A stretch of DNA of 41,441 nt from positions 74,859 to 116,299 of the forward strand of contig SVQY01000001.1 of NCBI GenBank assembly GCA_015065135.1, read 5' to 3'. The notes under the pieces are model-generated. The model was not told the origin of the DNA. It saw only the letters and a program-made list of their open reading frames with translations, and did not search any database. Position numbers and translations under genes: made by a program. Shown here in pieces: positions 1 to 41,441 of this stretch (positions are counted from its first letter, which is position 1; each line of letters begins with the position of its first letter). The stretch comes from Oscillospiraceae bacterium (GTDB lineage Bacteria > Bacillota > Clostridia > Oscillospirales > CAG-272).

Positions 1-2407
1 GCACGTCGTGGCCGTCGGCTCTCGGCAGCTTGTATTTGGCACGGAGCTTATCGTCAATGCGGAGCATCTCCTCGCGGGGCTGCCAATGTTCGCCGTCCTC
101 CGACCACTCGGGCATATCCAGCACCAGCACGTTGGGCTCGCTCAGCGCAAAGCGCACCTTTTCCTTGATATCGGTCACATAAGTGGGCTTTTTCACGACC
201 CGTTCGGGGGCATAGGACATCACGTCGGTATCCTCCAGGCGGAGCAGGAGGCTGTCATAGGTGTACATTTCGCAGACGACCTCGGTGGTGCCTTCCTTCA
301 CGCTGTAAGCGATCTCGCGGATCTCGCCGGAGAGGGTATCGTACAGAACGGGGCGCTTTTTGCCCTTGAAATAGAAATGAACGGTCTTGGGCGCGCCTGC
401 CTCGTCGATGCTGAAGCCGCTCTGCGGAGGACGTGCCGCACGGCAGAGAAATACCCACTCGTAATCCCCGTCGATGCGCTTCTGATAAATGTAGTCCTTG
501 CAGGGCGTGCCGCTGCCGCTGACCACGCGGACCTCGCGCTCCTCCTCCAGAGCGTTCAGCAGCTCCAGCTCACCGGAGGGCACACGGATGCTCTGCTCCC
601 AGAGCGCCCCTGCCGCATCCGAGCGAATGGCATCTACCAGCTTGGGGGCGTTGCCCATCACGATCAGCTTGCCGCCCTTTTTCACAAATTCGGAAAGGAT
701 GCTGACCGTACTGCCGCGCAGGGTCTCTACCGGCGGGACCACAATGGCCTTATAGCGCATGACGCCAACGGCCAGGCTCTTATCGTCGGTGGCGCTGTAC
801 TGCTCGGGCAGCAGAGACTCGCACACAAAGTCGAAATCCACGGTGCCCCGCAGCAGCCAGTCGATAACATTGTCAAAATCGTTTTGCAGCTGCTCGCGGC
901 GGCCTGCCGTGTTGATGGAGGGGCCGTAGTTCAGCCAGTAGCTCTCGATGGGATGGATCACGCCCACCTGCACCGCAGGGGTGCCGCGGGTCAGCGCCGT
1001 ATTGACACGGGCAAAGTGATCCTCAATATACTTATACTCCTTATACCACGCCGACTGATAGGAGATGCTGGCGGGATAGTCGCGCTTGGCAGAGCCCTTC
1101 ATGCTGACCCAGGAAAGGTGGGGCACACGCAGGGTCACACCCAGGGCCGCCTGCCAGTCACCCTGGAACTTGTGCCCACGGAAATCAAACTGCCAACCCG
1201 TAACACCGTACAGCTCGGAGAGCATGGCCTCCCTGCCATACTGGCGCACAGCGGACTGACACTGCTTTGCGGTGGAAAATTCGGTCGCGTCACAAAGCAT
1301 ATCGATGCCGGGGATGCCGAAATTCCGATAGGTGCGCATCGCCTCGCCAAGGGCATGGGTCTGCGAGCGAAGGCTTCTCTCCTCCATCACGTGTCCGGTC
1401 AGAGCAATACCGTTTTCCATGCACCACTTGCCGCACTGATCGGCAAAGGCCTCGGTGAAGAGCTGGCAGGTGTGGTCACGGAACAGATAGCGCTCGCGGG
1501 CAGGCTCGCCGCTTGCCTTATCCCAGAAGATGGTGGGCAAAAGGGGCACGATATCAAACCCGTATGCCGCAAGAAAGCTCTCGGGCAGGGTGGTGGTCCA
1601 GGGCAGTCTCACCTCACGCAGATCGGTAGCAAAGGGCAGCGGGTCGCTCTTGGCAAACTGGGGCTCGTCGGTGAAAATAGAGGGCACCGTATTGCCAAAT
1701 TCGTCACCGACGGCATCCTTGTAGGCAAGATAGGTCACGCGGATAAACTCGGCGATGGCCTCCTTGGAAAGGGTATCCACGTAGGCCTGGCCGTTCATCC
1801 AGCCGCGGTTCTCGGCGGTGACCACGTAGGCATACCATTTGTTGCCCGTTGCGGCTGCCTCGGGGGCGATCAGTCGGGCAAAGGCAAGCTTCCCCTCCCC
1901 ATCCAGCGCCACGTCAAAGGTGGCAAGCAGATAGGTCTTTCCCTCAGCGGCGCAGCTCTCGATCAGCGCCTTGCGCGCGGCGAAATCAAGGTCCTCGGGC
2001 AGGTAGGCCGTTCCCGTTTCCGCCTCCGCAATGGGCTCGGGGCGGAAGCGCAGGGTCTTTTGTCTGTGCTTTTTATTCTTGGTCACGATGCCGCCTGCAG
2101 CGCCCGAGGGCCAGCGGTCCTCATCGTAAAGATAGGAGAGCATCTCCTCCGCCTTTGCCTTTTCGGTGCAGGCACGGATCAGATCCATAAACTCCTCGGA
2201 AAGGTAAGGCGTTGCCATACCGCTGCGAGAGTGCATATGGAAGCCGCCGAAGCCCATCTTTTTCAGCTGCTCGATCTGCCAGAGAAGATCCTCCTTATCC
2301 AGCTTATCGTTCCACGCCCAGAAGGGTGTGCCGCGATACTCGGCGGTAGGATTTTGAAACAATGCGTCATCCAGCACCTTGCTTTGATTTTTCTTGTAAA
2401 ACATCAT
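1..2407 (-). CDS. GH106-type alpha-L-rhamnosidase-like glycoside hydrolase (partial, 3' end beyond window)
   Basis: Large glycoside hydrolase, 802 codons visible with no stop before the window edge, so the C-terminus is missing. The N-terminal block reads EYRGTPFWAWNDKL, then QLKKMGFGGFHMHSRSGMAT and LYDEDRWPSGAAGG, followed by SIFTDEPQFA; this series is typical of the GH106 (alpha-L-rhamnosidase) TIM-barrel family. No signal peptide is seen, so it probably acts in the cytosol on imported rhamnosides. Start chosen at the first of two adjacent ATGs (2407 or 2404), preceded by GAAAGGA. It lies 15 bp behind the AraC-family gene on the same strand, so the two should be one operon. Family members are often 900-1100 residues, so roughly 100-300 residues are missing. 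Substrate is inferred from family only; other deoxyhexose or uronosyl glycosidases share the fold. Confidence 0.8.
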   Translation of the reverse strand, partial: MMFYKKNQSKVLDDALFQNPTAEYRGTPFWAWNDKLDKEDLLWQIEQLKKMGFGGFHMHSRSGMATPYLSEEFMDLIRACTEKAKAEEMLSYLYDEDRWPSGAAGGIVTKNKKHRQKTLRFRPEPIAEAETGTAYLPEDLDFAARKALIESCAAEGKTYLLATFDVALDGEGKLAFARLIAPEAAATGNKWYAYVVTAENRGWMNGQAYVDTLSKEAIAEFIRVTYLAYKDAVGDEFGNTVPSIFTDEPQFAKSDPLPFATDLREVRLPWTTTLPESFLAAYGFDIVPLLPTIFWDKASGEPARERYLFRDHTCQLFTEAFADQCGKWCMENGIALTGHVMEERSLRSQTHALGEAMRTYRNFGIPGIDMLCDATEFSTAKQCQSAVRQYGREAMLSELYGVTGWQFDFRGHKFQGDWQAALGVTLRVPHLSWVSMKGSAKRDYPASISYQSAWYKEYKYIEDHFARVNTALTRGTPAVQVGVIHPIESYWLNYGPSINTAGRREQLQNDFDNVIDWLLRGTVDFDFVCESLLPEQYSATDDKSLAVGVMRYKAIVVPPVETLRGSTVSILSEFVKKGGKLIVMGNAPKLVDAIRSDAAGALWEQSIRVPSGELELLNALEEEREVRVVSGSGTPCKDYIYQKRIDGDYEWVFLCRAARPPQSGFSIDEAGAPKTVHFYFKGKKRPVLYDTLSGEIREIAYSVKEGTTEVVCEMYTYDSLLLRLEDTDVMSYAPERVVKKPTYVTDIKEKVRFALSEPNVLVLDMPEWSEDGEHWQPREEMLRIDDKLRAKYKLPRADGHDV

Positions 2408-2422
2408 ACCATCCTTTCTTGA

Positions 2423-3193
2423 TCAGGTGTTGTGGTTATATTCCGCCGGTGTGACACCGGTATGCTTTTTGAAAAAATTGGAGAAATAATGAATGGAGGA
2501 AAAGCCGCACATCGCCGCCACGTCGCCCACCTTGTAAACGCCAAGGGATAGGTGCTGCTTTGCCATCTCCAGCCGCTTGGCCAGCAGGTCGTTCATGGGG
2601 CTGACGTCAAAGAACTCTGTATACAGTGCGCAAAATCGGCTGACCGAATAGCCGGAAAGTGATGCCATCCTTTGCAGCGACCAGTCCTCGCCATAGTGAT
2701 GCAATATCCGCACCCGCAGCTCCTTGAAGCGGGAGCGCAGGGGCGTATCCTCGCTTTTTTGCACCCGTTCCGCCCTTTTTACCGTCACCAGCATACGGTA
2801 GATGCTGTCCGAGATCAGTCGCTCGCTATAGATATCCTCCCGCACCTTTTCCTTCATCACGCGATCGATAAGATGGGCAAGGATCTCTCCGTCCTCTATG
2901 GAGATCACCGTGTCAAAGGGCAGCTCCAGCGCCTCGATCTCGCCGTTTTCTCCGTCGAAATAGATCCAATCGTTGATAAATTGCTCCCGCTCGGAAAGGG
3001 GACCGTGGACCACCGCGGAGCCGGGACGCTGCAGCACGCAGTCCCCTGCCCTGCCCTCATAACGCTTGCCGTTCAGAACACAGAAAAAGGGGGTACGGAA
3101 ATGCAGCAGCACGTAATGCGGCGCGTGATCCGTGCGGAACACAAAGCCCTCGCGGTGCTCGGTCGCCACACCGCAGATCGCAGCACGAAGCAT
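2423..3193 (-). CDS. AraC-family transcriptional regulator
   Basis: A 256-residue regulator with an N-terminal sensor half of cupin-like type and a C-terminal AraC/XylS DNA-binding domain. The first helix-turn-helix covers WSLQRMASLSGYSVSRFCALY, the second VGDVAAMCGFSSIHYFSNFF, ending in the family signature KKHTGVTPAEY. The reading frame stays open further upstream, but I chose ATG 3193 because it is preceded by GGGGGAG at proper spacing and by a good promoter; a longer start would lie upstream of the transcription start. It is co-directional with the rhamnosidase-like gene (15-bp gap) and divergent from the fucosidase gene, so it probably controls both units in response to a sugar. Effector unknown. 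Confidence 0.9.
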   Translation of the reverse strand: MLRAAICGVATEHREGFVFRTDHAPHYVLLHFRTPFFCVLNGKRYEGRAGDCVLQRPGSAVVHGPLSEREQFINDWIYFDGENGEIEALELPFDTVISIEDGEILAHLIDRVMKEKVREDIYSERLISDSIYRMLVTVKRAERVQKSEDTPLRSRFKELRVRILHHYGEDWSLQRMASLSGYSVSRFCALYTEFFDVSPMNDLLAKRLEMAKQHLSLGVYKVGDVAAMCGFSSIHYFSNFFKKHTGVTPAEYNHNT

Positions 3194-3238
3194 AAACTCC
3201 CCCCTCTTGCAGTAAGATATTACAAATTCCTCAAAAAC

Positions 3239-3267
3239 ATAATAACATAATTTAACGACAAATGCAA
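3239..3267 (-). promoter_or_regulatory. Promoter of the AraC-family/rhamnosidase operon
   Basis: On the minus strand: -35 TTGCAT (3267-3262), 17-bp spacer, -10 TATTAT (3244-3239). Transcription would start about 40 bp before the GGGGGAG site of the regulator. Its -35 half overlaps the -35/spacer of the divergent fucosidase promoter, so the two cannot easily be occupied at once. Confidence 0.7.
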
Positions 3268-3283
3268 GCACATATTTTATAAT
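3255..3283 (+). promoter_or_regulatory. Promoter of the fucosidase/isomerase operon
   Basis: Perfect -10 TATAAT (3278-3283), 17-bp spacer, weak -35 ACGACA (3255-3260). A weak -35 with perfect -10 suits activation by the neighbouring AraC protein. Three copies of ACAAAT (3222, 3258, 3290) lie about 32-36 bp apart in this 124-bp divergent region and are candidate half-sites. Confidence 0.65.
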
Positions 3284-3317
3284 GTAATCACAAATCAAAG
3301 CAGGGAGGAGCCCAACT

Positions 3318-4511
3318 GTGACACACGAAAACAAATTCGGCATGTTCATCCATTGGGGACTGTACGGCGCCACCGGCGTGCAGGATCAGGTCTTTGCCCG
3401 TATGGACTGGCCGAGAGAAAAATACGAGGCGCTGATGCACGCGTTCAACCCCGTGAAATACGACCCCGAAAAGTGGGTGCTGCTGGCCAAGGAAGCAGGC
3501 ATGGAGTACATCTGCTTTACCACCAAGCACCACGACGGCTTCTGTATGTGGGATACCGCCTATACCGACTATAAGATCACCAACACCCCCTACGGCAAGG
3601 ACGTGCTGAAAATGCTTGCCGATGCCTGCGCCAAGCACGGCATGAAGCTTTCCTTCTACTACTCCTGCCCCGACTGGCATCACGAAAACGGCTACAACCC
3701 CGCCTCCACCCACCAGTGGAAGGCGCACACCGAAAACGGCATCGACCACGCCCCCTATCTGGAATACGTGCGGGGACAGGTGCGTGAGCTTTGCACCAAT
3801 TACGGTCCGCTCTACACCTTCTTCTGGGATATCCCCCCTCGCATCAAGGATCCCTCCTTCAACGAGATGATCCGTGAGCTGCAGCCGGGCATCTACATCA
3901 ACGACCGCGGCTATGACGTGGGCGATTTCTCCACCCCCGAGCGTGAGTACAAGTCCGCCGAGGGTGACCGCTTTACCCGTATGACCGAGGCCTGCAACTC
4001 CCTTGGCGAGCAGAGCTGGGGCTATCGCTCCAACGAGGATTTTTACTCCATGCGCCATCTGACCTCCGCCATCGACCGTATGATGGCCATGGGCGCCAGC
4101 TATCTGCTGAACGTGGGCCCCAACGGAGAGGGAGAGATCACCGAGGACTACGCCTCCCGTCTCCGCCGCATCGGCGACTGGTACAAGCGCATGGAGGGCG
4201 CTCTCGTTTGCCATGAGGCGGACGATTTCAATTACAAGATCAAAGCAAACAAGGCCATCGTTACAAAAAAGAACGGCAAGTCCTATTTCCATTTCCCCGA
4301 CGGCATCCGCTCCTCCTCGGTGGCGCTGCAATATTTCCCGAACATGCCGAAAAGCGTGCGATTGCTGAACACGGGTAAGCCCTTAAACGCATCCTTCGAC
4401 CTGCTGCCCGAGTATTTTTCTAACGGGCAGGCGCAGCCCTTTTTGCACATTACCGGTATTCCGGTGGATGACCTCGCAAACGAGGCCATCGTTATTGAAA
4501 TTGAATGGTGA
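3318..4511 (+). CDS. GH29 alpha-L-fucosidase
   Basis: Retaining fucosidase, 397 residues, no signal peptide, probably cytosolic. GH29 marks seen: FGMFIHWGLY (residues 7-16), TTKHHDGF (68-75), the nucleophile segment FFWDIPPR with Asp171, EQSWGYR, and YLLNVGPNGEGEI near residue 262. The C-terminal part after about residue 310 looks like a small beta-sandwich. The start is GTG 3318, with GGGAGGAG seven bases upstream. It is followed 11 bp later by the sugar isomerase gene. GH29 includes broad-specificity and alpha-1,3/4-specific fucosidases; the sequence alone does not decide which. Confidence 0.9.
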   Translation: MTHENKFGMFIHWGLYGATGVQDQVFARMDWPREKYEALMHAFNPVKYDPEKWVLLAKEAGMEYICFTTKHHDGFCMWDTAYTDYKITNTPYGKDVLKMLADACAKHGMKLSFYYSCPDWHHENGYNPASTHQWKAHTENGIDHAPYLEYVRGQVRELCTNYGPLYTFFWDIPPRIKDPSFNEMIRELQPGIYINDRGYDVGDFSTPEREYKSAEGDRFTRMTEACNSLGEQSWGYRSNEDFYSMRHLTSAIDRMMAMGASYLLNVGPNGEGEITEDYASRLRRIGDWYKRMEGALVCHEADDFNYKIKANKAIVTKKNGKSYFHFPDGIRSSSVALQYFPNMPKSVRLLNTGKPLNASFDLLPEYFSNGQAQPFLHITGIPVDDLANEAIVIEIEW

Positions 4512-4522
4512 GGTAAAAGAAC

Positions 4523-5200
4523 ATGAAAAGATCCGAGATCAACGCCGCCATCAAATGGGCGGAAAGCCTGTGCCGTGAGCACCACATCACGCTTCCCTTT
4601 TTCGCCAACCTGCCTGCCGATAAGGCAGAATTCCGCCGCCCCGAGCGCATCAATCTGTTCAAGACCATGCTGGGCTGGGACGTTTCCGACTTCAGCTCGG
4701 GCGACTTTGAAAAATGCGGCGCGGTGCTGTTCACCGTGCGGAACGGCAGCGTGCTGGAGCCGGGCGTAGGCACCCCTTATGCGGAAAAATATATTTTCCT
4801 GAAGGATGGGCAGGAGCAGGAGATCCCCCTCCACTATCACAACAACAAGACCGAGGATATCATCAACCGTGCGGGCGGCGTTTTCTGCTGCCAGCTAGCT
4901 GCCTGCGGCGCGGACGGCAAGCCCGACTTCACCAAGCCCGTTCGCTGCCTGCGTGACGGCGAGTACTACACCGCCGCCCCCGGGGAGACCATTGAGATCA
5001 GCACCGGCAACAGCATCACCCTGGAGCCGGGCGTGTTCCATCGCTTCTTTGCCAAGACAGGCTGCGGCGATCTGCTGATCGGTGAGGTCTCCAAGATCAA
5101 CGACGACAACACCGACAACGTGTTTGCCGTCACCCGCGAGCGCTTCTGCGGCATCGACGAGGACGAGCCCCCCTACCGCCTGCTGGTGAACGAGTATTGA
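4523..5200 (+). CDS. D-lyxose/D-mannose-type sugar isomerase (cupin)
   Basis: A 225-residue cupin aldose-ketose isomerase resembling D-lyxose isomerases. Seen: N-terminal MKRSEINAAI, GDFEKCGAVLFTVRNG (about 60-75), the metal-binding stretch IPLHYHNNKTEDIINRAGG with two His and a Glu, a later ITLEPGVFHRFF His, and the C-terminal ending GEVSKINDDNTDN...LLVNEY, which is highly conserved in the family. It would interconvert D-lyxose and D-xylulose or D-mannose and D-fructose using Mn or a similar metal. Start ATG 4523 has GAGGTAA upstream. It is the last gene of the fucosidase operon and is followed by a palindromic repeat and a terminator. Pairing a lyxose isomerase with a fucosidase is unusual, so its real substrate may be another released sugar. 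Confidence 0.88.
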   Translation: MKRSEINAAIKWAESLCREHHITLPFFANLPADKAEFRRPERINLFKTMLGWDVSDFSSGDFEKCGAVLFTVRNGSVLEPGVGTPYAEKYIFLKDGQEQEIPLHYHNNKTEDIINRAGGVFCCQLAACGADGKPDFTKPVRCLRDGEYYTAAPGETIEISTGNSITLEPGVFHRFFAKTGCGDLLIGEVSKINDDNTDNVFAVTRERFCGIDEDEPPYRLLVNEY

Positions 5201-5204
5201 TGTC

Positions 5205-5260
5205 AGGGGAACCTTTTGGCAAAAAGGTTCCCCTTTGCCCCCTCCAAAAGCTTTTGGGGC
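5205..5260. repeat. Two-hairpin dispersed repeat
   Basis: First hairpin GGGGAACCTTTT (5206-5217) pairs with AAAAGGTTCCCC (5222-5233); second hairpin CCAAAAG (5244-5250) pairs with CTTTTGG (5251-5257). A similar pair of hairpins in the same order occurs at 29551-29604, so this looks like a repeat family. It may also act as a terminator behind the isomerase gene. Confidence 0.6.
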
Positions 5261-5348
5261 AGGATCGGAATTGCGCGAACACAGCGCAAAGCCCGTAAAA
5301 CGGCATTTCTCTTTTGTCAGCTTTTGCCTATATCCCCCAAACGGTATC

Positions 5349-5376
5349 AAAAAAGCCGCCACGTGGCGGCTTTTTT
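5349..5376. terminator. Bidirectional terminator between convergent sugar genes
   Basis: A perfect 28-nt palindrome: six A, GCCGCC, ACGT, GGCGGC, six T. It lies between the isomerase gene (plus) and the GHL6-type glycosidase (minus), whose stop codon is 3 bp away, and works on both strands. A degenerate copy with the same flank sits at the end of the minus-strand sugar isomerase gene (27441-27482). Confidence 0.9.
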
Positions 5377-5379
5377 GCG

Positions 5380-7392
5380 TTATTCGGTGATGATCTTGAA
5401 CATGTCAAAGATATGGAAATCCGCAGCGCGGAAGGTGACGGTGTCCCCCTGTTGGCTGAAGGTGATCGGCGTCTCGGAGGGCAGCAGCAGCACCGCTTTC
5501 ACCTTACCCTCCACCTTGAGACTGATGTCAAAGGGCAGGATCTCACGAGCGGTATACTCGTCGGAGAGCTGAGCGGCAGAGCAAAGATATTCCTTCCCCT
5601 CGCGGAAGGTAACGATCTCCACGTCGGCAGGCGCATCGGCGCTGACAGAGGGCTCCCCGATCATGCGGCGGATCAGATCGCAGAGCAATCTGCCGTATTC
5701 GTATTCGGTCTCATACTCCGGCACGCAGGCCAACCAGATGAACTTGCCCTTGCCGTAATCCCCCTCCACAATAGCGGGGTAAGCGGTAGGCAGACCGGGA
5801 GGGTTGCTGTGGATAGAGGCAAAGCGATTTTCATAAAGGCCGGTATAGGGCAGCACCACGGTGGCGAGGGCGGTGCCGTTGTAGTCTCCCTCCAGCAGCG
5901 GCAGGAAGCCGTCCACCGAGAGCGGATACTTCTCGCTGAAATCCCGCAGGATGGGCGCCTTGCCCGTGGGGGCGATATAAACGGCACTGGTGTTCGAAAG
6001 GGTCGTCCGATCATTGCCGAGCAGCGCCCGCATCAATCTCTTGGAGCGCCCGTCGGTAAAGATCAGCCTGCCGCCGTTTTTCACGTAAGAAAGCAGCTTG
6101 TCGATGCCCTCCCCCTCCTCGTCGGTGAGGCAGGAGGCAAAGATCAGCTTATGATCCTCAAAGCGGCCGAACTCACCCCCCACGATACCGTGGGGAATGT
6201 GATGCTCGATCATCCGCCTGGTGAGCCTTGGCACACACTTGCCGTTGGAATATTCGTTACCGTTTTCGGGGTAACGGCTGTGAAAGCTGTAATAAAAGCC
6301 CACGTCGGATACAGGCGTGCCGTACAGATATTTTTCATACCGTTTCTCGGTTTCAAACACATTTCCGATGCGCTCATACACGCGGCTATCCATGGTACCC
6401 ACGGGGTCGATGGCGTCGATCACAAGGGTGGCACCGTGATTGGCACAGGTCAGCATGACCGCACAGCGGCATCTGTCCTCCGACTTCGTGAGGGTATGCT
6501 TGCGCAGACCCGGCGTGCAGCGGGAGAACATATACTCAAAGGGCTGATGCGTGGTGGTGGCATAATAATATTTGCAGGTAAAGGACTGCTCATAGGCGGT
6601 GCCGTACAGGTCGCCCCCCGCGTAGTCGCAGGCGCGGAGCAGCTCCATGCTCATACCCTTGTTGAAGCTCGGCAGAGCGGCAAAGGCCACATTATGCTCT
6701 ACGCTGACACCCGGCATCACCCTTTTGGTGTAGTCGGTCACAGACTGAATGAACTCCGCCATCCACTCCTTTTGCTTGCGGAGAAGGGCGAGCCAGACAG
6801 GGGTGGGCCGGAACTCGCCCGTGGGAATGCGCTCGCCCGTTTCCTTGAGAAAGCGCGCCTCGCATTTCTCGCAATGGCAGTAATGGGGCCAGAAGGGCAT
6901 ATCGTAGAACATACCGTCCATCTCGGCATAGGCTGCCATCTCGTCGATACGGCGGTAGGTGAAGGCGCGGTAATCCTCGTTGTTGGGGCAAACGTAGCCG
7001 TAACGGCGGTATTTGCCGCTGCTGTCCCGCGTGCCGCGCTTGCCGTTGCCGTTCTCATCCAGCATCCGCCAATCGGGATGCTCGTCATAGGCAACGTTGT
7101 CGTGGGTCAGACTGTAATAGCCCACCACGGCAATGCCGTTTTGACGGCATTTTCTGATCAGCTCGGCAAGGGCGTCGGGGCGCTTTTCGAAGGCGCGATG
7201 CATCCTGCCCTCCTTCGTAGGAAAGTTGCAAAGACCCACGTGGGATTGCAGATAGATCATAGCCGCATCCACGTCGGCACGCTTCAGGTTCCGGTAATAG
7301 GTCTCGGGATCAAACTCGGATAAAAATTGCTCATCCCAGTCCTCAATGTGCATATCGCACAGATGACGGCGGTAGGATTTGAAAAACCACAT
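5380..7392 (-). CDS. GHL6-type glycoside hydrolase, GH151 alpha-L-fucosidase-like
   Basis: A 670-residue protein with an N-terminal TIM-barrel of the hypothetical glycoside hydrolase 6 type and a following beta-galactosidase-trimerisation-like flavodoxin domain (about 365-580), then a C-terminal beta domain. Seen: YYRNLKRADVDAAMIYLQSHVGLC (about 32-55), DGMFYDMPFW with Asp164, CHCEKC (172-177, possible metal or structural Cys cluster), and VSVEHN with Glu232. This layout matches GH151 fucosidases as I recall them and GH42-like proteins; Asp164 is the best nucleophile candidate by position. The frame is open further upstream but ATG 7392 has AAGGAGG and lies below a good promoter. It converges on the fucosidase operon, so a role in fucosylated glycan breakdown is likely but inferred. 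Confidence 0.75.
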   Translation of the reverse strand: MWFFKSYRRHLCDMHIEDWDEQFLSEFDPETYYRNLKRADVDAAMIYLQSHVGLCNFPTKEGRMHRAFEKRPDALAELIRKCRQNGIAVVGYYSLTHDNVAYDEHPDWRMLDENGNGKRGTRDSSGKYRRYGYVCPNNEDYRAFTYRRIDEMAAYAEMDGMFYDMPFWPHYCHCEKCEARFLKETGERIPTGEFRPTPVWLALLRKQKEWMAEFIQSVTDYTKRVMPGVSVEHNVAFAALPSFNKGMSMELLRACDYAGGDLYGTAYEQSFTCKYYYATTTHQPFEYMFSRCTPGLRKHTLTKSEDRCRCAVMLTCANHGATLVIDAIDPVGTMDSRVYERIGNVFETEKRYEKYLYGTPVSDVGFYYSFHSRYPENGNEYSNGKCVPRLTRRMIEHHIPHGIVGGEFGRFEDHKLIFASCLTDEEGEGIDKLLSYVKNGGRLIFTDGRSKRLMRALLGNDRTTLSNTSAVYIAPTGKAPILRDFSEKYPLSVDGFLPLLEGDYNGTALATVVLPYTGLYENRFASIHSNPPGLPTAYPAIVEGDYGKGKFIWLACVPEYETEYEYGRLLCDLIRRMIGEPSVSADAPADVEIVTFREGKEYLCSAAQLSDEYTAREILPFDISLKVEGKVKAVLLLPSETPITFSQQGDTVTFRAADFHIFDMFKIITE

Positions 7393-7423
7393 CGTAGCAC
7401 CCTCCTTTTCGGTCGCTGTGTTC

Positions 7424-7452
7424 AGTATAGCACGGGAAAAATCAAAAGTAAA
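7424..7452 (-). promoter_or_regulatory. Promoter of the GHL6-type glycosidase gene
   Basis: Minus strand -35 TTTACT (7452-7447), 17-bp spacer, -10 TATACT (7429-7424), about 25 bp before the AAGGAGG site. This placement rules out the longer open frame as the real start. Confidence 0.65.
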
Positions 7453-7524
7453 GCGAAAACCGGCCAAAAAAGAGGAATTTGGGCCAATTTTAAACCGGAA
7501 TTCAAGGGCGTGGAGCCGCATATC

Positions 7525-7555
7525 AAAAAGCAGCTCCGTTGCGGAGCTGCTTTTT
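7525..7555 (-). terminator. Terminator of the cca operon
   Basis: AAAAAGCAGCTCCG (7525-7538), loop TTG, CGGAGCTGCTTTTT (7542-7555). It begins at the stop codon of the YgjP-like gene and gives a U-tract on the minus transcript. Confidence 0.9.
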
Positions 7556-8292
7556 TACTTTTCTTCGGTAAGCTCGGGGATACACGCTGCCTGCAACGCG
7601 CGGCGCGCGGCGGCATACTGCGGATAAAAGCGGGAAAGATGTCGATAAAATGCGGCAGAATGATCTTGATGCTCAAAATGGCAGAATTCATGGCAGATCA
7701 CGTAATCCGCCAACGCCGGATCGACCAGCAGCAGCTTTTCATTGAGCGCAATATGCCCCTTCGACGCCGTGCAGGAGCCCCATCTGGACTTCATCCAACG
7801 GAAGGATAGTGTAGGAAAAGTGGGCACACGGTATGCAAAATGAGGGTATATGGCTTGCACGCGAGCGGTGAGCACACGAGCAGCCTCCGCCTTGATAAAG
7901 CGGCGTAGCACACGCATGCCCTCTGTCTCGTCGGTGGGGTCACGCAGCGCGAGGATCAGCGTCTCGTCGGTGCGCGTTGCGCCCTGCTTGCCCTTTACCA
8001 ATGTGATACGGCAGGGCCTCCCCTCCAACATCAGCACAGCACCGTCGCACACCCGAAAGGGAGTGGGGCGGCGGCAGAGCACCCGCGCTCTGGCGGCAAT
8101 CAGCCAATCGGCTTTTTCGCGCAAAAATCTTTCCGCAACGGAGAGTGGCGTGCGCATCGGCACCGAAATGTGAATGCTGCCATCCCGTCGCACGCGCAGG
8201 TTCATGCGCTTGACCGCCTTGCGCTCCAGCTCGTAAAATACCGTTTCCTGCCCCAAAATCAGGGAACGTATCTCTTTTTTTGATTGCTTCAT
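7555..8292 (-). CDS. YgjP/SprT-like metallopeptidase domain protein (DUF45)
   Basis: A 245-residue cytosolic protein of the DUF45/YgjP family. The family core is clear: RWMKSRWGSCTASKGHIALN (165-184) followed by the zinc site HEFCH (201-205) and a third ligand His211 in DHS. The N-terminal half holds the usual beta-rich part with an RMNLRVRRDGSIHISVP stretch. It is likely a zinc metallopeptidase; substrates in bacteria are poorly known. It overlaps ruvX by 4 bp (ATGA), is the last gene of the cca operon and ends at a strong terminator. Confidence 0.85.
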   Translation of the reverse strand: MKQSKKEIRSLILGQETVFYELERKAVKRMNLRVRRDGSIHISVPMRTPLSVAERFLREKADWLIAARARVLCRRPTPFRVCDGAVLMLEGRPCRITLVKGKQGATRTDETLILALRDPTDETEGMRVLRRFIKAEAARVLTARVQAIYPHFAYRVPTFPTLSFRWMKSRWGSCTASKGHIALNEKLLLVDPALADYVICHEFCHFEHQDHSAAFYRHLSRFYPQYAAARRALQAACIPELTEEK

Positions 8293-8738
8293 AGCATTTT
8301 CAAGCGATCCAAGGCGTTTTGCAGAATGATCTGTGCCGACAGCGTATCGATCACGCCCTTGCGCTTTTTGCCGCGCGTGTTTGTCTCATTGAGAAAGCGG
8401 GAGGCCGCCATCGTGGTCATCCGCTCATCCATCAGTGCCAGCGGCAACGCGGGGGCGCGCTCAGCGATCAGCTCACACAAGCGGCGCACCCGCTCGGCGC
8501 GAGGCCCTTCGGTGCCGTTCATATTAACGGGCAGGCCCAGCACCACACCAACGGCGCGATGCTCTGTCGCTGCCGCCACAATGGCATCGGCAGTCTTTTC
8601 CAGACCGCCGCCCGGTATGTTGCCGATGCCGGAGGCCAGCAGCCTTGCCGCATCGGAAAGCGCGAGGCCTGTCCGGGCTTCGCCGAAGTCCACCGCCAGC
8701 AAGCGGCCGGTGGTAGCCTTGATATCCTCAATACTCAT
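8289..8738 (-). CDS. ruvX: Putative pre-16S rRNA nuclease / Holliday junction resolvase RuvX (YqgF)
   Basis: A 149-residue RNase H-fold protein with the family marks LLAVDFGEARTGLALSD (Asp17), VGVVLGLPVNMNG, LMDERMTT and the C-terminal KKRKGVIDTLSAQIILQNALD. Homologues mature the 5' end of 16S rRNA and have been linked to Holliday junction cleavage. Length is normal. It overlaps both neighbours by 4 bp, so it is translationally coupled to the lipase-like and YgjP-like genes. Confidence 0.93.
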   Translation of the reverse strand: MSIEDIKATTGRLLAVDFGEARTGLALSDAARLLASGIGNIPGGGLEKTADAIVAAATEHRAVGVVLGLPVNMNGTEGPRAERVRRLCELIAERAPALPLALMDERMTTMAASRFLNETNTRGKKRKGVIDTLSAQIILQNALDRLKML

Positions 8739-9679
8739 TGCAATGCCTCCTCCAGAAAGGAGATCAGATCCGCAAAAACGGCATCCTGCTCCGGCTCGCG
8801 GTGCATCTCATGGCGGCCGCCGGGATACAGCTTCAGCTTCGCTCTGCTACATCCTGCCGCCACCAAGCGATCGTAGATCTTGGTCACACCCTTGCCATAG
8901 CTGCCAACAGGATCCATATCACCGGCAAACAGCAGGATAGGTAGCGATTTTGGCACCCCGTCTGCCCACTTTTTATCCGAAACGGTGTGCAGCAGGGTGA
9001 ACATCGTGTGGTAGGCGGCGGTGGTGAAGATATAGGAGCAGAAGCGATCGGCACGGTAGCCGTCACGCACCGCGGCATCCTTTGAAAGCCAGGAAAAATG
9101 ATCCTTCTCCTCCCTGAAGCGAAGGTTATAGCTGCCAAAGGCAATGGCGGTGATCATCTTGCTGCGATGATGGTCACCCTTCATTTTTTGCACAGCCTTT
9201 GTAACAGCCAGGCCGAGGCCGGTGGGCAGATCGGGGCCTGCCGTGCCGCTGATCAGGGCGGCGGCAAGCTCGCTACCGTATCGCGTCAGATAGACCCTGG
9301 CCGCGAAGGAGCCCATACTGTGACCGTACAGGATCACCGGCAGATCGGGATACTCCGACCGCATCAGTGCGGTCAGCGTATGCAGATCCTCGACCAGATA
9401 TTCGGCACCGTTTTGCGGATGGGTATAGCCCAGCTCATCCTCATCGGGCGCCGTAGCGCCGTGCCCCAGATGGTCATTGCCGCAAAAGATATAGCCTGCG
9501 GCACAAAAGCGGCGTGCCCACGCATCATAGCGCTGCACGTACTCACACATACCGTGCGAAAGCTGCACGATCGCCTTACAGGGGCCATCCGGCCGCCAGA
9601 TATAGGCGTGTACCCGTGTTCTGCCATCGGCAGAAAGATAGGTCCGCTCCTCAAACAAGATCTCAAGTTGATTATCCAT
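8735..9679 (-). CDS. Alpha/beta hydrolase, lysophospholipase / monoacylglycerol lipase-like
   Basis: A 314-residue serine hydrolase. SHGMCEY near residue 41 gives the oxyanion region, GHSMGS carries nucleophile Ser121, AGDMDPVG the acid (Asp256) and PGGRHEMHRE the His (290). The order and spacing fit the Hydrolase_4/PldB group, which cleaves lysophospholipids or monoacylglycerols. No signal peptide. Its start overlaps the end of cca by 8 bp and its end overlaps ruvX by 4 bp. Substrate unknown. Confidence 0.88.
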   Translation of the reverse strand: MDNQLEILFEERTYLSADGRTRVHAYIWRPDGPCKAIVQLSHGMCEYVQRYDAWARRFCAAGYIFCGNDHLGHGATAPDEDELGYTHPQNGAEYLVEDLHTLTALMRSEYPDLPVILYGHSMGSFAARVYLTRYGSELAAALISGTAGPDLPTGLGLAVTKAVQKMKGDHHRSKMITAIAFGSYNLRFREEKDHFSWLSKDAAVRDGYRADRFCSYIFTTAAYHTMFTLLHTVSDKKWADGVPKSLPILLFAGDMDPVGSYGKGVTKIYDRLVAAGCSRAKLKLYPGGRHEMHREPEQDAVFADLISFLEEALQ

Positions 9680-10898
9680 GCAAAAATTCCTTTTCCCGAC
9701 CGATGATACCGGTCGCCAGCTCGATCAATGTATTCTTCTTATTTCTTTTTGGCTCCTGCCAGCAAAGCTCCTGCAAACGGGCAAGCAGGATCCCGGTCTT
9801 AGCCGGCCGCACACCCAGCAGCTCCTGCAGCTCCTTGCCGTTCACCGCCAGGCGCTTGATCTCCACGGCGGTGCCGTTTTTGGATACCGTTTTGCAGATT
9901 TTACGCACTTCCTCCACATCCTCCCCAAAGGCCGCACGCAGCAGCAGCCCGCCCTCGAAGGTATGATAATGGTGGCAAACGTATCGCCGCGCCTCAAAAA
10001 GATCGGTTGGCAACGGCTCGGCCGCGGCGACCAGCACACCCTTTACGCTATCGGTAAAAGCATTGGAGCTCTTCAACCGACGGCAAAGCGCTGCAGCCTC
10101 CTCCGGTGCACAGCCGTAAAGCAGATAGGCAAGGCGCAGCTCTGCCTCGGCAGGCAGCTGCTCCAGCTTCTCAAAGCGAAGAGGATCGATCCCGATCTCT
10201 CCAAAGGCGTACCGCAGGCACGCAGCCTCCCGCATCGCGCAAAGCCCTCGCTTTGCTGCAGGCGATACCAGAAGGCGAGTCAGCTCGGAAAAGATGCGCT
10301 CTGCCGAGATATGCGAAAGCCCGTCGGCAGTGGCGGCAGCACCCGATAGGGTACGCGGCTCGATCTCAAAATCCAGCTGCGCGGAAAAGCGGAAGGCTCG
10401 CAGGATGCGCAACGCATCCTCGGTAAAGCGCGCCACCGGGTCTCCCACGGCACGAATGATCCCCTTTTCCAGATCCTCTCTGCCCCCAAAAAGATCCACC
10501 AGCCCCTCGCGCTCGCTCCACGCCATGGCATTGACGGTAAAATCTCGCCTGGAAAGATCGTCGGCCAGGCGACGGGTAAAGGAAACGCTCTCGGGACGGC
10601 GGCTATCCAGATAATCGCCGTCCACGCGGTGGGTGGTGACCTCGATGGGATTGCCCTCTGAAAGCACCGTGACGGTGCCGTGCTTCAGCCCGGTGGGGAT
10701 CACGCGGAAATCCGCAAAGATCTCCAGCATCTCCTCCGGGGTCGCATCGGTGGTGAGGTCAAAATCGTGGGGCTTTTTGGCAAGCAGCAGATCACGCAGG
10801 CTACCACCCACAAGATAGCCGCGATGCCCTGCGCGCTCCAGCGCACCGATCACCGTTTTGACGTATTGCGGCACACGCCCCGCGATCTCAATTTGCAT
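9672..10898 (-). CDS. cca: CCA tRNA nucleotidyltransferase
   Basis: Adds or repairs the 3' CCA of tRNAs. A 408-residue class II enzyme: YLVGGSLRDLLLAKKPHDFDL (28-48) has the GG/RD motif and the metal-binding Asp45-x-Asp47, SRRDFTVNAMAW follows, then RILRAFRFSAQLDFEI and the helical body. Start ATG 10898 was chosen over the longer open frame because GGGAGGTGAGTGAG precedes it and the promoter lies at 10929-10957. It is the first gene of a four-gene operon (cca, lipase, ruvX, YgjP-like). Confidence 0.95.
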   Translation of the reverse strand: MQIEIAGRVPQYVKTVIGALERAGHRGYLVGGSLRDLLLAKKPHDFDLTTDATPEEMLEIFADFRVIPTGLKHGTVTVLSEGNPIEVTTHRVDGDYLDSRRPESVSFTRRLADDLSRRDFTVNAMAWSEREGLVDLFGGREDLEKGIIRAVGDPVARFTEDALRILRAFRFSAQLDFEIEPRTLSGAAATADGLSHISAERIFSELTRLLVSPAAKRGLCAMREAACLRYAFGEIGIDPLRFEKLEQLPAEAELRLAYLLYGCAPEEAAALCRRLKSSNAFTDSVKGVLVAAAEPLPTDLFEARRYVCHHYHTFEGGLLLRAAFGEDVEEVRKICKTVSKNGTAVEIKRLAVNGKELQELLGVRPAKTGILLARLQELCWQEPKRNKKNTLIELATGIIGREKEFLHG

Positions 10899-10928
10899 CT
10901 CACTCACCTCCCGTGCGTTGTTAGGTTT

Positions 10929-10957
10929 AGTATAACACATTTTTGTCTTTATGTAAA
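10929..10957 (-). promoter_or_regulatory. Promoter of the cca operon
   Basis: Minus strand -35 TTTACA (10957-10952), 17-bp spacer, -10 TATACT (10934-10929). No leader hairpin follows. Confidence 0.8.
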
Positions 10958-11083
10958 GAAAGGGGCGCCCAAAAAAGCTTGAAACAAAAAATTTCCTTGT
11001 TTGGTCGCCGCAAAGCAAGCCACACTATCCCTTGAAGACGCTTCTGTTTTTGCGGAAGTTCCTTCGAAAGTGAGGTGAATACC

Positions 11084-11302
11084 GTGCGAATCATTGACCG
11101 TATTGCATTGATCCTGACCATTGTGGGTGCCCTGAACTGGGGGAGCGTGGGTCTGGCTCAATTTGACGCTGTTGCCTGGATCTGCGGCGGCGTTGACACG
11201 ATGCTGGCGCGCATCATCTATACCGCCGTCGGTATCGCCGGCGTCTGGTGCATCACGCTGCTCTTCCGCCGTGATGAGGAACGCCTGGAGGCTCACGAAT
11301 AA
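11084..11302 (+). CDS. DUF378 small membrane protein
   Basis: A 72-residue protein with two membrane helices. The signature LILTIVGALNWGSVGLAQFD and the second helix RIIYTAVGIAGVWCITLLF are those of DUF378. Function is not known. Two GTG starts are possible: 11084 (AGGTGA five bases upstream, gives MRIIDRIAL, the usual family beginning) or 11075, which adds three residues. Monocistronic, closed by a strong terminator. Confidence 0.85.
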   Translation: MRIIDRIALILTIVGALNWGSVGLAQFDAVAWICGGVDTMLARIIYTAVGIAGVWCITLLFRRDEERLEAHE

Positions 11303-11337
11303 AAAAGAGGCATACGGCAAGTCCGTATGCCTTTTTT
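11301..11337. terminator. Terminator after the DUF378 gene
   Basis: GGCATACGG (11309-11317), loop CAAGT, CCGTATGCC (11323-11331), with A-tract before and T-tract after, so it could work on both strands. Confidence 0.9.
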
Positions 11338-11351
11338 CTCGCCCAAGGCTC

Positions 11352-11380
11352 TTGTAAAATGCGGCGATCTGTGCTATGAT
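11352..11380 (+). promoter_or_regulatory. Promoter of the 11409 gene
   Basis: -35 TTGTAA (11352-11357), 17-bp spacer, -10 TATGAT (11375-11380). The upstream in-frame ATG at 11376 lies inside this -10 and is therefore not a start. Confidence 0.75.
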
Positions 11381-11408
11381 GAAGAAAATCGGGCAAGGAG
11401 GCTTTTCA

Positions 11409-12485
11409 ATGCAACATCTTCCGCTTACCATCAACGGTGGCTGCTCCAAGGGCGGCCACGTACAGGGCATCGCCATTGACGTGGAGAAGGGCTTTGCCTA
11501 CTTTTCCTTTACCACCGAGCTGATCAAGACCGACCTGCTGGGCAATCGCATCGGCAGCGTGAAGGGTCTGGTGGGCCACCTCGGCTGCATCGACTTCAAC
11601 CGCGACGACGGCAAGGTATACGGCTCGCTGGAGTTCAAGAACGACAGCATCGGCAAGGGTATTTTCAAAAACCTTGGTCTTGAAGGCGTACCCGTGGAAA
11701 ACTCCTTCTACATCGCCATCTTTGACGTGGACAAGATCGACCGCTTTGATATGGATGCGGAGGCGGACGGCGTGATGACCGCCGTTTATCTGCCGCAGGT
11801 GACCGAATACTACGAGGGCAAGAGCCACGACGGGCGCGAGCATCGCTATGCCTGCAGCGGCATTGACGGCACCGCCTTCGGCCCGGATTTCGGCGCCGGA
11901 AAGGATACCCCTTCCTTGCTGATGGTGGCCTGTGGCATCTATCGCGACAATGAGCGCGAGGATAACGACAATCAAATGATCTTTTGCTACGATTGGTGCA
12001 AATTCGCCGCCGTGGCAAGACCGCTTTCGCAAAAGGCTCCGCACCATAGCGCACTCCTGCCGGAGCGGACCTATTTCTTCTACACCGGCAACACCGATTG
12101 GGGCGTGCAGAACCTTTGCTACGATAGCTATACCGGCAACTGGTTCGTCTGCGTATATAAGGGAAGCAAGCCGCAGTTCCCCAACTACACCACCTATCTG
12201 ATCGACGGTGCGGTCGCTCCCGTGCTGACTACCCTCAAGGGGCTTGGCGGCGAGCAGGGACTGCTGCTCGCGGCAGCCGCTGACGGCGTGCTGCACGAGG
12301 AGAGCGGCGTGCGCGGCTTCCGATTCAAGTGGGGCTCCACCGGCATCCACAGCCTTGGCGACGGGCGCTTCTACTTCTCGCACAATGGCAGGACCCCCGA
12401 GCCGGAAAGACTGCACACCTCGGTAGCACATCTCTACCGTTATACCGGCGAAGGCGAGGACGGCTTTGTGCCGATCACCGAATAA
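11409..12485 (+). CDS. Conserved protein of unknown function, beta-propeller-like
   Basis: A 358-residue protein that I do not assign to a named family. It begins with LPLTINGGCSKGGHVQGIAID and holds repeated short strand blocks (GFAYFSFTTELIKTD, GKVYGSLEFKND, NSFYIAIFDVDKIDR, SLLMVACGIY, NWFVCVYKGS, FYFSHNG), which suggests a beta-propeller of the SMP-30/NHL type. No signal peptide or membrane helix. Conserved-looking acidic and His residues might bind metal. Start ATG 11409 has AAGGAGG at good spacing and lies below the promoter. It is a single-gene unit between two terminators, so context does not reveal its role. Confidence 0.7.
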   Translation: MQHLPLTINGGCSKGGHVQGIAIDVEKGFAYFSFTTELIKTDLLGNRIGSVKGLVGHLGCIDFNRDDGKVYGSLEFKNDSIGKGIFKNLGLEGVPVENSFYIAIFDVDKIDRFDMDAEADGVMTAVYLPQVTEYYEGKSHDGREHRYACSGIDGTAFGPDFGAGKDTPSLLMVACGIYRDNEREDNDNQMIFCYDWCKFAAVARPLSQKAPHHSALLPERTYFFYTGNTDWGVQNLCYDSYTGNWFVCVYKGSKPQFPNYTTYLIDGAVAPVLTTLKGLGGEQGLLLAAAADGVLHEESGVRGFRFKWGSTGIHSLGDGRFYFSHNGRTPEPERLHTSVAHLYRYTGEGEDGFVPITE

Positions 12486-12497
12486 CCTACCGTTTTC

Positions 12498-12535
12498 AGC
12501 GGCCTGCTTCGTATGCCAGGCCGCTTTTCTTTTTC
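12498..12535 (+). terminator. Terminator after the 11409 gene
   Basis: AGCGGCCTG (12498-12506), 10-nt loop, CAGGCCGCT (12517-12525), followed by a T-rich run. Confidence 0.85.
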
Positions 12536-12559
12536 GCCACGAAAATTCAAAAAATCCTC

Positions 12560-12588
12560 TTGTATTTTTCAAAGTAGAATGCTATAAT
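12560..12588 (+). promoter_or_regulatory. Promoter of the ABC exporter operon
   Basis: -35 TTGTAT (12560-12565), 17-bp spacer, -10 TATAAT (12583-12588). Confidence 0.8.
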
Positions 12589-12607
12589 AGTTAGGTATCT
12601 AATTAAT

Positions 12608-12625
12608 CGGGCACGCGCGTGCCCG
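12608..12625 (+). promoter_or_regulatory. GC-rich leader hairpin before the ABC exporter genes
   Basis: Perfect 18-nt palindrome CGGGCACGCGCGTGCCCG, about 13 nt after the expected transcription start and just before the AAAGGAAGG ribosome site. It could be a 5' mRNA-stabilising stem or an operator. Similar stems precede araB, fumC and sufC. Confidence 0.6.
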
Positions 12626-12641
12626 TAGAAAGGAAGGTCTT

Positions 12642-14462
12642 ATGCTGAAACGACTGCTTGGTAGCGTGAGAGAATACAAAAAGCCTACGATCCTCACGCT
12701 GATCTTTATTATCGGCGAATCGATCATTGAAACAATGATCCCCTTTATCACGGCAAACCTGGTCAACAAGATCCAGATCGGCGCCACGTTGCAGCAGGAG
12801 ATCGGTGCCGCGTTGCGAAATGCTGACGGCTTCGGGAATGCACTCCGTGCCGCTCTTGCCTACACCGAGATCCGTGACGTGCTGCAAAACGGTCTTTTGC
12901 TGATCGTGATGGCCTTTGCCTCGCTTGCCTGCGGTGCGATCGCCGCACGCTGCTGCGCCAAAGCCTCCTCCGGCTTTGCCAAAAATCTGCGACACGACCT
13001 CTACGACCGCATCAACAGCTTTTCCTTTGAAAACGTGGATAAGTTCTCCTCCACCTCGCTGGTCACCCGTATGACCACCGACGTGCAGAACGTGCAGATG
13101 TCCTATATGATGATCATCCGCACCGCCATCCGCTCTCCCCTGATGCTGATCTTCTCGATCATTATGGCTTTCGTCATGGGCGGCAAGCTGGGCCTCACCT
13201 TCGTGGTCATCGTGCCCGTGCTCGCCATTGGTCTCTGGATGGTGGGTCGCAAGGCACTCCCTGCCTTCCGCAGCGTTTTCCGCAAGTACGATAATCTGAA
13301 CGAGTCCATCGAGGAAAACGTACGCGGCATGCGCGTGGTCAAGGGCTTCTCTCGCGAGGAATACGAAAAGACCAAGTTCGGAACGGCCGCCGAGAACATC
13401 CGCGGCGACTTCACCCGTGCCGAGCGCATCGTTGCCTGGAATCGCCCCATTATGCAGGCCTGCCTTTACTTCAATATGGTATTCGTGCTGCTGGTCGGCT
13501 CCAAAATGGCCATTGAGGGCACTTCCGGCGTGGCGGTGGGTCAGATCTCCGCGATGCTCACCTACGGTATGCAGGTGCTGATGTCGCTGATGATGCTCTC
13601 GATGATCTACGTGATCCTTACGATGTCCGCCGAATCCATGAAGCGTATCGACGAGGTGCTTTGCGAGGCTCCCTCGCTGAAAAATCCGGAAAATCCCGTA
13701 ACGGTTGTGGAAAACGGCTCCATTGATTTCGATAATGTCAACTTTAAATACTCTGCGCGCGCCAAGCGCAACTCCCTCTCGGATGTGGATCTGCACATTG
13801 CCTCCGGCATGACGGTCGGCATCATCGGCGGCACCGGATCGGGCAAGACCTCGCTGGTCCAGCTGATCCCCCGTCTGTACGACGCCACCGAGGGGTGCGT
13901 GCGCGTGGGCGGCGTGGACGTGCGCGATTACGATCTCGTGACTCTGCGCGACAGCGTGGCAATGGTATTGCAGAAAAATCTGCTCTTTTCCGGCACCATC
14001 AAGGAAAACCTGCGCTGGGGCAATCCAAATGCCACCGACGAGGAGATCGTCGAGGCCTGCAAGCTCTCGCAGGCAGATGAGTTCGTGCAGTCCTTCCCCG
14101 AAAAGTATGACACCTACATCGAACAGGGCGGCACCAACGTTTCGGGCGGCCAGAAGCAGCGTCTCTGCATTGCCCGAGCCCTGCTGAAAAAGCCAAAGAT
14201 CCTCATTCTGGACGACTCCACCAGCGCGGTGGATACCAAGACCGATGCGATGATCCGCGCCGGCTTCAAGACCTATATTCCCGAAACCACCAAGATCATC
14301 ATTGCTCAGCGCGTGGCCTCGGTAGAGGATGCGGATCTGATCCTTGTCATGGAAAACGGTGCCGTTGCCGCCGCAGGCAAACACGAGGAGCTGCTCTCCT
14401 CCTGCGAGATCTACCGCGAGATCTATGCGCAGCAGACCAAAGGGGGTGAGGACAATGGCTAA
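12642..14462 (+). CDS. ABC exporter half-transporter, subunit 1 (degenerate ATP site)
   Basis: A 606-residue membrane/ATPase fusion: about six membrane helices in residues 1-320, then an ATPase domain with Walker A GGTGSGKT near 395, signature VSGGQKQR, and Walker B ILILDDSTSAVD near 520. The residue after the Walker B Asp is Asp instead of the catalytic Glu, as in one half of heterodimeric exporters such as BmrC/D, LmrCD or TM287/288. It overlaps the second half-transporter by 8 bp, and they should form one heterodimer exporting a drug, lipid or peptide; cargo is unknown. Confidence 0.92.
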   Translation: MLKRLLGSVREYKKPTILTLIFIIGESIIETMIPFITANLVNKIQIGATLQQEIGAALRNADGFGNALRAALAYTEIRDVLQNGLLLIVMAFASLACGAIAARCCAKASSGFAKNLRHDLYDRINSFSFENVDKFSSTSLVTRMTTDVQNVQMSYMMIIRTAIRSPLMLIFSIIMAFVMGGKLGLTFVVIVPVLAIGLWMVGRKALPAFRSVFRKYDNLNESIEENVRGMRVVKGFSREEYEKTKFGTAAENIRGDFTRAERIVAWNRPIMQACLYFNMVFVLLVGSKMAIEGTSGVAVGQISAMLTYGMQVLMSLMMLSMIYVILTMSAESMKRIDEVLCEAPSLKNPENPVTVVENGSIDFDNVNFKYSARAKRNSLSDVDLHIASGMTVGIIGGTGSGKTSLVQLIPRLYDATEGCVRVGGVDVRDYDLVTLRDSVAMVLQKNLLFSGTIKENLRWGNPNATDEEIVEACKLSQADEFVQSFPEKYDTYIEQGGTNVSGGQKQRLCIARALLKKPKILILDDSTSAVDTKTDAMIRAGFKTYIPETTKIIIAQRVASVEDADLILVMENGAVAAAGKHEELLSSCEIYREIYAQQTKGGEDNG

Positions 14463-16416
14463 GCCGCAGATGCCCAAAAGACCGAAGCCCAGCGCCAAGA
14501 TCCTCGGCCGCGTGCTGAAGATGCTGTTCTCCTACTACCCTGCGCTGGTGCCCATCACCATTCTTTGTATCGTCATTTCCTCTGTCACCGCAGCCCTGCC
14601 CCCCGTCTTTATGCAAAAGGTGATCGCCGATATCACCGAGTGGTTCAACCTGGCCAACGCCTGGAAGGCGCTCCACCCGGGGGAGGCGCTGGACCCTGTG
14701 ATCCTGCAGAACGCTATGGGCGAGATCGTTCCCAAGGTCTGCATCCTGGCCTCCTTCTACGTGGTCTCCTGGATCGCGATCATTCTGCAGACCCAGCTGA
14801 TGGCAGTCATTACCCAGGGCTTTCTCTGCAAAATGCGCCGCACCATGTTCGACAAGATGCAGAACCTGCCCATTCGCTATTTTGACACCCACAAGCACGG
14901 CGACATCATGTCGCACTACACCAACGATATCGACGCGCTGCGCGAGCTGGTCTCTCAGGCGCTGCCCTCTCTTTTGCAATGCGTGATCATTCTGGTCTCG
15001 GTCTTCTTCGTGATGCTCTACTACAGCATCTGGATGACGCTGATCCTGCTGGTCGGCGTGGTCGCGATGGTCATCGTGGCACGCAAGGTCGGCGGCGGCT
15101 CTGCCAAGTATTTTATGCGCCAGCAGAAGGCTATGGGTAAGACCGAGGGCTTTGTGCAGGAGATGATGAACGGCCAGAAGGTCATCAAGGTCTTTAACCA
15201 CGAGGAGCAATCCGCCAAGGACTTCGAGGAGATCAACAATCAGCTCTTTGAGGATAGCACCAAGGCACACTCCTACGCAAACACCCTTGGCCCCATCATC
15301 GGCAATATCGGTAACATTCTTTACGTGATCATGGCCGTCAGCGGCGGCCTGCTGCTGCTTTCCAACGTGCGCAACGCCTCGATCGGCGGCTTTGCGCTGC
15401 TGACCATCGACATCGTTGTGCCCTTCCTGAATATGGCCAAGCAATTCACCGGCAATGTGAACCAGGCCTCTCAGCAGATCAACGCGGTCGTAATGGGTAT
15501 GGCAGGCGGCTCGCGCCTGTTCCAGATGATGGATGAGCTGCCCGAGGCAGACGAGGGCTACGTGACCCTTGTCAACGCCACCGAGGATGAAAACGGCAAT
15601 CTGACCGAAACCGCGGAGCGCACCGGCAAATGGGCGTGGCGCCATCCCCATCAGGCAGACGGCACCGTGACCTACACACCCCTGCGCGGCGACGTGCGCC
15701 TGACCGATGTGGACTTTGCCTACGTAGAGGGCAAAACGGTGCTGCACGACGTGACGGTGTTTGCCGAGCCGGGTCAGAAGGTCGCCTTTGTAGGCGCCAC
15801 CGGTGCGGGCAAGACCACCATCACCAATCTGATCAACCGCTTCTACGACATTGCCGACGGCAAGATCCGCTATGACGGCATCAATATCAACAAGATCAAA
15901 AAATCCGATCTGCGCCGCTCGCTCGGCATCGTGCTGCAGGATACCAACCTCTTTACCGGCAGCGTGATGGATAACATCCGCTACGGCAGACTGGATGCCA
16001 CCGACGAGGAATGCATCGCCGCTGCCAAGCTGGCAGGTGCGGATGACTTTATTACCCGTCTGCCCGGTGGCTATGACACCGAGCTGCAGAACAACGGCGC
16101 CAATCTCTCTCAGGGTCAGCGCCAGCTGCTGGCCATTGCCAGAGCCGCCGTTGCCGATCCGCCCGTGATGATCATGGACGAGGCGACCTCCTCGATCGAT
16201 ACCCGTACCGAGGCCATCGTGCAGCGCGGTATGGATAAGCTGATGGAAGGCCGCACGGTATTCGTGATCGCCCACCGCCTCTCCACCGTTATGAACTCCG
16301 ATGTCATTATGGTATTGGATCACGGCCGCATCATCGAGCGCGGCAATCACGATCAGCTGATCGCCCAAAAAGGCACCTACTACCGCCTTTACACCGGTGC
16401 CTTTGAGCTGGAATAA
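14455..16416 (+). CDS. ABC exporter half-transporter, subunit 2 (canonical ATP site)
   Basis: A 653-residue partner of the preceding subunit: membrane helices in roughly residues 20-330, then an unusually long linker (about 365-425, rich in charged residues, with NATEDENGNLTETAERTG), and an ATPase domain with Walker A GATGAGKT near 447, signature LSQGQRQ and Walker B VMIMDEATSSID near 572 with the catalytic Glu. Start ATG 14455 has GGGGTGAGG upstream inside the end of the first gene; longer open frame ignored. Closed by a strong terminator. Confidence 0.92.
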   Translation: MAKPQMPKRPKPSAKILGRVLKMLFSYYPALVPITILCIVISSVTAALPPVFMQKVIADITEWFNLANAWKALHPGEALDPVILQNAMGEIVPKVCILASFYVVSWIAIILQTQLMAVITQGFLCKMRRTMFDKMQNLPIRYFDTHKHGDIMSHYTNDIDALRELVSQALPSLLQCVIILVSVFFVMLYYSIWMTLILLVGVVAMVIVARKVGGGSAKYFMRQQKAMGKTEGFVQEMMNGQKVIKVFNHEEQSAKDFEEINNQLFEDSTKAHSYANTLGPIIGNIGNILYVIMAVSGGLLLLSNVRNASIGGFALLTIDIVVPFLNMAKQFTGNVNQASQQINAVVMGMAGGSRLFQMMDELPEADEGYVTLVNATEDENGNLTETAERTGKWAWRHPHQADGTVTYTPLRGDVRLTDVDFAYVEGKTVLHDVTVFAEPGQKVAFVGATGAGKTTITNLINRFYDIADGKIRYDGININKIKKSDLRRSLGIVLQDTNLFTGSVMDNIRYGRLDATDEECIAAAKLAGADDFITRLPGGYDTELQNNGANLSQGQRQLLAIARAAVADPPVMIMDEATSSIDTRTEAIVQRGMDKLMEGRTVFVIAHRLSTVMNSDVIMVLDHGRIIERGNHDQLIAQKGTYYRLYTGAFELE

Positions 16417-16422
16417 CGCCAC

Positions 16423-16455
16423 AAAGACCGCTTCCCGTGCGGGAAGCGGTCTTTT
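16423..16455 (+). terminator. Terminator of the ABC exporter operon
   Basis: AAAGACCGCTTCCC (16423-16436), loop GTGC, GGGAAGCGGTCTTT (16441-16454), T-tract. Confidence 0.9.
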
Positions 16456-16477
16456 GATCAGCACACTTAGAGATCTA

Positions 16478-16506
16478 TTGACAAAAGCACAGCCGGTTGA
16501 CATGAT
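16478..16506 (+). promoter_or_regulatory. Candidate promoter of the 16566 gene
   Basis: Perfect -35 TTGACA (16478-16483), 17-bp spacer, weaker -10 CATGAT (16501-16506), in an AT-rich stretch. Confidence 0.5.
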
Positions 16507-16565
16507 AAAATTATGATGAGGTTAGGGCAAAAAATATTGTTATATAACACAAATTATAAAAGCAT

Positions 16566-16982
16566 ATGAGAAAATGGTGTATTATTTTAATCGTGTTGGG
16601 CGTAGCATTTTCCGGTATTGCGAGTTTTTTTGCAATAACATCGGGGCGCGTTTATTCTGCAGACGGCTTGAAGCAAAATTCTCGTGTCTATATAGAAAAC
16701 GCTTGTTATGAGGATGGAAAGTTCACATATACGATCGTGAATAAAACATTCAAAGCAATTGTAACAGGGGGTGTCCCGAGCTTTCAGCACGATGAAGGCG
16801 GGCAGTGGGAAAGCTGTTCATTTTATACGTTAAGGCAAGCATACGGTGAAAAAATTCGCCCTTTTTCCGCAACCGAGCATACCTTTAGCGTTGAGAGCGG
16901 CATCACCGTATCTCCGGGGCGCTACCGCATGATCTACACTGCGGGCTCGTATAGCATCGTAGCTTATTTTGATGTGGAGTGA
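16566..16982 (+). CDS. Small secreted or membrane-anchored Ig-like protein
   Basis: A 138-residue protein with an N-terminal hydrophobic segment (IILIVLGVAFSGIASFFAI) and then a beta-rich domain. The pattern FTYTIVNKT...GGQWESCSFYTL...SPGRYRMIYTAGSYSIVAYFDV resembles the bacterial Ig-like domains found in many Firmicute surface proteins. There is no Lys-Cys lipobox. The gene is clearly richer in A+T than its neighbours and has no obvious ribosome site before the ATG, which suggests transfer or weak expression. It stands alone. Function not known. Confidence 0.65.
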   Translation: MRKWCIILIVLGVAFSGIASFFAITSGRVYSADGLKQNSRVYIENACYEDGKFTYTIVNKTFKAIVTGGVPSFQHDEGGQWESCSFYTLRQAYGEKIRPFSATEHTFSVESGITVSPGRYRMIYTAGSYSIVAYFDVE

Positions 16983-17135
16983 CAGAACATTCGTTCTCTT
17001 TCAATAAAACATGCTCCATGCTTGATCAGTTAAATTTTTCGGCAACATACTCCAAGTGAGATGTGCCGCTTTGGCTACTTTGGAAATATCATAACGATCA
17101 TTTCCGGTAAGCTCCTTTGGGCCAAAATAAGAGCA

Positions 17136-17172
17136 GGGTCGCTCCCCGAAACGGGAGCGGCCCTTTCTTTTT
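17136..17172 (+). terminator. Terminator upstream of the gntR operon
   Basis: GGGTCGCTCCC (17136-17146) pairs with GGGAGCGGCCC (17153-17163), followed by TTTCTTTTTT. It closes the 16566 unit; 16983-17135 shows no gene. Confidence 0.8.
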
Positions 17173-17183
17173 TGAAAAAACTA

Positions 17184-17212
17184 TTGACAAGTCGGGCTGC
17201 ATGCTGTATCAT
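17184..17212 (+). promoter_or_regulatory. Promoter of the gntR-ABC operon
   Basis: -35 TTGACA (17184-17189), 17-bp spacer, -10 TATCAT (17207-17212). Confidence 0.85.
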
Positions 17213-17233
17213 TGTATTAAGACAACAATACAA
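17212..17233 (+). promoter_or_regulatory. Inverted-repeat operator, probably for the YtrA-type regulator
   Basis: TTGTATT (17212-17218) and AATACAA (17227-17233) with an 8-bp centre, overlapping the -10 and transcription start. YtrA-subfamily GntR proteins repress their own operons at such TGTATTA-type palindromes, so autorepression is likely. Confidence 0.7.
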
Positions 17234-17254
17234 GAAAGGAGGGTGAGCGCCGTC

Positions 17255-17620
17255 ATGGGATGGCAATTCAATAGCAAGGAGCCTGTATTCCTGCAGATCG
17301 CCGACCGCCTGCGCCTCGGTATTCTGCGCGGCGATTACGGGTCGCCCGACACGCAATTCCCCACCGTTCGCGCGTTGGCCGAGGCCTCCGGAGCGAACCC
17401 CAACACGGTGCAACGCGCGTTGGCCGTGCTGGAGGAGGAGGGGCTGCTTTGCACCAAGGGTACCGTCGGCCGCTTTGTGACCGATAACACGCAAACGCTG
17501 CAGACCGCAGCCGAGAGTGCCCGTCGCGAGGCTGTGCGAAAATGGTTGGCCGAGGCCAAGGAGCTCGGCATTTCCGCCAAGACACTGATTCAATACATTC
17601 AAGAGGAGGAAACCACATGA
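17255..17620 (+). CDS. GntR-family regulator, YtrA subfamily
   Basis: A 121-residue repressor: winged helix in residues 8-76 with PVFLQIADRLRLGILRGDY, LPTVRALAE-like FPTVRALAEASGANPNTVQRAL and GLLCTKGTVGRFV, then only about 45 residues of helical tail, the short dimerisation part typical of YtrA proteins. Start ATG 17255 lies 11 bp after GGAGGG; the GTG at 17243 directly abuts the ribosome site and is unlikely. Its stop overlaps the start of the ABC ATPase gene (ATGA). It likely senses a cell-envelope stress signal and controls its own operon. Confidence 0.9.
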   Translation: MGWQFNSKEPVFLQIADRLRLGILRGDYGSPDTQFPTVRALAEASGANPNTVQRALAVLEEEGLLCTKGTVGRFVTDNTQTLQTAAESARREAVRKWLAEAKELGISAKTLIQYIQEEETT

Positions 17621-18363
17621 ACTACGCTGTTTTTGAAGCCGGCCTGCCGGATGCCACATTGAGCTGCCGCGATCTGTGCAAGAGCTATCAGAAGGGCTCA
17701 CCCGTGCTGCAGAACTTCAACTGCACCCTGCCTGCCGGCAAGATCGTCGGTCTTTTGGGCCCGAACGGGTGCGGAAAATCGACTCTAATGAAGCTGATCT
17801 GCGGTCTGCTGACACCGGATAGCGGCGAGATACTGATCTGCGGTCAGCCCCGCACCGAGAAAAGCAACGCGTTGATCTCCTATCTGCCGGAGCGCACCTA
17901 TTTCGATGCCTATATGAAGGTCTGCTCGCTGCTGGACTATTTCTGCGATTTCTATGCCGATTTTGACCGCGCGTTGGCCGAACGTCTGCTGGCCGACCTG
18001 AACGTGCCGCTGAACGCAAAGCTGCGTGCCCTCTCCAAGGGCACCAAGGAAAAGGTGCAGCTGGTGATGGTCATGGCGCGCCGCGCCAAGCTCTATCTGC
18101 TGGATGAGCCCATTGCCGGCGTTGACCCTGCCGCCAGAGATTACATTCTGCACACCATTATCGGCAACTACAATCCCGAGGCCACGGTGGTGATCACCAC
18201 CCATCTGATCCACGACATCGAGCCGGTGCTGGATGAATTTGCCTTTATGGGCAGAGGGGGCGAGATCCTGCTTTCGGGTGTGGCCGACGACGTCCGCGCG
18301 GAGCGCGGCAAATCGCTCGACGAGCTTTTCAGGGAGGTGTTCGCATGTTCCGCAAACTCTTAA
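17617..18363 (+). CDS. ABC transporter ATP-binding protein (YtrB-like)
   Basis: A 248-residue ATPase: Walker A GPNGCGKST (48-56), Q-loop region YLPERTYF, signature ALSKGTKEKV (of the SKGxK type usual in YtrB/EcsA-like transporters), Walker B LYLLDEPIAGVD and switch His in ITTHLIHD. It is coupled to gntR by a 4-bp overlap and overlaps the permease gene by 19 bp. Works with the next protein, probably in export or envelope-stress response; substrate unknown. Confidence 0.92.
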   Translation: MNYAVFEAGLPDATLSCRDLCKSYQKGSPVLQNFNCTLPAGKIVGLLGPNGCGKSTLMKLICGLLTPDSGEILICGQPRTEKSNALISYLPERTYFDAYMKVCSLLDYFCDFYADFDRALAERLLADLNVPLNAKLRALSKGTKEKVQLVMVMARRAKLYLLDEPIAGVDPAARDYILHTIIGNYNPEATVVITTHLIHDIEPVLDEFAFMGRGGEILLSGVADDVRAERGKSLDELFREVFACSANS

Positions 18364-19205
18364 AATACGATCTGAAGGCGATCTACCGCATCTGGTGCAT
18401 CATGGCCGCCGTGCTGATGGGCGTTACCCTGCTCTCCTCTCTGTGCCTGCGCATATCGGTCGACAAAATGTTCGACGCCGGCGAGGAGGTGGGTGCACTC
18501 ACCGCCATCTTCTTTCTCTTTTCTGTGCTCACCTTTATCGTCTATATGGCGGTGCTGAGCATCTCCTCGGCAGCCACCACGCTGCTCAACTGCCTGCGCT
18601 TTTATCAGAATTGCTATACCGATCAGGGCTATCTGACCTTTACGCTGCCTGTCACCCGCCGTCAGCTGCTGCTTTCCAAAACGGTGAACGCGGTGATCTG
18701 GCAGACGGCGCAGATCCTGCTGATCTTTCTGTCGCTGGGCATTTTCTTTCTCATCTTCTGGCCGGCTGTCGCCGGCGCCGGAGTCCCCTTCCCTCAGCTC
18801 GGTCAGCTGTTCTCGATGCTGCAGATCTCGGGCGGTTGGTTCGTCGCTTACCTGCCCACGCTGCTGCTCTGCGCGGTAGCCGCCTCTATCTACTCCATCG
18901 CCTTTTTGTTCCTGTGCATCACGCTGGGCTCTGTCATCTTCAAGAAGCATAAGCTGATCGGCGCGGTGGGTGTTTATCTGGGCTTCAACTTTGTGATCTC
19001 CATCGCCAGCTCCGTCTTTTCGCTTTTTGGTGCCTCTGCGCTGACCAGCGGCATCCAGCAGCTGCTCTGGAACGCCTCGTCCAACGCCGCCGCCGGCGTG
19101 ATCTGCCTGCTGCTGCTGGCCTATGCGGTCATTATGGCAACAGTCGGTATTACCTTCTATCTGATCACCCAAACGCTGATCGACCGCAAGCTGAATTTGG
19201 CATAA
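18345..19205 (+). CDS. ABC-2-type permease
   Basis: A 286-residue membrane protein with about six helices (starting near residues 12-30, 50-72, 105-130, 150-180, 205-225 and 245-275). It starts inside the ATPase gene with GGGAGGTG upstream. The soluble first segment MFRKLLKYDLKAIYRIW and the TLPVTRRQLLLSKTVNAVIW loop are typical of ABC-2 permeases of small Firmicute transporters. Partner of the preceding ATPase. Confidence 0.88.
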   Translation: MFRKLLKYDLKAIYRIWCIMAAVLMGVTLLSSLCLRISVDKMFDAGEEVGALTAIFFLFSVLTFIVYMAVLSISSAATTLLNCLRFYQNCYTDQGYLTFTLPVTRRQLLLSKTVNAVIWQTAQILLIFLSLGIFFLIFWPAVAGAGVPFPQLGQLFSMLQISGGWFVAYLPTLLLCAVAASIYSIAFLFLCITLGSVIFKKHKLIGAVGVYLGFNFVISIASSVFSLFGASALTSGIQQLLWNASSNAAAGVICLLLLAYAVIMATVGITFYLITQTLIDRKLNLA

Positions 19206-19221
19206 AAGGAGGGCTAACGGT

Positions 19222-20202
19222 ATGAGAAAAACGACATTTACACGCATCGCAACGCTTCTTCTTTGTTTGCTGACGCTGACCGCTCTGCTCTGTCTTGGCG
19301 TGCACGCCGAGGAGGAATACCCCACCTGGTCGCTCTCCAAGGACGGCTTGACCCTCAGCTGCAGTAACGGCAAGGTCTACACCGCTTATCAGGTAGATCC
19401 CGGTCATTTTCTGAATCCGCGAAGCATTTACGAGTACGCCAATACGGTGATCCTACCCGAAACCGCCCCCGAGGCCGGCGAGGAGTGCCTGCTGTACTCC
19501 CCTGCCGCCAGCCGCGAGATCGTATGGATCCAGACCTCAAAGGGCGATTATCTTTACGTTACCGAATTGGGCAGGACCGCCCTGCACCAGTACGTCCTTG
19601 GCGCTAACAGCAATATTTTTCGCATCAACGACGGCAGCTTTTCCAGCATCATTTCCTTGGAGCTACTGCTGCAGCTCGTGCCTGTAGGCGGCACAAGGAT
19701 CAGTATGCCCATCACCGAGCTTGCCGATCTTTACTGCTACGACATCACCGAGCACGATGCCACCGAGACCCTTTCCCGCACCCTCGGCCTTCTCATTGAG
19801 GATGAGGACGGTGCTTATTACTACCTTTCCTATGATGAGCTGCCCTCCCACGTGCTGAACGCAGACGGGAGCTTTAATTTCAACGCCGCCGGCGAGGTAA
19901 CGATCCACCCCGTCGCCGAAAGCCTCCACGCACCTCTGGAGGAGGCCATTGACGACATGGACCTCCGTTTTGAGGAATACACCTATGAGAACCCCTTTGC
20001 GGATGCCGTACCGATTGCATTCTTCTGGATCGTCTTTGTTCTGATCGGCTTTGTCGCACCGCTCGCTTTCGTGGTAGCAGGCCTCATCCTGCCCCACATC
20101 GGCCGCCTCGGCAGATCGAAATACTGGTACATCATTGCCATTGCAGGCGGTGTGTGGATCCTGTTGGCCGCGCTGCTGATGATCCTGCTTCTGACGCTGT
20201 AA
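19222..20202 (+). CDS. Secreted-domain membrane protein of unknown function
   Basis: A 326-residue protein with a cleavable signal peptide (hydrophobic IATLLLCLLTLTALLCLGVHA, cut near residue 29), an extracytoplasmic domain of about 220 residues, and two C-terminal helices (about 256-285 and 298-325). The outer domain begins YPTWSLSKDGLTLSCSNGKVYTAY; I do not recognise its family. It has a good site AAAGGAGGG, 16 bp after the permease gene, so it belongs to the gntR/ABC operon and may be a sensor or accessory of the transporter. Confidence 0.8.
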   Translation: MRKTTFTRIATLLLCLLTLTALLCLGVHAEEEYPTWSLSKDGLTLSCSNGKVYTAYQVDPGHFLNPRSIYEYANTVILPETAPEAGEECLLYSPAASREIVWIQTSKGDYLYVTELGRTALHQYVLGANSNIFRINDGSFSSIISLELLLQLVPVGGTRISMPITELADLYCYDITEHDATETLSRTLGLLIEDEDGAYYYLSYDELPSHVLNADGSFNFNAAGEVTIHPVAESLHAPLEEAIDDMDLRFEEYTYENPFADAVPIAFFWIVFVLIGFVAPLAFVVAGLILPHIGRLGRSKYWYIIAIAGGVWILLAALLMILLLTL

Positions 20203-20214
20203 AGGAGAGCCCGT

Positions 20215-21081
20215 ATGACAAAATTGGTATTCGGTATCAACTGCACCGAAAACAAGAAAAACGAAACGGTGGACGGTGTTCGCTTCATCACCGAGACCGC
20301 CACCCCTGAGGAAAAAAAGGCGCTGGAGGCAGCCTCCGACCAAATGCTGGAAAGCCTGCAGACCGCAAAGCCGCCCCTGCTCCTTCGCCTTCTGCCCAAG
20401 CTATTCGCCTTTTGCGGTCTCATCGCCGTTACGGTCTTTTTGCGGTCCCTGACGCTTGAAGATCCGCAAAATACCCTTGGGATCTACATCCCGTTTCTGG
20501 TCGTCGGCATCCTGTTGTTCCTGCTCTCGCTCGTGACGGCCAAGCTGGTGCAGCGCCACGTTAGCCAAAAGCTGGAAAGTGATGAGACCAAGCAGGTGAT
20601 AAACCATTTGGATCACGTTTCGGCGCAGATCAATCAAAATCTGGGCATTCCCGACACGGCACGGGAAATGGACATTCTCCTATACCGCTACACCGTAAAA
20701 AAGGAAAAGCAAAGACCGTTTGTGCCCGGCCTGGCCCTGACCCCCTATATCAACACGGAGATGTACGCTTACGTGCAAGGGGACGCGCTTTGCCTGGCAG
20801 ATGCGGAACGCGTTTTCTCCTTTCCGCTGGACGAGATCCGCGGCATCCAAACGGTGAACAAGCGCATCTGCGTTCCCTTCTGGAACAAGGAAACTCCTTA
20901 TAACAAGGAGGAGTTCAAGCCCTATGGTATGACCGCCAATCAGTACGGCTGCATTTTTTTCAAGCCCTATCATCTGTTACAGCTTGCCCACGAGGGTGAG
21001 CTTTGGGAGATCGCCTTCCCCTGCTATGAGCTGCCTCTCATCGAAGAGCTGACCGGCCACCGTGCCGCAGAAGAAGGCTGA
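20215..21081 (+). CDS. Membrane protein of unknown function
   Basis: A 288-residue protein: soluble first part (about 55 residues), two helices near residues 62-80 and 88-112, then a cytosolic domain containing an HVSQKLESDETKQVINHLDHVSAQIN helix and a beta-rich C-terminal half (AYVQGDALCLADAERVFSFPLDEIRGIQTV) that resembles a PH-like fold. No family recognised. AAAGGAG precedes the ATG. It is the last gene of the gntR/ABC operon and ends at a terminator. Confidence 0.78.
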   Translation: MTKLVFGINCTENKKNETVDGVRFITETATPEEKKALEAASDQMLESLQTAKPPLLLRLLPKLFAFCGLIAVTVFLRSLTLEDPQNTLGIYIPFLVVGILLFLLSLVTAKLVQRHVSQKLESDETKQVINHLDHVSAQINQNLGIPDTAREMDILLYRYTVKKEKQRPFVPGLALTPYINTEMYAYVQGDALCLADAERVFSFPLDEIRGIQTVNKRICVPFWNKETPYNKEEFKPYGMTANQYGCIFFKPYHLLQLAHEGELWEIAFPCYELPLIEELTGHRAAEEG

Positions 21082-21085
21082 CAAA

Positions 21086-21122
21086 AAACCGCCCCAAGGC
21101 GCGTTGCGCCTTGGGGCGGTTT
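21086..21122. terminator. Bidirectional terminator between gntR operon and CHAP gene
   Basis: AAACCGCCCCAAGGCGC (21086-21102), loop GTT, GCGCCTTGGGGCGGTTT (21106-21122); a 17-bp perfect stem flanked by A and T. Confidence 0.9.
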
Positions 21123-21151
21123 GTGCTACATATCACGGTTTTCGCGATACG

Positions 21152-22510
21152 TTACGGTGTTTTTTCGTTGCGACGTCGCCACAACCACAGGCCGACGGCC
21201 GCAGCGGAGCCAATGCCGACCACCACGCCGGCAGCGATCCTGGCGGCGCGGAAGGGGCGTGCCTCCTGCTGCTGATCCGGTGCGAGGATCTCCGCATTAT
21301 CCCCCGGAACGGGTGCCAAAAAGTCCTCTCCCTGCTCCGGAACAAGCACCTCCTCATTGCCACCGGCGGGCGGCTCTTCGGCAGGCGACTCCACCACCGG
21401 GATCTCCTCCCAGATCGCGATCAACGCATGATTCCCCACAGGGAGCGCAGCACCCGCAGCAAAGCTGCTGCCGCCACTCTGCCAGCCAAGGAACAGATAG
21501 CCCTCTCTTGTGGGCGCCGCATCGCTGACGGTGGCGGTCTCCATGCTGAAATAGGTGTGGGTAGCCGGCGCGCCGCTGCCGCCGGCGGCATCATAGCTGA
21601 CACTATAGGAAAGCGGCGCGGTAAAATCCGCATAATCCAGCGAGATATAGGCCGGCTCTCCATTGTAATAAAAGCTGCCCCAGCCATTCGCCACCGACAG
21701 GATCCGCACCATATTTCCCTTATACAGCGTTCCCAGCTTTTTGGCATTGCCGGATGCCGAAGCACGCACGTTGACGAAGCTGTTGGTCACGGTGTACCAG
21801 CCGGTCACAGTATCCTCACAGGCAAGTGCCGAGCGTGGCAGCTGATAGGAGGACTTATACTGCGGTCTGCCATAGCCGACGATATAGGTGTCGCCAAGGG
21901 CATAATCGCGTATCGATACACGATCCGAGGAATTGCCCTCTACGGTATAGACCCTCCCGCCCTTCACGTAGCGCACCAGCCCCACGTGATCCGAGGCGCG
22001 GCTAACGCCTGCTGAGCGAAAGAAGATCAGATCCCCGGTTTTGGGCTGATATCCCGAGGAACGGGTGCTATATTGACCGCTTTTTTGCAGCGCCTCCACC
22101 CACAGGGTGCAGCTGGCAAAAAGCCCTGCGGCGCTTTGCTCCGCATCGGCCTCCTCCAGGCACCAGGAAACAAAGGCCGCACACCACGCATAGCCATAGC
22201 TGCCACCGATCTTACCGAAGGCGCGGTTGTACTCGGTGTAATTCCCGTAGCCGTTTTTGTTCTTGCCGCCGAAATCGGCGGCGCTGTTCCCCTCGTGATA
22301 ATCCAGCTGTGAAAGTGCCACCGCCACCGCATCGAAGGCCTTATCGTCGGTGCGCGGCAGGTGCAGCAGATTTTCATGGTATGTAGAGGAACGGTAAGCG
22401 CCGGTGATCGTGTAGGATGGAGTCAGAGCCGCCGTGGGCAAAGCGGCCGTTGCAAAGATGAGTAGTGAACAGATCATACCGATCCACCGGAGGAGCTTGG
22501 TGTGTTTCAT
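21152..22510 (-). CDS. Cell-wall CHAP amidase/peptidase with SH3 and InlB-type repeat, membrane-anchored
   Basis: A 452-residue extracellular protein. Order seen: signal peptide (LLRWIGMICSLLIFATAALPTAA), CHAP-type domain (about 50-220) with catalytic Cys in YGYAWCAAFVSWCL and His in SRASDHVGLVRYV, bacterial SH3 domain (about 235-295; VNVRASASGNAKKLGTLYKG), a Listeria-Bacteroides repeat (YDAAGGSG...GYLFLGW), an acidic Pro-rich linker and a C-terminal helix followed by WRRRNEKTP. It likely cleaves peptidoglycan cross-bridges or stem peptides while tethered to the membrane. Start ATG 22510 has AAGGAGG; the longer open frame upstream is non-coding. Single gene; a -10-like TAAAAT lies about 70 bp upstream. 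Confidence 0.88.
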   Translation of the reverse strand: MKHTKLLRWIGMICSLLIFATAALPTAALTPSYTITGAYRSSTYHENLLHLPRTDDKAFDAVAVALSQLDYHEGNSAADFGGKNKNGYGNYTEYNRAFGKIGGSYGYAWCAAFVSWCLEEADAEQSAAGLFASCTLWVEALQKSGQYSTRSSGYQPKTGDLIFFRSAGVSRASDHVGLVRYVKGGRVYTVEGNSSDRVSIRDYALGDTYIVGYGRPQYKSSYQLPRSALACEDTVTGWYTVTNSFVNVRASASGNAKKLGTLYKGNMVRILSVANGWGSFYYNGEPAYISLDYADFTAPLSYSVSYDAAGGSGAPATHTYFSMETATVSDAAPTREGYLFLGWQSGGSSFAAGAALPVGNHALIAIWEEIPVVESPAEEPPAGGNEEVLVPEQGEDFLAPVPGDNAEILAPDQQQEARPFRAARIAAGVVVGIGSAAAVGLWLWRRRNEKTP

Positions 22511-22665
22511 AGAACACCTCCTTGGATGGTTTTTGCAATGCGGGAAAAGTTCTGCTTTTTCGCATCGCTCTTCCATTTTACCACAAAAAATCCTGAAACG
22601 GTGCAGGAAATTGCTGACATTTACTGCTTCGATGCCCTTTTGCAGCAGCTTCACAAAGATTTCAT

Positions 22666-22694
22666 TTGACATTTGATGCATTTTGATATACAAT
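22666..22694 (+). promoter_or_regulatory. Promoter of the ribulokinase operon
   Basis: Perfect -35 TTGACA (22666-22671), 17-bp spacer, -10 TACAAT (22689-22694). A GATATATATC palindrome at 22696-22705 overlaps the transcription start and could be an operator. Confidence 0.8.
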
Positions 22695-22710
22695 AGATAT
22701 ATATCATTTT

Positions 22711-22726
22711 TTCGCGTGTGCGCGAA
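22711..22726 (+). promoter_or_regulatory. GC-rich leader hairpin before araB
   Basis: TTCGCG (22711-22716), loop TGTG, CGCGAA (22721-22726), about 11 nt after the expected transcript start and touching the AAGGAAAG site. It shares CGCGTGTG with the fumC leader hairpin. Confidence 0.6.
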
Positions 22727-22741
22727 GGAAAGAGGCACAAA

Positions 22742-24397
22742 ATGGCAAAATACACCATCGGTATTGATTTCGGATCGCTTTCGGGACGCACTGTGCTCAC
22801 CGACGTCGCCACCGGCAAGGAAATGGCTGCCGCTACGTTGGATTACCCCCACGCAGTCATGGACACGCATCTTGCCAAGGGAAACGTTCCGCTCCCCGCA
22901 GACTTTGCGCTGCAGGATCCTGCCGATTATCTGCTGGTGCTGGAAAAGACAATTCCCCAAGTGCTTGCAGACAGTAAGGTATCCCCTACCGACGTGGTGG
23001 GCATCGCTCTCGACTTTACCTGCTGCACCCTGCTGCCGGTAGACGAGAACGGTACACCCCTTTGCTTTGATCCCGCCTTTGAAAGCGAGCCACTCGCCTA
23101 CACCCTGCTCTGGAAGCATCACGCAGCGCAGAAATACGCCGACCGTATGAACAAAATAGCCCGTGAACGGGGCGAGAAATTCCTGGATCTGGTGGGCGGA
23201 ATCATCTCCAGCGAGTGGATGTTTCCCAAGATCTATCAGGTGCTGGAGGAGGCCCCTGCCGTTTACGAAAAGGCACGATATTTCATCGAGGCCGGCGACT
23301 GGGTCGCCTGGATGCTCTGCGGTAAGCAGCATCGCGGCTATCAGTTTGCTGCCTGCAAGAGCCATTATGTCAAGGGGGTCGGCTATCCCTCAGAGGAATA
23401 CTTTGCCGCCGTGGATCCCCGTCTCACCCACGTGGTGCGGGACAAGCTGACCAATCCCGACTGCATGTTGGGCGATAAGATCGGAGAGCTGACCCCCGAG
23501 ATGGCAGCACGCACCGGTCTGCGCGCCGGCATTGCTGTCGGCGCCCCCGCCCCCGATGCTCATATTGCAGCGCTTTCTCTGGGTGTGAAGCAGGAGGGCG
23601 ATATGTTCGGTGTGCTGGGCACCTCCGGCTGCTTCTTCCTGGTTGGCAGCGAGGGCAAAACAGTCCCCGGCATCTGCGGCACCGTTCCGGACGGTGTGCT
23701 GCCCGGCCTTTACGGCTACGAGTCCGGACTTTGCTGCTTCGGCGACCACTTCGCCTTTGCCGCCGAAAAGCTGACCTCCGCCGCTTACCAAAAGGAAGCA
23801 GAGGAGCGTGGCATACCTATGATCAAGCTGCTGATCGAAAAGGCCGCAAAAAAGAAGCCCGGCGAGAGCGGCGTGATCGCACTGAACTGGTTTAACGGCA
23901 ATCGCAGCACGTTGGTCAACTCGGAGCTTTCCGGCATGTTCCTCGGTATGACGCTGACCACCGCGCCCGAGGATCTGATGCGTGCGCTCATCGAGGCGAC
24001 CGCCTTTGGCTGGCGCAATATCATCGAGACCTTTGAGAGCTGCGGCGTACCGACCAAAAACATCATCGCCTCGGGCGGCATTGCCCGCAAGGATCCCTTC
24101 TCGATGCAGCTCTACGCTGACGTACTCGGCAAGAATATCACCATCACCGAAAGCGCGCAGGCGCCCGCCGCCTCTGCCTCGATCGGTGCCGCCGTGGCTG
24201 CCGGCTGCTACAGCGATCTGATAGCCGCCTCTGATGCTATGGCCAGCAAAAAAGATCGTGTGTACCGCCCCATTGCCGCAAACACCGCCATTTACGATCA
24301 GCTTTACGCCGAATACAAAACTCTGCACGATTACTTCGGCAGGGGCGGCAATAACGTGATGAGCCGGCTGCGCAAGCTGGCTGCCGCGCAGAAATAA
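22742..24397 (+). CDS. araB: L-ribulokinase (FGGY kinase)
   Basis: A 551-residue sugar kinase that phosphorylates L-ribulose in L-arabinose use. Marks: N-terminal phosphate loop GIDFGSLSGRTVL (7-19), LQDPADY (58-64), VGGIISSEWMFPKI (151-164), catalytic Asp272 in GAPAPDAHIAAL, GTSGCFF, LNWFNGNRS, EATAFGWR and the FGGY-C signature ASGGIARKDPFSMQ. This series matches AraB rather than xylulokinase or rhamnulokinase. No araA or araD lies beside it here. The true start is ATG 22742 after AAGGAAAG. Two unknown membrane-protein genes follow within 12-25 bp. Confidence 0.85.
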   Translation: MAKYTIGIDFGSLSGRTVLTDVATGKEMAAATLDYPHAVMDTHLAKGNVPLPADFALQDPADYLLVLEKTIPQVLADSKVSPTDVVGIALDFTCCTLLPVDENGTPLCFDPAFESEPLAYTLLWKHHAAQKYADRMNKIARERGEKFLDLVGGIISSEWMFPKIYQVLEEAPAVYEKARYFIEAGDWVAWMLCGKQHRGYQFAACKSHYVKGVGYPSEEYFAAVDPRLTHVVRDKLTNPDCMLGDKIGELTPEMAARTGLRAGIAVGAPAPDAHIAALSLGVKQEGDMFGVLGTSGCFFLVGSEGKTVPGICGTVPDGVLPGLYGYESGLCCFGDHFAFAAEKLTSAAYQKEAEERGIPMIKLLIEKAAKKKPGESGVIALNWFNGNRSTLVNSELSGMFLGMTLTTAPEDLMRALIEATAFGWRNIIETFESCGVPTKNIIASGGIARKDPFSMQLYADVLGKNITITESAQAPAASASIGAAVAAGCYSDLIAASDAMASKKDRVYRPIAANTAIYDQLYAEYKTLHDYFGRGGNNVMSRLRKLAAAQK

Positions 24398-24408
24398 AGG
24401 AGCCGAAA

Positions 24409-25122
24409 ATGCCAAAACCCAGACAACGCTATGCCCTTTGGCTATCATCACAGATCCTGAAGCTACTCGGTGCGCTGCTGATCTTTGCCGTGATCTGTGC
24501 CATCTGCTGGCGCGTGTTCATTTCAAACATTCCGCCCAAGGAGATGAAGCGGCTGCAGGCCACGCCTCAGCTGGCCGCCGTGTATGGCGAGCAGGGAGAC
24601 GATCTGACGATCTACACACAGGAGCAGCCCTCGGTGACCAAGGCCGAAAGCAATTATGGCTATTTCGGTGTGTCCCGCTATGCCTTCATTCCCGCCGCCG
24701 GGCAGCTGCAGGTCATCTTCCGCTATAACAATAGCACCCTGCGGCATCTGCAGGAGGACTATGCCCTGCCGGAGCGCCCCGCGCCCGGTGATCCTACCCT
24801 CTTTGATGTCACGGTCGTCACCGTCAGCGACAGCACCCCCAACGTAGAGGGCGATGAGCAGAAGGCACGCATCCATCACACCTCCTGCCGCGTGGATACC
24901 ACCGCACTTTATACCTACGTGTGCTTTATTTTTGACAACGTGAACGTAAACGAGACCACTGCCGGCGTGTTTCTTGATGTCTATTATCGGGAGGACATCC
25001 GCTACGAGGAAAGCGCCTACGGCACCCTGCTGCTCTATAGCAGCAGCTCTCCCAATATCGGCGTAGAGCTCTCCCGTCAGGAACGCAAGGCTCTGGAGCA
25101 GCTGCTGCAAAGCGCTTCCTGA
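24409..25122 (+). CDS. Membrane-anchored protein of unknown function
   Basis: A 237-residue protein with one N-terminal helix (about 16-38, LLGALLIFAVICAICWRVFI) and an outer domain of about 195 residues, rich in beta segments (QLQVIFRYNNSTLRHLQ, FDVTVVTVSDSTP, YTYVCFIFDNV, GVFLDVYY). No family recognised. AAGGAG precedes the ATG, 11 bp behind araB, so it is co-transcribed. Similar small proteins are common in Clostridia without known role. Confidence 0.78.
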   Translation: MPKPRQRYALWLSSQILKLLGALLIFAVICAICWRVFISNIPPKEMKRLQATPQLAAVYGEQGDDLTIYTQEQPSVTKAESNYGYFGVSRYAFIPAAGQLQVIFRYNNSTLRHLQEDYALPERPAPGDPTLFDVTVVTVSDSTPNVEGDEQKARIHHTSCRVDTTALYTYVCFIFDNVNVNETTAGVFLDVYYREDIRYEESAYGTLLLYSSSSPNIGVELSRQERKALEQLLQSAS

Positions 25123-25147
25123 ACCTCTTTTTGAAAGGAATTCATAT

Positions 25148-25690
25148 ATGTACGATTATTTTCCGCAGCGAAAAAACAAGATCGCCCTTTTCGTCGTGCT
25201 GGCACTGACTCTGCTCGCGGCGGCCACCTTTGCCGCCTCTGCCTTTTTGCAGCCGCCCGCACGCACCATCCTGCAGGCCGTAGGACTGCTGTGCATCATT
25301 CCGATGCTGCAGATCGGCGCTCGCTATCTGATGACGCGCTACCTCTACCGCCTTTGCACCTATGAGGACGGCAATGTGGATATTGAGGTCTACGCCTACC
25401 GCGGCGGCGCGAAGATGCAGCTGGTCTGCCGTGTGGGCCTGGAGGAGATCACCGCGGCCGATCCCCTCACCGAGGAGAACCGCAAGCCGCCCCGCGGCAT
25501 GCATCGCTACAATTACGCACCCGACATCCGCCCCGAGAGCGGATTGGTGCTTTCTGTCACCAACGGCGACGGCAGCTGTGAGGTGCTGCTCTGCCCTGAC
25601 GAATACCTCACCGGCGTGCTCTCTACTCCCTACACACCTCCCACGCCCGTCGCACCCGAGGAAGCGGCCGAGGAAGGCACCGAGGCATAA
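25148..25690 (+). CDS. Small membrane protein of unknown function
   Basis: A 180-residue protein with two helices (about 13-35 and 42-62) and a cytosolic domain that may bind lipid or protein, ending in a Pro/Glu-rich tail (TPPTPVAPEEAAEEGTEA). GAAAGGA precedes the ATG. It is the last gene of the araB transcript and stops directly at a terminator. No family recognised; the two-helix plus beta-domain layout is like that of the 20215 protein but I see no clear sequence match. Confidence 0.75.
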   Translation: MYDYFPQRKNKIALFVVLALTLLAAATFAASAFLQPPARTILQAVGLLCIIPMLQIGARYLMTRYLYRLCTYEDGNVDIEVYAYRGGAKMQLVCRVGLEEITAADPLTEENRKPPRGMHRYNYAPDIRPESGLVLSVTNGDGSCEVLLCPDEYLTGVLSTPYTPPTPVAPEEAAEEGTEA

Positions 25691-25722
25691 AAAAAGCAGG
25701 ATCGCAAGATCCTGCTTTTTTT
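25689..25722. terminator. Bidirectional terminator, araB operon / patatin gene
   Basis: AAAAAGCAGGATC (25691-25703), loop GCAA, GATCCTGCTTTTT (25708-25720); serves both convergent genes. Confidence 0.9.
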
Positions 25723-26581
25723 ACTTGATAATGGTGCGCTTGGCAAAGCGCTTGGCCAGCTTGTTGAAATTGTTCACCACCACGTCGCCGGTCAGACGAG
25801 GCTGCTTGTTCGGGTGCAGAGCGTTCATTGCCTCAATGCGCTCGTAGACCTTTTCTATATCATCGGTACCGTTCTGGAAGATAAATTCCATCACCGTTTT
25901 AGCTCTTTTGTAGCCGCGCTTCATCATATCCTCCAGGCCATCTCTGGTAAACCAGAAGGATTCGGCCAGGAAGGTGGAGTTGTCGTCAAACGTCAGCTTG
26001 ATGACCTTGTTATCAAAATATTCCGACTCAAAGGAATAGTTGTACTGATCGAAATACATACAGATCACATAATCCACCGAATGCTTCATCAAAGGCTTGA
26101 CAGGAATATTATCCACCAGCGCGCCGTCGTAGTAGTTCTTCTTGTCGATCTCAATAGGCCCGGTAAAAGGGGGAAACGCCATAGAAGCGCGCATCAGCCG
26201 CGCACGGCGAACGCGATCCTCCTCCTTGCAAAGATCCCAGTATTCCAGGTTGCCCTTTTTCAGATGCAGCAGCGGTGCATAGAAATGACGGCAGACCGGA
26301 TCGTAGGTATTCAGATCCAGCACAGCCTCCTTCAGAAAGTTGCTTTTGTAAACAGAGGTCAGAAACAGCTTCTTCTTCTCGTTGTTCAGCGAAAGCCACA
26401 TGTCTCTTGCCTTGTGCAACTGATCACAGGAAAAGGCGTATCCGTTGATGGCACCGACCGAGGCGGCGCTGATATATTTGATGTCCTCCGGCCGCAAATA
26501 CTCGGAGATCGCTTCAAGGGCACCCACCTGGTAGGCACCCTTGGCCATGCCGCCGGATATGACCAATCCGATATTTGGCAT
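25721..26581 (-). CDS. Patatin-like phospholipase
   Basis: A 286-residue lipase-fold protein. Oxyanion hole GLVISGGMAKGAYQVG (5-20), nucleophile elbow ISAASVGAING with Ser41, and acid DGALVDNIP with Asp152, forming the Ser-Asp dyad. The elbow reads A-A-S-V-G, so the first Gly of the usual GxSxG is Ala. Start ATG 26581 lies 1 bp after the stop of the zinc-ribbon gene, which suggests translational coupling; no strong ribosome site. It would hydrolyse phospholipid acyl esters; substrate not known. Confidence 0.88.
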   Translation of the reverse strand: MPNIGLVISGGMAKGAYQVGALEAISEYLRPEDIKYISAASVGAINGYAFSCDQLHKARDMWLSLNNEKKKLFLTSVYKSNFLKEAVLDLNTYDPVCRHFYAPLLHLKKGNLEYWDLCKEEDRVRRARLMRASMAFPPFTGPIEIDKKNYYDGALVDNIPVKPLMKHSVDYVICMYFDQYNYSFESEYFDNKVIKLTFDDNSTFLAESFWFTRDGLEDMMKRGYKRAKTVMEFIFQNGTDDIEKVYERIEAMNALHPNKQPRLTGDVVVNNFNKLAKRFAKRTIIK

Positions 26582-26582
26582 A

Positions 26583-27287
26583 TCAGTACCCGTGTCTGAG
26601 CTTGGACACCCAAGAAACCACGCGGAGCATAACAAAATTGGCAAGCAGCAGCGCAGAAACGCCAAGAGACACATAAGAGATAATGATCTGCGGCGTGGTA
26701 ACGGCAGCATTGACGGGAGCAAAGTTCATGACCAGCACCAACGTGGTATTGATGGCAGCGTTGATAGCGACCGTGATCATATACGAAAAGTTGCTGCACT
26801 TTCTCGTGAGCAGATAAACGCAGCCAAGCACATCGACCACAAGAATGAGCACCGGGAAGATCATAAACAGGATCAGGGCATCATGCTCGGTATTGGCTTG
26901 GATCAGCTGAATGAGCAGGGTGGCCATCGCGATAAAGGACACGTTGCGCGTGTTTCTCATCACCTGTGGCGGCTTAGAGAAAAAGCCGTGGAGGATCAGA
27001 TGCACCGAAAGCAACGCAGAGACCACGTACTGGCACCAAATTGCTTTAGAATCGGTCACGCCGTAGATAATAGCGTTACCTACGCAAGCAAAAATGATCA
27101 GATTGATGGTAATGACCCACAAAAGGCTGGTGACGGGCATCATAAAGGTGCCAATTGTCACAGGGCGTGCCAACCCTGCAGCCACCTTGTTGGGATAAAT
27201 GCTCGGATCATAATTGACGAAGCCGCAATGGGGGCATTTGATGGTAAAGCCGCGGTATTCTCTGCCGCAAGCGCTACAGGTTTTCAT
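26583..27287 (-). CDS. Zinc-ribbon polytopic membrane protein
   Basis: A 234-residue protein: N-terminal zinc ribbon CSACGREYRGFTIKCPHCG (residues 4-22, two CxxC pairs), then about six membrane helices. No known family; zinc-ribbon plus helices is common in Firmicutes. Start ATG 27287 has GAGGAGGG; the frame is open upstream but the promoter is at 27349-27377. It is coupled to the patatin gene, so it may present lipid or act at the membrane with it (inference). Confidence 0.8.
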   Translation of the reverse strand: MKTCSACGREYRGFTIKCPHCGFVNYDPSIYPNKVAAGLARPVTIGTFMMPVTSLLWVITINLIIFACVGNAIIYGVTDSKAIWCQYVVSALLSVHLILHGFFSKPPQVMRNTRNVSFIAMATLLIQLIQANTEHDALILFMIFPVLILVVDVLGCVYLLTRKCSNFSYMITVAINAAINTTLVLVMNFAPVNAAVTTPQIIISYVSLGVSALLLANFVMLRVVSWVSKLRHGY

Positions 27288-27348
27288 AATATCCCTCCTC
27301 GTACAAAGTTGATACAAAAAAGACAGTGACTTCAAAGATACATAATAT

Positions 27349-27377
27349 ATCATATCACATCTCATTATGTTTGTCAA
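27349..27377 (-). promoter_or_regulatory. Promoter of the zinc-ribbon/patatin operon
   Basis: Minus strand -35 TTGACA (27377-27372), 17-bp spacer, -10 TATGAT (27354-27349). Confidence 0.8.
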
Positions 27378-27387
27378 ATAAAAATTC

Positions 27388-27430
27388 AAAAGGCAGCCCT
27401 CCTGCACGATGCAGAAGGACTGCCTTTTTT
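27388..27430 (-). terminator. Terminator of the sugar isomerase/epimerase gene
   Basis: AAGGCAGCCCTCCTGCA (27390-27406), loop CGA, TGCAGAAGGACTGCCTT (27410-27426), two mismatches; A-tract gives U on the minus transcript. A second weaker stem at 27455-27477 sits closer to the stop. Confidence 0.8.
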
Positions 27431-27480
27431 GGCAAAAAAGCGTCCAAGCGGTACCAAAAAAGCGATAACGTTGCGGCTTT

Positions 27481-28350
27481 TTAAATGATTTCCAGATAAG
27501 AGCGAAGATTTTTCAGCCCCTTGGCGATCCCCTCAAGGCAATCCTCCTTGCCCTCGTACTCCACCGTGACAAATCCGTCATAGCCCGCCTTTTTCAGGAT
27601 CTGCAGGCACTGCTTCACGGGCACCGAGCCGTAACCGACAGCGGTGGGCTTCAGTCCGTTCATGCCGCGGGTCTTGATGATGCCGACGCCCCCGTCGGTA
27701 TCAATGGGACAGATCAGCATATCCTTGGCATGCACGTGGAAGGCATAATTGGCCACACGGGAAACGGCGGTGATGGGATCCTCATCCGCACAAAGGAAGT
27801 TGCCCACATCCACCAACAGGCCATAATTATCGTGGTTCACGGCAGCCACGATCGCCTCCATGCGGTAGCTGTCCTGAGCGATAAAGCCGTGGTTTTCGGA
27901 ACAGGTGCGAATGCCCTTGGAGGCAGCGTATGCGGTGATCTCCCGCACCGACTCTGCCAGCTGCGGGATCATCGTGAGAAATCCTCTTCCCGCGCCGCTC
28001 GGCTCCAGCTTCCAGACAAGGTCGTGGCGCATCACGGGCGCTCCCAGCGCCGCCGCCACGTCCACCTCGCCCTTTACACGCTCGATCTCGGCAAGTCGGG
28101 CAGCCTCATCCGATTGCCAAAGCTTTGCAGCCACCGTGTAGGAAACCATCGCAAGGCCGTTTTTCTCGACCCGTTCCCGCAGATCTGTAGCAAGCGCCAG
28201 GCGCTCCTCCTGGGTGATGTCGGGCGAAAAATTGGTGAATTCAATGCCCTCAAAGCCCATTTCGGCAGCTTTGGCAGGCAGATCCTGCAATGTCAGCTTA
28301 CCCGCCTTCAGGTATTGCTGAAAGGAATAGGATGTAACCGAGGTCTTCAT
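27481..28350 (-). CDS. Sugar phosphate isomerase/epimerase (TIM barrel, AP endonuclease 2 fold)
   Basis: A 289-residue protein of the xylose isomerase-like TIM-barrel group. Seen: FEGIEFTNF (about 34-42), metal-site Glu and His residues in CSENHG (near 155), LLVDVGNFLC (near 194), FHVHAKDM (near 229) and VTVEYEGKED near the end. These ligands for a divalent metal are normal for the family, which includes hydroxypyruvate, tagatose and inosose enzymes. Substrate cannot be decided. Start ATG 28350 has AAGGAGG. Single-gene unit with own promoter and terminator. Confidence 0.85.
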   Translation of the reverse strand: MKTSVTSYSFQQYLKAGKLTLQDLPAKAAEMGFEGIEFTNFSPDITQEERLALATDLRERVEKNGLAMVSYTVAAKLWQSDEAARLAEIERVKGEVDVAAALGAPVMRHDLVWKLEPSGAGRGFLTMIPQLAESVREITAYAASKGIRTCSENHGFIAQDSYRMEAIVAAVNHDNYGLLVDVGNFLCADEDPITAVSRVANYAFHVHAKDMLICPIDTDGGVGIIKTRGMNGLKPTAVGYGSVPVKQCLQILKKAGYDGFVTVEYEGKEDCLEGIAKGLKNLRSYLEII

Positions 28351-28382
28351 ATCGGGGGAACCTCCTTATATTGATTGATATC

Positions 28383-28411
28383 ATTGTATCACGAACGCTT
28401 TTGAAATGCAA
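28383..28411 (-). promoter_or_regulatory. Promoter of the sugar isomerase/epimerase gene
   Basis: Minus strand -35 TTGCAT (28411-28406), 17-bp spacer, -10 TACAAT (28388-28383), followed by GATATCAATCAATATA before the ribosome site. The -10 plus GATAT arrangement resembles that of araB. Confidence 0.75.
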
Positions 28412-28449
28412 CCGATGCAAAAAAATGATATGTTTCTGCCAAAATGTTG

Positions 28450-29511
28450 TTACATAAACGGTCGGTACGCGCTGTATGCCGAGGGGACGGCATAGCTTGC
28501 GTCAATTTCCTCACGAGGAGCAAAAAAGAGCGTCTGATCCAGCTTTTTGATACCCGTTTCGGCACTTTTTTCATCCAGGATCACCTCAAAGCCCTCCATA
28601 TGCCACTCCAGATGGGTGAAGATATGCTTGGCTACGCCAAGCTCGCCAATATGGAGCAGCCCGGCGCCGGTCTCCAGAACAAGCGCCCCAACCTCCTCGG
28701 CTGTGAGCATATTTTCTACCGAAAAAGGCTCGTATAGCCCTGCCAGCAGCCCCGTTGTGGGGCGCTGACGGAGCGCCACGCGGTCGCCGCAGCGCAAGAT
28801 CAGCACGGTCTTGCGGATCACCCTTCTCGGTGCTGCCTTTTTGCGAATAGGCAATACCGTTTCCTTTCCCTCACGGTGGGCAAGGCAGTCCGCCCGCAAG
28901 GGGCAGCACTCGCATTTCGGCAGCCCGTTGGGCAGGCAAACGGTAGCGCCCAGCTCAATCATTGCCTGGTTGTATTCGGCAGCGTGCTCCTTCGGCTGCG
29001 CCTCCCAAACAGCGGCGGTCAGCAGCTTTTTGGAGGCAGGCGCCAGAATATCCTCCTCAAAGGCGAGCAGCCTTGCCGCCACGCGGAGCACGTTGCCGTC
29101 CACGGCGGGATAAGGCAGGTCAAAGGCAAAGGATGCCACCGCGCCCGCGGTGTAATCTCCGATGCCGCAAAGGGCGCGGATATCCTCAAAATTTTGCGGA
29201 AAACGCGCACCGTGTTGGGACATAATCATTTTTGCCGCCTTCTGCATGTTCCGCACACGGCTGTAATATCCCAGCCCCTCCCACAGCTTCATCAGCTCGT
29301 CCTCGGGGCATTCGGCAAGGCTTTTTATGTCGGGTAATCGCGCAAGAAAACGGTGATAGTACGGGATCACCGCCTCTACGCGGGTCTGTTGCAGCATGAT
29401 CTCGGAGACCCAGATGCGATACGGGTCACGGGTGTGCCGCCAGGGCAGGTCTCGGGCGTTCTCGCGGTACCACGCGAGGATGGGTGTCATATCGGGCAGT
29501 TGTAATGCCAT
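28450..29511 (-). CDS. mutY: A/G-specific adenine glycosylase MutY
   Basis: Removes adenine mispaired with 8-oxoguanine. 353 residues: catalytic Glu37 in WVSEIMLQQT, helix-hairpin-helix CGIGDYTAGAVAS (115-127), Asp138 in AVDGNVLRVAAR, four cluster Cys (192, 200, 203, 209), and a C-terminal NUDIX-like recognition domain (about 230-345) with HIFTHLEWHMEGFEV. The first Cys spacing is seven residues instead of six in E. coli, which I believe is common in Clostridia. Start ATG 29511 has AAAGGAG. No clear promoter was found in the repeat-filled upstream region. Confidence 0.95.
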   Translation of the reverse strand: MALQLPDMTPILAWYRENARDLPWRHTRDPYRIWVSEIMLQQTRVEAVIPYYHRFLARLPDIKSLAECPEDELMKLWEGLGYYSRVRNMQKAAKMIMSQHGARFPQNFEDIRALCGIGDYTAGAVASFAFDLPYPAVDGNVLRVAARLLAFEEDILAPASKKLLTAAVWEAQPKEHAAEYNQAMIELGATVCLPNGLPKCECCPLRADCLAHREGKETVLPIRKKAAPRRVIRKTVLILRCGDRVALRQRPTTGLLAGLYEPFSVENMLTAEEVGALVLETGAGLLHIGELGVAKHIFTHLEWHMEGFEVILDEKSAETGIKKLDQTLFFAPREEIDASYAVPSAYSAYRPFM

Positions 29512-29528
29512 TCGGATCTCCTTTCTAT

Positions 29529-29551
29529 GGGGATGCGCCGGGGGATGCGCC
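29529..29551. repeat. Tandem 12-bp duplication
   Basis: GGGGATGCGCC at 29529-29539 is repeated at 29541-29551. It starts the 475-bp gene-free stretch between mutY and sufB (29512-29986), in which no credible gene is seen. Confidence 0.8.
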
Positions 29552-29604
29552 AAGGGAAACTTTTGAAAAAGTTCCCCTTGGAACCCCTCAAAACTTTTTG
29601 GGAA
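29551..29604. repeat. Two-hairpin dispersed repeat, second copy
   Basis: Hairpin CAAGGGaAACTTTT (29551-29564) with AAAAGTTcCCCTTG (29567-29580), then a weaker CCCTCAAAA...TTTTTGGG stem (29585-29602). Order, spacing and much of the sequence match the element at 5205-5260. Confidence 0.6.
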
Positions 29605-29737
29605 ACAGGTATCGTCACGGACGGAATGCTTGCGAAGCTTCTGTTTGCGTTTTTTTGTTTGCGCAATGCGCCAAATCGGGATTTGTCGGGGAGTTGTTCG
29701 CGTTTGGTGACTACTCTTCCACCGCTATCGCGGTCCC

Positions 29738-29756
29738 CCTCCCTCTCGGAGGGAGG
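29738..29756. repeat. Short palindrome
   Basis: CCTCCCTC, loop TCG, GAGGGAGG, in the gene-free repeat region upstream of mutY. The CCCTCCC/GGGAGGG character recurs in the element at 29888-29984. Confidence 0.7.
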
Positions 29757-29887
29757 CTTTCAAGCAACCACACTTCAAAACAACACCGTCGAGCTCCTCG
29801 ATAAACCAAAATTTAAAGCGATCGGGTACTATAAAACCCAAATCCCACGTAACGGTATGTGTTTTTCCCTTTTTTCAAAGGGTTTTG

Positions 29888-29984
29888 CGGATGAGGGGGA
29901 GGGCTTATCTCACGCCGTGGCGTGAGATAAAGGGAGGGGGAGAAGCCGCTTTTTCAAAAGGGGCTTTTCCCTCTCCCTCGTCCG
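29888..29984. repeat. Three-way-junction palindromic element
   Basis: Outer arms 29888-29903 and 29969-29984 are inverted at 14 of 16 positions. Inside lie two hairpins: TTATCTCACGCC (29905-29916) with GGCGTGAGATAA (29919-29930), perfect, and AAGCCgCTTTT (29943-29953) with AAAAGgGGCTT (29956-29966). It ends 2 bp from the sufB stop codon. A mobile non-coding repeat or a structured 3' RNA are both possible. Confidence 0.7.
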
Positions 29985-29986
29985 TC

Positions 29987-30913
29987 TTACTTCAAAAATC
30001 CGCCGATGATCTGCTCCTCCGCTTCCTTTTCGGTAAGCCCCAGGGTCATCAGCTTGATCAGCTGCTCCCCCGCGATCTTGCCAATAGCAGCCTCGTGGAT
30101 GAGAGAGGCCTCGGGATGATTTGCCTCGATCTCGGGCACCGCGCTGACAGTAGCGCTATCCATAATGATGGCATCGCACTCGGTGTGACCGCTGGAGCGG
30201 TTGTTGCCATTGACGTGCGAGATAAACTCCTGCTTGGAGCTATCCTTTGCCACCGAGCGAGAGACCACATGAGTACCGCAGTCCTCGCCGTCCAGATCCA
30301 CCTCGAAATAGGTTCTCGCGTATTGCTGACCGTGGGTCATGATCTTCTCGTGCACGATGAGGGTCGCGCCGTCGGCAAGCTTTGCCTTGGTGGTGCGGTC
30401 GGTGGAGTCCACACCCTTGATCTGGGCAGTCTCCATCTCCATATAGCTGTTCTTTTCCATATACACCTCGGTGGTGGGGTTCATCACGTTGCGGCCGTTG
30501 CCGTCCCCCTCGCCGTAGTGCTTTTCAATATATTTCACACGCGCGTTCTCGCCCACAAAGAAGCTGTGGATGCCGCTGTGCTCGCTCTTTTCCGCACCGC
30601 CGTTATGGATGCCGCAGCCCGCCACGATGGTCACATCACAGTCCGCACCGATGTGAAAATCGTTATACACCAGCTCGGTGATGCCGGTCTTGGCCAGCAG
30701 CACGGGGATGTGCAGGCTCTCCTTTTTGGTGCCGGGCCTGATGTAGATATCAATGCCGGGCTTGTCCGTCTTTTTGACGATCTCAATATTTTCGCTGGAG
30801 CGGCTATCGAACATTTCTCCGTTCACACGCAGAGAAAAGGCGCCCTCGGGGATCTCGTGGATATCCGCCACCTGCTCCAGAAGATTTTTCTGAATGCTGT
30901 CAAGGTTTGCCAT
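29987..30913 (-). CDS. sufB: SufB/SufD-family Fe-S scaffold protein (minimal SufCB type)
   Basis: A 308-residue SufB/D-type beta-helix protein that would build Fe-S clusters with SufC. Seen: IHIPVLLAKTGITELVYNDFHIGADCDVTIVAGCGIHN (centre of helix), YIEKHYGEG, EVYMEKNSYMEMETAQIKG, SRSVAKDSSKQEFISHV, GHTECDAIIMD and the C-terminal EASLIHEAAIGKIAGEQLIKLMTLGLTEKEAEEQII. It is much shorter than classical SufB (about 470) and lacks a separate SufD, so it fits the minimal two-gene SmsCB/SufCB type. AGGAGGG lies before ATG 30913, 1 bp after the sufC stop. Confidence 0.88.
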   Translation of the reverse strand: MANLDSIQKNLLEQVADIHEIPEGAFSLRVNGEMFDSRSSENIEIVKKTDKPGIDIYIRPGTKKESLHIPVLLAKTGITELVYNDFHIGADCDVTIVAGCGIHNGGAEKSEHSGIHSFFVGENARVKYIEKHYGEGDGNGRNVMNPTTEVYMEKNSYMEMETAQIKGVDSTDRTTKAKLADGATLIVHEKIMTHGQQYARTYFEVDLDGEDCGTHVVSRSVAKDSSKQEFISHVNGNNRSSGHTECDAIIMDSATVSAVPEIEANHPEASLIHEAAIGKIAGEQLIKLMTLGLTEKEAEEQIIGGFLK

Positions 30914-30914
30914 A

Positions 30915-31640
30915 TCAGTTGCCCTCCTTTGCGGTATAGCGGCAGCCTGCGGGTGCCAGCAGGGTGGGCAGGATCTCATTCTTGCTGCCGATCTGCGCCA
31001 CGGTGCCGTCCGCGATCACCACGATCTTATCGGCAATATCCAGAATGCGCTCCTGGTGAGAGATGATCAGAATGCTGCCCTTGGTGCGCTCGTACATCCC
31101 CTCAAACACCTTGATCAGGTTGTTGAAGCTCCACAGGTCGATACCCGCCTCGGGCTCGTCGAAAACAGAGAGCTTGGTGGAGCGCGCGTTGATCATGGCG
31201 ATCTCGATGCGCTTAAGCTCACCGCCCGAAAGCGAGGCGTTGACCTCGCGGTTGATATACTCCTTGGCGCAAAGGCCCACCTCGGAAAGATAGGAGCAGG
31301 CGTTTGCCACAGAGATCTTGGTGCCTGCGGCAAGAGAGATCAGATCCTTGACGGTAATGCCCTTGAAGCGGACGGGCTGCTGAAAGGCAAAGCTGATGCC
31401 CAGCCTTGCGCGCTCGGTGATGGAAAGGTCGGTAATATCTTCACCATCCAGTAAAATGCGACCCGTTGTAGGCTTTTCAATACCCGCAATGATCTTGGCA
31501 ACGGTGGATTTTCCGCTACCGTTGGGACCTGTAATGGCCACAAACCGTTCGGAAACGGTAAAGCTAACATCCTTCAGGATCTCGGTCTTTCCCCCATTTT
31601 CGGCAGGCACCGAGAAGCTGATATTTTGCAACTCCAGCAT
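30915..31640 (-). CDS. sufC: SufC-type Fe-S assembly ATPase
   Basis: A 241-residue ABC ATPase: Walker A GPNGSGKST (38-46), Q-loop SFAFQQPVRFKG, signature ASLSGGELKRIEIA, Walker B LSVFDEPEAGID and switch His in LIISHQERIL. The PEAGIDLWSF and ELKR details are SufC marks. It powers cluster assembly on the SufB partner encoded next. Start ATG 31640 has GGAGAG; a longer open frame is ignored. The operon faces away from fumC and the Fe-S-rich redox cluster it may serve. Confidence 0.92.
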   Translation of the reverse strand: MLELQNISFSVPAENGGKTEILKDVSFTVSERFVAITGPNGSGKSTVAKIIAGIEKPTTGRILLDGEDITDLSITERARLGISFAFQQPVRFKGITVKDLISLAAGTKISVANACSYLSEVGLCAKEYINREVNASLSGGELKRIEIAMINARSTKLSVFDEPEAGIDLWSFNNLIKVFEGMYERTKGSILIISHQERILDIADKIVVIADGTVAQIGSKNEILPTLLAPAGCRYTAKEGN

Positions 31641-31655
31641 AAGCTCTCCTTCATC

Positions 31656-31682
31656 GCCTTTCCACGCAGAACGCGGCAAGGC
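31656..31682 (-). promoter_or_regulatory. Leader hairpin before sufC
   Basis: On the minus transcript GCCTT/AAGGC and CC-CG/CG-GG stems (31682-31656) with one mismatch, one wobble and a TTCTG loop, between transcript start (about 31696) and ribosome site. One of four such leader stems in this window; an Fe-S-responsive role cannot be excluded but is not shown. Confidence 0.5.
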
Positions 31683-31702
31683 ATATTTCTTTTCAGCATA
31701 TT

Positions 31703-31731
31703 AGTATACCACAACCGCCCACGGAATGCAA
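31703..31731 (-). promoter_or_regulatory. Promoter of the sufCB operon
   Basis: Minus strand -35 TTGCAT (31731-31726), 17-bp spacer, -10 TATACT (31708-31703). The 357-bp gap 31641-31997 holds only this promoter, the fumC promoter and their leaders. Confidence 0.8.
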
Positions 31732-31883
31732 GAGGCATTTTCACAAGGACTTTGCTACCTCAAAAGCGCAAAAAAGGACAAATGTTAGCGACAGCTAACG
31801 TCAAAACCCCTCAATATCGACTTTTGGACAGAAAAAAGATCAAAAAAAGCGAAAAATTGTTTATTTTTTCACAAGTCTCCTCT

Positions 31884-31913
31884 TGACGGTATTATGAGCT
31901 ATATGATATAATT
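31884..31913 (+). promoter_or_regulatory. Promoter of fumC
   Basis: -35 TTGACG (31884-31889), 18-bp spacer, -10 TATAAT (31908-31913), followed by an 85-nt leader. Confidence 0.8.
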
Positions 31914-31925
31914 TATAATGATAAT

Positions 31926-31952
31926 TTGCGCGCTCGCGTGTGAGCAGCGCAA
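31926..31952 (+). promoter_or_regulatory. GC-rich leader hairpin before fumC
   Basis: TTGCGCGCTC (31926-31935) pairs with GAGC-A-GCGCAA (31942-31952), one bulged A, loop GCGTGT. It begins about 6 nt after the transcript start. A second small stem TTGTC/GACAA follows at 31955-31969. Shares CGCGTGTG with the araB leader. Confidence 0.65.
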
Positions 31953-31997
31953 GCTTGTCAAAAAGACAAACAAAACACATTTCAGGAGGAACACGAG

Positions 31998-33374
31998 ATG
32001 GAATACCGCATCGAACATGACTCTATGGGTGAGGTCAAGGTACCCGCCGACCGTTACTGGGCCGCACAGACCGAGCGCAGCCACCAGAACTTCCCCATCG
32101 GCGTTGGCATTGAGACCATGCCCCGCGAGATCACCAAGGCATTCGGCGTACTGAAGAAGGCATCCGCTATTGCCAACAATGCTCTGAAGCCCGAGAAGAT
32201 GACCGACAAGAAGCTGGCCGCTATCAGCCAGGCCTGCGACGAGGTCATGTCCGGCGCTCTCAACGACCACTTCCCTCTGGTCGTATGGCAGACCGGCTCC
32301 GGCACCCAGTCCAACATGAATGCCAACGAGGTTATCGCCAACCGCGCCAATGAGATCGCAGGCGAGAAGCTCTGCCATCCCAACGACGACATCAACATGA
32401 GCCAGTCCTCCAACGATACCTTCCCCACCGCTATGCACATTGCGGCTGTTGAGGCTATCGAGGATAAGCTCTTCCCCGCAGTGGATCTGCTGATCTCCAC
32501 CTTCAAGAAGCTGGAGAGAGCGAACAAGGGCATCGTAAAGAGCGGCCGTACCCACCTGCAGGATGCCACCCCCATCACCTTCTCTCAGGAGATCTCCGGC
32601 TGGCGCTCCTCTCTCGAGCGCGACAAGCAGCTGCTGAAGGCTTCTCTGCCCACCCTCAAGGAGCTGGCTCTGGGCGGCACCGCAGTCGGTACCGGCCTGA
32701 ATGCTCCCGCCGGCTTTGACGTAAAGGTCGCCGAGGCTGTTTCCGCCATCACCGGCAAGAAGTTCGTCACCGCAGGCAACAAGTTCCACGCGCTCACCTC
32801 CAAGGATGAGATCGTATTCGCACACGGCGCCATCAAGGCTCTCGCTGCCGATATGATGAAGATCGCCAACGACGTCCGTTGGCTGGCATCCGGCCCCCGT
32901 CTCGGCCTTGGTGAGATCACCATTCCCGAGAACGAGCCCGGCTCCTCCATCATGCCCGGTAAGGTCAACCCCACCCAGTGCGAGGCTGTGACCATGGTGG
33001 CCGTTCAGGTCATGGGCAACGACGTGGCCGTCGGCATGGCTGCCTCTCAGGGCAACTTCGAGCTGAACGTGTTCATGCCCGTTTGCATCTACAACTTCCT
33101 GCAGTCCGCTCGTCTGCTGGCTGAGGCTATCGTTTCCTTCAACAATAACTGCGCCGTGGGCATCAAGGCCAACAAGCAGAAGATGCACGACAACCTGCAC
33201 AACTCCCTGATGCTGGTGACCGCGCTGAACCCCTACATCGGCTACGAGAACGCTGCCAAGACCGTAAAGAAGGCCTTCAAGGAGAACATCTCCCTGAAGG
33301 AGGCTTGCGTAGCTCTCGGCTTCCTCACCGCTGAGAAGTTCGACGAGGTATTCCACCCCGAGAAGATGGTGTAA
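31998..33374 (+). CDS. fumC: Class II fumarase
   Basis: Interconverts malate and fumarate without an Fe-S cluster. 458 residues: N-terminal FGEV-like MGEVKVPADRYWAAQTERSHQNF, WQTGSGTQSNMNANEVIANRA (about 95-115), SSNDTFPTAMH, SGRTHLQDATPI, and the superfamily signature GSSIMPGKVNPTQCEA (near 315); the TQCEA ending marks fumarase rather than aspartase. AGGAGGAA precedes the ATG. It is followed by a hairpin, two palindromic repeats and the Hdr/Flx/Frd genes, so it probably makes the fumarate that the reductase module consumes. Confidence 0.95.
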   Translation: MEYRIEHDSMGEVKVPADRYWAAQTERSHQNFPIGVGIETMPREITKAFGVLKKASAIANNALKPEKMTDKKLAAISQACDEVMSGALNDHFPLVVWQTGSGTQSNMNANEVIANRANEIAGEKLCHPNDDINMSQSSNDTFPTAMHIAAVEAIEDKLFPAVDLLISTFKKLERANKGIVKSGRTHLQDATPITFSQEISGWRSSLERDKQLLKASLPTLKELALGGTAVGTGLNAPAGFDVKVAEAVSAITGKKFVTAGNKFHALTSKDEIVFAHGAIKALAADMMKIANDVRWLASGPRLGLGEITIPENEPGSSIMPGKVNPTQCEAVTMVAVQVMGNDVAVGMAASQGNFELNVFMPVCIYNFLQSARLLAEAIVSFNNNCAVGIKANKQKMHDNLHNSLMLVTALNPYIGYENAAKTVKKAFKENISLKEACVALGFLTAEKFDEVFHPEKMV

Positions 33375-33396
33375 TACCGTCGTAAAAGGTAAATAA

Positions 33397-33428
33397 ACGG
33401 TGGGGTAGCTTCAAGGCTGCCCCACCGT
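33397..33428 (+). terminator. Terminator-like hairpin after fumC
   Basis: ACGGTGGGGTAGC (33397-33409), loop TTCAAG, GCTGCCCCACCGT (33416-33428), 13-bp stem with one wobble, but no T-tract follows. Termination may be partial, allowing read-through into the hdr genes. Confidence 0.6.
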
Positions 33429-33432
33429 ACAC

Positions 33433-33499
33433 CGACTGCGCAAAATTGCGCAAGACGAATCCCATTATACATTCTGTGTTGCACGATTTTGTGCAGTCG
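33433..33499. repeat. Palindromic element A before hdrB
   Basis: Left arm CGACTGCGCAAAATTGCGCA... (33433-33460) is inverted at 33471-33499 with a few mismatches, leaving about a 10-nt centre. The termini AAAATTGCGCAAGAC and GTGTTGCACGATTTT recur in element B. The 314-bp gap 33375-33688 holds these elements and no gene. Confidence 0.7.
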
Positions 33500-33540
33500 C
33501 ACAAACACATTTCTTTTTCAAAGCAAAGACCCCATTCCGC

Positions 33541-33659
33541 GGGTCGAGAGAAAATTGCGCAAGACAAGGCGTACCGCAGAAAGCAAGGCGAAGGCATAGT
33601 AAGCCTATGTCGAGCCGCTTTCGAGGAACAACGCAGTATTGCACGATTTTCACCGACCC
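33541..33659. repeat. Palindromic element B before hdrB (MITE-like)
   Basis: Arms GGGTCGAGAGAAAATTGCGC... (33541-33565) and ...TTGCACGATTTTCACCGACCC (33636-33659) are inverted, and the centre GGCATAGTAAGCCTATGTC forms a further stem, giving a long imperfect hairpin of about 119 nt. The core arms match those of element A. It ends 30 bp before the hdrB start. Confidence 0.7.
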
Positions 33660-33688
33660 TAAATATTACGAAAGGGAAAAGTACAAAC

Positions 33689-34468
33689 ATGAAATTCAGT
33701 TATTATCCCGGCTGTACCCTGAAAACCAAGGGTAAGGATCTGGATCGCTATGGCAGGCTCGCCGCCGAGGCACTTGGCGTTGAGCTCTGCGAGCTGCCCG
33801 ACTGGCAGTGCTGCGGTGCCGTTTACCCCATGGCAAAGGATGAGATCGCAACCAAGCTCTCCGCCGTTCGCGCGCTGGTCAGCACCCGCGACGAGGGCCA
33901 GGAGCTTGTCACCCTTTGCTCTGCCTGCCACAACGTGATCAAGCAGGTCAACAACGACATGAAGACCGACGCGGACATTGCGCTGCGCGTCAACAATTAC
34001 CTGGATCTGGAAACGCCCTACAACGGCGAGACCACCGTGCTGCATTATCTGGAGGTGCTGCGCGACCGCGTTGGCTTTGACAAGATCAAGGCCGCCGTCA
34101 AGAACCCTCTGACCGGCCGCAGGATCGCCGCTTACTACGGCTGTCTCCTGCTGCGCCCCGGTAAGGTGATGCAGTTTGACGACCCCGAGAACCCCACCAT
34201 TCTGGAGGACTTCATCCGCGCCATCGGTGCCGAGCCTGTGGCTTGGGGCATGCGCAATGAGTGCTGCGGCGGCTATGTGGCTGCCGAGGACAAGGCACAG
34301 GCCAAAAAGCGCAGCAGCATTCTGATGGAGGATGCCGCGAACAATGGCGCCGACACCGTGATCACCGCCTGCCCTCTTTGCCTGTACAACCTGGCCAAGA
34401 ACGGCAATAGCGAGATCCCCGTGGTCTACTTCACCGAGCTGCTTGCTGAGGCGCTTGGCGTAAAGTGA
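33689..34468 (+). CDS. hdrB: HdrB-like heterodisulfide reductase subunit
   Basis: A 259-residue protein with two complete CCG domains: Cys9, Cys41-Cys42, Cys77-x2-Cys80, and Cys152, Cys192-Cys193, Cys228-x2-Cys231. In methanogen HdrB these hold two noncubane [4Fe-4S] clusters that reduce disulfides. It starts MKFSYYPGCTLK, as HdrB does, and AAAGGGAAAA precedes ATG 33689. Since bacteria of this type lack CoM-S-S-CoB, it more likely passes electrons onward, here perhaps to the FrdAB-like proteins, or reduces another thiol compound. First gene of the run; promoter uncertain. Confidence 0.92.
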   Translation: MKFSYYPGCTLKTKGKDLDRYGRLAAEALGVELCELPDWQCCGAVYPMAKDEIATKLSAVRALVSTRDEGQELVTLCSACHNVIKQVNNDMKTDADIALRVNNYLDLETPYNGETTVLHYLEVLRDRVGFDKIKAAVKNPLTGRRIAAYYGCLLLRPGKVMQFDDPENPTILEDFIRAIGAEPVAWGMRNECCGGYVAAEDKAQAKKRSSILMEDAANNGADTVITACPLCLYNLAKNGNSEIPVVYFTELLAEALGVK

Positions 34469-34481
34469 AAGGAGGAGCAAG

Positions 34482-34871
34482 ATGAGTCATAGCAATAATA
34501 AGACCGAGCAGGTCCTGCGCTCCTCTGGCGTGGACGTGCGCAAATGCATGCGCTGCGGCAAGTGCACCGCCACCTGCCCCGCCTTTGACGAGATGGAGTA
34601 CCATCCTCACCAGTTCGTTTATATGGTAGAAAAGGGCGAGATCGACAAGCTGGCTGCCAGCAAGTCCATCTACAAATGTCTTTCCTGCTTTGCCTGCGTG
34701 GATCGCTGCCCTCGCGGCGTAGAGCCCGCAAAGCTGGTCGAGGCAGTCCGCCTCACCGTGATCCGTCAGCAGGGTCAGAACCACTTCAAGGCAGACGACA
34801 TTCCCGCAATGCTTGACGAGGATATGCCTCAGCAGCTCTTCGTCACCGCGCTGCGCAAATACAGCAAGTAA
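34482..34871 (+). CDS. hdrC: HdrC-like Fe-S subunit
   Basis: A 129-residue ferredoxin-like protein with two [4Fe-4S] motifs: Cys22, 25, 28, 32 and Cys66, 69, 72, 76. It matches HdrC, which wires the HdrA flavin to HdrB. Short hydrophilic protein without membrane helices. Thirteen bp behind hdrB, with AAAGGAGGA before the ATG. Confidence 0.92.
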   Translation: MSHSNNKTEQVLRSSGVDVRKCMRCGKCTATCPAFDEMEYHPHQFVYMVEKGEIDKLAASKSIYKCLSCFACVDRCPRGVEPAKLVEAVRLTVIRQQGQNHFKADDIPAMLDEDMPQQLFVTALRKYSK

Positions 34872-34886
34872 GGAGGAAAGCACAAA

Positions 34887-36881
34887 ATGCAAAGAATTGG
34901 CGTATTTATCTGTCACTGTGGCACCAACATTGCCGGCACCGTTGACGTAAAGGCCGTTGCCGAGGCGCTCAGCCACGAGCAGGGCGTGGTGTTTTCCACC
35001 GATTATCAGTATATGTGCTCCGAGTCCGGCCAGCAGCTGATGCGCGAGGCCATCCGCGAGCACAAGCTCACCGGCATTGTGGTGGGCTCCTGCTCTCCCC
35101 GTATGCACGAGGCCACCTTCCGTAAGGCAGCAGCCGCAGAGGGTCTGAACTCCTATATGGTGGAGATCGCAAACCTGCGTGAGCACGTTTCCTGGATCCA
35201 CAAGGATATGAAGGAGGCCACCGAAAAGGCGATCATTCTGGGTCGCGCCGCTATCGCAAAGGTGCATCTGAACGCTCCCCTGCAGGCAGGCGAGTCCCCT
35301 GTGACCAAGCGCGCGCTGGTCATCGGCGGCGGCATCGCCGGCATCCAGACCGCTCTGGATATTGCCGAGGCAGGCTTTGAGGTGGATATCGTAGAGAAAT
35401 CCCCCACCATCGGCGGCAAGATGGCCCAGCTGGATAAGACCTTCCCCACCCTGGACTGCGCAGCCTGCATCCTGACCCCCAAGATGGTGGATGCGGCACA
35501 GAACGAGAAGATCACCATTTACGCCTACAGCGAGATCGAGGCCGTGAAGGGCTACGTTGGCAACTTCAAGGCACAGATCCGCCGCAAGGCAAGATACGTA
35601 GACGAGACCAAATGCACCGGCTGCGGCCTTTGTACCGAAAAGTGCCCCCAGAAGAAGGTGCCCAATGAGTTCAATATGGGCATGGACACCCGCCGTGCCA
35701 TCTACATCCCCTTCGCACAGGCCGTGCCGAAGGTAGCCACCATCGACGCCACCTACTGCACCATGCTGAAGACCGGCAAGTGCGGCGTGTGCTCCAAGAT
35801 CTGCGGCACCGGCGCCATTGATTACACCCAGAAGGATGAGATCATCGAGCGCGAGTACGGCGCTATCGTGGCCGCCACCGGCTTCAATCCCATTGATGCC
35901 AAGGTCTACGGCGAGTACGGCTACGGCACTTGCCCCGACGTGGTGACCTCCCTTGAGCTGGAGAGACTGATGAACGCAGCAGGCCCGACGAACGGCACCC
36001 TGCTCCGTCCCTCCGACAAGGCGCATCCCCACAAGATCGTATTCGTGCAGTGTGTCGGCTCCCGTTGCACCGAGACCGACGAGCGCGGCAAGCCCTACTG
36101 CTCCAAGATCTGCTGCATGTATACCGCCAAGCACGCTATGCTGATCCGTGAGAAATATCCGGATACCGAGGTCTACGTATTCTACATCGACGTCCGCACC
36201 CCCGGCAAGAACTTTGACGAGTTCTACCGCCGCGCGGTAGAGCAGTACGGTGTGCATTACATCAAGGGCATGGTGGGTAAGGTGACCCAGAACGGCACAC
36301 AGCTCCGCGTGCAGGCAAGCGACCTGCTGGCCGGCGAGCAGCTGCACATCGATGCCGATCTGGTGGTGCTTGCCACCGCCATCGAGCCGGACAAGACCGC
36401 CCGCTCCATCGGCACCATGCTGACCGCCAGCATGGATACCAACGACTTCTTCACCGAGGCACATCCCAAGCTCCGTCCCGTGGAGTCCCCCACCGCCGGC
36501 ATCTTCCTTTCCGGTGTTTGCCAGGGACCCAAGGATATCCCCGAGACCGTCTCTCAGGCATCCGCCTGCGCTGCCAAGGTCATCGGCGTGCTTGCCAAGG
36601 ATAAGCTGACCTGCAACCCCTGCGTGGCAAGCTCTGACGAGATGCTTTGTAACGGCTGCTCCTCCTGCGAGAAGGTCTGCCCCTACGGTGCCATCACCTA
36701 CTCCGACAAGGAGTTCCGCGGCCCGAACCGCACCACCCTCATCCGTCGCGTGGCTTCCGTCAACCCTGCCGTATGTCAGGGCTGCGGCGCTTGTACCGTG
36801 GCTTGCCCCAGCGGCGCAATGGATCTGAAGGGCTTTACCAACAAACAAATCATGGCGGAGGTTGACGCAATATGCAAGTAA
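34887..36881 (+). CDS. hdrA: HdrA-like flavin-based electron-bifurcating subunit
   Basis: A 664-residue protein carrying the FAD that splits electron pairs. Order seen: N-terminal IGVFICHCGTNIAG domain, FAD-binding VIGGGIAGIQTALDIAEAG near 145, GGKMAQLDKTFPTLDCAACILTPKM (near 180-200) with HdrA Cys residues, first ferredoxin block CTGCGLCTEKCP near 243, CSKICCMYTAKHAML near 410, and a C-terminal 2[4Fe-4S] ferredoxin (CNGCSSCEKVCP near 588 and CQGCGACTVACP near 630) for low-potential electrons. It is the classical HdrA layout with the extra C-terminal clusters. Its end overlaps flxD by 10 bp. Confidence 0.93.
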   Translation: MQRIGVFICHCGTNIAGTVDVKAVAEALSHEQGVVFSTDYQYMCSESGQQLMREAIREHKLTGIVVGSCSPRMHEATFRKAAAAEGLNSYMVEIANLREHVSWIHKDMKEATEKAIILGRAAIAKVHLNAPLQAGESPVTKRALVIGGGIAGIQTALDIAEAGFEVDIVEKSPTIGGKMAQLDKTFPTLDCAACILTPKMVDAAQNEKITIYAYSEIEAVKGYVGNFKAQIRRKARYVDETKCTGCGLCTEKCPQKKVPNEFNMGMDTRRAIYIPFAQAVPKVATIDATYCTMLKTGKCGVCSKICGTGAIDYTQKDEIIEREYGAIVAATGFNPIDAKVYGEYGYGTCPDVVTSLELERLMNAAGPTNGTLLRPSDKAHPHKIVFVQCVGSRCTETDERGKPYCSKICCMYTAKHAMLIREKYPDTEVYVFYIDVRTPGKNFDEFYRRAVEQYGVHYIKGMVGKVTQNGTQLRVQASDLLAGEQLHIDADLVVLATAIEPDKTARSIGTMLTASMDTNDFFTEAHPKLRPVESPTAGIFLSGVCQGPKDIPETVSQASACAAKVIGVLAKDKLTCNPCVASSDEMLCNGCSSCEKVCPYGAITYSDKEFRGPNRTTLIRRVASVNPAVCQGCGACTVACPSGAMDLKGFTNKQIMAEVDAICK

Positions 36882-37306
36882 ACGGATATACACCCAAGAT
36901 CGTTGCATTCTGCTGCAACTGGTGCTCCTATGCGGGCGCCGACGGCGCAGGCTCTGCCCGTCTTTCCTACCCCGAAAACGTCAAGATCATCCGCGTGCCC
37001 TGCTCCTGCCGCGTGAACCCCATGTTCATTCTGCGTGCCTTCCAGCGGGGTGCTGACGGCGTGATCATTGCCGGCTGTCACCCCGGTGACTGCCACTACA
37101 CCAGCGGTAACTACTTCACCCGTCGCCGTATGGCGCTGCTCTTCTCGATGCTGGATTACCTGGGCATTGAGCGGGAGCGCACCCGTGTGGAATGGATCTC
37201 CGCTGCGGAGGGCGCCAAGTTCTCCAAAACCATGAACGAGTTCTGCGACACCGTCGCCGCTCTCGGTGAGAACAAGAGATTGGAGGATCTGAGATGCAAG
37301 CAATGA
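36872..37306 (+). CDS. flxD: FlxD / MvhD-like [2Fe-2S] linker subunit
   Basis: A 144-residue MvhD-family protein (methyl-viologen reducing hydrogenase delta). It has FCCNWCSYAGAD (Cys14, 15, 18), VPCSCRVNP (Cys44, 46) and GCHPGDCHY (Cys69, 74), and ends with WISAAEGAKF. MvhD joins the electron-donor module to HdrA; no hydrogenase genes are in the window, but FlxABC follow, so the donor is NADH. Overlaps hdrA by 10 bp and flxC by 13 bp. Confidence 0.92.
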   Translation: MQVNGYTPKIVAFCCNWCSYAGADGAGSARLSYPENVKIIRVPCSCRVNPMFILRAFQRGADGVIIAGCHPGDCHYTSGNYFTRRRMALLFSMLDYLGIERERTRVEWISAAEGAKFSKTMNEFCDTVAALGENKRLEDLRCKQ

Positions 37307-38241
37307 TGGAAAAACGCGCCCTGGAGCTTCTGGAAAACGGCACCGTTGACCGTGTGCTGGGCTGGAGCGCAGGCGAGTTCCCCTACGATATGACTCCCGC
37401 CGTCTTTGAGACCGCCGAGGAGCTGAAAAACAACTTCGTTTACAATGATTTCTGCGGTGCAAACCTTTCCAAGTATCTGGTAAAGGAAAGCCGCAAGGGC
37501 GGCAAGATCCTGGTCTTCCTGAAGCCCTGCGACACCTACAGCTTCAATCAGCTGATCGCCGAGCACCGTGTACTGCGCGAGAACGTCTACGTGATCGGCA
37601 TCGAGTGCTACGGCAAGGCCGACGTGGATAAGCTGAAGGCCATGGGTATTGAGGGTATCACCGGCATCCGCACCGAGAACGGCGAGTACACCGTGATGAC
37701 CGTTTACGGCGATAAGACCGTGAAGGCCTATGAGGCCATGGCCGATCGCTGCCTTTCCTGCAAGAGCAAGAAGCACGTGGTCTACGACGAGCTGATCGGC
37801 GAGGAGGGTGAGGTCATTGAGGACTGCGACCGCTTCGATATGGTCAAGAAGCTGGAGGCCATGACCCCCGACGAGCGCTTTGCCTTCTGGAGAAACGAGC
37901 TTTCCCGCTGCATCCGCTGCAACGCCTGCCGCAACGTCTGCCCTGCCTGCACCTGCGAGCAGTGCGTATTCGACAACCCCAACTCCGGCATCAGCCAGAA
38001 GGCGGCTGTCACCTCCTTTGAGGAGAATATGTTCCACATCATCCGCGCCTTCCACGTGGCAGGTCGCTGCACCGACTGCGGCGAATGCTCCCGTGTTTGC
38101 CCCCAGAACATTCCGCTCCACCTGCTGAACCGCAAGTTCATCAAGGATATGAATGAGTTCTACGGCGACTATCAGGCAGGCGAGGATCCCGAAAAGAAGC
38201 CGCCCCTCGGTACCTACACCCTGGGCGACCGCGAGGCTTGA
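37294..38241 (+). CDS. FlxC-like Fe-S protein
   Basis: A 315-residue protein with two ferredoxin-type motifs near the end: Cys206, 209, 212, 216 (CIRCNACRNVC) and Cys259, 262, 265, 269 (CTDCGECSRVC), plus further Cys at 54, 79, 105 and 153/156 (DRCLSCKSKK). The N-terminal half with FLKPCDTYSFNQLI recalls FrhB/FdhB-like coenzyme F420-hydrogenase beta proteins. By place between flxD and the AsrA/HydB-like gene it corresponds to FlxC in the reversed order D-C-B-A. The exact naming of FlxB and FlxC is uncertain. GGAGG precedes ATG 37294. Confidence 0.82.
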   Translation: MQAMMEKRALELLENGTVDRVLGWSAGEFPYDMTPAVFETAEELKNNFVYNDFCGANLSKYLVKESRKGGKILVFLKPCDTYSFNQLIAEHRVLRENVYVIGIECYGKADVDKLKAMGIEGITGIRTENGEYTVMTVYGDKTVKAYEAMADRCLSCKSKKHVVYDELIGEEGEVIEDCDRFDMVKKLEAMTPDERFAFWRNELSRCIRCNACRNVCPACTCEQCVFDNPNSGISQKAAVTSFEENMFHIIRAFHVAGRCTDCGECSRVCPQNIPLHLLNRKFIKDMNEFYGDYQAGEDPEKKPPLGTYTLGDREA

Positions 38242-38257
38242 GAAAGGAGATACGGAT

Positions 38258-39286
38258 ATGAAAAAACTTTCTCTTGCAAAGCTTTATGATTTCTTTGCCG
38301 CCGTTGCCAAGGACGAGGCGCTCTACTGCCCCGTTAACAACGAGACCGGCAAGGCAGAGTACAAAAGATGGAGCGAGGGCGTTGAGCTGTCTCAGCAGCT
38401 GAACACCCTGCGCTCCGCCAAGGACTTCTTCTTCCCCCAGACCGAGAACCTGATGGCCTTCAAGATGGAGGGCAAGAAGATCGACGTGATCGATACCCGT
38501 GAGGAGTGCGAGGATTTCGTCATCTTCGGCGTGCGCGCCTGCGATGCCGCCAGCTTCGATATCCTGGATCGCGTATATCTCACCGATCCCGTTGACAGCT
38601 ACTACAAGAACCGCCGTGAGCACGGCACCGTGATCACCCGCGCCTGCGGCAAGCCCGCCGAGACCTGCTTCTGCGGCACCTTCGGCATCGACGCCGCCGA
38701 CCCCAAGGGCGACATCACCGTGTGGGACGTGGAGGACGGCTACGTTTTCCGCGCCAACACCGAAAAGGGCGAGGCGCTGATGGCCAAGCACGCCGCTCTC
38801 TTTGAGGAGACCGACGACAAGGCTGTGAAGGCCGAGCAGGAAAAGCTCCGCGCCATTATGGCAAAGCTCCCTCTCGCAGGCCTCACCACCGAGGGTGTTG
38901 GCGAGGGCCTTACCAAGGAGCTGTTTGACCGCCCCGAATGGGCATCCCTCTCCGAGGCTTGCCTTGGCTGCGGCACCTGCACCTTCGTTTGCCCCACCTG
39001 CCAGTGCTATGACATCCGCGACTTCGACACGGGTCACGGCATCCAGCGCTTCCGCTGCTGGGATTCCTGCATGTACTCCGACTTTACCAAGATGGCACAC
39101 GGCAACAGCCGTAACAGCCAGCTGGAGCGCTTCCGTCAGAGATTCATGCACAAGCTGGTCTACTTCCCCGATAACAACAACGGCATCTTCGGATGCGTCG
39201 GCTGCGGCAGATGCCTCTCCCGCTGCCCCATTTCCATGAACATCGTCAAGGTGATGAAAGCGCTGGCAAAAGGAGGTAATAAATAA
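38258..39286 (+). CDS. FlxB-like Fe-S protein (sulfhydrogenase beta / AsrA-like)
   Basis: A 342-residue protein of the 4Fe-4S dicluster family of HydB and AsrA. Motifs: FGVRACDAASFDILD (90-104), TCFCGTFGIDA, cluster Cys 235, 238, 241, 245 (CLGCGTCTFVC) and Cys 313, 316, 319, 323 (CVGCGRCLSRC). It passes electrons from the FAD/NAD subunit to the Hdr module. AGAAAGGAGA precedes ATG 38258. Its stop and the flxA start share one base (TAATG). Confidence 0.87.
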   Translation: MKKLSLAKLYDFFAAVAKDEALYCPVNNETGKAEYKRWSEGVELSQQLNTLRSAKDFFFPQTENLMAFKMEGKKIDVIDTREECEDFVIFGVRACDAASFDILDRVYLTDPVDSYYKNRREHGTVITRACGKPAETCFCGTFGIDAADPKGDITVWDVEDGYVFRANTEKGEALMAKHAALFEETDDKAVKAEQEKLRAIMAKLPLAGLTTEGVGEGLTKELFDRPEWASLSEACLGCGTCTFVCPTCQCYDIRDFDTGHGIQRFRCWDSCMYSDFTKMAHGNSRNSQLERFRQRFMHKLVYFPDNNNGIFGCVGCGRCLSRCPISMNIVKVMKALAKGGNK

Positions 39287-40113
39287 TGGAAGAAACTTTG
39301 ATCCCTTATGCGGGTATCGTGACCAAGATCATCGGTCAGACCCCCGACGTCAAGACCTTCCGCGTAGAGGCACCCGGCGGCGGCAAGCTTTTTGAGCATC
39401 TGCCCGGTCAGTGTGCTATGCTCTCCGTGCCCGGCATCAGCGAGGCGATGATCTCGATCACCTCCTCCCCCACCAACAAGGAATTCATGGAGTTCAGCGT
39501 CAAGAAGTGCGGTTGCCTGACCGACTGGCTCCACTCTATGGAGGAGGGCCAGATGATCACCGTGCGTGGTCCCTACGGTCGCCACTTCCCCGTTGACGAC
39601 GAGCTTGCCGGCAAGAACCTGGTATTCGTGGCGGGCGGTATCGGCCTTGCGCCCCTGCGCTCGGTCATCAACTATGTCCGCGACAACCGCGACAAGTACG
39701 GCCGCGTGGATATCATCTACGGCTCCCGCTCCAAGGATGACCTTGTAAACTACGAGGAGATCGTCTCCGAGTGGATGAACACCCCCGACTTCCACGTGCA
39801 TCTGACCATCGACCGCGAGCAGGAGGGCTGGGACGGCCACGTAGGCTTTGTACCCAACTACATTGCCGAGCTGAACCTTTCCGCCGTCAACACCTGCGCG
39901 TTGGTGTGCGGCCCCCCCATCATGATCAAGTTCTCGCTGCCCAACCTGCTGAACGCAGGCTTTGACAAGACCCAGATCTTTACCACGATGGAGCTGCGCA
40001 TGAAGTGCGGCATCGGCAAGTGCGGCCGCTGCAATATCGGCAACAAGTACGTGTGCAAGGACGGCCCCGTATTCCGCTTTGACCAGCTCGACGAGCTGCC
40101 CGACGAATATTGA
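39286..40113 (+). CDS. FlxA-like NAD(P)H:FAD oxidoreductase subunit
   Basis: A 275-residue ferredoxin-reductase-fold protein. FAD domain in 1-105 (AMISITSSP and VRGPYGRHFP), NAD(P)-binding in 110-230 (VFVAGGIGLAPLRSVI, VCGPPIMIKFS) and a C-terminal [2Fe-2S] motif with Cys241, 246, 249, 257 (MKCGIGKCGRC), as in AsrB, HydG/sulfhydrogenase gamma, PyrK and FlxA. It should oxidise NADH and feed FlxB. Whether NADH or NADPH is used cannot be told. AAAGGAGGT precedes the ATG. Confidence 0.9.
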   Translation: MEETLIPYAGIVTKIIGQTPDVKTFRVEAPGGGKLFEHLPGQCAMLSVPGISEAMISITSSPTNKEFMEFSVKKCGCLTDWLHSMEEGQMITVRGPYGRHFPVDDELAGKNLVFVAGGIGLAPLRSVINYVRDNRDKYGRVDIIYGSRSKDDLVNYEEIVSEWMNTPDFHVHLTIDREQEGWDGHVGFVPNYIAELNLSAVNTCALVCGPPIMIKFSLPNLLNAGFDKTQIFTTMELRMKCGIGKCGRCNIGNKYVCKDGPVFRFDQLDELPDEY

Positions 40114-40132
40114 TAAGGAGAACATACACACC

Positions 40133-40807
40133 ATGAGTAATATGATCAACATTTACCTCTACGGTAAAAAGTATGAGGTGCCCTCCAGCCTGACCATTAT
40201 GGGGGCTATGGAGTACGCCGGCTATCAGCTGGTCCGCGGTGTCGGCTGCCGTTGCGGCTTCTGCGGCGCTTGCGCTACCATCTACCGCATCAAGGGCGAG
40301 ACCGAGCTGAAGACCTGCCTCGCTTGCCAGACCCAGGTACAGGATAATATGTACATCGCCACCCTGCCCTTCTTCCCCCTGGTAAAGAAGCCCTACGAGA
40401 TCAATGAGGTAAAGCCCACCGAGATGATCATGATGCAGCTTTACCCCGAGATCTACGCCTGCGTCGGCTGCAACGCCTGCACCAAGTCCTGCACCCAGGG
40501 CCTGAACACCATGCAGTACATTGCCTACGCCCAGCGCGGCGAATTTGAGAAGTGCGCCGAGGAGAGCTTTGACTGTGTTGCCTGCGGCGTTTGTTCCTCC
40601 CGTTGCCCTGCCGGCATCACCCACGCACAGGTGGGCCTGCTGGCACGCCGTCTCACCGGCAAGTACCTTGCCCCCGAGACCGGTCACCTGAACGATCGCG
40701 TAGCAGAGATCCTGCGCGGCGACTGCGAGGCGGCTCTGGCTGATATCATGAGCAAGTCTGTTGACGAGCTTAAGGATATGTACAACAACCGCGATTTTGA
40801 GAAATAA
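40133..40807 (+). CDS. Fumarate reductase/succinate dehydrogenase-like iron-sulfur subunit
   Basis: A 224-residue SdhB/FrdB/TfrB-type protein. N-terminal [2Fe-2S] region with Cys39, 41, 44, 47 and Cys62, 65 (GCRCGFCGAC...TCLAC), then [4Fe-4S] motifs at Cys110, 113, 116, 120 and Cys148, 151, 154, 158. It lacks the HdrB-like CCG domain fused in methanogen TfrB; here HdrB is a separate protein. No membrane helix, so probably soluble. Start ATG 40133 lies 12 bp after AAGGAG; ATG 40142 is also possible. It should link HdrBC to the flavoprotein that follows. Confidence 0.85.
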   Translation: MSNMINIYLYGKKYEVPSSLTIMGAMEYAGYQLVRGVGCRCGFCGACATIYRIKGETELKTCLACQTQVQDNMYIATLPFFPLVKKPYEINEVKPTEMIMMQLYPEIYACVGCNACTKSCTQGLNTMQYIAYAQRGEFEKCAEESFDCVACGVCSSRCPAGITHAQVGLLARRLTGKYLAPETGHLNDRVAEILRGDCEAALADIMSKSVDELKDMYNNRDFEK

Positions 40808-40821
40808 GGAGGGCGCACAGA

Positions 40822-41441
40822 ATGTATACCGCAGAAATGCTTGAATCTATCAAAAAGGTAGAGGCCACCCGTGAAGCCCGCCTTGCAAAGGTCATGGCAG
40901 GTGAGAACCCCCGCCGTATGACCGCCGAGGAGAAGGAAAACGTTCTCGCAGCCTTCCACCCCGACCACATCAAGTCTCAGTTCGCTGAGTTGCAGATCGG
41001 CCCCAACAAGGGCGAGAAGGTTCCGTTGGAGCTGGCTGAGATCCTGCAGGCAAACAGCCGCATCAAGCCCTCCGATATCGACCTTTCCAAGGCCGATTAT
41101 GAGACCGACGTGCTGATCATCGGTGGCGGCGGCGCAGGCTCTGCAGCCGCTATCATGGCACACGAGAACGGCGCCAAGGTCATGATCGTGACCAAGCTCC
41201 GCCACGGCGATGCCAACACCATGATGGCTGAGGGCGGCATTCAGGCTGCCGACAAGCCAAACGACTCCCCCGCACAGCACTATCTGGACGTGATGGGCGG
41301 CGGTCACTTCAAGAACATCCCCGAGCTGGTCTACAAGCTGGTCCACGACGGCCCCGAGTGCATCAAGTGGCTCAACGATCTGGGCGTTATGTTCGATAAG
41401 GATGCCGACGGCACCATGGTCACCACCCACGGTGGCGGCAC
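40822..41441 (+). CDS. Fumarate reductase-like flavoprotein subunit (partial, 3' end beyond window)
   Basis: First 206 residues of an FrdA/SdhA/aspartate-oxidase family protein. The Rossmann motif DVLIIGGGGAGSAAA is at 96-110 and TMMAEGGIQAA (133-143), the covalent-flavin-region equivalent, follows; the catalytic part lies outside the window. About 95 residues precede the Rossmann motif, mostly charged and helical (ESIKKVEATREARLAKVM...), which is longer than in common FrdA. AAGGAGGG precedes the ATG. As the last visible gene of the Hdr-Flx run, next to an FrdB-like gene and downstream of fumC, fumarate reduction is the likely reaction; succinate oxidation or another enoate substrate cannot be excluded. 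Confidence 0.82.
   Translation, partial: MYTAEMLESIKKVEATREARLAKVMAGENPRRMTAEEKENVLAAFHPDHIKSQFAELQIGPNKGEKVPLELAEILQANSRIKPSDIDLSKADYETDVLIIGGGGAGSAAAIMAHENGAKVMIVTKLRHGDANTMMAEGGIQAADKPNDSPAQHYLDVMGGGHFKNIPELVYKLVHDGPECIKWLNDLGVMFDKDADGTMVTTHGGG

Follow-up and report, generated by a model that had tools for sequence, protein, structure and literature searches.

In methanogens, the TfrB subunit of thiol:fumarate reductase carries a C-terminal CCG domain, and the non-cubane clusters of HdrB are the site of disulfide chemistry. For Pseudoclostridium thermosuccinogenes, a 2020 paper (PMC7282089), citing a 2019 preprint (Preprints 201912.0288), described a "succinate operon" (CDQ83_RS03365 to RS03315) and proposed ferredoxin-coupled fumarate reduction. 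As that description has the same gene set and the same idea as the locus analyzed here, neither the operon nor the ferredoxin coupling is new, and the view of an earlier note on this DNA, that the joined arrangement could not be named, has to be abandoned. Our literature search, with most subscription journals and bioRxiv outside its coverage, found no purification or assay of the enzyme.

The locus lies in a window of 41,441 nucleotides from an Oscillospiraceae bacterium (GCA_015065135.1, contig SVQY01000001.1; genome completeness 84%), the end of which coincides with the contig end at 116,299 bp. It comprises ten genes, all on the plus strand: fumC, hdrB-hdrC-hdrA, flxD-flxC-flxB-flxA, and frdB-frdA. 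The nine hdr-flx-frd genes had been described as tightly packed in this order, and the ORF coordinates agree, with spacings from hdrB to frdA of +13, +15, -10, -13, +16, -1, +19, and +14 bp (largest gap 19 bp). They had also been placed behind fumarase. Indeed, fumC (31998..33374, 458 aa), which encodes a class II fumarase (TIGR00979 equivalog, 710.9 bits against a cut-off of 664.75), is upstream on the same strand, but 314 bp holding an inverted repeat (hairpin; 33395..33430) separate it from hdrB, so that fumC is a putative rather than an established co-transcribed member. A candidate promoter precedes fumC (31883..31912, plus strand; TTGACG-18-TATAAT with TG before the -10 element, 11 of 12 consensus bases, by pattern match only).

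HdrB (33689..34468, 259 aa) has two CCG domains (PF02754, two stretches), matches the HdrB of solved Hdr complexes (profile A3, E 8.9e-46), and contains two complete CCG cysteine sets, whose ten cluster cysteines are kept in 110 of 110 homologues. HdrC (34482..34871, 129 aa) is a dicluster ferredoxin subunit that HdrC models match below cut-off. HdrA (34887..36881, 664 aa), an FAD/Fe-S subunit of the bifurcating type, has Fer4 and FAD-type domains, i.e., FAD with inserted ferredoxin domains, and its nearest solved structure is the bifurcating HdrA 5odc_A (E 1.3e-215, aligned over residues 3-661). The flx genes encode FlxD (36872..37306; MvhD/FlpD, 144 aa; PF02662, 182.9 bits against a cut-off of 22.3), the Fe-S subunit FlxC (37294..38241, 315 aa), which resembles FdhB of F420 formate dehydrogenase (9t1s_M, E 3.6e-26), a sulfhydrogenase beta/AsrA-like Fe-S subunit FlxB (38258..39286, 342 aa), and an FAD/NAD(P)H-binding subunit FlxA (39286..40113, 275 aa; PF00175, PF00970, PF10418). 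FrdB (40133..40807, 224 aa) has one 2Fe-2S and two 4Fe-4S motifs, the 12 ligand cysteines of which are kept in 174 of 174 homologues, and a domain scan of the 224-aa protein found no CCG domain (PF02754). Counts for HdrB and FrdB are limited to homologues above a score and coverage threshold.

Because frdA (40822..41441) stops at the contig end after the N-terminal 206 aa, the active site of this flavoprotein was read in relatives, which are 531-549 aa at full length (n = 20). Among distinct homologues passing 600 bits and 90% coverage, the active-site positions are complete in 129 of 129; invariant are those aligned to H242, T254, E255, R286, H354, and R399 of SdhA, and the covalent-FAD His is absent, with Asn in its place, in all 129. 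In the three full-length relatives scanned, the TfrA model (331-341 bits; equivalog cut-off of 718 not reached) outscores the nadB model (265-275 bits; equivalog cut-off of 452.75 not reached), and PF02910, the flavoprotein C-terminal domain, is absent. The possibility, raised in the earlier note, that FrdA is an aspartate oxidase was thus not borne out, and sequence comparison supports its assignment as a fumarate-reductase-type flavoprotein.

We scored frdB, flxD, and other genes in each of 146 genomes of the family, and found frdB in 51 and flxD in 54, the former genomes being a subset of the latter. The two genes lie on one strand, 2.8-3.7 kb apart, in 50 of the 51 genomes with frdB; they are on different contigs in the 51st (G112), and in the three flxD-only genomes the locus breaks at a contig end. 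Wide flanks were obtained for 20 loci from each of three sets (50 non-window family matches, 46 class matches, and 38 phylum matches), picked for genus and family spread. Gene order is kept in all 20 family loci and in 19 of the 20 class loci fetched, the remaining one (G414) having all nine genes in permuted order. The best 80 of 585 named matches are probably in part redundant with these genome-labelled loci, some representing the same contigs (the contigs of L056 and L033 agree in length and match equally). None of the 80 contradicts the arrangement: 56 show all ten genes and 23 of the other 24 are cut, starting at most 121 bp from the first core match, while the uncut L068 has no fumC within 3.4 kb upstream. 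Such counts make the arrangement more than chance, and the adjacency of hdr-flx with frd that had been noted in the window is strongly conserved across genomes.

Among the 40 family and class loci with wide flanks, 27 have a class II fumarase, and in 10 of the other 13 the non-homologous class I fumarase adjoins the unit (tblastn; Pfam-checked in L169 and L175); neither class is in view in three. An AspT-family permease homologue (Pfam-checked in two loci) is present in 53 of the best 80 named, 16 of 20 family, and 8 of 20 class loci, which are overlapping sets, and a GTP-type PEPCK is an occasional neighbor (2 of the best 80 named loci and 1 of 20 family loci). AspT-family permeases are described as including a succinate exporter.

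Among the 20 phylum-level loci, which are from other classes, frdBA is adjoined in three (L223, L224, L233) by hdrC-hdrB alone with no hdrA or flx in view, which fits HdrBC as a direct donor to FrdBA, and in 10 FrdBA has no clear Hdr genes alongside, indicating that it is not tied to bifurcation everywhere. Its partners elsewhere include HdrBC alone, HdrA-rich Hdr sets, and multihaem cytochromes. One FrdBA relative (L231) adjoins a succinyl-CoA-synthetase-type gene. FrdA relatives in L220, L221, and L230 sit in another gene context (in L220, near a PrpD-family protein by Pfam and, by eye, a tricarboxylate-transporter-like ORF) and may act on another acid.

We propose that the operon probably encodes a cytoplasmic HdrABC-FlxABCD-FrdAB enzyme in which NADH drives fumarate reduction coupled to ferredoxin reduction. 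Following the electron path of Hdr-Flx complexes, NADH would donate hydride to the FAD of FlxA, and FlxB, FlxC, and FlxD would relay the electrons to the FAD of HdrA at which bifurcation takes place. There each pair would be split: one electron would go to ferredoxin, and the other, via HdrC and HdrB, would enter the Fe-S chain of FrdB with no carrier in between and reach the FAD of FrdA, where fumarate supplied by FumC would be reduced to succinate. With standard biochemical potentials, the predicted net reaction, 2 NADH + Fd + fumarate -> 2 NAD+ + Fd(red) + succinate, would yield about -33 to -49 kJ/mol. Protein families suggest NADH as the donor and bifurcation at HdrA, while it is gene context that suggests the direct wire from HdrB to FrdB. 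MenB, a menaquinone gene, is over cut-off in 0 of 146 family genomes and Complex I/Ech in only one (G096); with the FrdA type and the conserved adjacency, these results favor the NADH:fumarate reductase reading already put forward in the earlier note, apart from its treatment of the arrangement as unnamed.

A broader picture, for which as a whole our belief only slightly outweighs our doubt, is that FrdBA of this subfamily serves as a soluble platform enzyme to which different electron-input modules can be wired directly. In gut Clostridia it would be locked to HdrBCA-FlxDCBA, providing many uncultured gut succinate producers, some of them without Rnf, with a quinone-free bifurcating enzyme. 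HdrB would accordingly do no disulfide chemistry, its two non-cubane clusters acting instead as a wire into FrdB. The enzyme would then be a split thiol:fumarate reductase running backwards, and without Rnf its ferredoxin would feed H2 or NADPH formation, with no ion pump.

It is unlikely, by comparison, that two enzymes are linked by a diffusible carrier, HdrABC-FlxABCD reducing a small disulfide or a thiol protein that then reduces FrdAB. HdrB retains a full set of ten ligands for its two non-cubane clusters, thiols serve methanogen Tfr, DsrC is the proposed acceptor of Desulfovibrio Hdr-Flx (PMC10920352), and a DsrC-like carrier is among the options named for Riftia symbionts (PMC11636981); yet none of the 146 family genomes has DsrC (PF04358) over cut-off (G008 gave a single weak match and the window's own genome none), FrdB has no CCG domain, and a carrier leaves unexplained why flxD accompanies frdB in all 51 genomes that have frdB, in 50 of them within one cluster.

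We give still less credence to reverse operation as a confurcating succinate oxidase, in which succinate and reduced ferredoxin would reduce NAD+. Standard energetics favor fumarate reduction, the frequent AspT-family permease and occasional GTP-type PEPCK neighbors point to succinate formation, and the P. thermosuccinogenes operon has been linked to succinate production (PMC7282089), even though the chemistry is reversible, Desulfovibrio Hdr-Flx is assumed to confurcate in fermentation (PMC10920352), and a succinyl-CoA-synthetase-type gene adjoins FrdBA in L231.

Improbable to the same degree is a non-bifurcating NADH:fumarate reductase in which HdrA is a simple wire and ferredoxin has no role. 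The near-full-length match of HdrA to a solved bifurcating HdrA counts for bifurcation, and succinate was nearly lost at 85% H2 in P. thermosuccinogenes, from which the authors infer ferredoxin coupling; in the same account Na2S (lower redox) acted opposite to H2, a result that they call "confusing" and that counts against the ferredoxin-coupled explanation (PMC7282089). Also in favor of a non-bifurcating enzyme are the partnering of FrdBA elsewhere with HdrBC alone or cytochromes, the lack of Rnf over cut-off in the window's genus, and genome G037. Neither RnfC nor RnfD is over cut-off in three module-bearing genomes of the window's genus; G097 has an RnfC match at 201.6 bits, below cut-off. 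Over the family, rnfC is over cut-off in 34 of 51 genomes with the module vs. 73 of 95 without it (no enrichment, p 0.24), a point against the proposed ferredoxin coupling. [FeFe] hydrogenase is missing in three module genomes, G036 (52% complete), G096, and G037 (97% complete). G037 has no Ech match either, so that none of the large ferredoxin outlets examined is evident in it; an NfnB/GltA-like protein is present. Finally, it is very improbable that FrdA reduces another enoate or is an L-aspartate oxidase: the different context of L220, L221, and L230 would suit the former, but fumarases of two unrelated classes are neighbors, the TfrA model outscores nadB in all three relatives, and an Fe-S partner, FrdB, is present, which NadB is not known to have.

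If ferredoxin-coupled NADH:fumarate reduction is correct, many gut Clostridia, of a group in which MenB and Complex I are all but absent, would form succinate with a soluble enzyme and save energy as reduced ferredoxin. This would alter how ATP, H2, and succinate are budgeted in rumen and hindgut communities, where a lone FrdA gene could be mistaken for evidence of fumarate respiration linked to quinones. It would also provide an example of the Hdr bifurcation core carrying an acceptor enzyme of high potential. P. thermosuccinogenes, described as cultured, transformable, and open to CRISPRi (PMC9044749), is suited to testing the idea.

Compared with known systems, the operon shares flavoprotein catalytic positions with the membrane quinol:fumarate reductase FrdABCD, but it has no anchor subunit, its FrdB has two 4Fe-4S motifs, and its FrdA relatives lack PF02910 and the covalent-FAD His. 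The best-scoring model for full-length FrdA relatives is TfrA, of methanogen TfrAB, albeit below the equivalog cut-off; TfrB has its own CCG domain, which the window's FrdB lacks, HdrB being a separate protein. By domain content, the operon has the seven subunit types that presumably make up FlxABCD-HdrABC of Desulfovibrio vulgaris, but it also includes FrdBA. In D. vulgaris, DsrC is the proposed acceptor in a context of ethanol metabolism (PMC10920352), unlike in the window's family, where no DsrC is over cut-off. A gammaproteobacterial rTCA cluster likewise has flxABCD-hdrABC with tfrAB, and direct electron delivery has been suggested there, but korABCD is interspersed, the organisms are autotrophic symbionts, and tfrAB is the named exception to the shared expression pattern (PMC6315080, PMC11636981). 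The operon of P. thermosuccinogenes, another organism and a cultured thermophile, has, in this order, a fumarase, seven Flx-Hdr genes, and two frd genes, with the same proposed mechanism; the likeness is to a locus-tag list that does not give the gene order within the block of seven. It ends with a possible succinate transporter, whereas the region past frdA in the window is beyond the contig end (PMC7282089). To this we add the near-exclusive pairing of frdB with flxD, the invariant catalytic and cluster ligands, the HdrBC-FrdBA sets without adjoining HdrA/Flx, and a genus without Rnf over cut-off.

The window carries on its + strand, from position 31998 to the window end, ten genes in the order fumC, hdrB, hdrC, hdrA, flxD, flxC, flxB, flxA, frdB, and frdA. 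The nine genes from hdrB through frdA are separated by gaps of 13-19 bp or overlap by 1-13 bp, and most of them are preceded by a plausible ribosome site. The run of nine packed genes behind fumarase described in the earlier note is confirmed in its strand, order, and packing, but fumC stands apart, with hdrB starting 314 bp downstream of it (gap 33375-33688), and frdA is incomplete (first 206 aa only), because the window ends with its contig (the draft genome, G000, is 84% complete). Two inverted repeats lie in the fumC-hdrB gap, a strong one near 33395-33430 and another at 33488-33505, and the gap is only about 20 bp long in the relative L034; a candidate promoter-like site was found upstream of fumC by pattern match. 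Divergent from this Fe-S-rich operon, on the - strand (29987-31679), are a SufBD-core gene and a SufC-like ABC ATPase. The rest of the window encodes, among others, a GHL6-domain protein (5380-7521, - strand), a tandem pair of ABC exporters (12642-16413, + strand), and a CHAP-domain protein (21152-23365, - strand).

FumC passes the fumC_II cut-off. The alignment of HdrA with its counterpart in the solved methanogen complex (5odc_A, E 1.3e-215) covers almost the entire protein. HdrB, too, has matches among solved HdrB proteins; its two CCG motifs contain ten cysteines, none of which varies in 110/110 distinct homologues over threshold. FlxD is of the FlpD/MvhD type, and FlxA contains FAD and NAD domains; FlxB is similar to sulfhydrogenase beta/AsrA, and FlxC to FdhB of F420 formate dehydrogenases. 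One 2Fe-2S and two 4Fe-4S motifs are present in FrdB (224 aa), and their 12 cysteines are kept in 174/174 homologues over threshold; a domain and motif scan found no CCG domain in it.

The operon is real and conserved. Among 146 sampled genomes of the family CAG-272, frdB is present in 51 and flxD in 54, and every genome with frdB also has flxD. The adjacency of hdr-flx with frdBA expected by the earlier note is borne out, as frdB and flxD lie on one contig and the same strand, 2.8-3.7 kb apart, in 50 of the 51 (on separate contigs in G112). In the three flxD-only genomes (G012, G079, and G144) the loci break at contig ends, as does a partial frdB in G038; family genomes with a match have a single one, except that the frdB of G138 is split into two pieces, both lying at base 1 of a contig. 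Gene order is unchanged in all 20 family loci with wide flanks. At the class level (Clostridia), frdB occurs in 47/341 genomes and 32/203 genera, and 19 of the 20 loci fetched keep the order, the most divergent (G414) having frdB-frdA-hdrB-hdrC-hdrA-flxD-flxC-flxB-flxA. None of the best 80 of 585 named loci speaks against the order (all ten genes in 56, 23 cut, and L068 without fumC); the named relatives come from MAGs with titles such as Clostridia, Oscillospiraceae, and Ruminococcus, many of them from ruminant and deer gut.

FumC is encoded upstream of the core in 27 of the 40 wide loci (20 family and 20 class). In 10 of the other 13, a match to the alpha subunit of class I fumarase, a family unrelated to FumC (PF05681, Pfam-checked in L169 and L175), lies beside the core, while neither fumarase class is in view in L052, L165, and L166. 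The presence of two unrelated fumarases beside the same hdr-flx-frd unit is good evidence, from gene context, for fumarate as its substrate. A homologue of the AspT/YidE-family permeases (PF06826, checked in L056 and L057; e.g., L056:12336-13532, downstream of frdA) is in view in 53 of the best 80 of 585 named, 8/20 class, and 16/20 family loci, sets that overlap. Among 100 loci examined, 56 have a member of the permease cluster as their first downstream ORF. GTP-type PEPCK, checked in L086 (12428-14215, downstream of frdA), is in view in two of the best 80 of 585 named loci and 1/20 family loci.

Further FrdB were found in 38/398 genomes sampled across the phylum Bacillota. In the 20 loci fetched, all of which retain the FrdA N-terminal arm, the gene neighbors vary and include different electron-input sets beside the same FrdBA subfamily. 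Complete Hdr-Flx is present in four, with frdBA first in L216, L217, and L227, and as hdrCBA-flxDCBA-frdBA, hdrC leading, in L234. Three loci (L225, L226, and L235) have Hdr sets that include two HdrA-matching ORFs and FlxD, with no FlxA or FlxB found. Another three (L223, L224, and L233) show hdrC-hdrB-frdB-frdA, with no other Hdr-Flx genes in view; such HdrBC beside FrdBA without HdrA or Flx provides the best sequence argument for direct electron transfer from HdrBC to FrdB. The remaining ten have no clear Hdr within view (views of L218 and L221 are cut by contig ends; two hdrC matches in L231 reach 25-28 bits only), and include a NapC-type multihaem cytochrome c in L222 and a Fer4-cytochrome b561 protein in L220. 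The divergent FrdBA of L220, L221, and L230 lie in another setting, with PrpD-family and Fer4-cytochrome b561 proteins (Pfam, L220) and an ORF judged by eye to be tricarboxylate-transporter-like, and may act on another acid.

Based on the protein families, electrons would enter from NADH at FlxA and pass via FlxB/C/D to HdrA, where one branch would lead to ferredoxin and the other through HdrC, HdrB, and FrdB to FrdA; the HdrB-to-FrdB step is suggested by gene context and by FrdB having no CCG domain. The potentials are -320 mV for NAD, +33 mV for fumarate, and -420 to -500 mV for ferredoxin. Calculated from these, the reaction of 2 NADH with ferredoxin and fumarate would yield about -49 to -33 kJ/mol. 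The same value for fumarate is given in PMC5861303.

MenB and DsrC are over cut-off in none of the 146 family genomes, and a Complex I/Ech large subunit is present in one (G096). [FeFe] hydrogenase is present in 137/146, and absent in the module-containing G036, G037, and G096; rnfC is over cut-off in 34/51 genomes with frdB vs. 73/95 without (p 0.24). The three module-containing genomes of the window's genus (G000, G037, and G097; the fourth genome, G140, lacks the module) have no RnfC or RnfD over cut-off, G097 having an RnfC match below it, and all three have an NfnB/GltA-like protein over cut-off. G037 (97% complete) also lacks a Complex I/Ech match. Given the lack of Rnf over cut-off, the NfnB/GltA-like protein, and the hydrogenase distribution, the ferredoxin product in this genus probably goes to H2 or NADPH, the main outlet of G037 excepted.

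The earlier note could not name this arrangement, yet the same gene set and idea are already in print. PMC7282089 describes a "succinate operon" in Pseudoclostridium thermosuccinogenes that encodes a fumarase, an Flx-Hdr complex (seven genes), a fumarate reductase (two genes), and what may be a succinate transporter, up about fourfold at CO2 limitation (significance not reached by every subunit), and assumes ferredoxin-coupled fumarate reduction, citing Preprints 201912.0288. In symbionts, Flx-Hdr feeding tfrAB and korABCD is discussed in PMC6315080 and PMC11636981, the latter noting tfrAB as an exception to the shared expression pattern. The proposal of the note had thus already been made; no assay of such an enzyme was found in the literature searched, where coverage of subscription journals and bioRxiv is thin. 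The operon is a further case of an enzyme type already proposed, with a putative mechanism. The published idea is made more concrete and easy to test by the close pairing of the genes, by the fumarases of two non-orthologous kinds beside them, and by the sets with HdrBC and FrdBA alone.
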